From Winogradskyella algicola (GTDB taxonomy: Bacteria > Bacteroidota > Bacteroidia > Flavobacteriales > Flavobacteriaceae): a stretch of DNA of 64,000 bases. A model generated the notes under the pieces. The model searched no databases. It was not told where the DNA came from and worked only from the letters and a program-made list of their open reading frames with translations. The position numbers and the translations under genes are program-made. The stretch is from assembly GCF_005869935.1 (NCBI RefSeq), contig NZ_SZQF01000007.1:62001-126000 (forward strand), written 5' to 3'. This document shows, one piece after another, positions 1 to 64,000 of this stretch. Every line of letters starts with the position of its first letter. Position 1 is the stretch's first letter.

Positions 1-2
1 TA

Positions 3-1208
3 TCCTGCGCTGGTGAAGATGATGCCAGTATCGTACTTAATTTTCAAGGCGGCTTAGATCCTATTACAGTGGTTTGGGACGATGATACTTCAGCAGGAGT
101 AGAGCGTAATAACTTAGCACCAGGTACCTATAGTGTTACTATTACGGATGGTACTCCTTGTGTGATTCAGGAAAGTTTTACCATTTTTAACATCTTACCT
201 TTACAATTGTCTGCCAATGTTACCGATGCTTTAGATTGTGATGATCCCAATAGTGGTGCTATCAACCTATTAATACAAGGCGGTACACCACCATTCTCAG
301 TATCTTGGTCTAATGGAGCGACTACGGAAGATTTAACGGCTATACCACCAAACACCTATGTAGTTACGGTCACAGATGCTAATGCTTGTAGCATCGAGGG
401 CAGTTGGGATGTTAACCGTTTTGAGCCTTTAACTTTGGATGTGGATACCCAATCTGAAGTGGATTGTGATACCAAAACCGTAAACCAAACCTTTGTGGCT
501 ATGGCCAGTGGTGGAGTACCACCATTTACTTATAACTGGTCTAGTGGTACTGTGAGTGGTGCTAATAATGAACTTATGACAACCGATGCTGATGGTTTGG
601 TACTGCTTGAAGTCACCGACGCACAAGGTTGTACCACCAATTATAGTCTTAATGTAGATATTCCTGTACTTGGTGATCCTGATTTTGAGTTGTCTTCATT
701 TGGGTTTAGCAATTTTGGTGTGTATTCAATTTCAGATCCTATTAGCTTTACCAATTTGGCTACAGGTGATTATCTCAGTGTTTTATGGGACTTTGGTGAC
801 GGTAGTTTTTCAGGAGAGGAAAATCCAACCCATACCTACAGTGCTGTAGGTTCGTATGTGGTTACACAAACCGTAACGTATCCTTTTGGATGTGTGTATG
901 AGCGCGTCATTACTTTGTATATAGAGCAAGGTTATAAACTAATTATGCCAGATGCCTTTACACCAAACGAGGATGGCATTAATGATTTCTTTGGGCCTGT
1001 GTATGAAGGCCTCAATAGTTTAGAATTGAATATTTACGATACTTGGGGCAGTCTTATCTATACTGAAGACGATGCTAATTTTACGGGTTGGGACGGTAAG
1101 ATTAATGATGAGGTTGCTGAAAACGGCAATTATTATTACACCTTTAGTGCCAAAACCTTTTATGGTAAAACCATCACAGCCCAAGGCGCCTTTGTATTTA
1201 TAAAATAA
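3..1208 (+). CDS. T9SS type B cargo protein with PKD and gliding-motility C-terminal domain (5' partial)
   Basis: The reading frame is open to the window start, so this is the C-terminal part of a larger secreted or surface protein. It contains SprB-like beta-sandwich repeats (G-G-x-P-P-F motifs about 80 residues apart), a PKD domain (WDFGDGSFSGEENPTHTY), and a final domain of about 85 residues starting PDAFTPNEDGIND and ending in a phenylalanine-rich strand. The last domain matches the CHU_C / gliding-motility-associated C-terminal family, which is the type B sorting signal for the type IX secretion system. The PorP/SprF-like gene begins 5 bp downstream, the usual partner arrangement. An apparent internal start at 69 (GTG) is not credible because coding similarity continues upstream of it. 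Confidence 0.9.
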   Translation, partial: SCAGEDDASIVLNFQGGLDPITVVWDDDTSAGVERNNLAPGTYSVTITDGTPCVIQESFTIFNILPLQLSANVTDALDCDDPNSGAINLLIQGGTPPFSVSWSNGATTEDLTAIPPNTYVVTVTDANACSIEGSWDVNRFEPLTLDVDTQSEVDCDTKTVNQTFVAMASGGVPPFTYNWSSGTVSGANNELMTTDADGLVLLEVTDAQGCTTNYSLNVDIPVLGDPDFELSSFGFSNFGVYSISDPISFTNLATGDYLSVLWDFGDGSFSGEENPTHTYSAVGSYVVTQTVTYPFGCVYERVITLYIEQGYKLIMPDAFTPNEDGINDFFGPVYEGLNSLELNIYDTWGSLIYTEDDANFTGWDGKINDEVAENGNYYYTFSAKTFYGKTITAQGAFVFIK

Positions 1209-1213
1209 ACCTT

Positions 1214-2215
1214 ATGACTTTAAGACCCATATTTACCTTTATTATACTTATATTCTGTTGGACCGTTAGCGCTCAAGATCCGGTTTTTACACAGTCTAAT
1301 TATATACAAGAAACGTTAAATCCTGCCTTTTCTGGTTTTGAGGATAACGACCGTATTGCGGCTGGTATTTTGAGTCGTGTGCAATGGCCTAATCTCGATT
1401 TGCAAATACACACACAGTATGCCTATGTGAATAAGTCGTATGATTATGGTCCAAGTCTTGGCTTTGGTGTTGGTATCAATGCCGTTTGGCAATACGAATC
1501 GTTTAATAATTATAATTACGCCCAGGTTAACCTTAACTATGCCCATCGTATTAATCTTAATAATGGCTGGTATTTTAGACCAGCTATAGAGGTGGGAGTA
1601 GGGAATAAGAGTAACCGCTTTAGGAATCTTACCTTAGCCGATCAGATTAATATTAATTCAGGGTTTATCAATCCTGTTTCGGTTGATCCACTAGCAAGCC
1701 GATTGAATAGTATTTACTTTTTAGATATTAATGCAGGTTTTATTGTTGAACGCCAAACTTTTAATGATATCAGCTATTGGATTGGAGGTTCGGTAAGACA
1801 CCTTAATCGTCCTAATATATCCATTGTTGAAGGTGAAAAGTTACCGCTTGATATTTTCTATTCGTTTCATGGAAATGTTCTGTTTCCGTTTTTACATGAT
1901 AATACCATTATGATGACGACTAACCTTATGGTGCAAGGGCCTTATAACCGATTGGATGTTGGTACTATATTTCAGCTTGATGCTATTCTGTTAGGCCTCA
2001 CGGCAGCAACGAATCCTGCGCGTAATGATGGTAATGCTCATTTATTGACTTCGGTTAATGCCTTTGTAGGTTTTGAGTATCAAACCTTTCGATTTGGTTT
2101 TTCCTATGATAAGAATACCTCAAATATTGGTCGTACTGATGGGGTGTATGAGTTGTCTATGACCTATTTGTCGCGTTGTAGACGTTGTAATACGGATCGT
2201 AGTCGGAAGAAGTAG
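1214..2215 (+). CDS. PorP/SprF family type IX secretion membrane protein
   Basis: A 333-residue outer-membrane beta-barrel protein with an N-terminal signal peptide (cleavage near VSAQ). It begins QDPVFTQSNYIQETLNPAFSG, the family signature (x-D-P-x-[FY]-[ST]-Q, N-P-A). PorP/SprF paralogues are encoded directly after type B cargo genes and help secrete or anchor that cargo. Only 5 bp separate it from the upstream cargo gene, so the two are probably co-transcribed. The C-terminus ends in a basic CRRCNTDRSRKK tail. Family is clear; its dependence on the neighbouring cargo is inferred from context. Confidence 0.92.
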   Translation: MTLRPIFTFIILIFCWTVSAQDPVFTQSNYIQETLNPAFSGFEDNDRIAAGILSRVQWPNLDLQIHTQYAYVNKSYDYGPSLGFGVGINAVWQYESFNNYNYAQVNLNYAHRINLNNGWYFRPAIEVGVGNKSNRFRNLTLADQININSGFINPVSVDPLASRLNSIYFLDINAGFIVERQTFNDISYWIGGSVRHLNRPNISIVEGEKLPLDIFYSFHGNVLFPFLHDNTIMMTTNLMVQGPYNRLDVGTIFQLDAILLGLTAATNPARNDGNAHLLTSVNAFVGFEYQTFRFGFSYDKNTSNIGRTDGVYELSMTYLSRCRRCNTDRSRKK

Positions 2216-2275
2216 TTAGTGGTTAGTTGTTAGGTATTAGGTATTAGGTGTTAGGTATTAGTAGTTAGATTATTA
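2216..2275. repeat. Tandem TTAGGTA/TTAGGTG heptamers
   Basis: Directly after the PorP/SprF stop codon there is a short run of degenerate 7-bp units of the TTAGGTA/TTAGGTG type, continuing into TTAGATTATTAG stretches. A similar run (TAGGTGTTAGGTGTTGG...) follows the stop codon at 6805. It does not look coding. Confidence 0.7.
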
Positions 2276-4600
2276 GATTTTTAGATGGTTAGATTGCCGT
2301 GTTCGTGCCTTGCTCGCTATGACACTTCGGTTTACGTTGTAAGATATCATTAATTAAAATGTATTCTGATTTTGATAGTTTCGCAAATCACTCGCTTCTC
2401 GATACAATTTGCTCATGCTTCGCAAATCACTCGAAGTGACGCTTTGGGTATTTAGGGTATTATCTTAAAATTATATTTTGGTTTTGATAGTTTCGTAAAT
2501 CACTTGCTTCTCGATACGATTTGCTTGTCGCCTCGCAAATCACTCGCTTCTCGATACAATTTGCTTGTCGCCTCGCAAATCACTCGAAGTGACGGTTGGG
2601 GTGTTTAGGGTTTAGATTGCCAGATTATTAGATTATTAGATGGTTAGATTGCCGTGTTTGTTCCTTGCTCGCTATGACACTTCGGTTTACGTTGTAAGAT
2701 ATCATTAATTAAAATGTATTCTGATTTTGATAGTTTCGTAAATGACTTGCTTCTCGATACGATTTGCTTATGCTTTACAAATCACTCGCTTCTCGATACA
2801 ATTTGCTTGTCGCCTCGCAAATCACTCGAAGTGACGGTTGGGGTGTTTAGGGTTTAGATTGCCAGATTATTAGATTTTTAGATGGTTAGATTGCCGTGTT
2901 TGTTCCTTGCTCGCAATTACATTTCATAAATATATAATCAACACCTCATCGCACTTGAACTTCCGACTAGGTCGGAAACCGCTGAAAGCAGAAATAACGA
3001 GCTGTAAAACCAAATTTGTAAGCAATATCAAGGATTGAAAGTTAGGGTTACAATTAACTCTATGCCTTACATGTACTAGAGCGAGTGGCACGCAGTGATT
3101 TCCTCTTGCAGCGAAGCACTTTTTGGTTCATTTTTGGTGCTTCAAAAATGAACGTAACGACATAGAGAGCAAAGCTATAAATTCAATGCTAGATTCCGTG
3201 TCACACTTCGACTGCGCTCAGTGGGACAGCACGGAATGACAAAAGCGTAATTGAGTTAATAACAAACAGATTGCCGCGTTGCTGCGCTTCTCGCAATGAC
3301 ACTTCGGTTTGCGTTGTAAGGTATCATTATTTAAAATGTATTCTGATTTTGATAGTTTTGCCAATGACTTGCTTCTCGATACGATTTGCTTAAGCTTCGC
3401 TTAGGTATCTTCAATCAAAATGTATTTTGATTTCGATAGTTTCGCAAATCACTCGAAGTGACGCTAGGCTTTTTTAGGGTATTATCTTAAAACTATATTT
3501 TGGTTTTGATAGTTTCGCTAATGACTCGCTTCTCGATACAATTTGCTCGTCGCCTCACAAATCACTCGAAGTGACGGTTTGGGTTAAGTTGTAAGGTATC
3601 TTCAATCAAAATGTATTTTGATTTTGATAGTTTCGCAAATCACTCGCTTCTCGATACAATTTGCTCATGCTTCGCAAATCACTCGAAGTGACGCTAAGGG
3701 GTGTTTAGGGTTTAGATTATTAGATGGTTAGATTGCCGTGTTCGTGCCTTGCTCGCAATGACGCTTTATGAGTATATTATCAAAATAGCATCGTACTTGC
3801 GATTCCGACAAGGTCGGAAACAACGATTTTAAGAAGTAATGAGCGCGAAGTATAATTGAGATTTATATCAAGTATTGAACATTATATTCTAATAAGGATA
3901 GATATATTCAATTATCAGCGAATGGTGCTTTAGCAACTTCCTACAAATCGTTTTGACTTTTTGGTTCGTTTTGTGTCAAGACAAAATGAACGTTAAGAAA
4001 TAGATAGTAAAGCTATAAACTCAAAACCAGATTCCGTGTCACACTTCGACTGCGCTCAGTGGGACAGTACGGAATGACAAAAGCGTAATTGAGTTAATAA
4101 AAAACAGATTGCCGCGTCGCTGCGCTTCTCGTAATGACACTTCGGTTTACCTTGTAAGGTATTGTCAGTTAAAACTATACTTTGATTTTGATAGTTTTGT
4201 AAATCACTTGCTTCTCGATACTATTTGCTCATGCTTCGCAAATCACTCGAAGTGACGCTAGGGGTGTTTAGAGTGTTATCTTAAAATTATATTTTGATTT
4301 TGGTAGTTTCGTAGATCACTCGCTTCTCGATACAATTTACTCGTTGCCTCGCAAATCACTCGAAGTGACGGTAGGGGTGTTTAAGGTGTTATCATTAAAA
4401 CTATATTTTGATTTTGATAGTTTAGCAAATGACTCGCTTCTCGATACAATTTGCTTAAGCTTCGCTTAGGTATCTTCAATCAAAATGTATTTTGATTTCG
4501 ATAGTTTCGCAAATCACTCGAAGTGACGGTAGTTACTGAGCTATCCGTCCCTGTTTGAGTGCAGACAGGTGTTCCGACTACAAACCTTTGAATGTATTGA
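2276..4600. repeat. Gene-free mosaic of interspersed repeats
   Basis: About 2.3 kb with no credible gene. The 14-mer CACTCGAAGTGACG occurs nine times (starts 2428, 2581, 2823, 3450, 3563, 3680, 4244, 4357, 4515), usually preceded by CTTCTCGATACAATTTGCT and GCAAAT. The core TCACTCGAAGTGA is a small palindrome. Larger blocks are duplicated: about 2290-2390 and 2645-2745, and 3193-3310 and 4031-4148 (only a few differences). Each of the latter holds a hairpin with arms ATTCCGTG and CACGGAAT. TTCCGAC/GTCGGAA hairpins lie at 2961-2977 and 3803-3819. It looks like an accumulation site for a palindromic intergenic repeat family. No protein-coding mobile element is visible. Confidence 0.85.
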
Positions 4601-4763
4601 GAAGTAGTTTTGTTTTTGCCATAAAATAAATGCGTACAATAACTCATCAGTAATTGTGAAATACTCTAATGTTAACAAAACGCTAAATGTATTATTTCTA
4701 ATGATTTAAGACGTCTAGATGTGCCTTTATAGCCGTATCTTTAGTATATTAAAAACAAGTGCT

Positions 4764-4910
4764 ATGAACTCATTACAAAAATTAAGATTAAGACTGTTAA
4801 AGTCCAGGCCTCAGGCCGTAAATATACCAAAGCCAAAGGTGGAATTATCACCAAAAGCTAAAGACGCCAATAAGACGGTTAAGGACGATGATGCCTTTAT
4901 GTTTATCTAG
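4764..4910 (+). CDS. Small basic hypothetical protein
   Basis: A 48-residue ORF starting MNSLQKLRLRLLKSR and ending DDDAFMFI. The open frame extends upstream to 4719, but the ATG at 4764 is preferred because the protein from there is compact: basic amphipathic N-terminus, Pro/Lys-rich middle, acidic hydrophobic tail. No domain is recognisable. It stands alone between the repeat region and a convergent nuclease gene. Its reality is uncertain because of its size, though the composition is not random. Confidence 0.45.
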   Translation: MNSLQKLRLRLLKSRPQAVNIPKPKVELSPKAKDANKTVKDDDAFMFI

Positions 4911-4928
4911 TATGTAACTAGAGCAACA

Positions 4929-5915
4929 CTACAATTCTCTGAGCTTTACCGAAATAGGATAGTGATCACTAAACCCGTTAAGGTTCATCTTTTTACCCAT
5001 ACCACCAAAGTGAACAGGGACACCATAGGCACCAGGTTTTATCATTTCTGGAAAACGCTCAATGCTCACAGAATCTGGCACTACCTTAATAGTACTGTTG
5101 CTCTTTAGCATATTCTCGTTAGCCAAAAACTGATCTAGCATGTTAGGCTTATTTCCAAAATAAAAACTGGCAGTACCATAGTCCATCAACGACCACATAA
5201 GGTTTAAGAAATAAGGAATACGACCACGCACCACACGTGCTCTACTGCGTAAGGCAATTGCAAAACGTGTGAGCGATTCATTAAAAGGCTCATCGTTAAA
5301 GTCGCCCATAGCCATTACAGGCGTATCATCACCATGAATTTCCCTAATACGCTGATGGAAATAACTCAGCGTTTCACCAGCAATCTGTCGATACCCTTCA
5401 GATTCGTACTGTCCACCACTGCGTGAAGGCCAGTGGTTGGCTATCAATACCAAACGTTGTTGGCTTTGGCTATGGTGGGTTAAAAAGTTAACCTGAAGAA
5501 TATCTCTGGTGGCTGTTCGACGTAGCACAAAATGGTCAAAAACTTTAGGCTCACCGTTTTCTTCTTCCACGCTAAAGAGATCCGCATCATAGATAAAGGC
5601 CACATCGATACCACGGCGATCATCCGAGTCAGCATGCACTAAGGCATAATTTCGATTTAACATACCCATTTTCTGAATCAACATATGAAGCACATGGGCA
5701 TTTTCAACCTCACAAACCCCAAGAATATCAGGACCTTTGCCATCATTTAATTGTATAATAATACGGTTGAGTTGTTCCAACTTTTGATTCAGTTGGGTTG
5801 GTCCCCAACCTTTAACATCACTGCCGATGGCACGTTGCAATTTTTCTGTGCGCCTGGGAGAGTGTTCAATATCAAAGAGGTTTTCTAAATTCCAGAATGT
5901 AATGTGGTAGTCCAT
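4929..5915 (-). CDS. Endonuclease/exonuclease/phosphatase family protein
   Basis: A 328-residue protein of the DNase I-like (EEP) superfamily. Motifs appear in the expected order: N-terminal FWNLENLFD, metal-binding glutamate in GVCEVEN, catalytic histidine in ANHWPSRSGG, GDFNDEP with the active-site Asp and Asn, and the terminal SDHYPI. There is no obvious signal peptide, so a cytoplasmic location is likely. The substrate could be nucleic acid or a phosphoester and cannot be told from sequence. It is transcribed toward the repeat region and stands apart from its neighbours. Confidence 0.9.
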   Translation of the reverse strand: MDYHITFWNLENLFDIEHSPRRTEKLQRAIGSDVKGWGPTQLNQKLEQLNRIIIQLNDGKGPDILGVCEVENAHVLHMLIQKMGMLNRNYALVHADSDDRRGIDVAFIYDADLFSVEEENGEPKVFDHFVLRRTATRDILQVNFLTHHSQSQQRLVLIANHWPSRSGGQYESEGYRQIAGETLSYFHQRIREIHGDDTPVMAMGDFNDEPFNESLTRFAIALRSRARVVRGRIPYFLNLMWSLMDYGTASFYFGNKPNMLDQFLANENMLKSNSTIKVVPDSVSIERFPEMIKPGAYGVPVHFGGMGKKMNLNGFSDHYPISVKLREL

Positions 5916-6280
5916 ATCAGTTGTTGTTGCGGGATACGGCTAATAATTAGTTGGTTATAGCGGATGTTTAAAAGTAGTGGATTTTGGACTAAAAACAAAA
6001 TGGGGATTGTAACGTAAGATTCAGTGATACAACGTGGAAATGTAATAGAGATTTAGTATACTTGTTGTACAAAATCATATGATGAACCCGTTGCATTTGA
6101 TTTCAAAACTATAATCAAATATCAGTTCGCGTAATTTTGAGCCACGAAAAATTGTATCGAGAACCATTTTAAAGTGAACCATTCTATTCTCGATGCAGAT
6201 TTTACGCTCTATCAATCATAAAATCCACTCGAATTGACGAGTTTTATCAAAATAAACAACGGATAAAAATAAAGTTGACT
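5916..6280. repeat. Gene-free stretch with a degenerate copy of the interspersed repeat
   Basis: No gene is seen here. Around 6130-6245 are fragments resembling the repeat family at 2.3-4.6 kb: AATTGTATCGAGAA, TTCTCGATGCAGATTT and CCACTCGAATTGACG, the last a one-base variant of CACTCGAAGTGACG. The stretch lies between the divergent starts at 5915 and 6281, so promoters for both genes should also be here. Confidence 0.55.
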
Positions 6281-6805
6281 ATGAAATTACTAGGAATAGG
6301 ATCGCGTATTAATCATTCAGAACATGGCAAAGGAGTCGTAACCAATGTGACGTCAAAACACTATTGGGTGACGTTTATAGATAAAGGATTAGAAACCTTA
6401 GAGCTCGATGACGACTTTGAAGTTATTGAAGCTGCGGAAGATGATGTAGATACCGTAAGTTTTTATGAGGTTGAAAAAAGCCTGAAGTCTATTCTGAAAA
6501 AATGGTCTGATGTCTCTGAGTTGGTCTCTATTGCCGATAAATGGAAAGGTGGAAAGCTAATTCTTGAACCTGGTGACACTAATCTACAAGGTAAAGAACT
6601 GCCAATAGATACCTTTTTTCACAAGATTACCATGGTACGTGACCGCTTACGCGTGATGGAACAGAAAATCAATTCTAGTAGCCTTGATGAACAAGAGAAA
6701 ATTGATTTGCAGCAATACATTACCAGAAGCTACGGAAGTTTAACGAGCTTTAATGTGTTGTTTAAACTGAAAAGCCAACAGTTTGTAGGGCAGCGGTCTA
6801 AGTAG
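6281..6805 (+). CDS. Uncharacterised protein with a Tudor/SH3-like N-terminal domain
   Basis: A 174-residue cytoplasmic protein. The ATG at 6281 is preferred over an in-frame TTG two codons upstream. Residues 1-50 (IGSRINHSEHGKGVV...YWVTFIDKGLETLELDDDFEVIE) resemble the small beta-barrel seen in CarD/UvrD-tail type Tudor domains, with the H-x-x-H-G-x-G-V-V pattern. The rest is predicted helical and highly charged. I do not recognise a named family. By analogy the barrel could contact protein or nucleic acid, but nothing here proves that. Confidence 0.7.
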   Translation: MKLLGIGSRINHSEHGKGVVTNVTSKHYWVTFIDKGLETLELDDDFEVIEAAEDDVDTVSFYEVEKSLKSILKKWSDVSELVSIADKWKGGKLILEPGDTNLQGKELPIDTFFHKITMVRDRLRVMEQKINSSSLDEQEKIDLQQYITRSYGSLTSFNVLFKLKSQQFVGQRSK

Positions 6806-6917
6806 GTGTTAGGTGTTGGATGCTGGGTGTTGGGTACTTGGTGTTGGGTAGCTAGTAATCCTTACATAAGTTGGTAGTCTCATTAATATGGTACAAGTAT
6901 ACAGTAGTACTAATGGG

Positions 6918-7649
6918 TTAAAACTTTAATCCTTTAACGTCTCCCATATCAAGGTCAAAGACTAAGAACTTGTGTGTTGTTGGTAATTTAGCACCGCTTT
7001 CTGTTGTAGTCCATTGGTTCCAAGACGCTTCAAGACCATCGATAGGTAGAATATCTACCCACATTTGAAAGCTTTGAGGTTGTCCGTTGTCATCCAAATG
7101 CCAAAGATAAGAATCGCCAGGAGTCGTGCCACCTTTTGTATAGGTAACCAGTAAGGACTGTTTGCCTTCTTCGGATGTTACCAATCTACGTTCAGTTCCT
7201 TTATCAAACACTTTGTATGGTGCCACCAACCAAAAGGAATCGTTATTAAAATAGTCCGTAGCTTTATTGATGTAATCTTGTTTTTCTACACCGTTATATT
7301 CTTGTTGGCCAGCAAAGACTTTTGAGTTGTCTGAATTATTAAAATCTAGAATTACCGTTATGGCATCCCATGATACTTCACAGGTATTATCTGTTTTGTA
7401 CCATTTATAATGGTGTCCTCCCTTAAAAGTCCATTCTAAATAATCCGTATTAAGGTAAGCTTCCTCATTTAACGCATTGAGCATTGTTGTTGCCAATTGA
7501 TCTGCTTTAGCCCCTTGTTGTCCTTGAGGCAGATCTTCGTTGTATTTGAGGTACATAAACCCAAAGAAAAGTAGGGTAGGTAATGTAAAGAACACGATGA
7601 GTCCTCCTATAATTTTAAAGATACGTTTGGACTTTGAGGATTTTGACAT
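6918..7649 (-). CDS. Membrane-anchored hypothetical protein
   Basis: A 243-residue protein with a basic N-terminus (MSKSSKSKRIF) and one hydrophobic segment at about residues 12-33, followed by a soluble domain that is probably periplasmic. The soluble part is rich in Trp/Tyr/Asp and carries WTFKGGHHYKWYKTDN. I do not recognise the family. It ends WDLDMGDVKGLKF-like, without a T9SS signal. It lies about 90 bp downstream of the end of the tricorn protease gene on the same strand, so partial read-through is possible. No function is assigned. Confidence 0.7.
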   Translation of the reverse strand: MSKSSKSKRIFKIIGGLIVFFTLPTLLFFGFMYLKYNEDLPQGQQGAKADQLATTMLNALNEEAYLNTDYLEWTFKGGHHYKWYKTDNTCEVSWDAITVILDFNNSDNSKVFAGQQEYNGVEKQDYINKATDYFNNDSFWLVAPYKVFDKGTERRLVTSEEGKQSLLVTYTKGGTTPGDSYLWHLDDNGQPQSFQMWVDILPIDGLEASWNQWTTTESGAKLPTTHKFLVFDLDMGDVKGLKF

Positions 7650-7737
7650 TTTAAGGTTTTTAGCATTACGAGTAATTGGTTTTTTTCAAAGTAGGTTGTT
7701 TTGAAAAAAACGGAATTACCCGTAATGTGTTGTACTA

Positions 7738-10700
7738 TTAATTGTCAGATTTGTAACCATTAGGTCGTTTCCAGCGTACAGGAGCTTTTGGTTCTGGTTT
7801 TAGTTGAAACTCATTGCCTTTTAAAAGTTTTAAAGCTTCTTGTACTGCGCGTTCTAATTGTGGGTCATTTCCTTTAGAGGTTTCTTTAGGGTGTTGAATC
7901 ACTTCAATATCTGGTGCCACGCCTTCACCTTCAACAGCCCATTCGCCATTTACATCATAGAAACCTCCACGAGGAGCCACCATGCGTCCACCATCAATAA
8001 ATCGCGGAGTATCCCAAGTGCCAACAAGTCCACCCCAAGTTCTTGTGCCAATTAATGGCCCTAAGTTTCTCATTTTAAACATGTATGGTAATAAATCACC
8101 ACCAGAGCCAGCACGCTCGTTAATTAGCATTACTTTTGGTCCCCAAATACCTGCAATGGGTGTGGTCCAAGGGCGTTTATCACCAGCTTTACTATTAAAG
8201 TAACCATATATTTCTCTAGACATAATGTCCATCATATAATCTGCAGCAGAACCACCACCATTGTTTCGTTCGTCTATAACCACCCCTTTTTTATCTTGCT
8301 GAGCGAAGTAGTATCTGTTGAACGCTGTAAAACCTCCGCCACCAGTGTTTGGTACATAGACGTAAGCGAGTTTACCATTAGATAGTTCATCAACTTTACG
8401 ACGGTTGCCTTCAATCCAATCTATACTTCTTAAGCCGCGTTCATTACTTACAGGTTTTACAAGTACGCTACGAGCATTCGTCAATGTTGGTTCTGAATTG
8501 ACCATTATAGTAATTTCTCGGCCTGCCGTTTGCTCTAGTAAGGCATAAGGATTCGTTTTACTGTCAAGTGTTTTTCCATTAATTGCTAATATGTAATCCC
8601 CTTCTTTAATAGCAATGCCTGGTTTTGCTAAAGGAGCATCAATATTAGGATTCCAACGTTCACCTGTATATATTTTAGAAATCTTGAAGTTGCCATTTGT
8701 TTTTTCAAAATCACAACCTAACAACCCAACAGCTACACGATCTACATCAGGGAAATCACCACCAGAAACATAAGAATGTCCAACGGCAACTTCACCACTC
8801 ATTATATCCACAACGTAGTTTAAGTCTGTTCTGTGACGTACATGGTCTATCCAAGGTGCGTACCATTTGTATACTTCGTCCCAAGGTGCACCATGCACAT
8901 TATCTACATAGAGGAAGTCTCTCATGTAGCGCCAGCCTTCTTTAAAAATTTGATGTGCCTCAGCTTTAGGATCTAACTTTATTTTGATATCAATTTTTAA
9001 ATTGTCTTTTCCAGGTTTTGGTGGAGCTGATGTACCTGTTAATACCCAATTACCATTCTGAGAAAGCAAAATGGATTTTCTGTCGTTAGAGGCTACCATT
9101 TGAGACACGCTATCGGCAAAGTCCGAGGCTTTTTCTTTTTCAACATCATACTCATGTACTTTTAGTCCTCTAGCATTTGGAATAGCCTCAGCAATAAAAA
9201 CCTTGTTTTCAGGTCCTTTAAGCAATGCTACATAGTTTCTATCAGATAAGCTTAATGCTACAGCTCTATCGAAAATGCCATCTTCATCAATTGTTACCGT
9301 AACACCATCAGATGATTTATTATCCTCTTTCTTATCATCATTTTCCTTCTTAGCTTCTTCCATATCATTTTTAGGAAGGTTAGGTGTCTTGTCATTTTTA
9401 CTCAAAACAACGGCGTATAAACTTCTGGTAAGATTGGCTGCAGGATCGTAATTACTCATGTCTAACCAACCACTTTGCAATCCGTAATTGGTACTTGCCA
9501 GCGTGTAAAGGTACTTTCCAGATTCGTCCCAAACTGGTGTGATGGCATCCGCTATAGGATCTGTAATCTGAATCACTTTTTTAGAATCTATATTATAGGC
9601 AAAAATGGCTTTAAAATGATTGTCTTGCTGTTTTGCGTATGCTATCCACTTGCTGTCTGGAGACCAAACAGGATTCATAGAACGGTTAGGGTGTGCATAT
9701 CGATCTGTATCAATCTTTTTCGCTTTTTTAGTATCTAAATTTATAATCCAAACGTTGTAATGTGTGTCTGTATAGGCGATGTGCTTACCATCTGGAGACC
9801 AATCTGGTTGAAAGTAGAATGTTGGATTTGGCAACGAAATCGCTTCAGTATTATCACCATTTTGATCTGCTAACATTAATTGGTATTCGCCACTTTTGTC
9901 CGAAAACCACGCAATTTTATCACCATTTGGCGACCAGATAGGATTACGATCAGCAACACCAGGAGAGTTGGTAATATTTTTCCACGTACCGTTTTCTTTT
10001 GGTACGGTAAAGATTTCACCACGATGCTCAAAAATAGCACGCTTTCCAGTCGGTGAAACATTTGGGTTTATTAATTGTCTGGCAGAAACATTATCCCATT
10101 TTGTTCTGTAAAAATTGAGATCTGCTTTAACATCAATATTTAATTGCTTTGTTTTGTTTGTTGAAGGATTGTAAACATGAAGATAACCACCTTGTTCGTA
10201 AATTAATTTATCGTTACTCGCGTCTAAACTTTTTACATCAAACTTTTTATGAAACGTTACTTGTTTTTCTTCTTTAGTTGAAGGATTAAAGGACCAGATG
10301 TTCATGGTATAATCGCGTTCGGACATAAAATATACCAGTCCGTTTAACCAAACAGGATCTAAATGACGCTCCTTTGTTGGCTGCGATGTTCTTACTAGGT
10401 CTTTTGTTTTTAAGTCTACAACCCAAATAGGCATTGCTTGTCCCCCACGATAGTTTCTCCACTCGGCATCCCAACCTGTAATAGGAGTATAAGCGAGATA
10501 TTTGCCATCTGGGGACATTTCACCATAAGCTGCTCTTGTAATATCTAACGCTTCCGGTAAACCACCATCTGTAGAGACTGTGAAAAATTTATTGGTCATG
10601 GTTGGCTGGGCTTCTCTCCCTGAACGAAATAACACTTTACCATCAGGTGTCCATCCTTGCACAAAATCACCACCAGGATGATAGGTAAGACGTTTTGGTT

Positions 10701-10983
10701 CTCCACCTTCAGCAGGCATCACAAATACATCGACATTGCCGTCGTATTGCGCTGTAAAGGCAATTAGTTTTCCATCGTTAGAAAAATGAGGGTTGGATTC
10801 ATAGCCTTCATCACTGGTTAATCGTATTGCTATGCCACCGTTTAGGGATGATTTCCAAAGATCGTTAGCATATACAAAGACGACATCATCTCCATGAAGT
10901 GTTGGTTGTCTTAATAATTGTGTGCCTTGAGAAAATGTAAATAATGAGAAGCAGAATGCCAGAGTAACGATAACGTGTTTCAT
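7738..10983 (-). CDS. Tricorn-like S41 family protease
   Basis: A 1081-residue secreted protein with a signal peptide (MKHVIVTLAFCFSLFTFSQG). The N-terminal half is a WD40/TolB-like beta-propeller with repeated P-x-W-S-P-D-G-K/N and IAY/IAW motifs (about residues 40-480). A PDZ-like region follows (GIAIKEGDYILAINGK, about 785-830). The C-terminal domain has serine-peptidase features of the tricorn core: DERNNGGGSAADYM and the nucleophile region INERAGSGGD. Length and architecture match bacterial tricorn homologues, which degrade oligopeptides. Here it probably acts in the periplasm. The acidic Lys/Asp-rich insert at about 540-560 is non-conserved linker. Confidence 0.92.
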   Translation of the reverse strand: MKHVIVTLAFCFSLFTFSQGTQLLRQPTLHGDDVVFVYANDLWKSSLNGGIAIRLTSDEGYESNPHFSNDGKLIAFTAQYDGNVDVFVMPAEGGEPKRLTYHPGGDFVQGWTPDGKVLFRSGREAQPTMTNKFFTVSTDGGLPEALDITRAAYGEMSPDGKYLAYTPITGWDAEWRNYRGGQAMPIWVVDLKTKDLVRTSQPTKERHLDPVWLNGLVYFMSERDYTMNIWSFNPSTKEEKQVTFHKKFDVKSLDASNDKLIYEQGGYLHVYNPSTNKTKQLNIDVKADLNFYRTKWDNVSARQLINPNVSPTGKRAIFEHRGEIFTVPKENGTWKNITNSPGVADRNPIWSPNGDKIAWFSDKSGEYQLMLADQNGDNTEAISLPNPTFYFQPDWSPDGKHIAYTDTHYNVWIINLDTKKAKKIDTDRYAHPNRSMNPVWSPDSKWIAYAKQQDNHFKAIFAYNIDSKKVIQITDPIADAITPVWDESGKYLYTLASTNYGLQSGWLDMSNYDPAANLTRSLYAVVLSKNDKTPNLPKNDMEEAKKENDDKKEDNKSSDGVTVTIDEDGIFDRAVALSLSDRNYVALLKGPENKVFIAEAIPNARGLKVHEYDVEKEKASDFADSVSQMVASNDRKSILLSQNGNWVLTGTSAPPKPGKDNLKIDIKIKLDPKAEAHQIFKEGWRYMRDFLYVDNVHGAPWDEVYKWYAPWIDHVRHRTDLNYVVDIMSGEVAVGHSYVSGGDFPDVDRVAVGLLGCDFEKTNGNFKISKIYTGERWNPNIDAPLAKPGIAIKEGDYILAINGKTLDSKTNPYALLEQTAGREITIMVNSEPTLTNARSVLVKPVSNERGLRSIDWIEGNRRKVDELSNGKLAYVYVPNTGGGGFTAFNRYYFAQQDKKGVVIDERNNGGGSAADYMMDIMSREIYGYFNSKAGDKRPWTTPIAGIWGPKVMLINERAGSGGDLLPYMFKMRNLGPLIGTRTWGGLVGTWDTPRFIDGGRMVAPRGGFYDVNGEWAVEGEGVAPDIEVIQHPKETSKGNDPQLERAVQEALKLLKGNEFQLKPEPKAPVRWKRPNGYKSDN

Positions 10984-11225
10984 TTTTGGTTGGTTTTTTA
11001 TTGGTGTATTAACATGTAGTGATGGGGAAGCTTAAAGATACAATTTCAAATTGATTTTTTTCTTAAAGAACGTTAAAACGGTTTATGAAAATTCTAATAT
11101 AAGTTTGAGACATTTTATCAGTTAAGTAATTAGCGGCCATCTTTTCGAAAATTTTAAGACAACAGAAATATAAATTTTTTGAAGCAAACGATATTAATGG
11201 AAATCTTTGAGTTGTGTTTTAAAAA

Positions 11226-11256
11226 AAAAGGAACTTCTCATCGAGAAGCTCCTTTT
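11226..11256 (-). terminator. Rho-independent terminator of the T9SS cargo gene
   Basis: Arms 11226-11239 and 11243-11256 pair over 13 of 14 positions with a 3-nt loop. A run of A on the plus strand becomes a U tract on the minus-strand transcript. It lies 26 bp after the stop at 11282. Confidence 0.85.
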
Positions 11257-11281
11257 AATTTATAACGTAATTAAAACTAAT

Positions 11282-12004
11282 TTACAGAACAATCTTTTTA
11301 GTTATAACGCCTTCCGTAGAAGTAATATTAACCAAATAAACACCCGTGCTTAAGCTGGTTAGGTCGATAATGGACGTAGTTTCAATATCTTTAAGGCTAA
11401 TAACTTTTATTAATTTACCAGTGATATTATACACGCTAAAGCTATCTAGGTTCGTATTACCATTATATTCTAAATTATATGTACCATTGGTAGTACCTGG
11501 ATATAATTTTACGGTATTACTTAACAAATTATTATCATTAGTACCAAGTGTATTACTGAAACTAAAGTTACTGATGGTAGCAATGCCTCTACCACAGCAA
11601 TCGTCGTCAGTGTAGATTCTAAACGCAAAAGTATCACCAGAAGATACTGTAATGTCACTAACTGTACCAGTTTCAGTATTAACAGTTATTAGGGATTGCG
11701 TACCATTAATAACATAATAAAATTCTTCAATATCTGGATTTACAAAGTCGTAAGTAAATGAAATTAATCCATCAGAAGGCACGGTAACAGTGTAGTCGTC
11801 CTGTAAACCACAGCAGTCCCCAAAATCACTATCGTTTCCATTGAAAGTAATAGAGGTAGGTGCATTTGTGGTGTCAACAGAGGCATCACTAGCAGCAGAA
11901 GTACCTGTAAGTGTCCAATTAGCTGGGGCAAAATCCCCACTGAATTGTGCATTTGCATAAAATGCAAATACGAGTGCAAACGTTAAAAGGTAAAATTTTC
12001 TCAT
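11282..12004 (-). CDS. T9SS type A sorting domain-containing secreted protein
   Basis: A 240-residue secreted protein. The signal peptide MRKFYLLTFALVFAFYANAQ is followed by a Ser/Thr/Asp-rich beta-sandwich (about 20-155) with two CC motifs (DCCGLQDD and DDCCGRG). The last 75 residues form the Por secretion system C-terminal domain: NTVKLYPG, YNLEYNGNTNLDSFSVYNITGK, and the closing GVYLVNITSTEGVITKKIVL. It should be exported through the outer membrane by the type IX system and processed at the surface. The function of the N-terminal domain is unknown; the CC pairs may form disulfides. It is transcribed alone, with its own terminator. Confidence 0.88.
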   Translation of the reverse strand: MRKFYLLTFALVFAFYANAQFSGDFAPANWTLTGTSAASDASVDTTNAPTSITFNGNDSDFGDCCGLQDDYTVTVPSDGLISFTYDFVNPDIEEFYYVINGTQSLITVNTETGTVSDITVSSGDTFAFRIYTDDDCCGRGIATISNFSFSNTLGTNDNNLLSNTVKLYPGTTNGTYNLEYNGNTNLDSFSVYNITGKLIKVISLKDIETTSIIDLTSLSTGVYLVNITSTEGVITKKIVL

Positions 12005-12238
12005 AAATAAGTAGGTTTTGTGTTGTATTAAGTATACAACTGTTAATATTTAAAATAGTTTGGGTTGAGCAATATTAATAATTTTATTTGAATGTTTACA
12101 AAAAAATGATCTGAGAAAAAAATTAAAATTTTTCACGTTAAGATTACTGGGTGACTACCAATTAAATTATGATTAGGTAGGCATTAAAATAGACACTTAG
12201 GTATGTCTTAAAATATGTATTTAAGAATGATAGAAGGA

Positions 12239-13942
12239 CTAATAACCAACTGCAGTATCGTCGCCTCTATGATCTGCACCACCTTCTAGTGTGCCATCAT
12301 CCAAAACTAAAATACCGTCCACTTTACCGATAACAGGGGAGCGCTTTAAGTTGACGGTATAGCCCAAGGCTTCTAATTCTTTAATGCGTTTGTCATCAAA
12401 AACATTTGGCTCCATTCGTATTTCATCTGGTAACCATTGATGATGAAAACGTGGAGCATCAACTGCATTTTGCATTGTAAGTCCAAATTCGTGCACATTA
12501 AGAATGGTTTGTAATACAGAGGTAATGATTGTAGATCCACCAGGTGTGCCCACCGTCATGTAGAGTTCTCCTTCCTTTTCTACAATAGTAGGTGTCATAG
12601 AGCTCAACATTCGTTTTTCTGGAGCAATGCTGTTTGCTTCTGCACCAATAAGCCCAAAGTAGTTAGGTTCGCCAGGCTTGCTGCTAAAGTCGTCCATTTC
12701 ATTATTAAGAAAAAACCCTAATTCTTCGGCATACAATTTAGAACCATAAGCGCCATTTAGTGTCGTTGTTACAGCAATAGCATTACCGAATTGATCTACG
12801 ATAGAGTAGTGCGTGGTTTCATCACTTTCATAACCGACAATACTACCATGCGATAAAGAGTCAGATGGAGTCGGTTTTTCAAATGAGAAATTATTCATTC
12901 TATCTTGAAGATAGACATCACTCAATAAGGTTTCTGTAGGAATGTCTACAAAATCTGGATCTCCTAAATAGTAACTTCGATCTGCATAGGCACGCTTTTC
13001 GGCTTCAACGATAACCTGAATGGTTTTTAAAGTGTTGTGACCATAATCGTTTAAATCGAAGGGTTCAATCATTTTCATGATTTGCCCTAAACAAATACCA
13101 CCAGATGATGGCGGCGACATGGACGTCATGGTTAAATCGTCATACTCAAAAGTTACAGGATTTCGCCATTTGGCTTCATATTTCTTTAAATCTTCAAGTG
13201 TAATGATACTGCCTTCAGATTGAAGAAATGATACAAGTATTTCTGAAGTTTTTCCTAAGTAAAATTCATTTCTTCCATGATCAGAAATGCGCTGAAGTGT
13301 TTGCGCTAAAGCTTTATTTCTTATTGTATCTCCGGCTTTAATAGATTTATTGAATAGTATTTGTTTTTTGTTTACTTCAGTGAAAATGCTATCGTATGCA
13401 GCGAATCGCTTTGCTTGTTTTTGGGTAACAATGAAACCGTTATTTGCTAGTTCTATGATTGGTTTTAATATGGTTTTTACATCGAGCTTACCGTATTTTT
13501 GTTGGGCTTCAAAAATACCAGCAATTGTTCCTGGTACACCAATTGCCATGCTGCCAACAGTGCTTAGGTTTTTAATCACATTACCATTGTCATCGAGATA
13601 CATATCTTTTGTTGCAACCAGTGGAGCTTTTTCTCTGTAATCTAGTGCACCTTTTGTGCCATCAGCTAATCTAAAAACCAAAAATCCACCACCACCAAGA
13701 TTACCAGCATAAGGATAGGTTACCGCTAAAGCCATTTCTGTTGCCATCATAGCATCAAAAGCATTGCCGCCAATCTTTAGAACTTGCACACCAATCTCAG
13801 AAGCCTCTTTTCTGGCGCTAACAACCATTGCTTTTTCTGCAATAGTTCCGCGTGTATTAACCTCTGTTTTATGTTGATTTACTGCATCTTTACAAGCAAT
13901 AAAACTGAATAAAATTAATAATGTTACTAAGCGGTTTTTCAT
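12239..13942 (-). CDS. ggt: Gamma-glutamyltransferase
   Basis: A 567-residue precursor of the Ntn-hydrolase family that cleaves gamma-glutamyl bonds, for example of glutathione. It begins with a lipoprotein-like signal (LLILFSFIACKD). The autocatalytic cleavage site and nucleophile are the second Thr of ETTHYSIVD (T377). Glycine-rich GGGGFLVF, MSPPSSGGICLGQ and GTPGGSTIITSVLQ are the family substrate-pocket motifs, and the protein ends GGADHRGDDTAVGY. Its start overlaps the stop of the upstream phosphodiesterase gene by 4 bp, indicating translational coupling. Periplasmic location is inferred from the signal. Confidence 0.95.
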   Translation of the reverse strand: MKNRLVTLLILFSFIACKDAVNQHKTEVNTRGTIAEKAMVVSARKEASEIGVQVLKIGGNAFDAMMATEMALAVTYPYAGNLGGGGFLVFRLADGTKGALDYREKAPLVATKDMYLDDNGNVIKNLSTVGSMAIGVPGTIAGIFEAQQKYGKLDVKTILKPIIELANNGFIVTQKQAKRFAAYDSIFTEVNKKQILFNKSIKAGDTIRNKALAQTLQRISDHGRNEFYLGKTSEILVSFLQSEGSIITLEDLKKYEAKWRNPVTFEYDDLTMTSMSPPSSGGICLGQIMKMIEPFDLNDYGHNTLKTIQVIVEAEKRAYADRSYYLGDPDFVDIPTETLLSDVYLQDRMNNFSFEKPTPSDSLSHGSIVGYESDETTHYSIVDQFGNAIAVTTTLNGAYGSKLYAEELGFFLNNEMDDFSSKPGEPNYFGLIGAEANSIAPEKRMLSSMTPTIVEKEGELYMTVGTPGGSTIITSVLQTILNVHEFGLTMQNAVDAPRFHHQWLPDEIRMEPNVFDDKRIKELEALGYTVNLKRSPVIGKVDGILVLDDGTLEGGADHRGDDTAVGY

Positions 13943-14541
13943 AGTTGGAATTGCTTTTTTAGTTCAATTAGTTTTGAGTTGCTGTAGGCTCTTAATTCTT
14001 CAAAAAACAGGGTAAACTCATGTTCAAATTCTGAATAGTATTCTTTTAGCTCCTTAGTAGCTTCATTCATTTTAGATTTGCCTTTTGTGCGTCTGTTCAT
14101 ACCGTTTAGAACTTGTTGAATCCCTTCAATTTTAGCATAACTCAAAAGCCAGTTGCCTTCTATCATTAATGGTGCTAAATGTTTAAAGCGATCTGGTAAA
14201 ATTTCAAAATTGTCATTAAGACTTTGGTAAAAATGGTCTATGTATTTTGCGAGAGGTATGTTGGAGTAGTGCCTCCAGTTTTTTGCTAAGAAGTGATCGT
14301 AGAAAATATCGACGATAACTCCACTATAATGCCCATAATTTTTGTGTAATCGCTTGGTGCTTTGCCTAAAGATTGGATGTGCATCTGTAAAGGTATCAAT
14401 AGCTCTGTGCAATAAAATCCCAGCCTGAATCTTTTCTGGATACAATTTGTATTTACGACCTCTAATGCCGTCAGCAACAAAATTTCCGATGGTTAAGAGT
14501 TCGTCGTCTCCTGATAGATAAATGTGGGCTAGAAAATTCAT
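13939..14541 (-). CDS. Acyl carrier protein phosphodiesterase (AcpH-like)
   Basis: About 200 residues from MNFLAHIYLSGDDELLTIGNFVAD, the diagnostic start of the AcpH/DUF479 family that removes the 4'-phosphopantetheine arm from ACP. The frame is open ten codons further upstream, but the family begins at MNFLAH, so 14541 is chosen. Conserved HRAIDTFTDAHP and YDHFLAKNW match the HD-like metal-binding architecture. It overlaps ggt by 4 bp and is divergent from glmM, sharing a short intergenic region. Confidence 0.9.
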   Translation of the reverse strand: MNFLAHIYLSGDDELLTIGNFVADGIRGRKYKLYPEKIQAGILLHRAIDTFTDAHPIFRQSTKRLHKNYGHYSGVIVDIFYDHFLAKNWRHYSNIPLAKYIDHFYQSLNDNFEILPDRFKHLAPLMIEGNWLLSYAKIEGIQQVLNGMNRRTKGKSKMNEATKELKEYYSEFEHEFTLFFEELRAYSNSKLIELKKQFQL

Positions 14542-14587
14542 AGGTCCGAATTTACAAATTCGTAATAACAAAATAGGATTAAGATAT

Positions 14588-14595
14588 TATATTTG
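14588..14595 (+). promoter_or_regulatory. Candidate -7 box of glmM
   Basis: TATATTTG fits the Bacteroidota -7 consensus TAnnTTTG and lies 17 bp before the glmM start codon. The -33 element is weak. Confidence 0.5.
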
Positions 14596-14612
14596 CTCAA
14601 AATCAAAAATCT

Positions 14613-16001
14613 ATGACTTTAATTAAATCAATTTCAGGAATTCGTGGAACTATTGGAGGTGCTGTTGAGGACAATTTAACGCCAATTGATGCTGTAAAAT
14701 TTGCAGCAGCTTACGGTACTTGGTTAAAGCAACAACGCAATAAAGACAACTACAGAGTTGTGGTTGGTAGAGATGCACGTATTTCTGGCGAAATGATTCA
14801 GAGTTTAGTAATGCATACCTTAGTTGGTATGGGAATTCATGTTATAGATTTAGGCTTATCAACCACACCAACTGTTGAGGTGGCTGTACCAATGGAACAT
14901 GCAGATGGTGGTATTATTTTAACCGCAAGCCATAACCCAAAACAATGGAATGCTTTAAAATTATTGAATCATAAAGGTGAATTTTTAAATGGTGTAGAGG
15001 GCAAGAAGATTCTAGATATAGCTGCTTCTAATGATATGACTTTTGCTGAGGTGGATGACCTTGGTAAGATTACTAAAAATGATGCTTACATCGATTTACA
15101 TATCGATGAGGTTTTAAACCTTCCATTAGTAAATAAAAAGGCAATTGAAGCCGCAAATTTTAAGGTTGTAGTTGATGGTGTAAATTCTACTGGTGGTATT
15201 GCGATTCCATTATTATTAGAGCGTTTAGGTGTTGAGCCTGTAAAGTTATATTGTGAGCCAACAGGTCATTTTCCACATAATCCAGAACCTTTAAAGGAGC
15301 ATTTAGGTGATTTAGCAAAAGCTGTAGTAAAGGAGCATGCCGATTTTGGTATCGTGGTCGATCCAGATGTAGATCGTTTGGCGTTTATGGATGAAAAAGG
15401 CGAAATGTTTGGTGAAGAGTATACTTTAGTCGCTTGTGCAGACTATGTATTGAGTAAAAATCCAGGGAACACCGTAAGTAATATGAGTTCTACACGTGCC
15501 TTACGTGACGTTACCGAAAAGCATGGCGGAACCTATGAAGCCAGTGCTGTTGGTGAAGTAAATGTGGTAGAATTAATGAAAAAAAATAACGTAGTGATTG
15601 GTGGAGAAGGTAATGGTGGTATTATTTACCCAGAATTGCATTACGGTAGAGATGCTCTAGTAGGTGTGGCTTTATTTTTAAGCCTTTTAGCAGAGAAGAA
15701 AATTTCGGTAAGTGCATTGCGCGCCACGTATCCAAATTACTATATGAGTAAGAAGAAAATTCAATTAACACCACAATTAGATGTTGATGCCATTTTGAAG
15801 ACTATGGAAACCAATTACAGTCATGAAACTTTAACAACCATAGATGGTGTGAAGATTGATTTTGCCGATAGTTGGGTACACCTCAGAAAGAGTAATACCG
15901 AACCAATAATTCGTATTTATACTGAAGCGCAGTCACAAGAGGCTGCAGATGATTTAGCAGATCGTTTTATTGCTGAAATAAAAGCTATCGCTAATATTTA
16001 G
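14613..16001 (+). CDS. glmM: Phosphoglucosamine mutase
   Basis: A 462-residue member of the alpha-D-phosphohexomutase family that makes glucosamine-1-phosphate for peptidoglycan and LPS. The phosphorylated serine is S106 in LTASHNPKQWNALK. The metal loop is DPDVDRLAF, the sugar loop GEGNGG, and the phosphate-binding loop RKSNTEPIIRIYTEA. Full length, with a typical N-terminal SISGIRGTIGG. A phosphomannomutase annotation is possible by similarity, but the single-copy essential role in Flavobacteria favours GlmM. It is followed 12 bp later by an aminotransferase gene. Confidence 0.9.
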   Translation: MTLIKSISGIRGTIGGAVEDNLTPIDAVKFAAAYGTWLKQQRNKDNYRVVVGRDARISGEMIQSLVMHTLVGMGIHVIDLGLSTTPTVEVAVPMEHADGGIILTASHNPKQWNALKLLNHKGEFLNGVEGKKILDIAASNDMTFAEVDDLGKITKNDAYIDLHIDEVLNLPLVNKKAIEAANFKVVVDGVNSTGGIAIPLLLERLGVEPVKLYCEPTGHFPHNPEPLKEHLGDLAKAVVKEHADFGIVVDPDVDRLAFMDEKGEMFGEEYTLVACADYVLSKNPGNTVSNMSSTRALRDVTEKHGGTYEASAVGEVNVVELMKKNNVVIGGEGNGGIIYPELHYGRDALVGVALFLSLLAEKKISVSALRATYPNYYMSKKKIQLTPQLDVDAILKTMETNYSHETLTTIDGVKIDFADSWVHLRKSNTEPIIRIYTEAQSQEAADDLADRFIAEIKAIANI

Positions 16002-16013
16002 TATCTTTAAATT

Positions 16014-17519
16014 ATGATTTCTGAAGCAACGACGCATAACACATCAACGCTTGAAGCTTATTTTGAGCAATTTAGAAAACATATTGTTGGTCAAGACCAA
16101 ACCTTTGTGTCTCCTTTTGGTGAACAAAAAATAATCTATACAGATTGGACGGCTTCAGGACGTTTGTATAGACCAATCGAAGAAAAGTTACTCAATGAGT
16201 TTGGACCTTTTGTGGCCAACACGCATACCGAAACGACAGTTTCTGGTACAGCCATGACAAAAGCGTACCACAAAGCCAAACATATTATAAAAGACCATGT
16301 TAATGCCAACGAAGACGATGTGTTGATTGTTACTGGTAATGGAATGACAGGTGTGGTTAATAAATTTCAACGTATTTTGGGACTAAAAATCCCTGAAAAC
16401 CTAAGAGATTATACAACTGTGCCAGATGAAATGCGACCTGTTGTTTTTATCTCACATATGGAGCACCATTCTAATCAAACCTCATGGCTAGAAACGATTG
16501 CCAAGGTAGAAGTAGTGCCACCAGACGATAACGGTTTATTCTGTTTAAATCATCTTGAAGTCTTACTAGAACAGTACAAAGACAGAACATTAAAAATTTG
16601 CTCTATTGTTGGTGGGTCTAATGTTACAGGCATACAAACACCATATCACAAAGCAGCTAAGCTTATGCATAAGCACGGAGGTGTATGTTTTGTTGATTTT
16701 GCATGTTCTGCACCTTATGTAGACATCAACATGCATCCAGAAGATGAAGACGAACAGCTTGATGCTATATTTTTCTCACCACATAAATTTTTAGGAGGAC
16801 CAGGAACTTCTGGCGTGTTGGTTTTCAATAAAAAGTTATACCATAATATGGTACCAGATTGTCCGGGAGGAGGTACTGTGAGTTGGACAAATCCTTGGGG
16901 AGAACATAAATACATCGATAATATTGAAGACAGAGAAGATGGTGGTACACCAGGATTTCTTCAAACTATAAAAACAGCCTTATCTATTAAGCTGAAAGAA
17001 CAAATGGGAGTTAGTAATATCCTTGAGCGCGAGCATGAGCTTATAGATATTATTTTTGATAAGCTTCAACCGATTTCAAACATAAACATACTAGCAGGAC
17101 AGCATAAAGACCGCTTGGGAGTTATTTCGTTTTATATCGATGATTTGCATTACAACCTTGGTGTAAAATTACTGAACGATAGATTTGGTATACAAACTCG
17201 TGGAGGATGCAGTTGTGCTGGTACGTATGGACATTTTTTATTGCACGTAGACCAGCAAACCTCTAAAGAACTTACCGACGAGATTTCTATTGGAGATTTG
17301 GTACGTAAACCAGGTTGGATTCGTATGTCTATTCACCCAACTACTACTAATGAAGAGATTGAGTATGTTTGTAATAGTATTGTTGACTTAGCCAAAAATC
17401 ACCAAGAATGGGCTAAAGATTATGAATACTCCCGATGTAATAATGAATTTATCCATAAGTCTTTAATCGACAAGCCATGTAATGCTACTAATGTAGATGG
17501 TTGGTTTAATTTAGATTAA
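16014..17519 (+). CDS. Class V aminotransferase / cysteine desulfurase-like PLP enzyme
   Basis: A 501-residue fold-type I PLP enzyme. The internal-aldimine lysine is K258 in FFSPHKFLGGPGTSG, and the Asp contacting the pyridine nitrogen is in VDFACSAPYVDI. Near the C-terminus TRGGCSCAGTYGH places a cysteine where NifS/SufS-type desulfurases carry theirs. At about 500 residues it is longer than SufS and belongs to the broader class V group common in Flavobacteria. The reaction is not determined; both cysteine desulfurase and another PLP reaction are possible. It follows glmM by 12 bp, though no shared pathway is evident. Confidence 0.85.
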   Translation: MISEATTHNTSTLEAYFEQFRKHIVGQDQTFVSPFGEQKIIYTDWTASGRLYRPIEEKLLNEFGPFVANTHTETTVSGTAMTKAYHKAKHIIKDHVNANEDDVLIVTGNGMTGVVNKFQRILGLKIPENLRDYTTVPDEMRPVVFISHMEHHSNQTSWLETIAKVEVVPPDDNGLFCLNHLEVLLEQYKDRTLKICSIVGGSNVTGIQTPYHKAAKLMHKHGGVCFVDFACSAPYVDINMHPEDEDEQLDAIFFSPHKFLGGPGTSGVLVFNKKLYHNMVPDCPGGGTVSWTNPWGEHKYIDNIEDREDGGTPGFLQTIKTALSIKLKEQMGVSNILEREHELIDIIFDKLQPISNINILAGQHKDRLGVISFYIDDLHYNLGVKLLNDRFGIQTRGGCSCAGTYGHFLLHVDQQTSKELTDEISIGDLVRKPGWIRMSIHPTTTNEEIEYVCNSIVDLAKNHQEWAKDYEYSRCNNEFIHKSLIDKPCNATNVDGWFNLD

Positions 17520-17527
17520 ACAATCTT

Positions 17528-18421
17528 TTAATCCTTAAACTTATCTGGAACTCTATTTCGATGTTTCCAGCGTTTGTGCGTCCACAGATAATATTGCGGT
17601 GCTTCATAAATTTGTTGTTCAACTAGTTTAAAGAAGATGTCTGTGATTTCGTAGTCCTTATATTCTTTTGGGTTTTCTATAATTGTCTGAAATGTGGTTT
17701 CATAGTATCCCCTTTTTAATCGTTTTACACTAAAGAATACCACAGCCATATCAAGCTTTTTAGCAAGCATTTCTGCACCAGTGTGCATCGGTACTTTTAT
17801 ACCCATAAATGTATTCCAGTGAAAGGCTTTATTTGCTTTTGGAGATTGATCTGAGGCAAATCCGTTAATGGTAAGTTCGCCTTTTTTCTTTGATTCTGCT
17901 AAAACAGTAAATGTTTCTTTGGTTGTAATTAAGTGTGAGTTGTATTTGGCTCTAATTCTCTTAACAAGTTTATCGAAGTGTTTATTTCTTAAGCGTTTAT
18001 AGATAGCGTACCCTTTGTGTTTAATGTATGTTTGAAGTATAAAAATCCACTCCCAACTACCATAATGAGCACACATAAGCACAATACTTCTTTGTTTGTT
18101 CCCTAAATCATTTATTAATTCTACATTACTAAACTTGTAGCGTTTTTTCATTTCAGATTCAGATATTGTCATTGACTTAATTGACTCTACAATCATATCG
18201 CATAAATGATGATAAAATTGACTAGTAATAGTCACTATCTCCTTTTCGGATTTATTTGGAAATACTAGACGAAGGTTTTCTTTTACAGTAGACTTTCTAT
18301 ATCCGAAAATTTTATAAAGAAAAATATATAATACATCTGAGAGACCATAGAGTAATCTAAATGGTAAAATAGATATCAACCATAAAAAGGGATAAATAAT
18401 AATGTAGGCAATAAGTTGCAT
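17528..18421 (-). CDS. Lysophospholipid/lipid A acyltransferase (LpxL/HtrB family)
   Basis: A 297-residue inner-membrane protein with an N-terminal transmembrane segment (AYIIIYPFLWLISILPFRLLYG). The catalytic H-x4-E motif is in CAHYGSWEW, and the G-x-D-Q-S-P motif is in ASDQSPKANKAFHW. Family members transfer acyl chains in late lipid A biosynthesis. In Bacteroidota the acceptor may be lipid A or a related lipid. Convergent with the aminotransferase gene (8 bp between stops) and divergent from rhomboid, with a shared promoter region. Confidence 0.9.
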   Translation of the reverse strand: MQLIAYIIIYPFLWLISILPFRLLYGLSDVLYIFLYKIFGYRKSTVKENLRLVFPNKSEKEIVTITSQFYHHLCDMIVESIKSMTISESEMKKRYKFSNVELINDLGNKQRSIVLMCAHYGSWEWIFILQTYIKHKGYAIYKRLRNKHFDKLVKRIRAKYNSHLITTKETFTVLAESKKKGELTINGFASDQSPKANKAFHWNTFMGIKVPMHTGAEMLAKKLDMAVVFFSVKRLKRGYYETTFQTIIENPKEYKDYEITDIFFKLVEQQIYEAPQYYLWTHKRWKHRNRVPDKFKD

Positions 18422-18444
18422 AAAAGCGAGTTCATTCTGAAGCG

Positions 18445-18461
18445 CAAATATATTATATTTG
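18445..18461. promoter_or_regulatory. Nested divergent -7 boxes
   Basis: CAAATATA at 18445-18452 reads TATATTTG on the minus strand (acyltransferase). TATATTTG at 18454-18461 faces the rhomboid gene. Both match TAnnTTTG and are one base apart, so the two polymerases would compete. Confidence 0.6.
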
Positions 18462-18479
18462 ATTCAATAGAAATTTTTT

Positions 18480-19133
18480 ATGTACAATTTAGATTTTGTT
18501 ACCATTATAATTATTGCAGCTAATGTTGTGATGTCTTTAAAAGGTTTTGATGATCGTTTATTTTTTGAAAAGTATAAGTTTAACGTTGGTAGTATAAAGC
18601 GTGGTGAGCAAATAAGAATGTTTAGTTCCGGTTTTTTGCATGTAGATACAACACATTTATTGTTTAATATGATAACGCTTTACTTTTTTGCAGGATATGT
18701 TATAGGTCCTCTAGGAACTTATAATTTTTTAATCATCTATTTTGCGAGTCTAATTTTTGGAAATTTATTGTCTTTATATTTTCATAAAGACGAATTTTGG
18801 TACACAGCTGTAGGTGCTAGTGGTGCTGTTACTGGAGTATTATATTCGGCAATTTTATTAGATCCAGGAATGAGTTTGTACATGTTTTTTATTCCTATTC
18901 CTATACCAGGTTATGTTTTTGGAGTTGGGTATCTATTATACTCTATCTACGGTATGAAAAACAGAATCGGAAATATTGGACACGATGCGCATTTCGGTGG
19001 TGCGGTAGGCGGCTATGCTGTTACGCTAATATTAATGCCAAGTTTATTTAAAACAGATTTGGGACACATTGGTTTGTTGGCAATACCAATTGTTATTCTT
19101 TATGTACTTTATAAAACAGGTAAATTACACTAA
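18480..19133 (+). CDS. Rhomboid family intramembrane serine protease
   Basis: A 217-residue integral membrane protein with about six transmembrane helices. The catalytic serine is S114 in the GASG motif (TAVGASGAVTGVLY), with H171 in AHFGGAVGGY. The expected loop-1 motif is present as the G-F-L-H-V-D-x-x-H-L-x-x-N-M pattern. Rhomboids cleave transmembrane substrates within the bilayer; the natural substrate is unknown. It stands alone, with a divergent acyltransferase gene upstream and a terminator directly after its stop. Confidence 0.93.
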   Translation: MYNLDFVTIIIIAANVVMSLKGFDDRLFFEKYKFNVGSIKRGEQIRMFSSGFLHVDTTHLLFNMITLYFFAGYVIGPLGTYNFLIIYFASLIFGNLLSLYFHKDEFWYTAVGASGAVTGVLYSAILLDPGMSLYMFFIPIPIPGYVFGVGYLLYSIYGMKNRIGNIGHDAHFGGAVGGYAVTLILMPSLFKTDLGHIGLLAIPIVILYVLYKTGKLH

Positions 19134-19137
19134 AATA

Positions 19138-19160
19138 AAAGCCTGCGATTTGCAGGCTTT
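19138..19160. terminator. Bidirectional terminator
   Basis: A perfect 9-bp stem (AAAGCCTGC/GCAGGCTTT) with a 5-nt loop sits between the convergent rhomboid and TlpA-like genes, 4 bp after the rhomboid stop. A/T runs on both sides suit both directions. Confidence 0.85.
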
Positions 19161-19184
19161 AAAATCTTATTAATCATTATAAGT

Positions 19185-20339
19185 TTAAGGGTTGCCTAGC
19201 AACTGTCTTATTTTACGTTCTAATGCAAAGCCTCTAAGATTTTTAGCTACGATTTTACCTTCTTCATCTAATATATATGTTGCAGGTATGGACGTGATGT
19301 TATATTGTCTAGCAACAGGATCATTAAAGTACATCAAGCTTGAGACATGATTCCATTTTAAGCCATCTTTTTCAATAGCGGCTAACCAAGCTTTTTTGGG
19401 ATCTTTTTGGTTTGGGGCACCATCTAATGATACACCAATGATTTCTAATCCTTTATCATGGTACTGCTCATATACCTTAACTACATTAGGATTTTCTCTT
19501 CTGCAAGGACCACACCACGCTGCCCAGAAGTCTATTATAGTTACTTTTCCTTTTAGATTATTTAAGCTTACAGTTTCACCATCTGGTGTTTGAGACTCAA
19601 AGTCTGGTGCAATTTTACCAATTTCTAGGTAAGCGGTTTTTTCATACTCCTTGTACAACTCATCTAGCTTTTGTTTTACAACTTGTCCTCGTTTAGACTC
19701 TTTTAAATCTTCTGGGAAACTTTCATATGCTTCTTTGTATTTTAGAATATCAAAACCAGCTCTACTAGATTCTAGTTGAATAAGGTTTAAACTAAAGAAA
19801 CTATTACTGTTTTCTTGTACAAACTGAAGTGGATATGCTCTTTGTCTTTCCCTTAACGCTTCCATGACTTTACCAATGGAATCTCTTTGCTTTGGTGCAG
19901 GTTCTTGTCCAAGTTCTCTAAACTTGCTCATAATAGCTTCACCTTCTTCCTTAAATGCCATCATACCGTTTTGAAAGTCTTCATAACTCTTGTTAGACTC
20001 AGAACCTGTAACCTTGGACTCCATAGGAATATCTTTGTTAAAATCTATAGTTATATCACTATTCTCTAACATAAATACCACATTTCCTGGGCTTCCATCC
20101 GCAGATAAAAAATATATTCCAGGTTCCTCGACATTACCTTTGATAGTAAATTTTCCATCCATTACAACAGCAGAGTCTTTAATGATTTGCTGTCCTTTTT
20201 CATCAATTTGAGCAAGACGAATTCTTATACCATTATGTACACCTTCAGCATTACCATTTATAAGATATTCATTTGTGTTTCGTTGATTACAGCTTGCTAT
20301 AGTAATTCCGATAACTAATAAAATCAGTATTCTTTTCAT
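19185..20339 (-). CDS. TlpA-like thiol:disulfide lipoprotein with DUF4369 domain
   Basis: About 384 residues from MKRILILLVIGITIASCNQRN. The frame is open 14 codons upstream, but the lipoprotein signal with its SC lipobox fixes the start at 20339. The N-terminal part (about 25-130) is DUF4369-like, then a helical linker. The C-terminal thioredoxin fold has WAAWCGPCRRENPNV with the redox CGPC pair and the cis-proline loop SIPATYILDEEG. It probably reduces disulfides in the periplasm, anchored to a membrane. A -7 box on the minus strand (TATATTTG, 20367-20374) lies 28 bp upstream. Confidence 0.9.
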   Translation of the reverse strand: MKRILILLVIGITIASCNQRNTNEYLINGNAEGVHNGIRIRLAQIDEKGQQIIKDSAVVMDGKFTIKGNVEEPGIYFLSADGSPGNVVFMLENSDITIDFNKDIPMESKVTGSESNKSYEDFQNGMMAFKEEGEAIMSKFRELGQEPAPKQRDSIGKVMEALRERQRAYPLQFVQENSNSFFSLNLIQLESSRAGFDILKYKEAYESFPEDLKESKRGQVVKQKLDELYKEYEKTAYLEIGKIAPDFESQTPDGETVSLNNLKGKVTIIDFWAAWCGPCRRENPNVVKVYEQYHDKGLEIIGVSLDGAPNQKDPKKAWLAAIEKDGLKWNHVSSLMYFNDPVARQYNITSIPATYILDEEGKIVAKNLRGFALERKIRQLLGNP

Positions 20340-20451
20340 TTCAGTCATTTTCAATTTTTGCAATAGCAAATATAATAACATAGGGTAATTATTCTAGTAT
20401 TTCAATGTGAATTAAATCTTAAATAGAACTTTTAACCTTTTAAGAATCCCA

Positions 20452-20459
20452 TATTTTTG
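20452..20459 (+). promoter_or_regulatory. Candidate -7 box of mnmE
   Basis: TATTTTTG fits TAnnTTTG and lies 22 bp upstream of the mnmE start. A second match (TACTTTTG, 20463-20470) is probably too close to the start. Confidence 0.45.
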
Positions 20460-20481
20460 CAATACTTTTGTAACAAAGCAA

Positions 20482-21873
20482 ATGACTATGCATAACGATA
20501 CCATTGTGGCTTTGGCAACACCTTCTGGCAGTGGTGCCATTGCTGTTATAAGATTATCAGGTAAAGATGCTATTAAAATAGCTTCTTCATCATTTAAATC
20601 TGTTTCTGGTAAGAATCTTAGTAATCAATCTACTCATACAATTCATTTAGGACATATTGTTGATGGGAATAAAACTCTAGATGAAGTATTAGTTTCTGTA
20701 TTTAAAAACCCTAATTCGTATACTGGTGAGGATGTTATCGAAGTGTCTTGTCATGGTTCGCAATATATTCAACAAGAAATCATTCAATTATTTTTGCGAC
20801 AAGGATGTAGAATGGCAAATGCTGGTGAGTTTACCTTGCGTGCCTTTTTAAATGGTAAATTAGATTTAAGTCAGGCAGAGGCTGTAGCTGATTTAATAAG
20901 CAGTGATAATGAAGCATCACACCAAATTGCCATGCAACAAATGCGTGGTGGTTTTTCTTCTGAAATTGCTAAGCTACGCGAAGAACTTTTAAACTTTGCG
21001 TCTTTAATTGAATTAGAGTTAGACTTTGCCGAAGAAGATGTTGAGTTTGCAGACCGAACACAGTTTAAAGCACTTATTGAGCGTATCACTTTTGTATTGA
21101 AACGACTAATTGATTCTTTTGCAGTTGGTAACGTCATTAAAAATGGTATTCCTGTGGCGATTGTAGGCGAACCAAATGTTGGCAAATCTACATTGTTAAA
21201 TGCACTTTTAAACGAAGATCGTGCTATTGTTTCTGAAATCGCAGGTACAACTAGAGATACTATTGAAGATGAAATCTCCATTGGAGGTATAGGTTTTCGT
21301 TTTATTGATACTGCAGGTATACGAGAAACAGAGGATATTGTTGAAAGTATAGGTATTAAAAAGACCTTTGAAAAGATAGAACAATCTCAAGTAACAATTT
21401 ATCTTTTTGATGCAAGTAAGGCTATAGATACACTTGAGGATGTGAGGATAGAAATTGAAAAAATCAGAAATAAATATCCTCAAAAACCATTATTGGTTAT
21501 TGCCAATAAGATTGATCGCTTGGATGACATACAATTGGCAAAGATTAATTCTACTATCGCAGATGTTTTATTACTTTCTGCAAAAACAGGGTTTGGTGTT
21601 GAGCAATTAACTAACTCTTTATTAAATTTAATTAATACAGGTGCTTTACGTAATAATGAAACCATAGTTACAAACACACGTCATTATGATGCCTTATTAA
21701 AAGCTTTTGAAGAAATTCAAAAAGTGCAACATGGTTTAGAAACAGGTTTGTCAGGTGATTTATTAGCCATTGATATAAGACAAGCCTTGTATCATTTTGG
21801 TGAAATTACGGGTGAGATAACCAATGATGACTTACTAGGCAATATTTTTGCAAATTTTTGTATCGGGAAGTAA
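20482..21873 (+). CDS. mnmE: tRNA uridine-5-carboxymethylaminomethyl(34) GTPase MnmE
   Basis: A 463-residue protein. It has an N-terminal tetrahydrofolate-binding domain (DTIVALATPSGSGAIAVIRLSG), a helical domain, and an inserted G domain: GEPNVGKSTL (G1), GTTRDT (G2), DTAGIRET (G3), NKID (G4). The C-terminal FCIGK carries the catalytic cysteine. With MnmG it modifies the wobble uridine of tRNAs. An alternative start is the ATG two codons later (MHNDTI). The last five codons overlap attL of the integrated element, and the core restores the identical peptide, so the enzyme stays intact. Confidence 0.97.
   Translation: MTMHNDTIVALATPSGSGAIAVIRLSGKDAIKIASSSFKSVSGKNLSNQSTHTIHLGHIVDGNKTLDEVLVSVFKNPNSYTGEDVIEVSCHGSQYIQQEIIQLFLRQGCRMANAGEFTLRAFLNGKLDLSQAEAVADLISSDNEASHQIAMQQMRGGFSSEIAKLREELLNFASLIELELDFAEEDVEFADRTQFKALIERITFVLKRLIDSFAVGNVIKNGIPVAIVGEPNVGKSTLLNALLNEDRAIVSEIAGTTRDTIEDEISIGGIGFRFIDTAGIRETEDIVESIGIKKTFEKIEQSQVTIYLFDASKAIDTLEDVRIEIEKIRNKYPQKPLLVIANKIDRLDDIQLAKINSTIADVLLLSAKTGFGVEQLTNSLLNLINTGALRNNETIVTNTRHYDALLKAFEEIQKVQHGLETGLSGDLLAIDIRQALYHFGEITGEITNDDLLGNIFANFCIGK
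21858..21873 (+). other. attL core at the 3' end of mnmE
   Basis: TTGTATCGGGAAGTAA comprises the last codons and stop of mnmE. A copy with one difference (TTGTATTGGGAAGTAA) lies at 53911-53926. An integrase gene sits just inside, as expected for a site-specific integrative element. The single mismatch is a silent third-position change (ATC/ATT). Confidence 0.85.
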
Positions 21874-21880
21874 CTTACTT

Positions 21881-22010
21881 TCTTTTATTTGTTAATCCCT
21901 TATTATTGTTGACTTTATAGTGTTTTATCTTCTTTTATTTGTTGTTTATTTGCTCTTTTTTGATTAAATTTGTTGTATATCTGTTGCCTGAAATATAGAA
22001 TTGTTGCCCA
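21881..22010. promoter_or_regulatory. Left-end repeats, candidate integrase arm sites
   Basis: The 13-mer TCTTTTATTTGTT occurs at 21881 and 21931. TGTTGCC occurs at 21982 and 22002. The same heptamer is at 53864 near the right end, with a variant TGTTGCT at 53800. Placement inside both ends suits integrase or excisionase arm binding, but this is inference. Confidence 0.4.
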
Positions 22011-22080
22011 TTTCTGTTGGCGAAGATATTGGCGAAATGATGCACCACGTTGCACCATTACGCTACATAAAGCACCATTT

Positions 22081-22446
22081 ATGAGCAGTAATTTATTCAT
22101 TCCTAAAACTTGTAAGCATTGCGGTAATGCATTTACAGCACGTACAACAGTTACTAAATACTGTGGCGATACTTGTGCAAAAAGAGCTTATAAGGCACGC
22201 AAACGTCAAGAAAAAATTCAAGCTACTCTTACTGAAGATATGCAACAGCAAAAACAAGTTGTTGAAGTTCGCAATCCTAATGCTGTAAATAACAAAGATT
22301 TTTTAAGCGTAACAGAAGCCTCACAACTGATTGGCGTGAGTAGATGGACCATTCAAAGAATGATTCAACAAGGACGTTTAAAAGCAGTTCCTTTTGGTAG
22401 AAAGCGTATTGTGGCCAGATGGCAAATAGAAAACCTTTTTAATTAA
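22081..22446 (+). CDS. Zinc-ribbon / helix-turn-helix DNA-binding protein
   Basis: A 121-residue protein from MSSNLFIPKTC. The open frame runs upstream to 21970, but that extension overlaps the repeated end sequence and is Cys/Arg-rich noise, so 22081 is preferred. Residues about 10-40 carry CKHCG...YCGDTCAKRAYKARK, a four-cysteine zinc ribbon. Residues about 70-121 form an excisionase/MerR-type HTH (FLSVTEASQLIGVSRWTIQRMIQQGRLKAV). It lies 7 bp before the integrase gene. By position it could be a recombination directionality factor or a regulator of the integrase. Confidence 0.8.
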   Translation: MSSNLFIPKTCKHCGNAFTARTTVTKYCGDTCAKRAYKARKRQEKIQATLTEDMQQQKQVVEVRNPNAVNNKDFLSVTEASQLIGVSRWTIQRMIQQGRLKAVPFGRKRIVARWQIENLFN

Positions 22447-22453
22447 TTCCATT

Positions 22454-23548
22454 ATGAAAGTAACATTAAGACAACGCAAGAAGAACGACAAAATAAGTCT
22501 GTATTTAGATTACTATCATAAAGGCAAACGTAAAACAGAATACTTACGCTTATACCTTACACCTAATCCTAAAACCAAAACTGAAAGAGAGGTTAATAAG
22601 AAAACCAAACAATTGGCTGAAACTATATGTGCACAGCGACAAATAGAAATTCAAAATGGTATTTATGGCTTTCAAGATATTGAAAAGCTAAAAGGTAGTT
22701 TTATTACTTATATCACAGCTTTAGCAGAAAAGAAAAATACAAGCTCTGGCAATTATGGTAATTGGAATAGTATGCTAAAACATTTAAAAAAGTTTTGTCC
22801 AACAGATGTTAGTTTTCAAGATATAGACAAATCGTTTGTTGAGCGTTTCAAAGAGTATTTAGATAAAGAAGCAATAGGTAGAGCAGGTAAGCAATTGTCT
22901 CAAAATTCAAAATATTCGTATTATGGTAAATTTTCAGCGGCATTAAAACAGGCGGTCAAGGATGGAATTTTAAAAGTAAATCCTGCAAATGGTGTAGAGT
23001 ATTTTAAACAAGGAGAACCTCAACGAGAATTTTTAACGCTTGATGAATTACAAAAAGCAGTTAATACAGAATGTGAACTGCCTATCTTAAAGAATGCTTT
23101 TATTTTTTCAGCTTTAACCGGATTACGTTGGTCAGATATTGAAAAACTGATATGGTCAGAAATCCAGCACTCAAAAGAAATGGGATATTATATCCGATTT
23201 AGACAAAAGAAAACTAAAGGTGTCGAAACCTTACCAATATCAGACCAAGCAAGAAATCTATTAGGAGAAAAAGGTAATCCAGACGATAAAGTATTTGATG
23301 GCTTACATTATAGTGCCTGGTCTAATTTAAAATTACAACAATGGATGATGAAGGCAGGTATTACTAAAACTATTACGTTTCATTGTGCGCGTCATACCTA
23401 CGCTACCTTACAATTAACTTTGGGTACAGACATATATACTGTATCAAAATTATTAGGTCATAAAGAGTTACGAACTACACAGATATATGCCAAAGTAATT
23501 GACGATAAAAAGAAAGAAGCTGCTAACCGTATTCAACTGGATTTATAA
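22454..23548 (+). CDS. Tyrosine recombinase (site-specific integrase)
   Basis: A 364-residue phage-type integrase. The N-terminal arm-binding domain (about 1-75) is followed by a SAM-like core-binding domain (about 90-185) and the catalytic domain. Catalytic residues seen: R225 in TGLRWSD, H310 and R313 in HCARH, H336-region LGHKEL, and nucleophile Y345 in TTQIYAKV. It most likely recombines the 16-bp core at the 3' end of mnmE. Its stop overlaps the next gene's start (TAATG). Confidence 0.95.
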   Translation: MKVTLRQRKKNDKISLYLDYYHKGKRKTEYLRLYLTPNPKTKTEREVNKKTKQLAETICAQRQIEIQNGIYGFQDIEKLKGSFITYITALAEKKNTSSGNYGNWNSMLKHLKKFCPTDVSFQDIDKSFVERFKEYLDKEAIGRAGKQLSQNSKYSYYGKFSAALKQAVKDGILKVNPANGVEYFKQGEPQREFLTLDELQKAVNTECELPILKNAFIFSALTGLRWSDIEKLIWSEIQHSKEMGYYIRFRQKKTKGVETLPISDQARNLLGEKGNPDDKVFDGLHYSAWSNLKLQQWMMKAGITKTITFHCARHTYATLQLTLGTDIYTVSKLLGHKELRTTQIYAKVIDDKKKEAANRIQLDL

Positions 23549-24495
23549 TGAAAGGAAGTATATTTTCAAGTTTGGTTTCTATAACCAATGGCTTACATAG
23601 AGATAATAGACAGGAAAAGGATTTTAAATACTTATTGTCTGATTTTAAATTGAACCAAAAAGCTAATAACGCAGTTTTTAAAGTAAACTTTAAAAAGCCT
23701 TTAAATGCGAAAAAAGAATACTATCAAAAGCTAATAATTAATGAAACAGAAAATACAGTAGCATCATTTGTAAAGGAATTTCCGAAAAATGCAACTACAC
23801 CAGAAAATAAATACAGCTATACCATTCTACTTAATAAATTTGATAAGTACTTAAATGACATTGCAACTTATATCAATAAAAGAGGTATAACAACAGATTT
23901 AAATAATGATGACAATTATATCATAAACTACTTAAAAGTATCTGTAATAAGGTTGTATGCTGAACTACAAGAGCAATACGGACAATTTTCGGAAAATACA
24001 AAATTCTCAATTTCTGAAATTGCAGAAAAATACTTTAATGATGAAACTTTTGATGTTAGCTTAATAGAAAAGAACACCACTAAAAAAGTTGCTACCAAAA
24101 AAACATCAAAAACGAAAGCAACACCCAAGACTTCTTTTGGATATAAAAGTAATGACACTTCAACTTTGCTAACTGTACTTAAACAAGTAAATCTAAAAAT
24201 CGATTTGTTAGATAACCGCACAACTGTTGAACATTTGCACCAATTGTTATTAGCAAAAGATTTTGCAAATACAGAATCGCAAATTTATCTTCAATGCGAA
24301 ACTACACAGTTTAGTTACCTTGTAACAAAACTTAAACCATTTTTTAATGGTTTCAATCCTACCTCAATAGAACGTTCTGGAAAATTTATTACTAAAACAG
24401 GTACGCTATTAAAGGCGAATAATCTTCACAAAAACAAAATTCACAACCCAAAAGAAAAGGAAGAAATAGATAAAATCATCCAACAACTGCAATAA
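23548..24495 (+). CDS. Hypothetical protein, integrase-coupled
   Basis: A 315-residue soluble protein whose ATG overlaps the integrase stop codon, so it is translationally coupled. The N-terminal 170 residues are Lys/Asn-rich and helical. A basic linker (about 175-200, KKVATKKTSKTKATPK) leads to a C-terminal domain of about 110 residues with the pattern LLLAKDF...IYLQCETTQFSYLVTKLKPFF. I do not recognise the family. The basic linker suggests contact with nucleic acid. Coupling suggests a role in integration or its control, but that is only context. Confidence 0.7.
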   Translation: MKGSIFSSLVSITNGLHRDNRQEKDFKYLLSDFKLNQKANNAVFKVNFKKPLNAKKEYYQKLIINETENTVASFVKEFPKNATTPENKYSYTILLNKFDKYLNDIATYINKRGITTDLNNDDNYIINYLKVSVIRLYAELQEQYGQFSENTKFSISEIAEKYFNDETFDVSLIEKNTTKKVATKKTSKTKATPKTSFGYKSNDTSTLLTVLKQVNLKIDLLDNRTTVEHLHQLLLAKDFANTESQIYLQCETTQFSYLVTKLKPFFNGFNPTSIERSGKFITKTGTLLKANNLHKNKIHNPKEKEEIDKIIQQLQ

Positions 24496-24651
24496 AAAAC
24501 AGTAAGAATAGTAAGAAACCTTACTGTTGTCTTACCCTTGTTTTACACTCTTACTAAAATCGGGAAGCCAATTTTCAACCTTTGTCCTGTTCTTGAAAAC
24601 CAAGAATGACATTTGGCCAGATGTCCTCATTTATTTAAAACAAAATAAACG
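24496..24651. promoter_or_regulatory. Intergenic stretch with inverted repeat
   Basis: ACAGTAAG (24499-24506) and CTTACTGT (24520-24527) form an 8-bp inverted repeat with a 13-nt spacer, and AGTAAG is repeated within it. It separates the integrase pair from the replication module. It could be a weak terminator or an operator. Confidence 0.4.
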
Positions 24652-24954
24652 ATGGACACAAATATCATCGAAAAGTTAGACCGCATTGAAAAACTCTTAT
24701 TAGAGCAACAAACAATGCAAAAGCAAGTATTAAACTTTAATGAAACTTGCAAGTATTTAGAATTATCCCAATCGCACTTGTATAAACTCACAAGTACGGG
24801 AACCATTCCACATTATAAACCGAATGGTAAAAAGATTTATTTCCAAAGAGAAGAGTTAGACCATTGGTTACTGCGTAACCGTATGAACTCAAGAGACGAA
24901 ATCGAACAGCAAGCTGCCGATTACCTTATTAAGAAAGGAGCGGTGAAGTTATGA
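24652..24954 (+). CDS. Excisionase-type helix-turn-helix protein
   Basis: A 100-residue protein. The N-terminal 25 residues form a coiled-coil-like helix (LDRIEKLLLEQQ). Residues 28-85 are a winged HTH of the excisionase (helix_turn_helix_17) type: LNFNETCKYLELSQSHLYKLTSTGTIPHYK...IYFQREELDHWL. Such small proteins pair with the next gene in Bacteroidota mobile elements. They are thought to regulate excision or the adjacent replication genes. The stop overlaps the next start (ATGA). Confidence 0.85.
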   Translation: MDTNIIEKLDRIEKLLLEQQTMQKQVLNFNETCKYLELSQSHLYKLTSTGTIPHYKPNGKKIYFQREELDHWLLRNRMNSRDEIEQQAADYLIKKGAVKL

Positions 24955-25247
24955 CTGAAATAATCGATTTACTCTTAACGCTCTCTCAAGAAATAAAGGA
25001 CATTAAAGCACGTATCGAATTGTTACGACAATCGAGAGCAGAAGTATTAAAAGATACGTGGATAGACAATCAAGATGTATTGCAGACCTTACATATAAGT
25101 AAGCGAACGCTACAAACTTTAAGAACCAATGGCACTTTGCCTTACAGCAAAGTAAAAGGTAAATTTTACTATAAAGTTGCTGACATAGAGCAATTGCTTC
25201 AAGACAACTACTACAACCATAATTTCAAGCAAGATGGAAATAAGTAG
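24951..25247 (+). CDS. Second small helix-turn-helix protein
   Basis: A 98-residue paralogue-like companion of the preceding gene. An N-terminal helix precedes an excisionase-type HTH: WIDNQDVLQTLHISKRTLQTLRTNGTLPYSKVKGKFYYKVADIEQLL. It overlaps the previous gene by 4 bp and the following one by 14 bp, so the module is translated as a coupled cluster. It is probably DNA-binding; its target is unknown. Confidence 0.85.
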   Translation: MTEIIDLLLTLSQEIKDIKARIELLRQSRAEVLKDTWIDNQDVLQTLHISKRTLQTLRTNGTLPYSKVKGKFYYKVADIEQLLQDNYYNHNFKQDGNK

Positions 25248-26142
25248 AGAAGCAATTTTAGACAAAACACATTATGGTTTAAAAATCTATGCCTATGTGT
25301 TGAGACAGTATTATCCTAATCAAACAGTCCTTTCTGTAAAAGGAAGGGACTGTGGGATAACTCGAAACCCTTTTAATGGTGGTAAAGAAACCTTACGGAT
25401 TCATATTGATGGTATTATAGCAACACATCGAGATACAGAATTAGAAGCCTTTAAAGGTGATGTATTCGATTTTGCACAATATCATTTTAGAATAACCGAT
25501 GAAGAAGATTTGTACCAGAAGATAAATCAAGAGCTACATCTAAATTTAGAAGTCAAGGAAAAAGACGAATTGGAATGGCTTAATGAACCAGACGATACGT
25601 GGTATGCCAACTGTAGCTTTTTTAAAGCACCTGTTCGCAATGTGTTTCCTTCGGAAACCTTGCGATTACATCAAGTATTTGCATTAATCACAAGTAATAA
25701 ATACAAAAAGATTACTGAAGAATTAAGAGCAATTACCAATGTAAAAGAAGCACGTAAATTCAAAGCGAATCGCTTTGATTACGTAACACTTTCAGGAACA
25801 TTTGAAAAACGAAGCGATAACAATTTGCTAAAGCATTCTAATTTATTAACCATTGATTTTGACCATTTAGAGAATCTACAAGAGTTAAGAACACAGCTCT
25901 TAAATGATGAATATTTTGAAACCGAAATGCTATTCATATCACCATCTGGCGATGGCCTAAAATGGATTATTAGAATAGATATTTCAGAAGTATCGCATTC
26001 AGAATATTTCACAGCAGTAGCAAATTACATTAAACACAATTATAACATTGAGGTTGACCAGTCAGGTAAAGACGTTTCCAGAGCGTGTTTTTTACCATAT
26101 GACCCAACAGCCTTTTTACATAAAAGACATCAAGCATTATGA
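25234..26142 (+). CDS. BT4734/BF3469-like (VirE N-terminal) mobile-element protein
   Basis: A 302-residue protein. The N-terminal part (about 1-115) has GRDCGITRNPFNGGKETLRI. The second half (about 150-300) matches the BT4734-like/VirE-N domain: KRSDNNLLKHSNLLTIDFDHL and FISPSGDGLKWIIRID, then QSGKDVSRACFLPYDP. These motifs recall the archaeo-eukaryotic primase-like fold with an acidic D-x-D-x pair. In Bacteroidota elements it is encoded just before a DUF3987 protein, as here (4-bp overlap). A role in element replication or primer synthesis is likely but unproven. Confidence 0.8.
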   Translation: MEISREAILDKTHYGLKIYAYVLRQYYPNQTVLSVKGRDCGITRNPFNGGKETLRIHIDGIIATHRDTELEAFKGDVFDFAQYHFRITDEEDLYQKINQELHLNLEVKEKDELEWLNEPDDTWYANCSFFKAPVRNVFPSETLRLHQVFALITSNKYKKITEELRAITNVKEARKFKANRFDYVTLSGTFEKRSDNNLLKHSNLLTIDFDHLENLQELRTQLLNDEYFETEMLFISPSGDGLKWIIRIDISEVSHSEYFTAVANYIKHNYNIEVDQSGKDVSRACFLPYDPTAFLHKRHQAL

Positions 26143-27890
26143 CTAAAATATTTAACCCAAAAGATTGGTTAGAAGTTCCTAAAGAGCCAACAAAACCAAA
26201 AAGCAACACAGCAACAACTAATGTTGTTGCTGTTGCTGATAACGACATTGAATCCTACATTTCAGCAATCGAGCAATCAGGTACAGACATAACAGGAAGT
26301 TATGCCACTTGGAGAGATTTAGGCTTTGCTTTAGCAGAAGAATACAGAGAAACAGGAAGAGATTATTTCCACCGAATAAGTAAAAATTATGCAGGTTACG
26401 ATGCTAAAGAGTGTGATGCACAATTCGATAAATGCTTAAACGCAAAAGGACACGGAATTACAATTGCTACCTTTTACCATTACACACATCAGTCAGGTAT
26501 AAAACCGACTAAACAACAGTATAACAACGAAGTTGCAACAAACGTTGTAACTGTTGTCGATACACCCAACCAAGCAATGCCTACAATACCAGAAACGGTA
26601 TATGAGAATTTGCCACAGTTTTTACAACAAGTTGTAAACCCTGCTAATGGACAGGAAGAAAAGGACATTTTATTGTTAGGCGCATTAACAGCATTTAGTG
26701 CGTGCTTTCCTAAACTCTTCGGAATCTATGACCAACGTAAAGTATTCAGCAACTTATATTTATTTGTAACCGCACCTGCTTCTGCAGGAAAAGGAAGGCT
26801 TAACCAAATTAAAAATTTGGTAGAGCCCGTTCACAAATTAAAACGAGAACAAGCCAAAGTATTAAAGCAGCAATTTCAATCAGAAACCGCTACTTACAAT
26901 ATGAACAAAGGCAAAGATGAAAACTTAGAAAAACCGAGTAAACCGCCAGAGCGAATGCTATTCATTCCTGCTAACAATAGTGTAACAGGCGTATATCAAT
27001 TAATTTCTGATAATAAAGGCAGAGGATTAATTTTTGAAACCGAAGGCGATACGTTAGCACAAGCCTTTAAAAGCGATTATGGTAATTATTCCGATGGTTT
27101 TCGGAAAGCCTTTCATCACGAAACTATAAGCTATTATCGCAGAACGGATAGAGAATACGTAGATATTGAAAAACCCTGTTTATCAACAGTATTATCAGGT
27201 ACACCTAAACAAGTGGCGACTCTAATACCCAATGCAGAAAATGGCTTATTTAGTCGCTTTATGTTTTACTATATGAATATAAAACCAACTTGGAAAAACG
27301 TGTTTCAAAATAGCAATAAAGTAGGTTTAGATGATTACTATAACCAATTAGGTAGTGAGTTTTTAGAACTGTACAAAACGCTAAAAAACAATCCAGAGAT
27401 TGAAATACGATTAACCACAACTCAACAACAGCAATTCAATACCTTTTTTGAATCCTTACAGACCAAATACATCAACCTACAACCCGAAGAGTATATTGCA
27501 ACAATAAGGAGATTAGGCTTAATTGCATTTAGGGTAATGATGCTATTCACAGCATTCCGCATTATGGAAGATGGTGATGTAAATGGAACTAAAGAATGTG
27601 AGGATATAGATTTTGAGAACGCTATAACCATAATTTCAATTTTAGTGAAGCACAGTAGTAAAGTATTTAATGATTTACCAATAGAGCAGAAAGCAACAAA
27701 ACGTTCAAATAGAAAAGAACGCTTTTTAGAAAGTTTACCAAAACAATTTATCAGACAAGTGTATTTAGATTTAGCCACAAAACAGAACATCCCACATAAA
27801 ACCGCAGAAGGATATATTACCAAATTTGTAGAAGCAGGATTAATACACAGAGAAGCACACAATAACTACTCAAATCCTGCAAAGCCGTAG
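26139..27890 (+). CDS. PriCT-2 / DUF3987 replication-type protein
   Basis: A 583-residue protein. Residues about 38-125 resemble the primase C-terminal 2 domain (YATWRDLGFALAEEY...AGYDAKECDAQFDKCL). From about residue 160 a DUF3987 domain follows, with a Walker A-like loop TAPASAGKGRLNQI, then FETEGDTLAQAF and LSGTPKQVATLI. The C-terminus is a winged-helix-like segment. Together with the preceding gene it forms a primase-helicase pair typical of integrated elements, perhaps supporting replication after excision. No partial or frameshift signs. Confidence 0.82.
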   Translation: MTKIFNPKDWLEVPKEPTKPKSNTATTNVVAVADNDIESYISAIEQSGTDITGSYATWRDLGFALAEEYRETGRDYFHRISKNYAGYDAKECDAQFDKCLNAKGHGITIATFYHYTHQSGIKPTKQQYNNEVATNVVTVVDTPNQAMPTIPETVYENLPQFLQQVVNPANGQEEKDILLLGALTAFSACFPKLFGIYDQRKVFSNLYLFVTAPASAGKGRLNQIKNLVEPVHKLKREQAKVLKQQFQSETATYNMNKGKDENLEKPSKPPERMLFIPANNSVTGVYQLISDNKGRGLIFETEGDTLAQAFKSDYGNYSDGFRKAFHHETISYYRRTDREYVDIEKPCLSTVLSGTPKQVATLIPNAENGLFSRFMFYYMNIKPTWKNVFQNSNKVGLDDYYNQLGSEFLELYKTLKNNPEIEIRLTTTQQQQFNTFFESLQTKYINLQPEEYIATIRRLGLIAFRVMMLFTAFRIMEDGDVNGTKECEDIDFENAITIISILVKHSSKVFNDLPIEQKATKRSNRKERFLESLPKQFIRQVYLDLATKQNIPHKTAEGYITKFVEAGLIHREAHNNYSNPAKP

Positions 27891-28044
27891 TTAAGGATTT
27901 TAAGGATTTAGGGATATGATTAAATGACTTCCTCAAATCCTTAATATCCTCATTATCTGTTAATAACTACTAATATCTTTTTCTTTTCCTTTAGTTTCCT
28001 TTACTTAAATTAGACAAAATTTGACAAGTCTAAATAATTCTATT
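27891..28044. promoter_or_regulatory. Control region upstream of the XRE-HEPN-Argonaute unit
   Basis: TAAGGATTT (27901-27909) and AAATCCTTA (27935-27943) form a perfect 9-bp inverted repeat with a 25-nt spacer just after the DUF3987 stop. TTAGAC (28011-28016) and GTCTAA (28028-28033) form a perfect 6-bp inverted repeat with an 11-nt spacer, ending 11 bp before the regulator's ATG. The second is a good candidate for autoregulatory binding by the XRE protein. Confidence 0.5.
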
Positions 28045-28353
28045 ATGGAGTTTGGAGAGTACATACGCTCATTGCGTGAAAACCGCAATTTGCTATTAAG
28101 AGAAATGGCTGCAAACCTAAATATGGACGTTGCCTATTTAAGCAAAATAGAACGAGGAAATCGGATGGCAAGACGCGAACAAGTAGTTGCATTCGCTAAA
28201 GCATTAAAACAAGACGAAAACGAATTAATTAAGCTATGGATGTCCGAACAAATTGTACTAATGCTCAAAAATGAAAAAGAGAGTACGGAAATCCTCAAAA
28301 TAGCTGAAGAAAAAATTAGTAAGATTGTTAAAAAGGGTAAGGATTTAAAGTAA
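28045..28353 (+). CDS. XRE family transcriptional regulator
   Basis: A 102-residue protein starting MEFGEYIRSLREN. An in-frame TTG at 28021 would add eight residues but lies inside the candidate operator, so the ATG at 28045 is chosen. Residues 5-60 are a Cro/C1-type HTH (LLLREMAANLNMDVAYLSKIERGNRMARREQV) and the C-terminal half is helical. It resembles regulators placed ahead of restriction-modification and other defence genes. It is 3 bp from the HEPN gene, so it probably autoregulates and limits the downstream defence genes. Confidence 0.88.
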   Translation: MEFGEYIRSLRENRNLLLREMAANLNMDVAYLSKIERGNRMARREQVVAFAKALKQDENELIKLWMSEQIVLMLKNEKESTEILKIAEEKISKIVKKGKDLK

Positions 28354-28356
28354 TTT

Positions 28357-29610
28357 ATGTTTAAAGAGAATAAATATTATGGCGAGGTATGGTTTAAATC
28401 TGCAGAGGATAATAAGTGCTTTTGTGTATTAGAGTTAATTAATGATGAAGTGCACATAACGACCAATTTGTCAGAAAGATTACCTGCCTATCAAATAGAG
28501 TTAATTTATGGGGTTTTTACAGGTTTAGGCTATTTAACTTTTGTAAACTGCAAGATTAAAAACAGTAGCAATGGAATAGTAGAGACTAAAACTTATAAGC
28601 CTAAATATACGTTTGCTTGTGCATATCATTTAATTGAACCTATAGGTTTGAAAATTAATGAATTTCAAATTGACAATTTAGCAATAGTGAGTTGGGTTAG
28701 AAAAATGCATTGGTATAATTCTTTAGAAGACAAACTTGAAAAAGAGGATGACGTAGTCCACAATACGAATATTACTAAAGACTTATCTATTAAAATCACA
28801 AAATCAACATCATATACTTCTAACCACGACTTTTTTAGAATGGACAATGTTGGATATGTCGATTTTATATCAGAAAAAAAATTGAGTATTCTTGAGAGTA
28901 TAGATTTATATAATTCATTTCAAAAATTATTTCATTTTTTATACGGTAAGTCTGTACAATTTAAATCTTTTAATTTTAAATGTTTAAGCTGTGGTAATTG
29001 GGCTTCGTTATATTACAAGGATGATTTCAACAAAGAAAACATATCTGGTTTTATAGCGCTTGACTATGATACTATTAAAGATGATTTGTCCAATATAATT
29101 AAGCATTGGTATAACAATGAAGGCATAAGTTATTGTGCTGATATTATTATCGAAAATTTACTCTCGGTTAAAACGAGTCATAGTAGGCGATTTACAAATT
29201 CCTATACAGCTTTCGAGGCTTATAGTTTGAAATTTGGTAATAAGATTAAGAACTCATCTTTTGCCAAAGATTTATTAGAACAAAAGCAATTATTAGTCGA
29301 TATAACTAATATTCCAGAAGATGATATTAAAACATATGTATCAAAGATTGTTCGTCATCGAGATTATTTAATACATCGCACTAAAACAAAAAACAATATT
29401 TTTTCACAGTTTGAACTATTGTATATATCCTTTTTATTAGATTATTTGGTTGGTTTAGGCTTGGTGAAACAAATGGAAGTTTCTGATAAAATTATTGAAA
29501 AAATAATAGAGCGTGCTAAATCTACATACCAAGATATGCAGTCTGTAAATAGACTACTAAACAAAGATTTATTAGTTGATAACAATAATAAAGTTCAACC
29601 TTCTATGTAA
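28357..29610 (+). CDS. ApeA-like HEPN domain protein (putative abortive-infection RNase)
   Basis: A 417-residue protein. The first 250 residues are beta-rich and resemble the N-terminal region of ApeA-like abortive-infection proteins, with a CLSCGNW motif near residue 208. The C-terminal 160 residues are all-helical and hold the HEPN RNase signature R-x4-H in IVRHRDYLIHR (R335 and H340). HEPN effectors typically cut tRNA or mRNA after an infection trigger. It sits between the XRE regulator (3 bp) and an Argonaute gene (21 bp), so it may be the toxic output of a pAgo sensor. Alternatively it could be an independent Abi gene. No signal peptide. Confidence 0.75.
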   Translation: MFKENKYYGEVWFKSAEDNKCFCVLELINDEVHITTNLSERLPAYQIELIYGVFTGLGYLTFVNCKIKNSSNGIVETKTYKPKYTFACAYHLIEPIGLKINEFQIDNLAIVSWVRKMHWYNSLEDKLEKEDDVVHNTNITKDLSIKITKSTSYTSNHDFFRMDNVGYVDFISEKKLSILESIDLYNSFQKLFHFLYGKSVQFKSFNFKCLSCGNWASLYYKDDFNKENISGFIALDYDTIKDDLSNIIKHWYNNEGISYCADIIIENLLSVKTSHSRRFTNSYTAFEAYSLKFGNKIKNSSFAKDLLEQKQLLVDITNIPEDDIKTYVSKIVRHRDYLIHRTKTKNNIFSQFELLYISFLLDYLVGLGLVKQMEVSDKIIEKIIERAKSTYQDMQSVNRLLNKDLLVDNNNKVQPSM

Positions 29611-29631
29611 AATTACAATATAATTTCATTT

Positions 29632-31743
29632 ATGCAAGAACACCTCAAAACCAACATACTTAATTTTAAATGGCCTAATAGTGCGCCTACAATATTTTTA
29701 TCATTAGAGGATATTGAAGGCAGTCATCCCATTCATAAATCTAAATTTTCAAGACAGATTAAAGAGGTGTTTCCAGACACAGACCTATCTAATACAGACC
29801 AAATATTTACAACATTTACAACAGAAACACCTAATGCACCAAGCATTAAGCTGAATTTAGTAAATGGTAGAGAATTGAGAATATATAAACAATACCTTAA
29901 ACACCAATTAAGAAGCTATTTTCAATCAAAAGACTATATAGTAGTAAAAAACTTTGTTGGTGATGTACAAGTGTGGATGCCTTCTCTTAAAGGCAATACA
30001 GAACATTATAATTTGTATTACAAATTCTCATTTAAGGTACAATTTGCAAAACTCACAGACTTACCAGAGCTTATTGTATCGTATGATGGCACATCAAAAG
30101 TCCTTACAACATCTGTTAAGGATATAGAGGAAACAGAGAATATTAAGCGTTGTGTATATGGACAAAAGACTTTTAATTACCAAATGAAACTCGATACAGA
30201 GGAGAAAGAAGAATTTTATAATGCAATTGAGTTTGACCAAGCATTCCCAATATTTAGTTTACCATTAGCACGAGCATTAAATATACCTATTGAAGAACCT
30301 GTAAGACCAATTAATAAATACCAAAAATATGTAGCACTTATCAATAATTTTGCAACCAACTATCTGTTTACAGAAGATTTTAAAGCCATATTTCCATTTA
30401 AGAATGATGCTTTTATAGATGTGCCTCTCAATCGTATCAACCATATCGACCCACAAGTAGGTTTATTAGAATTTGGTAAAGACCAATATGGTAATAAAAA
30501 AACACATTTAGTGCCTAAATTGGCAATGAATAACCTCAACCCTTACAAAAGACCCAACAACCAAAACATTAAGTTTTTCTTTGTATACCATACCTCACAT
30601 AAAGAAGCAATTAAAACCTTTTACAATAACCTCAAAACTGGTGTTACTGCGGATAAAAAGTATTTTAAAGGGATTGAGGCTTATGTAAATATTAAGGCTT
30701 CAACTTCTAAAGAACATTTTATTGAATTTACTAACGAAAACAACCCAATACCAGAAATAGTTGAAAAGTTAGAGAGTTTAACCTTCGACCACGATAATGT
30801 GCTTTACGCAGCTTTTTATTTAAGTCCTTTCGATAAGTTCACACAAAATCCCGAAGACCGCGAAATCTATATTCAAATCAAAGAACTGTTTTTAAATGAA
30901 GGCATTGTTACACAAGTGGTAGATTATGAAAAAATGGTGGTCAATATCGAGAATCAATACAACTTCCAATTTTCATTGCAAAATATGGCGTTAGCTATTC
31001 ACGCCAAATTAGGTGGCGCACCTTGGAAACTTGCAGTAACCGATAAAAAAGAATTAGTAATAGGTGTTGGTGCATTTACCAATCAAGGCGAAAACAGACG
31101 TTATATAGCAAGTGCTTTTAGCTTTCAAAACAATGGCTTATTTAGAAAGTTCGAATATTTTGACCAAAGCGAAACAGACCTATTGGCAGGAAGTATATGT
31201 AAAGCCATTAGAGATTTTACATCGGTTGCAGAAGCAGATAAAGTAGTCATTCACTTCTATAAGGAAATGAGTTACGAGGAACTAAAACCAATTATTAGAG
31301 GGATGCATACATTAGGGTTAAAAATTCCGCTCTACATTCTAAATATCAATAAAACAGAAGCAGAAGATATTATTGCTTACGACCTTAATTGGAACAAAAA
31401 GTTAATGCCTGTAAGTGGTACATACATACGTATTAGCGAAAATCATTTTTTGTTGTTTAATAATGCACGTTACCCTAATTCACAGCGGTATGCAGATACA
31501 GATGGTTATCCGTTCCCAATAAAAATTAAGGTAAGCAGTCCAGATGAAGATGCTTTTGAAGATGCAGATGTAGTGTTAGAATTATTAACACAAGTGTATC
31601 AGTTTAGCAGATTATATTGGAAATCGCTTCGACAACAAAATGTACCAATCACAATAAAATATCCAGAAATGGTAGCACAAATAGCACCACATTTTAATAA
31701 TGGCGTTCCAGACGATGCTAAAGATGCTCTATGGTTTTTGTAA
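29632..31743 (+). CDS. Long prokaryotic Argonaute with intact MID pocket and degenerate PIWI
   Basis: A 703-residue pAgo. The N-terminal about 330 residues should hold the N, linker and PAZ-type regions. MID covers roughly 330-455 and carries Y413, K417 and Q428 with K459 in AKLGGAPW, matching the guide 5'-phosphate pocket (spacing K to Q is 11 residues, as in Thermus Ago). The PIWI fold follows (IHAKLGG, ELVIGVGAF, KVVIHFYKEM, DGYPFPIKI, YPEMVAQIAPHF). Where active proteins have Asp in VIGID and RDG, this one has G480 and Y543, so slicing is probably lost. It is co-oriented with HEPN and XRE genes, suggesting a guided sensor. Confidence 0.85.
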   Translation: MQEHLKTNILNFKWPNSAPTIFLSLEDIEGSHPIHKSKFSRQIKEVFPDTDLSNTDQIFTTFTTETPNAPSIKLNLVNGRELRIYKQYLKHQLRSYFQSKDYIVVKNFVGDVQVWMPSLKGNTEHYNLYYKFSFKVQFAKLTDLPELIVSYDGTSKVLTTSVKDIEETENIKRCVYGQKTFNYQMKLDTEEKEEFYNAIEFDQAFPIFSLPLARALNIPIEEPVRPINKYQKYVALINNFATNYLFTEDFKAIFPFKNDAFIDVPLNRINHIDPQVGLLEFGKDQYGNKKTHLVPKLAMNNLNPYKRPNNQNIKFFFVYHTSHKEAIKTFYNNLKTGVTADKKYFKGIEAYVNIKASTSKEHFIEFTNENNPIPEIVEKLESLTFDHDNVLYAAFYLSPFDKFTQNPEDREIYIQIKELFLNEGIVTQVVDYEKMVVNIENQYNFQFSLQNMALAIHAKLGGAPWKLAVTDKKELVIGVGAFTNQGENRRYIASAFSFQNNGLFRKFEYFDQSETDLLAGSICKAIRDFTSVAEADKVVIHFYKEMSYEELKPIIRGMHTLGLKIPLYILNINKTEAEDIIAYDLNWNKKLMPVSGTYIRISENHFLLFNNARYPNSQRYADTDGYPFPIKIKVSSPDEDAFEDADVVLELLTQVYQFSRLYWKSLRQQNVPITIKYPEMVAQIAPHFNNGVPDDAKDALWFL

Positions 31744-31761
31744 TTTACCAATCAATTTATT

Positions 31762-31776
31762 TGCAACACCATTGCA
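31762..31776 (+). promoter_or_regulatory. TGCA-N7-TGCA box, candidate Fur/Zur-type operator
   Basis: TGCAACACCATTGCA lies just upstream of a TATATTTG -7 box (31789-31796) and overlaps the expected -33 region of the metal operon. The same spaced palindrome occurs at 38291 and 59374, all before metal genes. Confidence 0.55.
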
Positions 31777-31806
31777 TTCAATAATTTGTATATTTGTATA
31801 AATTAT

Positions 31807-32202
31807 ATGAAAATATTTGTTTCCATATCAATGTCTATTTTATTCTTTTTTCAAGGGATAAGCATAGATATGGACTTTTGTGGTCCAATTAAAGAAATTT
31901 CAAATGTAATTACCCATTATCAAGACCATAAAGTTTATGGAGACTCTTTCTTTGAATATGTAGTTGAAGATTACATTGAGAGCGATGCTAAAAATGAAGA
32001 GCATCATCATAACCCAGATAAGGAGAATACACCAGTCCATTCCCATAATCAATGTTGTCACCCTTTGGTATTAATTATTGCGAACAATAATTTGGCTTTA
32101 ACCAATCTATTAAAGTTTGAAGAGAAAAAACAATATAATTTACATAAAGTAAACTTCACTTCCAGATATTTGGAATCACTTTTCCAGCCACCTAAAGTAT
32201 AA
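31807..32202 (+). CDS. Small secreted His/Cys-containing protein of metal operon (HYC_CC_PP-like)
   Basis: A 131-residue protein from MKIFVSISMSILFFFQG; the start at 31807 gives a clean signal peptide. It carries MDFCG, a His-rich patch (EEHHHNPDKENTPVHSHNQCCHP) and a C-terminal FQPPKV. This order (xxCG, CC, PP) parallels the better-defined HYC_CC_PP protein at 40723. His, Cys and Asp side chains suggest periplasmic metal binding. It opens the efflux gene block, 123 bp before the fused RND pump. The function is inferred from context. Confidence 0.7.
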   Translation: MKIFVSISMSILFFFQGISIDMDFCGPIKEISNVITHYQDHKVYGDSFFEYVVEDYIESDAKNEEHHHNPDKENTPVHSHNQCCHPLVLIIANNNLALTNLLKFEEKKQYNLHKVNFTSRYLESLFQPPKV

Positions 32203-32325
32203 TTCAGTTTTTTAATGGATAGCTATATCCAATTTTGAGCCTAAAGGGTTCATTTCATTTTGTGTAATTCTATTTTCTTATATCAGAATTGTATCGAATA
32301 GTTTAACTGAATTAATACATTTTCT

Positions 32326-35300
32326 ATGATTAATAAAATCATTGATTTTTCAATCAATAACAAATTCATTATTGGTTTGCTTACGCTTACCATAATCGGA
32401 ACAGGTATTTGGAGTATGACCAAAGTGCCAATAGATGCTGTTCCAGATATTACCAATAACCAAGTACAGGTTATTACACAATCCCCCAATTTAGGTACTG
32501 AAGATATTGAGCAAATTGTTACTTATCCAATTGAAGTGGCAATGAGCAATCTTCCTGATGTTCAGGAAATAAGGTCAATTTCTCGTTTTGGCTTATCTGT
32601 GGTTACTATTGTATTTGATGATGATATGGGAACATATCTACCTCGCCAATTAGTAGCCGAAAAACTAAACAAAGTCAAAGAGCAAATACCTGCTGGATTT
32701 GGCGAACCTACAATGGGTCCTATTTCAACAGGTTTAGGAGAGATTTACCAATACACACTAAAAGTTGCACCAGAGTTTAAAGACAAATACAACATTGCAG
32801 ATTTACGCTCAATGCAAGACTGGATTGTACAGCGTCAAATGGCAATGGTTCCTGGTGTGGTAGAAGTAAACGCTATTGGTGGAAAAATAAAACAATACGA
32901 AGTAGCGGTTGACCCAAACGATTTAAATGCTATTGGCCTTACCATTACAGATGTGTTTAATGCACTTGAAGCCAATAATCAAAATACAGGAGGTGCATAT
33001 ATTGAAAAGAACCATCAAGCCAATTTTATTCGTGGTGAAGGCTTGGTGAGAAGTTTAGAGGACATTAAAAAAATCACTGTCAAGAATATTAATAATATAC
33101 CTGTCACTATTGGCGATATTGCTACGGTACAATTTGGCTCTGCAATTCGTTACGGTGCATTAACCCAAGATGGTGAAGGAGAAGTTGTAGGTGGATTGGT
33201 AATGATGCTAAAAGGAGCTAATTCCAATGATGTTATTGCCAATGTAAAAGAGCGAATGACTCAAATTGAAAAGTCGTTACCAGAAGGCGTAATTATTGAA
33301 CCATTATTAGACCGAAGTAAATTAATTGGCGAAACAACTTCTACAGTAACAACTAATCTTATTGAAGGTGCATTAATCGTCATTTTTGTGTTGGTCTTTT
33401 TGTTAGGTAATTGGCGAGGAGGTTTAATAGTTGCCTCTACTATTCCATTATCCTTATTATTTGCTTTTATTTTAATGAATGTTTTTGATGTTTGGGTAAA
33501 CCTAATGAGTTTAGGAGCAATTGATTTCGGAATCATTGTAGATGGTGCTGTAATTATTGTTGAAAGCACTGTTTTTCTTATAGCATCACAAGTTTTGAAA
33601 AAGAAACAACTTACATCTAAAGAAAGAGATAAAGTTGCTTCTAATGCTTCAAAAAAGATGATGAATGCTGCCTTCTTCGGTCAGTTGATTATCCTTATCG
33701 TTTTTCTACCCATTTTAGCCTTACAAGGTATTGAAGGAAAGATGTTTAAACCAATGGCTTTGACCTTTATTTTTGCTATGATTGGTGCAATGGTACTTTG
33801 TTTAACCTATGTGCCAATGATGTCAGCTTTAATATTAAGAGCACCTAAAAACGATAAAAAATCTTATGGAGATAGATTTGTGCATTGGGTTGAAGATAAA
33901 TACCAACCTTTATTGGTTAGAGCCTTGCGAAAAGGGAAATGGGTAATTGGTATTGCAGTTGTGTTGTTCGGAATAACCGTTTTTATGTTTTCAAGAATGG
34001 GTGGCGAGTTCATTCCGCAACTCGATGAAGGTGATATTGCATTTCACGCTATTTTAAAACCAGGTAGTTCACTTACAGAAACTATTGAAACTACTACCAA
34101 AATAGAACAAATAGTAAAAGCAAAATTTCCAGAAGTTGATAAAATTGTGAGTCGTATTGGTGTTGCCGAAATTCCAACCGACCCGATGCCTATGGATATT
34201 GCCGATGTTTTTGTAATTCTGAAACCTAAAAGTGAATGGACTACTATAGAATCAAAAGATGAATTGATTGAAGCAATGAAAGAAGCAGTTGAAATGGTTC
34301 CTGGTGTTAATTATGAGTTTACACAACCTATTGAAATGCGTTTTAACGAGTTATTAGAAGGTGTTCGTGAAGATATTGCTATAAAACTTTATGGTGAAGA
34401 CATTGATATTCTATCTCAAAAAGCCGAAGAAATATCTAAAATTATCGCAGGTACTGAAGGTATTGGTGATATGAAAGCGGAAGCCACAACAGGTTTGCCA
34501 CAAATGACAATCAATTACAACAGGAATAAATTGGCGCAATATGGTCTTCAAATAAATACGCTTAATCAAACCGTACAATCTGCATTTGCAGGTGGTACAG
34601 CAGGTGTAATTTTTGAAGGTGAAAAACGCTTCGATTTAGTAGTACGATTAAGCGATCAAAACCGTAAGGATATTTCAGATGTTCAAAACCTGTATATCAA
34701 TTTACCTTCGGGTGCTCAAATTCCTTTACGTGAAATTGCAGATGTAAGCTATAAAGCAGGACCAATGCAAATCAGTAGAGATAACACCAATAGAAGAACC
34801 TATGTAGGTGTTAATGTTAGAGGACGTGATGTAAAATCGTTAGTAACTGAAATTAAATCAAAATTAGATGCACAATTAGAATTACCATCAGGTTATTTTA
34901 TTCGTTATGGTGGTGCATTTGAAAATTTAGAACGTGCCAGCAACCGATTACAAACCGTTGTGCCTATTGCATTGTTACTCATATTTATACTAATATATTT
35001 TGCATTAAAATCTTTACCACAGACCTTAATGATTTACATAGCTATTCCAATGGCAACTATTGGTGGTGTTGTGGCGTTGTGGTTACGTGATATGCCATTT
35101 AGTATTTCGGCAGGTGTTGGTTTTATTGTGCTGTTTGGTGTTGCAGTTTTAAATGGTTTGGTAATGATAAGCGGACTCAACGAATTAAAAGAAGAAGGTG
35201 TAACCAATCTAAAGGATAGAATAGTTGAAGGTACTAAACGAAGAATCAGACCTATTATGCTAACTGCTTTTACAGATGTATTAGGCTTTCTACCAATGGC

Positions 35301-36660
35301 TATTTCATCATCAGCTGGTGCAGAAGTACAACGTCCATTGGCAACGGTTGTTATTGGTGGATTATTAACTTCAACTTTGCTTACCTTATTTGTTTTACCA
35401 ATTTTATATCATTGGGTAGAAAACAAATCTTTTACGTTTAAGCCAAATAAAAAGTTAGTAACAGCAACAGCAGTTGTATTATTACTATTTGGCTTTTCAC
35501 CACAAAGTAATGCACAAGAGTTGAATGATACAATTCCCGAAATTTCATTACAGGAAGCTGTTAAACTCGCAAAAAGTAATTATCCATTATTGAAGCAAAA
35601 GCAGTTGGAAATTACAAAACAAGAACAATTAAAATCGACTGCCTATGATTTCGGAACGACTCAAATTTTTACAGGTGGAGAAGAAATTGATAATGGAAAT
35701 GGCATCTATACAACCATTGGTATTGGTCAATCAAATATCGATGTATTTGGCATTGGTTCTAAAAAGAAGCTACAAGAACAACGCATTCAATTGGCACAAA
35801 AAGCCTTTCAACTTTCCGAGTTGGAATTAGAATTGGAAGTTAAAAAAGCTTGGTCTAATTGCTATCAAATGAAACAAAACTATGATTTGTATAAGGAATT
35901 GGATTCCATTTATTCCAAATTCGAGCAAGCAGTAGCTTTAAATTATGAAGTCGAAGCTATTTCTAAATTAGAATATTCGGCAGCAAAAAATCAAGCGTTT
36001 CAAATTCAGAATAAAAAAGCGCAAGCCTATAGTAATTATCTTATTGCCTTACAGCAATTCAATTTGTGGTTGGTATCAGAAGAAATTTTTACAGTTTCAG
36101 ATGAATTTGAGGTAGCGATAGATAGTGATATGGAAACATTCAGTATTGAAAGTCATCCATTGTACAGTATGTCGCAGAACATTGTAGATGAAGCGGAAGC
36201 TAAATATAAAGCTGCAAAAGCAGATAATTTGCCAAAGTTCAATCTTCAAGGTGGTTTACAAAAAGTAAATGGCAATTCAGGATTTTACACCTATCAAGCA
36301 GGAATTTCAGTTCCGTTTTTATCAGGTTCTAGCAAAGCACAAGTTAGAAGTGCCAGAATTGATAAAGAAATAGCGGAAACCAATGTAGCGTTCAAAAAAC
36401 AGGAAGTACAATCAAGGTTTGTTCAGGCTAAAGAAAATTATATGAAATGGAAAACATCTTGGGAGTTTTACAAAGACCAAGTTTTACCATTAACAAAAGA
36501 GCAAAAAACAGGTGCATTACTGGCATATAGAGAAGGCGAAATTGATTATACTGCATTTACGCAGTTGATAAAAGAAGCAATTCAATCGGAACTGGAAGCA
36601 CAGACTGCATTAGTAAACTATTTAGAAAGCACATTTCAATTACAATATTTTAATAAATAA
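32326..36660 (+). CDS. CzcA-like heavy-metal RND pump fused to TolC-like outer-membrane channel
   Basis: A 1444-residue fusion. Residues 1 to about 1035 are an HME-RND permease with 12 transmembrane helices. The TM4 signature D400-FGIIVD406-GAV matches the Zn/Co/Cd (CzcA-type) class. Residues about 1042-1064 form a basic-hydrophobic segment ending SNAQ, like an internal signal peptide. The remaining 380 residues are a TolC/CusC-type outer-membrane factor with the coiled-coil pattern. The fusion is a Bacteroidota arrangement and implies proteolytic release of the channel. The adaptor gene starts 4 bp later. Confidence 0.92.
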   Translation: MINKIIDFSINNKFIIGLLTLTIIGTGIWSMTKVPIDAVPDITNNQVQVITQSPNLGTEDIEQIVTYPIEVAMSNLPDVQEIRSISRFGLSVVTIVFDDDMGTYLPRQLVAEKLNKVKEQIPAGFGEPTMGPISTGLGEIYQYTLKVAPEFKDKYNIADLRSMQDWIVQRQMAMVPGVVEVNAIGGKIKQYEVAVDPNDLNAIGLTITDVFNALEANNQNTGGAYIEKNHQANFIRGEGLVRSLEDIKKITVKNINNIPVTIGDIATVQFGSAIRYGALTQDGEGEVVGGLVMMLKGANSNDVIANVKERMTQIEKSLPEGVIIEPLLDRSKLIGETTSTVTTNLIEGALIVIFVLVFLLGNWRGGLIVASTIPLSLLFAFILMNVFDVWVNLMSLGAIDFGIIVDGAVIIVESTVFLIASQVLKKKQLTSKERDKVASNASKKMMNAAFFGQLIILIVFLPILALQGIEGKMFKPMALTFIFAMIGAMVLCLTYVPMMSALILRAPKNDKKSYGDRFVHWVEDKYQPLLVRALRKGKWVIGIAVVLFGITVFMFSRMGGEFIPQLDEGDIAFHAILKPGSSLTETIETTTKIEQIVKAKFPEVDKIVSRIGVAEIPTDPMPMDIADVFVILKPKSEWTTIESKDELIEAMKEAVEMVPGVNYEFTQPIEMRFNELLEGVREDIAIKLYGEDIDILSQKAEEISKIIAGTEGIGDMKAEATTGLPQMTINYNRNKLAQYGLQINTLNQTVQSAFAGGTAGVIFEGEKRFDLVVRLSDQNRKDISDVQNLYINLPSGAQIPLREIADVSYKAGPMQISRDNTNRRTYVGVNVRGRDVKSLVTEIKSKLDAQLELPSGYFIRYGGAFENLERASNRLQTVVPIALLLIFILIYFALKSLPQTLMIYIAIPMATIGGVVALWLRDMPFSISAGVGFIVLFGVAVLNGLVMISGLNELKEEGVTNLKDRIVEGTKRRIRPIMLTAFTDVLGFLPMAISSSAGAEVQRPLATVVIGGLLTSTLLTLFVLPILYHWVENKSFTFKPNKKLVTATAVVLLLFGFSPQSNAQELNDTIPEISLQEAVKLAKSNYPLLKQKQLEITKQEQLKSTAYDFGTTQIFTGGEEIDNGNGIYTTIGIGQSNIDVFGIGSKKKLQEQRIQLAQKAFQLSELELELEVKKAWSNCYQMKQNYDLYKELDSIYSKFEQAVALNYEVEAISKLEYSAAKNQAFQIQNKKAQAYSNYLIALQQFNLWLVSEEIFTVSDEFEVAIDSDMETFSIESHPLYSMSQNIVDEAEAKYKAAKADNLPKFNLQGGLQKVNGNSGFYTYQAGISVPFLSGSSKAQVRSARIDKEIAETNVAFKKQEVQSRFVQAKENYMKWKTSWEFYKDQVLPLTKEQKTGALLAYREGEIDYTAFTQLIKEAIQSELEAQTALVNYLESTFQLQYFNK

Positions 36661-36664
36661 GACA

Positions 36665-37870
36665 ATGAAAAACAAAATATATAAAATCCTTACCGTAATG
36701 GTGTTAGCCATATTTGTTTCAGCTTGCGGAAATAAAGAAAATCATAACGAGAATGATGGTCATTCCCACGATGAGGAAGAAAAAACAGAAGTTAACGAAG
36801 AGCATCACGATGAAGACGAAGTAATGCTTTCACAACAGCAATTCGATGCATTGAAAATGAAAATAGATACGTTAGCATTACGTAATATGAGCGGCTATGT
36901 AGAAGCAAACGGAACGTTAGAAGTACCACCACAAAACGAAGCAGCTATTACTACTGTTGTTGGTGCAAATGTCGTTTCAATTGAAGTGATTGAAGGTGAT
37001 AAGGTTAATAAAGGTCAAGTTGTGGCTTATCTATCGCACCCAAATATCATACAAGCGCAAACGGATTATTTAAACGCTTATAGCAATAGCGAGCTTGCAA
37101 AGAAAAATTATGAACGTCAACAAAAATTATACGATGCTGGTGTTGGTTCTGGTGCTAATTTCCAGAAAGCAGAAGCAGAATATCAAGCATCAAAAGCAAT
37201 GGTTAATGGTTTAGAAGCGCAATTAAGAATACTCAACGTTAACACTACATCAGTTCGCAATGGAACAATTGCACAGCGCATAGCATTGCGAAGTCCAATA
37301 GAAGGCTTTGTGCAAAAAGTTGAAGTAAAAACAGGTCAATATGTAGAGCCACAAACCGAATTATTTGAAATTGTAAATACGCATCACGTTCACGCCGATT
37401 TAATGGTTTTTGAAAAAGATGTTTATAAAGTACAGAAAGGTCAGAAAGTTAACTTTACGGTACAATCCATACCAGATGCAGAGCTTATCGCAGAAATCTA
37501 TTCCGTAAGCAAAACCTTTGAGGACAACCCAAAAGCAGTCCACGTTCACGCAGAAATAGAAAACAAAAAAGGTAACTTAATTCCTGGTATGTATATTCAA
37601 GGTAAAATTCAAGTAGATAATACCCAAACAAAAGCTTTACCAGAAAGTGCAATTATAAAAGAAGGCGAAAGATATTATGTGTTTTCAGTAGAAAAAGAAA
37701 ATGACGATTGGAGCTTTAAACCTATCGAAGTTGTGTTAGGCACTAAAGATGGTGATTGGGTATCGGTTCAATTTACTGAAAACATAGAAAGTAATACAAA
37801 ATTTGCTTATAACAATGCTTATTATCTTAACGCAGAAATGAAAAAAGGAGAAGCAGAACACGCACATTAA
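36665..37870 (+). CDS. Efflux RND periplasmic adaptor (CzcB-like lipoprotein)
   Basis: A 401-residue lipoprotein (lipobox VSACG). A His/Glu/Asp-rich segment follows (HNENDGHSHDEEEKTEVNEEHHDEDE, about 26-52), probably chelating metal. Then come the membrane-fusion domains: beta-barrel and lipoyl (VVSIEVIEGDKVNKGQVVAYL), alpha-hairpin (about 125-180), second lipoyl half (LRSPIEGFVQKVEVKTGQYV), and C-terminal beta domain. It links the RND pump with the channel. It is in the operon with the pump (4 bp) and the Fur gene (2 bp). Confidence 0.92.
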   Translation: MKNKIYKILTVMVLAIFVSACGNKENHNENDGHSHDEEEKTEVNEEHHDEDEVMLSQQQFDALKMKIDTLALRNMSGYVEANGTLEVPPQNEAAITTVVGANVVSIEVIEGDKVNKGQVVAYLSHPNIIQAQTDYLNAYSNSELAKKNYERQQKLYDAGVGSGANFQKAEAEYQASKAMVNGLEAQLRILNVNTTSVRNGTIAQRIALRSPIEGFVQKVEVKTGQYVEPQTELFEIVNTHHVHADLMVFEKDVYKVQKGQKVNFTVQSIPDAELIAEIYSVSKTFEDNPKAVHVHAEIENKKGNLIPGMYIQGKIQVDNTQTKALPESAIIKEGERYYVFSVEKENDDWSFKPIEVVLGTKDGDWVSVQFTENIESNTKFAYNNAYYLNAEMKKGEAEHAH

Positions 37871-37872
37871 TT

Positions 37873-38286
37873 ATGGAAACAATAGAACAAGTATTAGAGT
37901 CAAAAAATATTCGTGTTACAGCAATGCGTTTGCTTATATATAAGTTTCTTGCAGAAAAAGAGGTCGCTGTTACTTTAAGTGATATTGAAAATGCTTTCTC
38001 AAAAGCAGACAGAACCACTTTATACAGAACTATTAAAACCTTTGAAGAAAAGGCTATTGTGCATCAAATAGACGATGGTACAGGGATTACAAAATATGCA
38101 TTATGTGAAAAGGGATGTAATTGTGAAATTGAAACCGATTTGCACTTACATTTCCATTGTAATAATTGCAATGAAACCATTTGCTTAACAGAACATAAAA
38201 TACCTCAAATAAAAGTGCCAGATGGTTTTGTGTCAGAGAATGTAAATTTGGTGGTAAAAGGTATTTGCGACAAGTGTAGTGTCTAA
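37873..38286 (+). CDS. Fur family transcriptional regulator
   Basis: A 137-residue regulator. An N-terminal winged helix (IRVTAMRLLIYKFLAEKEVAVTLSDIENAFSKADRTTLYRTIKTFEEKAIVHQI) is followed by a metal-binding dimerisation domain with LHLHFHCNNCNETICL and a C-terminal GICDKCS, giving a four-Cys structural zinc site and His ligands. Fur, Zur and Nur cannot be told apart by sequence alone. Position beside Czc-type genes and the Zn/Cd ATPase favours Zn or Co/Cd sensing. It is 2 bp after the adaptor and 5 bp before a TGCA-N7-TGCA box, its possible operator. Confidence 0.9.
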   Translation: METIEQVLESKNIRVTAMRLLIYKFLAEKEVAVTLSDIENAFSKADRTTLYRTIKTFEEKAIVHQIDDGTGITKYALCEKGCNCEIETDLHLHFHCNNCNETICLTEHKIPQIKVPDGFVSENVNLVVKGICDKCSV

Positions 38287-38290
38287 TTAT

Positions 38291-38305
38291 TGCACTTCCA
38301 TTGCA
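38291..38305 (+). promoter_or_regulatory. TGCA-N7-TGCA box upstream of DUF3703/ATPase genes
   Basis: TGCACTTCCATTGCA lies between the fur stop and the DUF3703 start, followed by TACATTTA (38319-38326), a near match to the -7 box. It has the same 4-7-4 layout as the boxes at 31762 and 59374. Confidence 0.5.
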
Positions 38306-38342
38306 CTTACTATTAAAGTACATTTATCCAAAATTAGAGGAT

Positions 38343-38705
38343 ATGAAGTTTAATACTAAAATACCTAAACATCTAAAACAGGCGTATAACCAAGAATTAA
38401 AACAATACAGTTTCTGTTTAGAAAATAAGCAGTTTGGTAATGCTTGGTATCATTTAGAACGTAGTCATATAATAGGACAATCTTATCCTATAGAACATAC
38501 CTATTCACATTGGCTTATGCTAAAGTTTGGATTTAGACAAAAAGATACGAAAGAAGTAATAGGTCAAATAATTAGGTTGCTTGTGGGTGGCTGGAAATCA
38601 TTTATAAATCACGTTCCACTTGGTAATACTGGTGGAGCAAACGTGCCACCATTAAAACGAATGCCTATTCCCAATGACATTGAAAAATTATTAGATATTA
38701 AATGA
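38343..38705 (+). CDS. DUF3703 domain-containing protein
   Basis: A 120-residue protein from MKFNTKIPKHLKQAYNQELKQ. The ATG at 38343 is preferred over the upstream in-frame codon at 38301, which falls in the promoter/operator region. It contains NAWYHLERSHIIGQSYPIEHTYSHWLMLKFG and GNTGGANVPPLKRMPIP, the family hallmark (WxxLERAHxxxQ, HxxxH, GNTGG). DUF3703 genes often sit beside metal-resistance genes, but the biochemical role is unknown. It overlaps the downstream ATPase gene by 4 bp (ATGA). Confidence 0.88.
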   Translation: MKFNTKIPKHLKQAYNQELKQYSFCLENKQFGNAWYHLERSHIIGQSYPIEHTYSHWLMLKFGFRQKDTKEVIGQIIRLLVGGWKSFINHVPLGNTGGANVPPLKRMPIPNDIEKLLDIK

Positions 38706-40651
38706 AAAAAAAGAAAGTCAATTTAAGAGATTTAAAACCAAATTCAGAAGTGCAACACACGCATAATGATGGTCATAATCACGGTAATGGAAGTGCATTC
38801 AAAACCTACGTGCCTGCAATAATAAGTTTTACAATGCTTATCATTGGTATAGGTTTAGATTATTTTGATGTTTCATTCTTTAAGGATTGGATTCGTATTG
38901 CTTGGTATGGTATTGCATATCTTCCTGTAGGGTTTCCTGTTGTAAAAGAGGGTTGGATTAGTATTAAAAAAGGTGATGTTTTTACAGAGTTCTTTTTAAT
39001 GTCTATAGCAACCATTGGTGCATTTGTTATTGGTGAATATCCCGAAGGTGTTGCAGTAATGCTATTTTATGCAGTAGGCGAATTATTTCAAAGTGCTGCT
39101 GTAAATCGTGCAAAAGGAAATATAAAAGCATTATTAGATGTTAGACCTAAAGAAGCCAATGTATTTCGTGAGGGAGATTATAAAAGTGTTTCGCCTGAAG
39201 TTGTCAATATTGGAGAGAAAATTCAAATTCGTGTAGGTGAAAAAATTCCATTGGATGGCATTTTATTATCCGAAAAAGCATCTTTAAATACAGCTGCGTT
39301 AACAGGAGAAAGCAAACCAGATTCCATTCAAAAAGAAGCAAAGGTTTACGCAGGTAGTATTAATTTGGAAAGCGTTATTGAAGTTGAGGTAACCAATAAG
39401 TTTGAAGACAGTTCTATTGCGAGAATATTAGACTTGGTTCAAAATGCAACAGCACGTAAATCTAAAACAGAATTATTCATCAGACAGTTTGCTCGTATCT
39501 ACACACCAATTGTAGTGTTTTTAGCTATTGGTGTTACTTTTATACCTTACTTTTTTGTAGATGATTATGTGTTTAGAGATTGGTTATACAGAGCATTAAT
39601 TTTCTTGGTAATATCTTGTCCTTGTGCGTTAGTGATTTCAATTCCATTAGGATATTTCGGTGGATTGGGAGCAGCTTCAAAAAATGGAATCTTATTTAAA
39701 GGTGCTTCATTTTTAGATGCAATGACCAAGATAAATACTTTGGTAATGGACAAAACAGGAACCGTTACCAAAGGTGTTTTTAAAATCAAAGAAGTAAAAG
39801 CAATTGGTTGGAATGAAACCGAATTTATGCAATACTTAATGGCGATGGAAGAACAATCCACGCATCCAATTGCTAAAGCCATTTTAGAGTACAAAGCTGA
39901 AGGTGAAGATTTTGAAGCACAAGACGTTTCTGAAGTTGCAGGTAAAGGTTTAAAAGGCATTGTAAATGGTAAAACAGTTTTAGTAGGTAATAAAGCCTTA
40001 ATGACTGCGAATAATATTAATGTTCCAACGGAAACGGAATCTATTGTAGAATCGATAGTGTTGGTAGCAATCGATAATCAATTTGCAGGTTTTGTAGTAA
40101 TAGCAGATGAATTAAAGGAAGATGCAAAAGAAACAATTACTAATTTACATAAAGTAGGCATTAAAAATATTATGATGCTTTCCGGTGATAAAGATTCCAT
40201 TACGCAACAAGTCGCTAAAGAGTTGAACATCGAAAATGCTAAAGGTGGTTTGCTACCAGAAGATAAATTAAACGAAGTTGAAATTTTAAAGAAAAATCCT
40301 GAAAACAAAGTAGCTTTTATAGGTGATGGTATTAATGACGCACCAGTTTTAGCAGCAAGTAACGTTGGTATTGCAATGGGTGGTTTAGGGAGCGATGTAG
40401 CTATTGAAACAGCAGATGTTATCATTCAAACAGACCAACCTTCAAAAGTAGTAAGAGCCATTAAAATAAGTCGTTCTACACGTAAAATTGTTTGGCAGAA
40501 TATCATTTTAGCATTTGGTGTTAAAGTTATTGTCTTAATTTTAGGAGCAGGTGGTTTAGCTACAATGTGGGAAGCAGTTTTTGCAGATGTAGGAGTAGCA
40601 TTATTAGCAATTTTAAATGCAGTTAGATTACAACGAATGAGTTGGGATTAA
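38702..40651 (+). CDS. P1B-type heavy-metal ATPase (Zn/Cd/Pb type)
   Basis: A 649-residue metal exporter. It lacks a classical HMA domain; the N-terminus instead has a His-rich motif (HTHNDGHNHGNG, about 20-31). Transmembrane metal site C306-P-C308 (ISCPCALVISIPL), phosphorylated D350 in DKTGTVTKG, TGES in the actuator, HP motif (TQSTHPIAK region) and GDGINDAPV. It probably exports Zn2+, Cd2+ or Pb2+, matching the CzcA-type neighbours. Coupled by 4 bp to DUF3703 and probably controlled by the box at 38291. Confidence 0.92.
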   Translation: MKKKKVNLRDLKPNSEVQHTHNDGHNHGNGSAFKTYVPAIISFTMLIIGIGLDYFDVSFFKDWIRIAWYGIAYLPVGFPVVKEGWISIKKGDVFTEFFLMSIATIGAFVIGEYPEGVAVMLFYAVGELFQSAAVNRAKGNIKALLDVRPKEANVFREGDYKSVSPEVVNIGEKIQIRVGEKIPLDGILLSEKASLNTAALTGESKPDSIQKEAKVYAGSINLESVIEVEVTNKFEDSSIARILDLVQNATARKSKTELFIRQFARIYTPIVVFLAIGVTFIPYFFVDDYVFRDWLYRALIFLVISCPCALVISIPLGYFGGLGAASKNGILFKGASFLDAMTKINTLVMDKTGTVTKGVFKIKEVKAIGWNETEFMQYLMAMEEQSTHPIAKAILEYKAEGEDFEAQDVSEVAGKGLKGIVNGKTVLVGNKALMTANNINVPTETESIVESIVLVAIDNQFAGFVVIADELKEDAKETITNLHKVGIKNIMMLSGDKDSITQQVAKELNIENAKGGLLPEDKLNEVEILKKNPENKVAFIGDGINDAPVLAASNVGIAMGGLGSDVAIETADVIIQTDQPSKVVRAIKISRSTRKIVWQNIILAFGVKVIVLILGAGGLATMWEAVFADVGVALLAILNAVRLQRMSWD

Positions 40652-40722
40652 GCAGATTAGTCAATTAAACTTCTGTTAAACAAAATCAATAGTTGTTAAA
40701 ATTTCGTAACTTCGCAATCAAT

Positions 40723-41136
40723 ATGAAGCAATTTTTCCATAAAATAATGTCTTTAGCAATGGTTTTTGTAGTGTTATTCTCTACAATGTCATTTACTGTG
40801 AATATGCATTATTGCGGAGATACTTTAGTAGAAACTGCTATTTTCCATAAAGCTAAAGGTTGCGGTATGGAAATGGAAAAGCCTTCAACCGAAGGATGTT
40901 CTATTACCAAGAAAAATTGTTGTGATGATGAACAATTAGCAATTGAAGGTCAAGACGAATTGCAATTGCAAGTTGACAAAATCACGTTTGAGCAACAAGT
41001 ATTTATAGCTTCATTTGTTTACACTTACATTAACCTTTTTGAAGGTTTAGAAAATAACGTTTCTACTTACGAAGAATATAAACCGCCACTCGTCATAAGG
41101 CAACTCTACAAGATTGACGAAACATACTTAATTTGA
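40723..41136 (+). CDS. HYC_CC_PP family secreted protein
   Basis: A 137-residue secreted protein starting MKQFFHKIMSLAMVFVVLF; the in-frame ATG at 40693 is too early, since 40723 gives a proper signal peptide. It has NMHYCGDTL, KKNCCDDEQ and YKPPL, the three hallmarks that name the family. Members are common in Flavobacteria next to copper and other metal-efflux genes. The Cys and His residues probably bind metal or form disulfides. It starts the second, copper-type half of the block. Confidence 0.88.
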   Translation: MKQFFHKIMSLAMVFVVLFSTMSFTVNMHYCGDTLVETAIFHKAKGCGMEMEKPSTEGCSITKKNCCDDEQLAIEGQDELQLQVDKITFEQQVFIASFVYTYINLFEGLENNVSTYEEYKPPLVIRQLYKIDETYLI

Positions 41137-41245
41137 TTTTTAAACAATAGACTTTTTTATCCTATGACTGCAATGTCGTAAGGATAATTTGCTGTATTCG
41201 GTGTTTTTCTTACACCAATGTCTAACTGTTTAATAATCAAAGCCA

Positions 41246-44200
41246 ATGCTCAATAAAAGCATCAAATTTTTAATAGAAAACAAACTCGTAGCAGTTCTGC
41301 TACTCGTCCTTTTTGTAGGATGGGGAACGGTTAATGCACCTTTCAATTGGGATACTGGTTTCTTACCAAGCAATCCTGTTGCTGTAGATGCCATACCAGA
41401 TATAGGCGAAAACCAACAAATCGTTTTTACTAAATGGGATGGTCGCTCACCACAAGATATAGAAGACCAAATCACCTATCCACTCACAACATCTTTACTC
41501 GGTATTCCAGGTGTAAAAACCATTCGTAGTTCCTCTATGTTCGGTTTTTCAAGTATCTATATCATTTTTGAAGAAGACATAGAATTTTACTGGAGTAGAA
41601 GTCGTATTCTCGAAAAACTTAATTCCTTACCAAGTGGTTTATTGCCCGAAGGTGTTAATCCTGCTTTGGGTCCAGATGCCACAGGATTAGGACAAATATT
41701 TTGGTACACTTTAGAAGGTCGTGACGAAAACGGAAATGTAACTGGTGGATGGGATTTGCAAGAGTTACGCAGTATTCAGGATTACTATGTGAAGTATGCG
41801 TTGTCCTCTGCAAGTGGTGTTTCAGAGGTTGCTTCTATTGGTGGCTATGTTCAGGAGTATCAAGTGGACGTAAATCCAGAACTAATGCGTCAGTATAATA
41901 TTGGATTGCATCACGTTGTAAAAGCGGTTAAGGAAAGTAATAAGGATATTGGTGCACAGACTTTGGAAATTAACCAAGCCGAATATTTAGTTCGTGGTTT
42001 GGGTTATGTGAAATCCATTTCAGACATCGAAAATGCAGTAGTCACTTCAGAAGATTATACTTCAATTAGGATAAAGGATATTGGTAAAGTTTCATTAGGT
42101 CCTGCAACAAGACGTGGTTTATTAGATAAAGAAGGTGCAGAGGTTGTTGGTGCTGTTGTGGTGGCTCGTTATGGCGCAAATCCAATGGAAGTCATTAATA
42201 ATGTAAAAGAGAAAATTAACGAGTTAAGCGCAGGTTTACCTTCGAAAGTATTAGCGGATGGTAGAACCTCACAAGTAACCATAGTGCCTTTTTATGACAG
42301 AACAGAATTGATACAAGAAACATTAGGCACACTTAACGAAGCCTTAACTCTTGAAATATTGATTACCATTTTGGTTATAATCATTATGGTGTTTAATCTA
42401 CGAGCTTCCGTATTAATTTCTGGACTATTACCTGTTGCAGTTTTAATGGTATTTATTGCAATGAAACTCTTTGGTGTAGATGCCAACATTGTCGCTTTAT
42501 CAGGTATTGCTATTGCTATCGGTACAATGGTCGATGTTGGTGTCATACTATCAGAAAATATTATTCGGCATTTAGATGAAGATGATGGAACTCAATCCAT
42601 TAATACGGTAGTTTATAACGCAACAGCTGAAGTGTCTGGCGCAATCGTAACCGCAGTTATGACAACTATTATCAGTTTCATTCCTGTATTTACAATGATT
42701 GGAGCGGAAGGAAAACTATTCAGACCATTAGCCTTCACCAAAACTTTTGCACTAACAGCTTCTATAATAGTAGCGTTGTTTTTAATTCCACCGTTTGCTG
42801 CATTTTTATTCAGAAAGAAAAACATCAAAAACACTTTTAAATATGTTTTAAATGTTGTTTTAATAGCATTGGGAATCGTAGCCACAGTCTATGGATATTG
42901 GTTAGGATTAATTTTAATTGCGTTTGGAATTACAGCACTTTTCAATCTTCAAAGTAAGATAACAGACAAGCAAGCTAACCTTATTAATATTATCATTTCT
43001 GTATCAGCTATTGTGTTCTTGTTAGCCGAATATTGGAGACCGTTAGGCGTTGATAAAAGCATTTTCTGGAATCTCATTTTTGTTAGTGTTATTTGCTTTG
43101 GTTTATTGGGTGTTTTCTCATTATTCATCAAATATTACACACGCATTTTAAAGTGGTGTTTAGATAATAAGTTGCTCTTTTTGTCTGTTCCAACAGCAAT
43201 TGTGATTGCAGGTTTTTTCATTATGAAAAACACAGGTAAAGAGTTTATGCCATCATTAAATGAAGGCTCATTTTTACTAATGCCAACCTCGATGCCTCAT
43301 TCTGGTATAGAAGAAAATAAAAGGGTTTTACAACAATTGGATATGGCTGTCGCCAGTATTCCAGAGATTGAAACCGTAGTTGGTAAAGCAGGTCGTACAG
43401 AATCAGCTTTAGACCCAGCACCTTTATCAATGTATGAAAATATCATTCAGTACAAACCAGAATATATGCTGAATGAAAACAGAGAGCGTCAACGCTATAA
43501 AGTCAATGATGATGGTGAATATGTGTTAAAAAATGGAATGTCATTGCGAGCGGAACAGAGTGAAGCGTGGCAATCTCTTAATGCAAAAGAACAACTCATT
43601 CCAGATGATGATGGCGAGTACTATCGTAATTGGCGACCAGAAATACAGTCACCAGACGATATTTGGAATGAAATCGTAAGAGTTACAAAGTTACCAGGTG
43701 TTACATCTGCACCAAAACTACAACCTATTGAAACCCGATTAGTAATGCTTCAAACAGGAATGCGAGCACCAATGGGAATTAAAGTTAAAGGTCAAGACTT
43801 AAAGCAAATAGAAGCGTTTGGAGTGCAATTAGAAAACATCATCAAGGAAGCTGAAGGTGTTAAAAAAGAAGCTGTTTTTGCAGACCGTATTGTTGGTAAA
43901 CCCTATTTGTTAATTGATATTGATAGAGAGAAAATTGCACGTTATGGCATTTCGATACAAGATGTTCAAGATGTATTAAAAGTAGCAGTTGGCGGTATGG
44001 TATTAACGCAAACGGTAGAAGGTCGAGAGCGATATGGTGTTCGAGTACGATACCCAAGAGAATTACGTGCAAACCCAACAGACTTACAACAGATTTATGT
44101 ACCAGTTGAAAAGGGTAGTCCTGTGCCATTAAGCGAATTGGCAACTATAAGATACGAACAAGGTCCACAAGTCATTAAAAGTGAAGATACTTTTTTAGTA

Positions 44201-44947
44201 GGCTATGTCTTGTTTGATAAAATGGATGGTTTTGCAGAAGTCAATGTCGTAGAAAATGCACAAGCACTAATCCAAGAAAAGATAGATTCTGGTGAATTGA
44301 TAGTTCCAAAAGGAATCAACTATGCATTCACAGGAACGTATGAAAATCAGTTACGCGCAGAAAAAACCTTATCGGTTGTTGTACCGTTAGCATTAGCCAT
44401 CATTTTCTTAATTCTGTATTTCCAATTCCGTTCTGTAGGGACATCACTAATGGTATTCACGGGTATCGCAGTAGCGTTTGCAGGTGGTTTTATAATGATT
44501 TGGCTCTATGGTCAAGGTTGGTTTTTAAACTTCAATTTCTTTGGTGAAAACCTACGCGATTTATTCCAAATGCACCCAATCAATTTAAGTGTTGCAGTTT
44601 GGGTTGGGTTTATTGCACTCTTCGGTATTGCAACCGATGATGGTGTGGTTATGGCAACTTACTTAACCCAAACATTCGATAGAAATACACCAGAGAATAA
44701 AAAGGAAATTAGAGCATCCATAGTGGAAGCAGGAGAAAAACGTATCAGACCCTGTTTAATGACTACAGCTACAACAATTTTGGCATTATTACCAGTATTA
44801 ACCTCTACAGGACGAGGAAGCGATATAATGATACCAATGGCAATACCAAGTTTTGGTGGAATGCTTATAGCCTTAATAACCTTATTTGTTGTTCCAGTAT
44901 TATATAGCTGGAAAGCGGAAGTTCAACTTAAAAGAACTATAAAATGA
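41246..44947 (+). CDS. cusA: CusA-type Cu/Ag RND efflux permease
   Basis: A 1233-residue inner-membrane pump. The TM4 motif AIAIGTMVD430 matches the HME class for monovalent Cu/Ag rather than the DFGIIVDG of the first pump. Periplasmic domains contain PSLNEGSFLLMPTSMPHSG and a long charged insert at about 745-800. An extra hydrophobic segment at about 525-640 (several helices between TM6 and TM7) makes it longer than E. coli CusA (about 1050). The stop overlaps the TolC gene by 4 bp. Confidence 0.92.
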   Translation: MLNKSIKFLIENKLVAVLLLVLFVGWGTVNAPFNWDTGFLPSNPVAVDAIPDIGENQQIVFTKWDGRSPQDIEDQITYPLTTSLLGIPGVKTIRSSSMFGFSSIYIIFEEDIEFYWSRSRILEKLNSLPSGLLPEGVNPALGPDATGLGQIFWYTLEGRDENGNVTGGWDLQELRSIQDYYVKYALSSASGVSEVASIGGYVQEYQVDVNPELMRQYNIGLHHVVKAVKESNKDIGAQTLEINQAEYLVRGLGYVKSISDIENAVVTSEDYTSIRIKDIGKVSLGPATRRGLLDKEGAEVVGAVVVARYGANPMEVINNVKEKINELSAGLPSKVLADGRTSQVTIVPFYDRTELIQETLGTLNEALTLEILITILVIIIMVFNLRASVLISGLLPVAVLMVFIAMKLFGVDANIVALSGIAIAIGTMVDVGVILSENIIRHLDEDDGTQSINTVVYNATAEVSGAIVTAVMTTIISFIPVFTMIGAEGKLFRPLAFTKTFALTASIIVALFLIPPFAAFLFRKKNIKNTFKYVLNVVLIALGIVATVYGYWLGLILIAFGITALFNLQSKITDKQANLINIIISVSAIVFLLAEYWRPLGVDKSIFWNLIFVSVICFGLLGVFSLFIKYYTRILKWCLDNKLLFLSVPTAIVIAGFFIMKNTGKEFMPSLNEGSFLLMPTSMPHSGIEENKRVLQQLDMAVASIPEIETVVGKAGRTESALDPAPLSMYENIIQYKPEYMLNENRERQRYKVNDDGEYVLKNGMSLRAEQSEAWQSLNAKEQLIPDDDGEYYRNWRPEIQSPDDIWNEIVRVTKLPGVTSAPKLQPIETRLVMLQTGMRAPMGIKVKGQDLKQIEAFGVQLENIIKEAEGVKKEAVFADRIVGKPYLLIDIDREKIARYGISIQDVQDVLKVAVGGMVLTQTVEGRERYGVRVRYPRELRANPTDLQQIYVPVEKGSPVPLSELATIRYEQGPQVIKSEDTFLVGYVLFDKMDGFAEVNVVENAQALIQEKIDSGELIVPKGINYAFTGTYENQLRAEKTLSVVVPLALAIIFLILYFQFRSVGTSLMVFTGIAVAFAGGFIMIWLYGQGWFLNFNFFGENLRDLFQMHPINLSVAVWVGFIALFGIATDDGVVMATYLTQTFDRNTPENKKEIRASIVEAGEKRIRPCLMTTATTILALLPVLTSTGRGSDIMIPMAIPSFGGMLIALITLFVVPVLYSWKAEVQLKRTIK

Positions 44948-46182
44948 AACATAGAATAATACAAATAAAATTCGTCTTGGCTCTTGGTACTTGTTTCTTG
45001 GGTCTCATTGCAAATGCACAGCAATTAGAAACGTTAATCAATGAAGCAGTAGCGAACAACCCAGAGATTCAAAAGTTTGAGTTACAATACAAAAGAGCTT
45101 CTGAAAAAGTAAACGAAGTCAATACCATTCCTAATACCGAATTTGGTGTTGGTTACTTTGTAAGTGAACCAGAAACACGAACAGGAGCACAACGCTTTAA
45201 AGTATCTGCTAAACAAATGTTACCGTGGTTCGGAACCATTACATCGAGGGAAAATTATGTGAGTTCATTGGCAGATGCTAAATACGAGGACATTGTTATC
45301 GCAAAGCGAAAACTAATGGCTTCGGTATCACAATCCTATTATAATCTATACGCCAACAAAGCAAAGCAAGAGGTCATAACTGAAAACATTAAACTATTAG
45401 AAACTTATGAGACGTTGGCATTAACTTCTGTTGAGGTTGGTAAAGCATCCGCAGTAGATGTGTTGCGATTGCAAATGCGTCAAAACGAAATGCAACAACT
45501 AAAAGACGTATTGCAACAACAATTTTTAGCAGAACAAACTAACTTCAATAATCTATTGAATAGAGATAATGATGTTACCGTGAATGTGGTAGATAGTTTA
45601 ATGATACCTTCTGAAGACTTTGATATTACTTCTGAAAATTTAGCATTACATCCTGAATTACTGAAATATGATAAACTCTATCAATCCATAGAGCAATCAG
45701 AATTATTAAATCAAAAAGAAAGCAGTCCAATGATTGGTTTTGGATTAGATTATATCAATGTTTCCGAAAGACCAAATATGGATTTCAGTGATAATGGAAA
45801 GGATATTGTAATGCCAATGGTTTCGGTATCTATCCCAATTTTCAATAAAAAATATAAATCGCAAACCAAACAAAATGATTTGCAACAGCAAGAAATAACA
45901 GCTCAAAAACAGGAACGTTTAAATTCTTTGGAAACGCTTTTAGATAAAGCGATTAACGAACGCATTTCTGCAAGAATAAGTTATGCTACCCAAACCAAAA
46001 ACCTAAAGCAAGCTAAAGATGCAGAAGACATTTTAATCAAAAGCTACGAAACAGGAACGATTGATTTTAATGATGTTTTGGATATTCAAGAGTTGCAGCT
46101 AAAGTTTCAAATGAACCAAATAGAATCTGTGAAGACCTACTATGTGCAAAGTACAATCATTAATTATTTAACACAGCAATAA
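44944..46182 (+). CDS. TolC family outer-membrane efflux channel (CusC-like)
   Basis: A 412-residue protein with a signal peptide (LALGTCFLGLIANAQ). It has two OEP repeats of long amphipathic helices (about 30-210 and 235-410) and the beta-strand motif TRTGAQRFKVSAKQMLPWFGT. It forms the outer-membrane duct of the Cus tripartite pump. The start overlaps the cusA stop (ATGA) and the stop overlaps the copA start by one base, so the three genes form one transcript. Unlike the Czc set, the channel here is a separate gene. Confidence 0.92.
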   Translation: MKHRIIQIKFVLALGTCFLGLIANAQQLETLINEAVANNPEIQKFELQYKRASEKVNEVNTIPNTEFGVGYFVSEPETRTGAQRFKVSAKQMLPWFGTITSRENYVSSLADAKYEDIVIAKRKLMASVSQSYYNLYANKAKQEVITENIKLLETYETLALTSVEVGKASAVDVLRLQMRQNEMQQLKDVLQQQFLAEQTNFNNLLNRDNDVTVNVVDSLMIPSEDFDITSENLALHPELLKYDKLYQSIEQSELLNQKESSPMIGFGLDYINVSERPNMDFSDNGKDIVMPMVSVSIPIFNKKYKSQTKQNDLQQQEITAQKQERLNSLETLLDKAINERISARISYATQTKNLKQAKDAEDILIKSYETGTIDFNDVLDIQELQLKFQMNQIESVKTYYVQSTIINYLTQQ

Positions 46183-48683
46183 TGAAACACACATATCACA
46201 TACACGGAATGACTTGCAACGGTTGTCGCAGTCACGTTGAAGAAACGCTCTCTAAAATAGAAGGTGTTTTAAAAGCAACAGTCAATTTAGAAAAGGCAGA
46301 AGCTACCATCGAAATGGAACCGCATATTCCTATAGAAAAGTTTCAAGAAGCCTTAAAAAAGGATGGTGATAGATACAGTATTCATAAACAAGGTGAACAG
46401 CATCAACATTCAAAAGATAAAAAGAAAGAGCAACCCAAAGGTAAAGGCACAGGGACATTTTATTGTCCTATGCATTGCGAAGGCGATAAAACTTATGATG
46501 CACCAGGCGATTGTCCTGTTTGCGGAATGGATTTGGTGGAAGAACAAAATCTATCAGCAACTTCAAAGGAACAATGGACGTGTCCTATGCATCCTGAAAT
46601 TGTCAAAGACGAAGCAGGTTCGTGTCCTATTTGTGGAATGGATTTAGTACCAATGGAAGCAGATAGTTCAGCAGAGGAAAAAACGTATAAAAAGCTATTA
46701 AAGAAATTTTGGATAGCATCTGTATTCACATTACCCATTTTCTTAATTGCAATGAGCGAAATGCTTAATAACAATCCATTGTATGATATAATGGAACAGA
46801 AAAATTGGAATTGGATTCAATTTGCATTATCCATTCCAGTTGTCTTTTACGCTACGTGGATGTTCTTTGAGCGTGCTTATAGTAGCATAAAAACGTGGAA
46901 TCTCAATATGTTTACACTCATTGGAATCGGTGCAGGTGTGGCTTGGTTATTTAGTGTATTTGGGATGTTGTTTCCAGATGTATTTCCTGAACAATTTAAA
47001 ACTGAATCAGGCGCAGTTCACGTCTATTTTGAAGCAGCAACAGTTATTCTAACGTTAGTGCTTTTAGGTCAATTGTTAGAAGCTCGTGCGCATAGTAAAA
47101 CCAATTCGGCAGTAAAAGAGTTACTAAAGTTAGCGCCAAATAAGGCTATAAAAATTGTAGAAAGCGAAGAAGTTGAAGTCAGTATTGACGAGATAGAACT
47201 TAATGATATTCTAAAAGTAAAACCAGGAGATAAAATTCCTGTGGATGGTGTGATAACTGAAGGCGAAACAACTATTGACGAATCTATGATTACAGGAGAA
47301 CCTATTCCTGTAAACAAATCTCAAGAAGATAAAGTAAGTAGCGGAACAATTAATGGGAATCAAACCTTTTTAATGAAAGCTGAAAAAGTAGGAAGTGACA
47401 CGCTTTTATCACAAATCATTCATATGGTTAATGATGCCAGTAGAAGTCGTGCGCCAATTCAAAATTTAGCAGATAAAGTTTCGGGTTATTTCGTACCAGT
47501 TGTAGTTATCATTTCGGTAATCACTTTTATTATATGGTCAATTTGGGGTCCAGAACCTGCTTACGTCTATGCGTTGGTCAATGCAATTGCAGTTCTAATC
47601 ATTGCTTGTCCTTGTGCTTTAGGTTTGGCAACGCCAATGTCTGTAATGGTTGGTGTGGGTAAAGGTGCTCAAAATGGTGTATTGATTAAAAATGCTGAAG
47701 CTCTTGAAAAAATGGATAAGGTAAATACGCTTATCGTTGACAAGACAGGAACAATTACCGAAGGAAAACCAACAGTTGAAACCGTTGGTGCTTTTAATGA
47801 TGCTTTAAGCGAAAAAGAAGTGTTACAATACATCGTTTCATTAAATACCAATAGCGAACATCCTTTAGCAGAAGCGACAGTTAAATATGGCAAAGAACAC
47901 AACGCAGAAATTTTAAAGTCCGAAGATTTTAGTGCAGTCACAGGAAAAGGTGTTGAAGCGACCATAAAAGATAAAAAAGTAGCATTAGGTAATCCTAAAA
48001 TGATGGAATATGCCAAAGCAGATATTATCTCTAAAATGAAAGACGAAGCTAAATCTTACCAAAAACAGGGTAAAACAGTTTCTTATTTGTCAATAGATAA
48101 AACCGTAGTTGGATATGTAGTTATAGGCGATAAGATAAAAGAAACAAGTGCTAAAGCGATTAAAGCACTTCAAGATAAAGGGATAGATGTAATAATGCTA
48201 ACAGGTGATAATCACGATACAGCACAAGCAGTAGCATCAGAACTAAATCTTGCAGATTTTAAAGCCAGTATGCTACCAGAAGACAAACTCAAAGAAGTAG
48301 AGAAACTACAAAAAAATGAAAAAGTAGTTGCTATGGCAGGTGATGGAATTAATGATGCACCAGCATTGGCAAAAAGTGATGTAGGTATTGCAATGGGAAC
48401 AGGAACAGATGTAGCGATAGAAAGTGCTATGATAACTTTAGTAAAAGGCGATTTACACGGTATTGTAAAAGCAAAAAATTTGAGTAATGCTGTAATGAAG
48501 AACATTAAGCAAAACCTATTTTTTGCACTTATCTACAACACTTTAGGTGTACCTATTGCAGCAGGTGTGTTGTTTCCATTCTTCGGAATACTACTCTCGC
48601 CAATGATAGCAGCTTTAGCAATGAGTTTTAGTTCGGTTTCGGTAATAGGTAACGCACTACGATTAAGAACAATTAAAGTATAA
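46182..48683 (+). CDS. copA: Copper-translocating P1B ATPase with HMA and two heavy-metal-binding domains
   Basis: An 833-residue exporter. The N-terminal HMA domain has GMTCNGC (C12, C15). Two HMBD/YHS-like domains follow: YCPMHCEGDKTY...CPVCGMDL (about 93-124) and TCPMHPEIVKDE...CPICGMDL (about 132-160). Eight transmembrane segments with C476-P-C478 (IIACPCALGLATP), D520 in DKTGTITEG, and GDGINDAPALAKSDVGIAMGTGTDVAIE. The CPC-ALGLATP form marks the Cu+/Ag+ class. In operon with the CusA-TolC genes upstream and DUF305/CusB downstream. Confidence 0.94.
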   Translation: MKHTYHIHGMTCNGCRSHVEETLSKIEGVLKATVNLEKAEATIEMEPHIPIEKFQEALKKDGDRYSIHKQGEQHQHSKDKKKEQPKGKGTGTFYCPMHCEGDKTYDAPGDCPVCGMDLVEEQNLSATSKEQWTCPMHPEIVKDEAGSCPICGMDLVPMEADSSAEEKTYKKLLKKFWIASVFTLPIFLIAMSEMLNNNPLYDIMEQKNWNWIQFALSIPVVFYATWMFFERAYSSIKTWNLNMFTLIGIGAGVAWLFSVFGMLFPDVFPEQFKTESGAVHVYFEAATVILTLVLLGQLLEARAHSKTNSAVKELLKLAPNKAIKIVESEEVEVSIDEIELNDILKVKPGDKIPVDGVITEGETTIDESMITGEPIPVNKSQEDKVSSGTINGNQTFLMKAEKVGSDTLLSQIIHMVNDASRSRAPIQNLADKVSGYFVPVVVIISVITFIIWSIWGPEPAYVYALVNAIAVLIIACPCALGLATPMSVMVGVGKGAQNGVLIKNAEALEKMDKVNTLIVDKTGTITEGKPTVETVGAFNDALSEKEVLQYIVSLNTNSEHPLAEATVKYGKEHNAEILKSEDFSAVTGKGVEATIKDKKVALGNPKMMEYAKADIISKMKDEAKSYQKQGKTVSYLSIDKTVVGYVVIGDKIKETSAKAIKALQDKGIDVIMLTGDNHDTAQAVASELNLADFKASMLPEDKLKEVEKLQKNEKVVAMAGDGINDAPALAKSDVGIAMGTGTDVAIESAMITLVKGDLHGIVKAKNLSNAVMKNIKQNLFFALIYNTLGVPIAAGVLFPFFGILLSPMIAALAMSFSSVSVIGNALRLRTIKV

Positions 48684-48701
48684 CTATAAAATCAAATAAT
48701 T

Positions 48702-49184
48702 ATGAAAAATCCAAAAGAACACTCAAACAAAGGAAATTACAAAACCTTCTTTATAATGTTGGCTTGCTCATTTGTAGCAATGTACATCACAATGTATTTA
48801 AACACCTATTCCATAGACCACGTATGGTTTAGTTTAACACGATTCTACATGACGTGTTTAGGAATTTCAACAATGGCAGTAATAATGTGGTTTTTTATGC
48901 GAAAAATGTATAATGATAAAAAGAAGAATATCGCCATACTCGCAGGTAGTTTTATTCTGTTTGTAGGTGCATTAGGGTTGGTAAGAACACAAGCACCAAT
49001 TATTGGTGATGTCCTTTGGATGAAAGCAATGATACCACATCATTCTATCGCTATTTTAACAAGTGAAAGAGCAGATATTCAAGACCCAGAAGTTAAGAAA
49101 TTAGCAGAAGACATTATAAAAGCACAACGTAAAGAAATAGGAGAAATGAAAGCAATGATAAAACGATTAGAGAATGAAAAATAA
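48702..49184 (+). CDS. DUF305 membrane protein
   Basis: A 160-residue protein with three hydrophobic N-terminal segments (about 15-35, 45-65, 77-95), then the DUF305 helix with LWMKAMIPHHSIAILTSERADIQDPEVKKLAEDII and MKAMIKRLENEK. The M-x-x-H-H motif is thought to bind metal. DUF305 genes accompany copper-resistance genes in many bacteria, but the mechanism is unknown. It follows copA by 18 bp and overlaps the CusB gene by 11 bp. Confidence 0.9.
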   Translation: MKNPKEHSNKGNYKTFFIMLACSFVAMYITMYLNTYSIDHVWFSLTRFYMTCLGISTMAVIMWFFMRKMYNDKKKNIAILAGSFILFVGALGLVRTQAPIIGDVLWMKAMIPHHSIAILTSERADIQDPEVKKLAEDIIKAQRKEIGEMKAMIKRLENEK

Positions 49185-50952
49185 TAAAATAGTCATATAT
49201 ATTGGCATACTCGTAGTAGGTGTGTTATTGGGTTGGTTGCTTTTTGGTGGTTCATCAAAAAAAGATACAGAACATAATCACGATGCCATTTCAGAAACCA
49301 ATCAAATGTGGACGTGTTCTATGCATCCACAAATTATGCAACCAGAATCAGGCGATTGTCCTATTTGTGGTATGGATTTAATTCCTGCTGATGGTGGAAG
49401 TGATGGTTTATTAGCAGACCAATTCAAATTGACTGAAAACGCAATGGCTTTAGCTAATATTCAAACATCTATTGTTGGTAAAGGCAATGTTGAAGGCAAT
49501 ACTATCAAATTATCTGGTAAAATTGCTGAAAACGAAGAAGCTAATGCAGTACAAGTCAGTTACTTTTCAGGTAGAATTGAACGCTTGAATGTGAGTTTTA
49601 CAGGTGAAGAAGTTCGTAAAGGTCAATTATTGGCAACCATTTATTCACCAGAACTCTATGCAGCACAACAAGAATTAATTACAGCAGCATCTTTAAAAGA
49701 ATCACAACCTGCTTTATACAAAGCAGTCCGTAATAAATTGAAATTATGGAAGCTCTCTGAAAATCAAATCAATCAGATTGAAGAAACAGGGAAAGTAAAA
49801 GAAAACTTTCCTGTTTATGCAACCGTTTCGGGTACTGTTACAGAAAAATTGGTAGAGCAAGGCGATTACATTAAACAAGGACAACCCTTACTTAAAATTG
49901 CTAATCTAAACACGGTTTGGGGAAATTTTGATGTGTATGAAAATCAGATTGACCGCTTTAAAAAAGGACAGGAAGTGATGATAACAACCAATGCTTATCC
50001 TAATAAAGAGTTTAAAGGTAAAGTAGATTTCATTGACCCAGTTTTAAACACGAAAACAAGAACTGTAACCTTACGTGTTGTTTTAAGCAATAAGGACGAT
50101 GTATTTAAACCAGGAATGTTTGTAACCGCAAATATTGAAGGCAGTACAGCTAATAATGATGACCTATTAACAATTCCTTCATCTTCTGTGTTATGGACAG
50201 GTGAACGTTCTGTGGTGTACCTTAAAACAAATCCAGACCAACCTATTTTTGAAATGCGTGAAATTAAATTAGGCAATCAAATTGGTAATGAATATGAAGT
50301 TGTAGAAGGATTATTTGTTGGAAATGAAATAGTGACTAACGGTACATTTACGGTTGATGCAGCAGCACAATTACAAGGGAAAAAGTCTATGATGAATAAA
50401 GATGGTGGTAAAGTAATGACTGGACACGAAGGTCATTTAGGTATGGATAACAATGCATCTAACAAAGAAAGTGACCACACTAATATGAATGAGCGTTTGG
50501 AAGTATCAGCGAAATTTCAAGAGCAGTTAAAAGCTGTTTTCAATGCGTATATCAATTTAAAAGATGCTTTAGTAAAAGAAGATTCAAAAAGTACTTCAAC
50601 AAGCACAAAAACTTTATTAAATGAATTGAACAAAGTAGATATGAAATTGTTGTCAGATAATAAGGCGCATAACCATTGGATGTCATTAGAAGGCGAAATA
50701 AAATCTTCTGCAACTTCAATTTCTGAAACGTCCGATATAGAATCACAAAGAGACCATTTTAAACATTTATCATCACATCTAATCAATGCTGTACAACTAT
50801 TTGGTGTCAATGAAAAGGTTTATGTGGAATTTTGTCCAATGGCAGATAACAATAATGGTGCATATTGGTTGAGCAAAGAAGAAAAAGTAATCAACCCATA
50901 TTTTGGTGAAGCAATGCTAACCTGTGGAGAAGTAAAACAAGTAATAGAATAA
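49174..50952 (+). CDS. CusB-type RND adaptor with heavy-metal-binding and DUF3347 domains
   Basis: A 592-residue periplasmic adaptor. An N-terminal anchor (IVIYIGILVVGVLLGWLLFG) is followed by an HMBD motif (WTCSMHPQIMQPESGDCPICGMDL, about 47-70). Membrane-fusion domains span about 80-400, with VSGTVTEKLVEQGDYIKQGQPL as the lipoyl part. The C-terminal 170 residues are DUF3347 (LKAVFNAYINLKDALVKEDS...EFCPMADNNNGAYWLSKEEKVINPYFGEAMLTCGEV). It completes the Cu/Ag tripartite pump with cusA and the TolC gene. It overlaps DUF305 by 11 bp. Confidence 0.92.
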   Translation: MKNNKIVIYIGILVVGVLLGWLLFGGSSKKDTEHNHDAISETNQMWTCSMHPQIMQPESGDCPICGMDLIPADGGSDGLLADQFKLTENAMALANIQTSIVGKGNVEGNTIKLSGKIAENEEANAVQVSYFSGRIERLNVSFTGEEVRKGQLLATIYSPELYAAQQELITAASLKESQPALYKAVRNKLKLWKLSENQINQIEETGKVKENFPVYATVSGTVTEKLVEQGDYIKQGQPLLKIANLNTVWGNFDVYENQIDRFKKGQEVMITTNAYPNKEFKGKVDFIDPVLNTKTRTVTLRVVLSNKDDVFKPGMFVTANIEGSTANNDDLLTIPSSSVLWTGERSVVYLKTNPDQPIFEMREIKLGNQIGNEYEVVEGLFVGNEIVTNGTFTVDAAAQLQGKKSMMNKDGGKVMTGHEGHLGMDNNASNKESDHTNMNERLEVSAKFQEQLKAVFNAYINLKDALVKEDSKSTSTSTKTLLNELNKVDMKLLSDNKAHNHWMSLEGEIKSSATSISETSDIESQRDHFKHLSSHLINAVQLFGVNEKVYVEFCPMADNNNGAYWLSKEEKVINPYFGEAMLTCGEVKQVIE

Positions 50953-50973
50953 TAACAATTAAATTTTTAAACA

Positions 50974-51414
50974 ATGAAAAAAGTAATTTTAAGTGTAGCT
51001 GTAATAGCAGCATTAGGTTTAACAAGTTGTAAAAACGAAACCAAAAAAGAAACAGAAACCACAACTACTGAAATGTCTAAAGATATGGCAATGACAGACC
51101 TGTCTTTTGGTGTAAGAGGAAATTGCGGAATGTGTAAAAACACTATCGAAAAAGCAGCTAACGGTGTTGAAGGTGTAGCAAGTGCTAATTGGGATGTCGA
51201 TAAGAAGAAGATTGATGTGTCTTTTGATGATACAAAAACCGATGCAATGGCAATCCATAAAGCAATCGCAGCTTCAGGATATGATACCGAAAAAGTAGCA
51301 GGTGATGAAGAAGCATATGATGGTTTACCAGGTTGTTGTAAATACGACCACGAAATGATGATGAATCAATCTGGTGAAGAAAAAAGTGATGACCATTCAA
51401 ATCACGACCATTAA
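50974..51414 (+). CDS. HMA-domain lipoprotein (copper chaperone-like)
   Basis: A 146-residue lipoprotein (lipobox GLTSC). One heavy-metal-associated domain (about 45-110) has the ligand motif RGNCGMCKNTIEKA and the fold pattern GVASANWDVDKKKIDVSFDDTKTD. A CC pair (LPGCCKYD) and a His-rich tail (DDHSNHDH) follow. It probably hands Cu+ to the Cus pump or buffers it in the periplasm. It is the last gene of the copper unit, 21 bp after cusB and followed by a terminator. Confidence 0.9.
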   Translation: MKKVILSVAVIAALGLTSCKNETKKETETTTTEMSKDMAMTDLSFGVRGNCGMCKNTIEKAANGVEGVASANWDVDKKKIDVSFDDTKTDAMAIHKAIAASGYDTEKVAGDEEAYDGLPGCCKYDHEMMMNQSGEEKSDDHSNHDH

Positions 51415-51423
51415 ACAAAAATG

Positions 51424-51456
51424 AAAGAGTCTTTTTCGGAAGGCTCTTTTTTTATT
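51424..51456 (+). terminator. Rho-independent terminator of the copper operon
   Basis: A 10-bp stem (AAAGAGTCTT/AAGGCTCTTT, one G-U) with a 6-nt loop and a following T run, 10 bp after the HMA-lipoprotein stop. Confidence 0.9.
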
Positions 51457-52533
51457 CCCCACAACCCAAAACCCAGTTTTTTCGTACCTCAAAATCCTCT
51501 GTCTTTTGTATTGTTCCGCGCGCCAATGCATAATTGGTTTTATGTCATAATACTTGTAGCCAACGCTATAATGGCACATTGCTTGTTTTATTTAAACGTC
51601 GTTATTTTATAAAATTGGTACAATAAAAAAGCAAAGAGCCATTGCCAACGCTCAAACAATTATTACGCCACAAAACCAATCCCAAGCTATGTTACATAAT
51701 AGAAGTTATAGGAGCAAAAATCCTTTCAATGGTTGCCTACGGCGTTTTATTATATTTTCGTCGCTATAACTGCTATTATGTAAAATATCCGCTATTCCAA
51801 CGCTCACATCCGAACTTCTAACTACATTTTCAACAAACATTAAACAGTCGAACATTCAAAAGGGTAACGTTAATTTATTATAATATTCGTTATCTCATTC
51901 AACTGCACAAAACCATCGTTAAGTCCAAGTATTCCTTACCTCAAGTCTTTGTTTGTTTCATTTCGTTAACAAATATTAATGTCCACTTTTCCCCACCACC
52001 CAAGAAATAGGATATAAAAAAATAGGTTTAGAATATGTAGTAATACGCCATAGCACATTACTTTTTATCGTGCCTCAAAAAAGCAATAAGCTATTGTCTA
52101 AAAGTCCTGTATAAGTAGCTTGTTTAAATGCTGTTTTATCAAACAACTATTTAAAACGCTACATATACAAACGCTTCATCCAACGCTCAAATACGAACTG
52201 AAACCTATTTTTTTAAGTGTTAATTCCCCAGAAAAGTTAAAAGTAAATTGAATCAAGTTTAAACCGATTTGAAATATTAAAATAAAAAAAAATGGCAAAT
52301 ATATGTGGCTACCTCTGCCAACCGCACAAGGCTATAAAGGTCAAGCCCTACGGGTTTTGAATAAAACTTTTTTTCAATACCCTTTTTCTTTTGATTTAGA
52401 CATTCAACTCAAAAAACTTTTATCCAAAAACCTTGACAGCCTTACCCACGCCACAACAACTATGGCTATCTTTTTTCTTTTCAAAAAAAATAATGGCGCG
52501 AAGCGTAGCGAAGCAATTTTAAATTGGATAGCT
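51457..52533. other. Gene-free, hairpin-rich region with repeated CCAACGCT
   Basis: No credible gene. CCAACGCT occurs at 51560, 51645, 51797 and 52181; the last three extend to CCAACGCTCA. A large inverted repeat lies at 51692-51711 and 51764-51783 (19 of 20 paired, 52-nt spacer). It could be a folded single-strand site, an unrecognised ncRNA, or leftover non-autonomous mobile DNA. An open frame from 52303 to 52533 upstream of the next gene has skewed composition and is not trusted. Confidence 0.6.
51692..51783. repeat. Long inverted repeat (20-bp arms)
   Basis: Left arm 51692-51711 (TTACATAATAGAAGTTATAG) and right arm 51764-51783 (CTATAACTGCTATTATGTAA) match at 19 of 20 positions around a 52-nt spacer. 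No U tract follows, so it is not an ordinary terminator. Confidence 0.8.
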
Positions 52534-52974
52534 ATGTCAACTTTTGAACTAAAAACACACCAAGTCGGAAAGACTTACTCGAACCCTCATTTTTTCATTC
52601 TAAACAAAGGTCTAAACAGCGGAAAACCACTCTTAAAATCCTGTGCTAACTGTTTCGTTGTCACTACTACAACAGAAGAGGTAAAACACACACTTTTTCA
52701 CTTATCTATGATGTTGCAAATAGGCGGTTTTTACGCTTACTATTTAAAAGGTAGTGTTATTCCGTTTATTTCAATAGATGATTGTAGGAACACTTTGAAA
52801 AACAGCTACAGCTCATTGTTTTATGATGCAATTCAGTTGCAAAAACATATTAATATTGTGTCAGCAATTAATAAAAAGGAAAAGGAGCTTCATAAAATTA
52901 TTTCAAAAATGGCAGATTTGAAAGTATCATATATCCAAAGTTTATTTTCTAAAATGCAAAAAGAAGCAATCTAA
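52534..52974 (+). CDS. Uncharacterised mobile-element protein (DUF6943-like)
   Basis: A 146-residue protein from MSTFELKTHQVGKTY. The open frame extends to 52303, but the first 77 residues look random and this start gives a compact domain. It has NPHFFILNKGLNSGKPL, KSCANCFVV, and GSVIPFISIDDCRNTL. From memory this resembles DUF6943 of Bacteroidota mobile elements, with low certainty. A C-terminal helical segment (KKEKELHKIISKMADLK) may be coiled coil. Function unknown. Confidence 0.55.
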   Translation: MSTFELKTHQVGKTYSNPHFFILNKGLNSGKPLLKSCANCFVVTTTTEEVKHTLFHLSMMLQIGGFYAYYLKGSVIPFISIDDCRNTLKNSYSSLFYDAIQLQKHINIVSAINKKEKELHKIISKMADLKVSYIQSLFSKMQKEAI

Positions 52975-53099
52975 AGCAACAAAATCCATATCAAAAGAAT
53001 AGCATAAAACTTGCCATATATTTCAGCGGAAGGTACAACTTCGTGTTAAGTCCGTACCAAGTCCGAAGAAAATTATGTTTCATTTAAATTATTTATGTT

Positions 53100-53741
53100 A
53101 TGGGTAAAATTGCTCAAGGTATTTTAGGAGGTCTTTCAGGTAAGGTTGGTAACGTTATCGGTGGAAGCTGGAAAGGAATTGATTACATTAGAATTAAGCC
53201 TTCAAGTGTAGCCAATCCAAGAACTGTTGGTCAAGTAAACCAAAGAACCAAGTTTACTGCCACTTTAGAATTTTTACAGGCTGTAAAGCCTTTTATTAAG
53301 TTAGGATATAAAGGGTTAGCTGTTAAGAAAACAGAATTTAATGCTGCAATGTCGTATGTATTGAATAATGCTATTACAGGTACTGAACCTAACTTTGTTG
53401 TTGACTATCCGAACGCTTTAGTAAGTCGAGGAGGTTTATCTGGTGTGCTAAACCCAACGACTGATTTAGCAACTGCTGGAGAAGTAACGTTTGGTTGGGA
53501 TGATAACTCTGCTGAAGGTAACGCAAATGCTACTGACAAGGCGATGTTATTGGTTTACAATCCTTCAAAAAAGGAATCCATTTCTTTACTTGATGGAGCA
53601 GACAGAACAGTAGGTTCTCAAATTATTCCAATCCCAACAACTTATGCAGGAGATACAGTAGAGCTATTTATGGCTTTTATTTCTGCTGATGGTAGTCAAG
53701 TATCAAACAGTATTTATTTAGGCTCTGGTACAGCTAATTAA
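53100..53741 (+). CDS. DUF6266 family protein
   Basis: A 213-residue protein that starts MGKIAQGILGGLSGKVGNVIGGSWKGIDYIR, a Gly-rich segment typical of DUF6266. It continues with VANPRTVGQVNQRTKFTATLEFLQAVKPFIKLGY and a beta-rich C-terminal half (about 110-213). It has no signal peptide. It is the last gene of the element, followed by a strong terminator. The function is unknown. The N-terminal Gly-rich repeat and beta domain suggest assembly into a larger structure, but that is speculation. Confidence 0.8.
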   Translation: MGKIAQGILGGLSGKVGNVIGGSWKGIDYIRIKPSSVANPRTVGQVNQRTKFTATLEFLQAVKPFIKLGYKGLAVKKTEFNAAMSYVLNNAITGTEPNFVVDYPNALVSRGGLSGVLNPTTDLATAGEVTFGWDDNSAEGNANATDKAMLLVYNPSKKESISLLDGADRTVGSQIIPIPTTYAGDTVELFMAFISADGSQVSNSIYLGSGTAN

Positions 53742-53761
53742 TGCTTGGTGTTTTTATTTGG

Positions 53762-53790
53762 AAACCGCTCTAATCGAGCGGTTTTTTTTA
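53762..53790 (+). terminator. Rho-independent terminator after DUF6266 gene
   Basis: A perfect 9-bp stem (AAACCGCTC/GAGCGGTTT), 5-nt loop and a T8 run, 20 bp after the stop. Confidence 0.93.
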
Positions 53791-53910
53791 TGCTATATTT
53801 GTTGCTCTATTTATTAATAGTTGTTACTAATCTTCTCTTATTATCCATTTTTTGTATGCTATTTGTTGCCCAAATACAATAGCACCAATGAATACAAGGG
53901 TAGTTAAATA

Positions 53911-53926
53911 TTGTATTGGGAAGTAA
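53911..53926 (+). other. attR core of the integrated element
   Basis: TTGTATTGGGAAGTAA repeats the attL core at 21858 with one difference. It encodes the same CIGK-stop ending but has no mnmE sequence in front. The alkaline phosphatase stop lies 18 bp beyond it. Confidence 0.85.
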
Positions 53927-53944
53927 TTACCTTTTTATTTACAA

Positions 53945-55357
53945 TTAAAAGCTATTCTCAACTTCTGCTGCTTGTAGCATTAGATAATATAAATCTGTAT
54001 TTTTAATAAATGGTTTTAACGATTCACTTCCAGGGCCGTACATAGCCAACTCTACATAATCTGCTGAATGATGCATACTAATCCAGCCTACGGAATTATG
54101 TTTTTTCTGTACGTTTCCCAAAACTTCAAAAGGTAAGTGCCTTGGGTTGTACAAACCATTTTCACTATTTAGACCATCATAATAACTTACAATAGATTTA
54201 GCTTCTTCGTCTGTTACTGCAAAGTTGTTGGCATAGGCAATTCGCTCTTTAACTTGCGAAACGGTTGAATCTTGGGTAAATCCATTTAAAATCCACTCAT
54301 TAGAATGTTTGTACGTTTGAATGGAATCAAAATTGTCATTAGCACCTTTTCCATAAATAACACCAGGATTGGCATTACCGTGATCTGTAGTAATAATAAC
54401 TAATGTGTTTTCATCTTTTTCGGCAAAATCTATTGCAGTTTTTACAGCGTCATCAAAAGCTATTTGATCATAAATTAATGCTGAAATATCATTCCCGTGT
54501 GCTGCCCAATCTACCTTGCCGGCTTCAACCATAAGTGTAAAACCATTAGAATGATTTTTTAAATTATCAATTGCTTTTTGGGTCATTTCTGCTAAAGTAG
54601 GGTAGGCCGTACTTAAATCACTATCATTATCTCTATCCACACTATAAGGCAAAGAATTTTCTCCAAAAACACCTAAAATGGGCTTATTATTACTTAGATT
54701 TTTTAATTGATTTCTATTTTTAGAAATTTGGTAACCAGTATTTTCATAAGCTGTGTACATGTCTTTATTGTCCTTTCGCTTTTGAGAAGAGAAGTATTTA
54801 TTTCCAGATCCCATTACGACATCAATTTTTTGCTCTAAGTACATTTCTGCTATTTTTTCTTGAGCGTTTCTTGATTTGGAATTAATGCAAAAACCTGCTG
54901 ATGTTGCATGTGTAGCTGGTACAGTAGTAACAATTCCTACCTTTTTTCCAGCTTTTTTAAATTTTTGCCACAACGGCATAAAATGTTCACCATTAGCACC
55001 AACGTTTAGAGAACCATTATTAACACGATGTCCTCCTCCCCAAGACGAGCTAGCAGCTGCAGAATCTGTAACAATAGAACTGGCAGAAGCTGTATCCATT
55101 AAGGCACGAGAGACTTTATTTTCGTTATATAAATTAAGCCAATTACTAGAGAAACCCATTTTTCTTCGAAGCATTAAATCTGCCATGTTTAGCGTGCCAA
55201 TACTCATACCATCACTTACCAACAGTATGATATTTTTCGCCTTTTTATTCTTAAAATTAGTATCTAAACTAGGTGTACTATAAGATGCTAAAGGACTGAG
55301 GAACGAAATACCTAAAGCTGTTAAAGTACCGTTTTTGAAAAAATCTCTTCTTTTCAT
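53945..55357 (-). CDS. Alkaline phosphatase
   Basis: A 470-residue PhoA-family enzyme. The N-terminus has a twin-arginine-type signal (MKRRDFFKNGTLTALGISFLSPLASYS). The metal/active-site motif is VSDGMSIGTLNMAD, and the nucleophilic Ser is in the TDSAAASSSW segment. Zn ligands lie in the DHGNANPG and HSADYVELA regions. It hydrolyses phosphomonoesters in the periplasm and needs Zn2+. It is the last gene of the minus-strand metal operon, 12 bp after a small secreted protein. Before insertion it would have faced mnmE directly. Confidence 0.92.
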   Translation of the reverse strand: MKRRDFFKNGTLTALGISFLSPLASYSTPSLDTNFKNKKAKNIILLVSDGMSIGTLNMADLMLRRKMGFSSNWLNLYNENKVSRALMDTASASSIVTDSAAASSSWGGGHRVNNGSLNVGANGEHFMPLWQKFKKAGKKVGIVTTVPATHATSAGFCINSKSRNAQEKIAEMYLEQKIDVVMGSGNKYFSSQKRKDNKDMYTAYENTGYQISKNRNQLKNLSNNKPILGVFGENSLPYSVDRDNDSDLSTAYPTLAEMTQKAIDNLKNHSNGFTLMVEAGKVDWAAHGNDISALIYDQIAFDDAVKTAIDFAEKDENTLVIITTDHGNANPGVIYGKGANDNFDSIQTYKHSNEWILNGFTQDSTVSQVKERIAYANNFAVTDEEAKSIVSYYDGLNSENGLYNPRHLPFEVLGNVQKKHNSVGWISMHHSADYVELAMYGPGSESLKPFIKNTDLYYLMLQAAEVENSF

Positions 55358-55369
55358 TTTGATTGATTT

Positions 55370-55807
55370 TTATTTTACTTTTTCAATCGTACAGTCCGAC
55401 AGAATGTAGATAAGGTGGTTAACATCTTCGCTATTTAATTTTAGAGTACCGGTTACAGAGACAATATCATCAGTTTTTAATTTTGGATTATTTTTTAACT
55501 GTAGTTCAACCACTGTTTCTGGTCCTCCCATTCCGCAGAAAAAACACATTGCCATTGGTGCCTTAGATAAAATGTAAAGACCATCTTCTGGCGAAATGTT
55601 TAGAAAATAACCTTTCAATTGAACTTTTTTACCATCAAAAGTTTTTATTTCATCTCCAAAGTTTGGATACATAAAATATTCTTCAAATTCAGGAAAGTAT
55701 TTATCAGTAAACTTTACATCTGCTAAATCTTGCCAAGTAATTTTCTCTTGTGCTATACAAAAGCTAGAACTTAATACCAATAGCACTAATATGAATTTAT
55801 TTTTCAT
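55370..55807 (-). CDS. Small secreted protein of zinc-type operon, OB-fold-like
   Basis: A 145-residue protein with a signal peptide ending SFCIAQ. The mature part (KVQLKGYFLNIS...DIVSVTGTLKLNSEDVNHLIYILSDCTIEKVK) has an OB-fold-like alternating strand pattern and a Cys-rich SKAPMAMCFFCGMGGPETVVEL motif that may bind metal. DUF3299 is a possible relative, unproven. Its start overlaps the end of the ABC permease gene by 11 bp, so it is likely a periplasmic partner of that transporter. Confidence 0.72.
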   Translation of the reverse strand: MKNKFILVLLVLSSSFCIAQEKITWQDLADVKFTDKYFPEFEEYFMYPNFGDEIKTFDGKKVQLKGYFLNISPEDGLYILSKAPMAMCFFCGMGGPETVVELQLKNNPKLKTDDIVSVTGTLKLNSEDVNHLIYILSDCTIEKVK

Positions 55808-57053
55808 CAGTTAATATTTTTGAAACATTCATTTTTAAAATTGGAATTACAGCAAATAAAATAGCCACAACCACAACTAGCAATACCCACAAAATGATTT
55901 GAAATACATTATAAAATTCTAGAGTCGATGGAATGCTTTGTTGATATTGCTTGCCTAATACATTGAATATATAGAGCAAGCCTAATTGTGATAGCGATAC
56001 CCCAAACACAATAGCTATAATGCTTGTAATAAAACCTTCTATTGCCACAATTTTTATAAGCTGAAAATTACTTGCTCCATAAGTTCTTAAAAGTGCCAAA
56101 TCAAAAGCACGTTCTTTTACCATTTTATACAAATTGATAAAAATGATAATGCTAGAAATAAACAATATGATATAAGCAATCCACGAAATGGCTTTTACAC
56201 CAATACCTGTAAAATTGAAAAGACGTTCCATTTCATATTTAGGAATTGCGGCTTGCATTGCTGTTTTTTCATTGACCTGTCTGGGAATAGTTATTAATCC
56301 TATCGGATTTCTAAACTTAACCAACATTGAGGTTATTTGTTTGTTATCCTCTTCTTCGTGGTGATGCTCTTCATCATGATGGTGCTCTTCATCATCGTGA
56401 TGATGTCCTTCTTCAGCATGACCATCTTCCTCAGAGTGATGATTGTGTACATCCCAAATACTTTCTAATGGTGTTGTAATTAGTCTATCTATGACTTTAT
56501 GAGTTTGTTCGAATATGCCAACAACAATAAAAGTTTCAGGATGTTCGTGCCCCATATCATCATTAAATCCATGAGAACTTAAAAATGTATCACCTAACTT
56601 TAATCTTGTCTTTTGGGCAACATCATAACCTAAAACAGCTTCCATAGGTTTGTTAAAATCTTTTCCTTTAGTGATTTTAACATCATAAAGTTTTACAAAA
56701 GCATCAGTTGTTCCTACAATTCTATAACCCTTATAATTATCTCCATACGAAATTGGGACTGCTGTTTTTATAAGTGGATTTCTGGCTAATTTCTTTGCGT
56801 CTTTGTATACAATGTTTCCTGTTGGATTATCAATATGAAGTACAGAAGCCAGTACCAACTGCAACGGACTACCTTTTGCACCAACAACCATATCAATATT
56901 TCCTAAATTATTTTCAAACTGTTGCTTAACAGACGTATCTAGTTGCTTAATGCTAATAAGCAACGCAATACTTATAGTGAGCGAGAGTATACTTAAAACC
57001 GTGTATAAAGGTTTGTGAAACAGATTTTTTATGGAAATTTTCCAAATGTTCAT
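55797..57053 (-). CDS. ABC transporter permease (FtsX/MacB type) with His-rich loop
   Basis: A 418-residue permease. One N-terminal transmembrane helix (about 14-36), a large periplasmic MacB-type domain (about 40-285), and three C-terminal helices in an FtsX domain (about 290-410). The periplasmic domain holds an unusual His/Glu cluster (residues 203-236, with several HHH runs), which suggests Zn or other metal binding. The start overlaps the ATPase gene's stop by 4 bp. It could export a metal-loaded lipoprotein or protein; the substrate is unknown. Confidence 0.88.
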   Translation of the reverse strand: MNIWKISIKNLFHKPLYTVLSILSLTISIALLISIKQLDTSVKQQFENNLGNIDMVVGAKGSPLQLVLASVLHIDNPTGNIVYKDAKKLARNPLIKTAVPISYGDNYKGYRIVGTTDAFVKLYDVKITKGKDFNKPMEAVLGYDVAQKTRLKLGDTFLSSHGFNDDMGHEHPETFIVVGIFEQTHKVIDRLITTPLESIWDVHNHHSEEDGHAEEGHHHDDEEHHHDEEHHHEEEDNKQITSMLVKFRNPIGLITIPRQVNEKTAMQAAIPKYEMERLFNFTGIGVKAISWIAYIILFISSIIIFINLYKMVKERAFDLALLRTYGASNFQLIKIVAIEGFITSIIAIVFGVSLSQLGLLYIFNVLGKQYQQSIPSTLEFYNVFQIILWVLLVVVVAILFAVIPILKMNVSKILTDEK

Positions 57054-57679
57054 AGCTCAAGTATATTCTTAAACATTGGTTTTACTCTTTGGTCGTGCGT
57101 AATAACAATAAGGTTGGCATTATTTAACTTTGATTGTTGTAATAATAATTGCAAAACAATTTTGCAGTTATCATCATCTAAACTTGCTGTTGGTTCATCT
57201 GCCAAAATAACTTTTGGTTGATGCACAACAGATAAAGCAATGCCTAACCGCTGTAATTGACCTTCACTTAATTCATTAATTTTTTTGGTTTTACACTCTA
57301 TTATATTTAACGTTTTTAAAAGATTTTCTATATGAGATTTGTTTTGTTTTTGCTTACTGAAATACAATCTTGCTTGCAGGTTTTCTATAACATTCAATGA
57401 ACGATTTGCATAATTTTTCTGAAAAACCAAACCAATATGCTTACCAATAAATTGATCTAATTTTTTATTTTTTAAGGTTTGAAGACTAACATTATCAATA
57501 GTTACTGAACCTGATTTGGGTTGCAACAAACCTGCAATTAAATGCAGTAATGTGGTTTTTCCAATGCCAGATTTACCCAAAATTAAAAGAGATTCTTCAT
57601 CTGGTAAATCTATATCTGGAAAATGAAATAGTTCACCATTACTATTATATTGAAATGTTAGATTTTTGGTTTTGATCAT
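57050..57679 (-). CDS. ABC transporter ATP-binding protein (LolD/MacB type)
   Basis: A 209-residue ATPase. Walker A GKSGIGKTTLL, Q-loop VFQKNYANRS, signature LSEGQLQRLG and Walker B VILADEPTASLD are all present, with the H-loop in ITHDQRV. Size and motifs match the LolD/MacB group that works with FtsX-type permeases such as the downstream gene. It lies 62 bp after the CobW gene and overlaps the permease by 4 bp. Confidence 0.92.
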   Translation of the reverse strand: MIKTKNLTFQYNSNGELFHFPDIDLPDEESLLILGKSGIGKTTLLHLIAGLLQPKSGSVTIDNVSLQTLKNKKLDQFIGKHIGLVFQKNYANRSLNVIENLQARLYFSKQKQNKSHIENLLKTLNIIECKTKKINELSEGQLQRLGIALSVVHQPKVILADEPTASLDDDNCKIVLQLLLQQSKLNNANLIVITHDQRVKPMFKNILEL

Positions 57680-57741
57680 TAATTATTACTTTCTATTTTA
57701 TTAAATGACTTGACTTCATAAGTGTTTTGAGCTTAAATATA

Positions 57742-58941
57742 TTAATTAGCTATTGGCCAAGCATCAGAGATTTGAAAATTTCCACTTTCCCAATCGATTA
57801 ATTCTTTATCATTTAAAAGACATTGTTCTAGTTGTTTTGTGATGTTCTCAACATCTAAGTATTGACCTATAAAAACCAGTTCAATCTTTCTATCTCCAAA
57901 AGGTGTTACCCAGTCAGACTCTATGTGCTGTTGGTTGTTTACAAAAGACGCATAATTAATACGCTCAGAAAATGGCATTGATGCCCACCATACACCAGCA
58001 GGATCTGCTTTAATAGATCCACCTGCTGTGCTCCAAATTAATGCTTGGTCAGGTCGTGATGCTAACCAGAATAACCCTTTACTTCTTATAATATTGCTAG
58101 GAAATTTGTTTTGAACAAAATCTAAAAAGCGATCTGGATGAAATGGTAGTTTTGTTCTAAACACAAACGATCCAATACCATATTCTTCAGTTTCTGGTAT
58201 GTGCTCGTTTTCTAATTCTTTAATCCAACCGGCTGAAGCTTCAGCTTTTTCAAAATCAAATAAACCTGTGTCGATGACTTCATTTAAGTTTACTTTTGAA
58301 TGATTGGTTGGTATTATTTTGGCTTCTGGATTTAGCTTGTGTATAATGTCGTAAAGATTTCTTAAATCAGATTCTTTGACCAAATCGGTCTTATTCAATA
58401 AGATGACATTGGCAAACTCTATTTGGTCTGTAAGCAAATTAACTATGGTGCGATCGTCTCCTTCAATATCAGTTAGGTTTCTATCTGTTAAATATTGTGG
58501 ACTAGAAAAATCTTTCAAAAAATTAAAGGCATCTACTACAGTAACCATAGTATCTACATAGCTAAAGCCACTTAAATCTATTTGTCCGTCTTCACTTTCA
58601 AAACTAAAGGTTTGTGCTACTGGAATAGGTTCTGATATACCTGTGCTTTCAATTATTAAATAATCAAATTTTTGTTCTTTGGCCAGTTTTTCAACTTCTA
58701 CCATAAGATCTTCACGAAGCGTACAACAGATACATCCGTTAGACATTTCTACTAATTTTTCCTCTGTACGAGAAAGTGTATTTTCGTTTTCAACAAGTTG
58801 GGCATCGATATTAACTTCACTCATATCATTAACGATAACTGCAACCTTTAATCCTTCTTTATTATGAAGGATATGATTAAGTAACGTTGTTTTACCAGCC
58901 CCTAAAAAGCCGCTGAGTACATTTACAGGTAGTTTTTTCAT
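57742..58941 (-). CDS. CobW/ZigA-family GTP-binding metallochaperone
   Basis: A 399-residue COG0523 GTPase. Walker [14 protein letters not shown], the metal-binding CICC motif (C70, C72, C73 in [11 protein letters not shown]), Walker B region [10 protein letters not shown], and NKTD. The C-terminal CobW domain ends about residue 385. Members insert or deliver Zn2+ (ZigA/ZagA type), Co2+ or Fe2+. Co-orientation with MerC, an ABC transporter and alkaline phosphatase, plus the upstream box, favours zinc. It lacks a His-rich tail. Confidence 0.92.
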
Positions 58942-58962
58942 GTGAGTTTTTATTTTATTAAA

Positions 58963-59352
58963 TTAATGTTGATGCGTTGTGTCTTTGGTCTTTAAAAGTC
59001 TCCAATTAAAAAAATGTGCAGCAGATACTAATAATGCTCCAACTACAGTAGTAATTACTTCCCAAAGCTCTGTAATTTCAATTCTACCAAGAGCTATAAA
59101 AATAAAACCGATGAGCGCTAAAAAGAGAGGTTTAGTTTTACCATGACTATTTTTGTAGCTAGGCCATAGTGATACCAATACAAAGATAATGGCTAGACTA
59201 ATAAATGACCTTTCTACATATGGATTAGTTAAAAAATGCAAACTACTTAGTGATGAAAATGATATTACTATTGGTATAGCTGCGCAATGAATTGCACAAA
59301 TTATGGAGCTTGTGATTGCTACAATATCTAAAGTTTTGGACTTAATATTCAT
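58963..59352 (-). CDS. MerC domain membrane protein
   Basis: A 129-residue membrane protein with four predicted helices. The first helix carries the C-x3-H-C motif in IICAIHCAAIPIV, typical of MerC-domain proteins, and the protein ends TKDTTHQH, a His-containing tail. Family members transport mercury or zinc-like ions. It leads the operon, 21 bp before the CobW gene, with a palindromic box 22 bp upstream. Zn uptake under scarcity is an inference from its neighbours. Confidence 0.88.
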   Translation of the reverse strand: MNIKSKTLDIVAITSSIICAIHCAAIPIVISFSSLSSLHFLTNPYVERSFISLAIIFVLVSLWPSYKNSHGKTKPLFLALIGFIFIALGRIEITELWEVITTVVGALLVSAAHFFNWRLLKTKDTTHQH

Positions 59353-59373
59353 ACTAAGAATTATTAATATTAA

Positions 59374-59388
59374 TGCAAAAATGTTGCA
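59374..59388 (-). promoter_or_regulatory. TGCA-N7-TGCA box upstream of MerC/CobW operon
   Basis: On the minus strand TGCAACATTTTTGCA, within the wider inverted repeat AATGCAA-N5-TTGCATT (59372-59390), sits 22 bp upstream of the MerC start. Its layout matches a 7-1-7 Fur-family operator. It shares 14 of 19 positions with the element's box at 31762. Confidence 0.6.
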
Positions 59389-59453
59389 TTAGAAAATTTA
59401 ATTAAAAATAGTTTCATAGCATTTATATTTTATTTGTAAGATTAAAAAATAAA

Positions 59454-59479
59454 AAAAGCAGCCTTAAATAGCTGCTTTT
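59454..59479 (-). terminator. Terminator of the S46 peptidase gene
   Basis: A perfect 9-bp stem (AAAAGCAGC/GCTGCTTTT) with an 8-nt loop, 22 bp beyond the stop codon. It has an A run on the plus strand that becomes the U tract of the minus transcript. Confidence 0.88.
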
Positions 59480-59501
59480 CAAATTTTATAATAATTAATT
59501 A

Positions 59502-61646
59502 TTAGTTTTCTACGATGCTTAGTTCATCAACAATATGAGTTGCGCCAGCATATTTATCTATAAGCCATAGTACATATCTGATATCTACATTAATAGTTCG
59601 CTGTAAATTAGAATCGAAGATTACGTCACCAGCCATAGCTTCTATGTTACCATCAAAAGCTAAACCAATTAATTCTCCTTTACCATTTAAAACAGGTGAA
59701 CCAGAATTTCCGCCTGTAATATCATTATCTGATAAAAAGTTTACAGGTAATTCTCCCTTGCTATTGGCATATCTACCATAATCTTTCTTTTTGTATATGT
59801 CTAACATATCTTGAGATAAATCAAACTCACTATCATTTGGTTTGTACTTTTTAACCATACCTTTTAAGGTTGTGTAGTTATTAATACTTGCATCATTTGT
59901 AGGATCTTTAGGTAGAGCTCTTACTTTACCATATGTTAAACGTAATGTTGAGTTTGCATCTGGATATCTGATATCACTTAATCCAGATTTGCGTAACCCA
60001 TCTACTAATAATCTAAATGATTTCTGAAAATCATTTTCTGGTTGAACTAAATCTTCTGGTTGTTCTCTGTATTTGTCTAAAAGTTGTGATGATAATAAAA
60101 ACAAAGGATCATTAACTAAGAGCTCTTTGTTAGGATATTTTAAGAAGGCTTCGGCACGTTCTTTTGAAGTGAAAATGCTTAATTCGAAAATTGAATTTAC
60201 ATAATCTGTAAAATCACCGTCTTTGGCAATATTAGCAACTATTTCTGGTAATTGATAATTAGATTTTGAAGCATACAGTTTTAGTTGTTCTGCTAAAACT
60301 TCTTTTTCTAAAGGCAAGTGGTAATTGGTGTAACTGCTTTCGATAAACGCGTTTAATCTTGGCATTAAATTTTTACGAGCAGCCTCGTTAGCATCGACGT
60401 AAGATTCTAATCCTTTACCAATTCTATAAGGTAAAATAGTAAATTTACTAGAGCGTAACAATGTCATTAAGTAATTATCGTGCTGTGCTTTATTATTTGT
60501 AAGGCTATAATAGTTATTGATGTTAGAAATAACGTTGCCATAAGTTGCTTTATTAGCTTTTTTATTGGCCCATTTGTTAAATTTATTTTCTACCTTACGT
60601 TTGGTTTCAGCAGTTTTATGAGCTGTTAGTGCATCTATCATGCCTTGTCTATTTTTCCAATAATTGGCAATTCCAGCATATTTTGAAGCATACATTAGGT
60701 TGATTGAAGCATCTTCATCCATGTACTTTTTCATTACATCCATACTCAATTTAGAGGCTTCTACCCAAGCAGGATAAGCATAATTGACATTTTGCTCTAT
60801 ACCTTCAGCAGGCATCCAACGGTTTGTTCTACCAGGATAACCTAAAATCATAGCAAAATCATTTTCCTCAACACCGCCAATATTTACAGGTAAGTGATAC
60901 TTAGCTTTTAGCGGTACATTGTTTTCTGAGTATTCTGCAGGATTGCCATCAGCATCTGCATAAACTCTAAATAAAGAGAAATCACCTGTATGTCTTGGCC
61001 ATTCCCAGTTATCTGTGTCTCCTCCATATTTTCCAACCTTATCTGATGGTGTTCCGACTAATCTTACATCTTTGTAATCTTCGTAAACAAAGTAGTAAAA
61101 CTCATTCCCTTGATAAAACGAGCGTACAGAAACCGTATATTTACCACCTTCGTTATTTTCTTGTTCTATTTTAGCTATTTCTTTGTTAATGGCAGCTTCT
61201 CTTTCTTTTTCTGTCATTGTATCATTAACTTGAGATAAAATACGCTCAGATACATCATCCATTCTTACAAAGAATCTTACGTATAAACTTTCTGGTTTAA
61301 GTTCGTCTTGTAAAGTTTTAGCCCAATAACCGTTTTTCAGATGGTTTTTTTCTTCTGTAGAAAGTTCTGCGATTGCATCGTAACCACAGTGGTGATTAGT
61401 TAATACAAGTCCGTTTTCTGAAATAATACTTGCTGTACAACCTCCATTGAATTGTACAATGGCATCTTTAAGACTTTGATTATTAATGCTGTATATTTCT
61501 TCAGCAGTTAATTGAAGTCCCATTTTTTGCATATCGCGCTCATTTAAGCGTTTAATATGCATTAAAAACCACATGCCTTCGTTAGCAAATAATGTTGCTG
61601 GAAGTGTCATTAAAAAAGCAAATAGTAGTAAGCTTGTTTTTTTCAT
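59502..61646 (-). CDS. S46 family dipeptidyl peptidase (DPP7-like)
   Basis: A 714-residue periplasmic protease with a signal peptide (LLLFAFLMTLPATLFANEG). Chymotrypsin-like triad: His in LVLTNHHCGYD (H85/H86), Asp in GGDTDNWEWPRHTGDF, Ser in GNSGSPVLNG. The specificity position 18 residues after the catalytic Ser is Gly (AFDGN), as in DPP7 with broad hydrophobic preference, and not Arg as in DPP11. It releases N-terminal dipeptides, feeding amino-acid uptake. Flanked by its own terminator and an upstream region of about 600 bp. Confidence 0.95.
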   Translation of the reverse strand: MKKTSLLLFAFLMTLPATLFANEGMWFLMHIKRLNERDMQKMGLQLTAEEIYSINNQSLKDAIVQFNGGCTASIISENGLVLTNHHCGYDAIAELSTEEKNHLKNGYWAKTLQDELKPESLYVRFFVRMDDVSERILSQVNDTMTEKEREAAINKEIAKIEQENNEGGKYTVSVRSFYQGNEFYYFVYEDYKDVRLVGTPSDKVGKYGGDTDNWEWPRHTGDFSLFRVYADADGNPAEYSENNVPLKAKYHLPVNIGGVEENDFAMILGYPGRTNRWMPAEGIEQNVNYAYPAWVEASKLSMDVMKKYMDEDASINLMYASKYAGIANYWKNRQGMIDALTAHKTAETKRKVENKFNKWANKKANKATYGNVISNINNYYSLTNNKAQHDNYLMTLLRSSKFTILPYRIGKGLESYVDANEAARKNLMPRLNAFIESSYTNYHLPLEKEVLAEQLKLYASKSNYQLPEIVANIAKDGDFTDYVNSIFELSIFTSKERAEAFLKYPNKELLVNDPLFLLSSQLLDKYREQPEDLVQPENDFQKSFRLLVDGLRKSGLSDIRYPDANSTLRLTYGKVRALPKDPTNDASINNYTTLKGMVKKYKPNDSEFDLSQDMLDIYKKKDYGRYANSKGELPVNFLSDNDITGGNSGSPVLNGKGELIGLAFDGNIEAMAGDVIFDSNLQRTINVDIRYVLWLIDKYAGATHIVDELSIVEN

Positions 61647-62242
61647 AAAATAGTTAGATTAATGATAATAAGTTTTGTTAGATTTAAATTCAAAATTCTA
61701 TTTTGGATAGCTGCTGAGAAGACTAATTTTTAAATTAGGTTAGCTTTTATCTCTATGTGATTATCGAATTAAAAAATCAAATTTGTTTGTAAAAATAATT
61801 AAATATTAATTATTGCAACATAGTTGCGGTTAAAAATCTTTAACCAGTTCTACTTCACAAGTTCATTTTTGATTACTACATACCATTACCATTTATGAAT
61901 CAGAGTAATATATCAAGACTTAACATTACTTAAATTCTTTTAATATTCTCCAAATTAGGTACTTTTTATTATTAAACACACCACTGCTAATATTAGTAGA
62001 TTTAGCATATTTCATTTTTCCCAAGCCATCTATTTTCATCAACAAAAACATTTATTAAAAGGTAAAAAGTTGAATTAAAAATCTATGGGATAAATTATGA
62101 ATATTCTGTAGTACAGAAAAAATAAATAAAAATAGATGGGCATCATCTGTTTGTTTGTAATGCAATTACTACATTGTAACAATTGTTACGCATATAAGGG
62201 GAGTTCTCTATTAGTTTTGAGATCTCACTAACTAAATTATTT
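61647..62242. promoter_or_regulatory. Gene-free divergent promoter region
   Basis: No gene is seen. It contains an inverted repeat GGTTAAA-N4-TTTAACC (61828-61845), a degenerate TGCA-N7-TGCG (61814-61828) and, near the right end, the TGTAAC-N4-GTTAC box described separately. It must hold promoters for the S46 peptidase (minus) and the TSUP gene (plus). Confidence 0.5.
62175..62190 (+). promoter_or_regulatory. Palindromic box TGTAAC-AATT-GTTACG
   Basis: The inner 14 bp (GTAACAATTGTTAC) is a perfect palindrome 53 bp upstream of the TSUP start. The same box recurs at 63039. A Crp/Fnr-type or other dimeric regulator would fit. Confidence 0.6.
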
Positions 62243-63043
62243 ATGGATTTAAATCAAATTTTAGGCTATATCGGAGCTTTATTTATTGGAGTTGTTCTTG
62301 GGCTTATAGGTGGTGGAGGCTCTATTTTAACCGTTCCTATCTTGGTCTATTTACTATTTGTAAATCCTGTTACTGCAACAGCCTACTCCCTTTTTGTAGT
62401 TGGTGTTTCTTCTTTGGTTGGTGCCATTAGAAATATACAAAAAGGCTTAGTGGATTTTAGAACAGCCATTGTTTTTGCTATTCCAGCCTTTATTGCAGTA
62501 TACATTACCAGAAAATATTTGATGCCTGCAATCCCTGATGAACTGTTTAGTGTTGGAGACTTTTTAGTAACAAAGAATATAGGTATAATGATATTTTTTG
62601 CTATCGTTATGCTTGTTGCATCTGTATCCATGATTAAGAACAAAAAGGCTAAAGCAGTTTCTGATTCCGTAATAGTTTTTAACTATCCTTTAATTGTTAC
62701 TGAAGGTGTAATCGTTGGTGTTATAACAGGAATCGTAGGTGCTGGAGGTGGATTTTTAATTATTCCAGCTTTGGTGTTATTGGCCAAACTACCAATGAAA
62801 AAAGCTGTAGCCACATCGTTACTTATTATTGCCATTAAATCATTGATTGGTTTTATTGGTGATGTTGAAAATTTAGACATTGACTGGATATTCCTTTTAA
62901 TTTTTACATCAATATCTGTAGTCGGTATATTTTTAGGGATTTACCTTTCTAATTTTATTGAAGGTAAAAAGCTAAAAAAGGGCTTCGGATGGTTTGTGTT
63001 GGTAATGGGTATTTACATTATTTATAAGGAATTAACAATGTAA
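62243..63043 (+). CDS. Sulfite exporter TauE/SafE family (TSUP) protein
   Basis: A 266-residue membrane protein with about eight helices. The two repeat motifs are GLIGGGGSILTVPIL (near residue 20) and GIVGAGGGFLIIPALVLL (near residue 170), the conserved GxGGGxxxxP loops of the family. TSUP proteins move sulfite, thiosulfate or other sulfur anions. The metallo-beta-lactamase/rhodanese gene 71 bp downstream fits a sulfide/persulfide detoxification unit. Substrate and direction are not shown by the sequence. Confidence 0.9.
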   Translation: MDLNQILGYIGALFIGVVLGLIGGGGSILTVPILVYLLFVNPVTATAYSLFVVGVSSLVGAIRNIQKGLVDFRTAIVFAIPAFIAVYITRKYLMPAIPDELFSVGDFLVTKNIGIMIFFAIVMLVASVSMIKNKKAKAVSDSVIVFNYPLIVTEGVIVGVITGIVGAGGGFLIIPALVLLAKLPMKKAVATSLLIIAIKSLIGFIGDVENLDIDWIFLLIFTSISVVGIFLGIYLSNFIEGKKLKKGFGWFVLVMGIYIIYKELTM

Positions 63044-63054
63044 CTTTTGTTACA
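63039..63054 (+). promoter_or_regulatory. Palindromic box TGTAAC-TTTT-GTTACA
   Basis: A perfect 6-4-6 inverted repeat that includes the TSUP stop codon and lies 60 bp upstream of the next gene. It matches the box at 62175 at all but the spacer and the last base. Confidence 0.6.
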
Positions 63055-63114
63055 ACTCAATTTTTTAAATATTAGTAATTTAAGTGAAATTTATTCACAT
63101 TAACCAAAATAATT

Positions 63115-64000
63115 ATGAAAATAGAACAGATTTATACAGGATGCTTAGCTCACGCAGCATATTACATTGAAAGCAATGGTGAAGCTGCAATTTTTGATCC
63201 ATTACGTGAGGTTCAACCTTACATTAATAGAGCCAAAATGGATGATGCAAAAATCAAATACATTTTTGAGACGCATTTCCATGCGGATTTTGTTTCTGGT
63301 CACTTAGATCTAAAAGAAAAAACAGGTGCTAAAATTGTATTTGGTCCAACTGCAAAGCCTAATTATGAAGCTATAGTTGCAGAAGACAATCAGATTTTTG
63401 AAGTAGGAGATTACAAGGTAAAGGTTATTCACACGCCAGGTCACACAATGGAAAGTACGACTTACTTACTCATAGATGAAAACGGTAAAGAGCATGGTAT
63501 TGTTACAGGAGATACCTTATTTATTGGTGATGTAGGTAGGCCAGACTTAGCACAAAAGGTCATTGCTGAACTTACTCAGGATAAGTTAGCATCTTTGCTA
63601 TACGATTCCTTGCGCAATAAAATAATGCCGTTGAGTGACGATTTAATAGTGTATCCTAATCACGGTGCAGGTTCTGCTTGTGGTAAAAACATGAGTAAAG
63701 AAACTACTGACACACTTGGTAACCAGAAGAAAACTAATTACGCACTTAGAGCAGACATGACCAGAGAAGAGTTCATAGAAGAACTTTTAGACGGTTTAAC
63801 AGAACCGCCAGGATACTTTCCTCAGAATGTACTAATGAATATTAAGGGTTACGAGAGCTTTGATAAGGTTATGGATAAGGCTCAAAATCCGTTATCACCA
63901 AAAGCTTTTGAAGCTGCTGCAAACGAAACCGAAGCTATTGTATTGGATGTTCGACATCAATCAGAGTTTGTTATAGGACACATTCCACGTTCTGTTTTCA
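63115..64000 (+). CDS. Metallo-beta-lactamase fold / rhodanese protein (3' partial)
   Basis: The frame runs from ATG 63115 past the window end, with at least 295 residues visible. The N-terminal MBL domain shows THFHADFVSGH (metal ligands; the usual fourth-position H of HxHxDH is replaced by F), HTPGHTMEST, GDTLFIGDVGRPDL, and YPNHGAGSACGKNMS. These are the persulfide dioxygenase (ETHE1/Blh-like) motifs. Near residue 280 a rhodanese domain begins (IVLDVRHQSEFVIGHIPRSVF). It probably oxidises persulfide, in line with the TSUP neighbour. Confidence 0.9.
   Translation, partial: MKIEQIYTGCLAHAAYYIESNGEAAIFDPLREVQPYINRAKMDDAKIKYIFETHFHADFVSGHLDLKEKTGAKIVFGPTAKPNYEAIVAEDNQIFEVGDYKVKVIHTPGHTMESTTYLLIDENGKEHGIVTGDTLFIGDVGRPDLAQKVIAELTQDKLASLLYDSLRNKIMPLSDDLIVYPNHGAGSACGKNMSKETTDTLGNQKKTNYALRADMTREEFIEELLDGLTEPPGYFPQNVLMNIKGYESFDKVMDKAQNPLSPKAFEAAANETEAIVLDVRHQSEFVIGHIPRSVF

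Follow-up and report, generated by a model that had tools for sequence, protein, structure and literature searches.

Long-B prokaryotic Argonautes (pAgos) are characterised by a PIWI domain lacking the DEDX tetrad, a YK-type 5'-phosphate pocket in MID and a shortened PAZ*. In the BPAN, BPAS and BPAM long-B systems, a conserved downstream effector co-evolves with the pAgo (PMC10620215). Song 2023 leaves open the function of the long-B Argonautes associated with VirE-N (og_54) and of those without a partner (PMC10620215); the og_54 orthogroups come from Ryazansky 2018 (PMC6299218). We studied a window, i.e., the whole analysed stretch of 64,000 nucleotides, in which genes for an XRE-family regulator, an ApeA-like HEPN protein and an RsAgo-like long-B pAgo follow one another on the positive strand, with intergenic gaps of 3 bp (XRE/HEPN) and 21 bp (HEPN/pAgo). 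ORFs, Pfam and PADLOC bore out these three genes and their spacing, as given in a preliminary description of the locus (Table 1). The PADLOC pAgo model matched residues 2-703 of the window pAgo (1e-288), and the mechanical ORF of the XRE gene begins at TTG 28021, upstream of the ATG at 28045.

Table 1 Features of the element and its surroundings (window positions)
Feature	Position	Strand	Details
mnmE	20482-21873	+	MnmE by Pfam
attL, left element end, mnmE 3' end	21856-21874	+	19-bp repeat pair
HTH_17 protein	21970-22446	+	Pfam
Tyrosine integrase	22454-23548	+	Pfam
DUF6617 backbone gene	23548-24495	+	Pfam 6e-186
Two HTH_17 backbone genes	24652-25247	+	Pfam; gene order conserved
BT4734-like (PF08800) and PriCT-2/DUF3987 genes, predicted element replication proteins	25234-27890	+	Pfam
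Candidate XRE operator	28010-28033	+	inverted repeat TTAGAC-N12-GTCTAA enclosing 18-bp motif GACAAAATTTGACAAGTC (28013-28030)
XRE-family regulator	28045-28353	+	102 aa from ATG; HTH_31 4.9e-12 (Pfam)
ApeA-like HEPN protein, exchangeable cassette in window copy	28357-29610	+	417 aa; Pfam, alignment
RsAgo-like long-B Argonaute (pAgo), backbone gene	29632-31743	+	703 aa; Piwi 1.3e-11 (Pfam), PADLOC
More cargo of the same element	31786-51414	+	seven genes scanned; boundary by attR
attR, right element end	53909-53927	+	repeat of attL stretch, 3 mismatches

An element of about 32 kb at the 3' end of mnmE

The XRE, HEPN and pAgo genes sit within a ~32-kb element integrated at the 3' end of mnmE, in agreement with the mobile setting proposed earlier. 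An integrase gene and flanking 19-bp att repeats are both present, the combination that defines an integrative element at this site; shuffled windows gave a mean of 0.03 matches to the repeat, and none of 100 shuffles contained two. A tRNA was discarded as the attachment site, ARAGORN having found zero tRNA in the window, and an Rfam scan of positions 20300-54000 returned nothing reaching the gathering score. Among the backbone proteins, DUF3987 is a predicted helicase of mobile elements (PMC5862659). The seven scanned genes to the right of the pAgo were of metal-resistance types: RND efflux, CusB-like, FUR family, DUF3703, two P-type ATPases and DUF305.

In a survey of 397 genomes of the family, the window's own included, DUF6617 copies (E < 1e-120) occurred in 20, all of which had the pAgo. 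The integrase was found upstream at 34 of 40 pAgo places, and the pAgo lay downstream of every integrase copy of at least 92% identity (21/21, counting the window's copy). Against a constant pAgo, it was absent beside six integrase copies of the middle band, with no contig break as an excuse. A tblastn search of a plasmid collection with the pAgo gave 11 records, none covering 80% of the query; viral contigs held a single relative, of 40% identity. Among the open-access papers listed by literature searches, none describes this element in its title or the beginning of its abstract.

The most constant neighbors of the pAgo are the backbone genes, and the pAgo could conceivably partner one of their products (DUF3987/PriCT-2, BT4734-like, DUF6617 or the integrase), whether for replication, for copy control or to keep out related elements. 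However, L130, a sister element whose genome lacks this pAgo, retains the BT4734-like and DUF3987 genes, which evidently manage without it, and we regard such a partnership as unlikely.

Predicted properties of the three proteins

From its residues, the window pAgo is predicted to bind guides without cutting, in line with the slicing deficiency claimed earlier. Gly480, at what we take to be the place of the first-catalytic-Asp motif, replaces that Asp and does not vary among 32 aligned pAgos, the window's among them; the assignment as a PIWI domain without the DEDX tetrad refers to this first of the four positions. Residues Y413, K417, Q428 and K459 of the MID domain are likewise invariant (32/32, window included), as in the YK-type 5'-phosphate pocket of long-B pAgos, and by hand count align to Y123, K127, Q137 and K163 of AfAgo, presumably its 5'-phosphate pocket residues. 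The predicted model is full length and RsAgo-like: RsAgo of Rhodobacter sphaeroides, which also has Gly at the aligned position, was the top fold match across the full length, at only 16% identity in the structural alignment. By this likeness, the pAgo would take small guides (RNA, by analogy) and mark complementary invader DNA, and might, with no dedicated neighbor, shield the element or its host from phages and from competing plasmids and elements.

Irrespective of cargo, 46 of 49 loci have a single copy of the 18-bp motif no more than 120 bp from the called XRE start, and the remaining three lack it; the motif was derived from the same loci, many of them close relatives. No further copy was present in the 874,754 bases of these loci. 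The site looks like a single operator for an XRE-cargo-pAgo operon, and the XRE protein would bind it and set the level of that operon; the XRE control suggested earlier has here a candidate site that could govern it. The XRE sequence co-varies with cargo type.

The HEPN protein combines an ApeA_NTD domain with a HEPN domain bearing an Rx4-6H motif, as ApeA does. It scored 126.9 bits against Pfam ApeA_NTD1 (cut-off 25.5) and 22.6 bits against HEPN_Apea, slightly below the cut-off of 24.4; PF18739 is present in many of its homologues in a precomputed list. The R-x4-H motif noted in the preliminary description, R335-x4-H340, is invariant in 27 of 27 aligned proteins, window included. A Foldseek search of the PDB with the HEPN model gave nothing at E <= 0.001, so the name HEPN rests on sequence families. 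The protein would sense infection via its ApeA N-terminal domain and cleave RNA, leading to abortive infection, possibly as an RNase toxin acting alone and forming a layer replaceable by a restriction system, AbiD or others.

A variable slot upstream of the pAgo gene

We compared the best 80 of 295 confirmed pAgo loci, a set in which distant loci are undersampled, many loci come from closely related species and some pAgo rows duplicate one another, so that pair counts are not independent. Flanks reached at most 8 kb, and gene calling simply took the longest ORF; an HEPN or XRE gene not seen in a cut locus is no proof of absence, and the backbone cannot show where contig ends cut the locus (L041, L042, L046, L050, L059, L068, L069 and L072, among others). 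The window itself (L001) was left out of the cargo counts, and a viral locus without XRE (L082) appears in the gene maps and in no count.

Directly upstream of the pAgo gene, mostly between it and the XRE gene, lies a slot whose content varies among loci: restriction systems, AbiD, TIR pairs, HEPN, small ORFs or nothing. Most slots are occupied; in L007, L010, L075, L079 and L081 XRE leads straight to the pAgo. L022, scripted as having none, was dropped from the empty slots, since on visual inspection the sequence ahead of its pAgo resembles the last part of the c41 ORF in L008. Note that omega is an average over a history in which slots now empty may once have held cargo. Two pAgos 99.3% identical adjoin unrelated cargo, HEPN in one case and c29 plus c30 in the other. 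On the other side of the pAgo, neighbors could be assigned in 78 of 80 loci (the other two being contig edges) and fell into c12 (19), c16 (18) and c18 (13, without a match in a Pfam scan), the remainder being scattered.

The HEPN cassette moved recently without its immediate neighbors. The HEPN genes of the window and L013 differ at 7 of 1254 bases (dS 0.008) whereas the adjoining pAgo genes show a dS of 0.379; therefore HEPN was exchanged as a cassette. The near-identical tract, ~28340-29660, is common to the window, L013, L014, L017, L018 and L019. Such exchange is not special to HEPN, because the whole element is mosaic: between the window and L018, the integrase and DUF6617 genes show no synonymous difference, and the pAgo gene is near-identical over its second half (13/1043 bases differ).

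These data bear on the main proposal of the preliminary description, a dedicated two-component abortive-infection system in which guide-based detection of invader nucleic acid by the pAgo activates the HEPN RNase. The shared strand, the 21 bp gap and the separate effectors serving known long-B pAgos (PMC10620215) favor it, and the expected co-occurrence above chance did appear: HEPN was present in 5 of 37 pAgo genomes and in 4 of the 360 genomes lacking this pAgo (Fisher p = 5e-4; 397 genomes, window's genome included). However, HEPN was seen in just 12 of the 80 fetched loci (best 80 of 295 confirmed, some ending early); near-identical pAgos carry unrelated cargo; the cassette was recently swapped without its immediate neighbors; HEPN presence requires at least 8 changes on the pAgo tree (quick mode, LG+G4, with long-branch warnings); and four of the nine HEPN genomes lack this pAgo. 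In these four, the 11-18 kb surrounding the HEPN gene showed no relative of the window XRE. Having examined the partnership by locus survey, by tree, by synonymous divergence and by reverse search, we reject it as the main reading and judge it very improbable. In our view the two genes co-occur because the cassette travels on the element. HEPN presence nevertheless shows some clustering on the tree, as 3 of 500 shuffles (mean 11.6 changes) came down to the observed 8, and with the above-chance co-occurrence a loose functional link is possible.

The constant pAgo, variable slot and co-directional genes, together with an XRE-pAgo fusion within this pAgo family (P0099), would also suit a pAgo that acts as an effector-agnostic sensor, recruiting or licensing any slot product. 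This we find distinctly unlikely: among the genes directly upstream of the pAgo are restriction enzymes of type IIG and type I (type I only in loci where no XRE was seen), kinds known to function alone; the gap between XRE and pAgo is empty in the five loci named above; and XRE occurs with type I restriction genes in L131, a sister element whose genome lacks this pAgo.

We consider it probable, on balance, that the element carries a constant pAgo, predicted to bind guides, that has no dedicated effector, and that the exchangeable defence genes beside it suffice by themselves; these genes, HEPN included, are likely separate anti-phage systems. A further-reaching reading, which we advance tentatively and with some doubt, makes the Argonaute a core gene of the element family, guarding the element and not the host by non-slicing, guide-directed silencing or exclusion of rivals without a dedicated effector, and with XRE bookending a one-promoter slot where whole defence systems swap by homologous recombination. 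The XRE-slot-pAgo frame offers a natural experiment, near-identical pAgos with many cargoes or none, in which a lone inactive Argonaute becomes testable. It also advises caution: a defence-like gene pair on one strand with a 21 bp gap is not necessarily a single system.

Comparison with described systems

We take og_54 to correspond to PF08800. Members of og_54 have a VirE-N gene second to eighth upstream of the pAgo; in the window the BT4734-like gene is fourth upstream, in conserved gene order. Here that gene belongs to the backbone of the element, and the variable distance would be explained by a cargo slot. The og_54 long-B subclade also has an inactive long pAgo with a YK pocket, as here (PMC10620215). 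An element-borne pAgo may explain this published clade; if so, og_54 would comprise Argonautes carried by a mobile element, and the search for an adjacent effector would be misguided.

Like the window pAgo, those of BPAN, BPAS and BPAM are inactive long-B pAgos, and EcAgo (23wq) is a sequence relative. In contrast to these systems, no conserved operon with a downstream nuclease, Sir2 or TM effector was found here: the downstream neighbor varies among the 78 loci in which it could be assigned, and a BPAN-type effector was rejected on this ground. ApeA, which acts in phage defence by RNA cleavage and is reportedly from Gao 2020 (PADLOC PDC-S58), unites ApeA_NTD1 and an Apea-like HEPN in one protein, as does the window protein, which differs in occupying an element slot behind an XRE gene and in its sub-cut-off HEPN score. 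Finally, islands of the SGI1 type insert at the trmE (mnmE) 3' end like this element (PMC8409611), but this element differs from them in its backbone (DUF6617, BT4734-like, DUF3987) and its constant Argonaute.

The element and its constant genes

The placing of the XRE, HEPN and pAgo genes in a mobile element by the preliminary description was borne out by a tyrosine integrase and by a copy of the 3' end of mnmE, repeated with 3 mismatches (shuffled windows gave a mean of 0.03 matches); by this repeat pair, the element is ~32 kb long. The gene order upstream was mnmE, an HTH protein, the tyrosine integrase, DUF6617, two HTH proteins, a BT4734-like gene and PriCT-2/DUF3987. DUF3987 ATPases are predicted mobile-element helicases (PMC5862659, in excerpt). 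The seven genes scanned in the right part were all of metal-resistance types.

Within this clade of elements pAgo is a backbone gene. Among 397 family genomes (G numbers), the window's included, its profile (E <= 1e-30) matched 40 places in 37 genomes, 34 of which had an integrase upstream within 30 kb on the same strand. The six others were in G389, whose contig begins inside the element, and in G338, G114 (two pieces), G186 and G372, where the pAgo matches are partial. In the same genomes, all integrase copies of at least 92% identity (21/21) were followed by pAgo 4.8-22.0 kb downstream, as were 13 of 22 copies at 60-84% and 0 of 18 at 50-53%. Nine middle-band copies had no pAgo downstream: the contig ends inside the slot (the variable place just upstream of pAgo) in G243 and just past the integrase in G349, G186 holds a pAgo fragment on a different contig, and the profile had no match in the genomes of the other six (G073, G083, G223, G319, G071 and G248). 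DUF6617 at E < 1e-120 was found in 20 of the 397 genomes, all 20 with pAgo; weaker matches without pAgo occurred in G243, G073 and G083. DUF3987 was matched in 13/13 genomes whose pAgo loci were too short to reach it (L076 was left out), ~8-18 kb upstream of pAgo on the same strand in 12 of them by contig coordinates matched by hand; locus L070 was the one without a coordinate match.

Features and their positions
Feature	Sequence	Position
3' end of mnmE, repeat pair	window	21856-21874; 53909-53927
Tract shared with five relatives	window	~28340 to 29660
Identity jump in pAgo gene	window	near 30700
Heavy-metal resistance genes (RND efflux, CusB-like, P-type ATPases, DUF3703, DUF305)	window	31786-51414
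c18 (16 other places)	L002; L037	10122-10856; 7247-7954
c29/c30-type cargo	L016; L033; L130	6076-7963; 5344-7961; 12800-14559
c41	L008; L023	7647-7970; 4859-5182
HEPN/ApeA relative	L122	8412-9647

Cargo and a shared motif

HEPN ORFs were seen in 12 of 80 pAgo loci, the best 80 of 295 confirmed relatives in genome contigs (L002-L081). In 46 rows with XRE, DUF3987 and a pAgo >600 aa, window included, XRE was followed first by a type IIG restriction-modification gene in 16 rows, by HEPN in 11, by gene groups c23 and c29 in 3 each, by c18 in 2, by five other kinds in one row each, and by nothing in 6; one 'nothing' row (L022) has a small ORF apparent by eye and missed by gene calling, leaving five empty slots. 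Among the cargo identified between XRE and pAgo were type IIG restriction, AbiD (Abi_2), PDC-S05, a type II restriction enzyme, a deaminase protein and TIR pairs. Two loci in which no XRE was seen had type I restriction (L068) or RmrA (L070) immediately upstream of pAgo.

Group c18 (235-259 aa) adjoins pAgo downstream in 13 and upstream in 5 of the best 80 of 295 loci; a Pfam scan of one member gave no match, and we regard c18 as an unnamed candidate defence gene. The slot can also be filled by protein pairs judged membrane-bound by eye (groups c29/c30), or by c30 together with two TIR proteins and c46; c29/c30 relatives are likewise next to type I restriction genes in a sister element, whose genome lacks this pAgo, and this is possibly an undescribed system. 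Group c41 is a small protein with PGY repeats, followed in L023 by a PADLOC dCTPase-type deaminase protein.

Of 49 loci, 46 carried an 18-bp motif (GACAAAATTTGACAAGTC in the window) no more than 120 bp from the called XRE start; in three loci the motif came after the called ORF start, and it was absent from L062, L074 and L075. Its 46 copies were the only ones in the 874,754 bases of these loci, the pattern having been derived from the same loci, so that the count is not independent. It was kept with many cargo kinds and with XRE down to 41% identity to the window's (L067). Most simply, one operator would serve an XRE-cargo-pAgo operon. XRE and pAgo are tied together in P0099, a 782-aa database protein of Nonlabens spongiae that joins an XRE domain in frame to a pAgo belonging to this family.

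Exchange of cargo and transfer of the HEPN cassette

Cargo is exchanged while pAgo stays constant. Among pAgos at least 90% identical, cargo differed in 344 of 394 row pairs. The pAgos of L016 (c29+c30) and L018 (HEPN) are 99.3% identical; their DNA matches at 99.1% through the XRE end, has no match across the cargo and resumes at 95.9% 25 bp ahead of the pAgo start. A tree of 49 pAgos that includes the window's requires a minimum of 30 changes in cargo composition and of 8 in HEPN presence; label shuffling gave a mean of 11.6 HEPN changes, with 3 of 500 shuffles as low as 8, which argues for some clustering by descent with high turnover.

The HEPN cassette itself was transferred without its immediate neighbours. 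Between window and L013, dS was 0.008 for HEPN, 0.173 for XRE, 0.379 for pAgo and 0.273 for DUF3987; against L018 it was 0.013, 0.172, 0.284 and 0.261. Against five relatives, HEPN differed at 7 or 8 of 1254 bases, the spacer at 0/21, XRE at 14/309, and pAgo at 101-154/1069 in its first half and 13-75/1043 in its second, the common tract running from the XRE end to ~30 bp inside the pAgo gene. Exchange also involved other tracts (integrase and DUF6617, dS 0, window vs L018). Within the pAgo gene, identity to L017, L018 and L019 leaps from ~77-90% to 99-100% (L018), which points to recombination within the Argonaute gene itself. XRE too tracks cargo to a degree: its identity to the window's XRE is 50-69% in type IIG loci vs 85-96% in the other loci that carry a pAgo at least 82% identical to that of the window.

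The earlier proposal of a dedicated HEPN-pAgo partnership was not supported. The HEPN profile matched 9 of 397 genomes; in 5 of them HEPN is no more than two genes away from this pAgo (separated from it by AbiD in G027/L038), and 4 have no such pAgo. One of these four matches (G216) holds an internal stop, and the surroundings of the four showed no gene related to the XRE or pAgo of the window. Co-occurrence was above chance, as the proposal expected (5/37 pAgo genomes vs 4/360 others, p = 5e-4), and this counts against exchangeable cassettes; we attribute it to the element carrying the cassette. In L122, from a genome without this pAgo, a HEPN/ApeA relative lies near genes with close similarity to the metal-resistance genes that follow pAgo in the elements.

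The Argonaute and published long-B systems

By analogy to RsAgo, pAgo would bind invader DNA as directed by a guide. Where the slot is empty, pAgo is nonetheless under constraint (omega 0.05-0.07 in two pairs, a value that averages over past states), and the genes downstream are metal-resistance or otherwise varied; together these favour a pAgo without need of a dedicated neighbour. In genomes that lack this pAgo, mnmE holds sister elements that retain XRE with type I restriction genes (L131) or a BT4734-like gene with DUF3987 (L130), and the slot is therefore independent of pAgo.

The VirE-N orthogroup og_54 is probably PF08800. Judging by titles and opening lines of abstracts, none of the open-access papers listed on Argonautes with HEPN, ApeA, DUF3987 or integrative elements describes this element. 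Excerpted sources report that the tetrad is absent from all long-B pAgos, with YK in nearly all (PMC6299218), and that long-B pAgos have nuclease, Sir2 or TM effectors downstream (PMC10620215). The latter excerpt also describes a long-B subclade, with functions that 'need to be addressed', in which a VirE-N protein is encoded two to eight genes upstream. The window's BT4734-like gene fits the VirE-N place, and a slot for cargo would produce such a variable distance.
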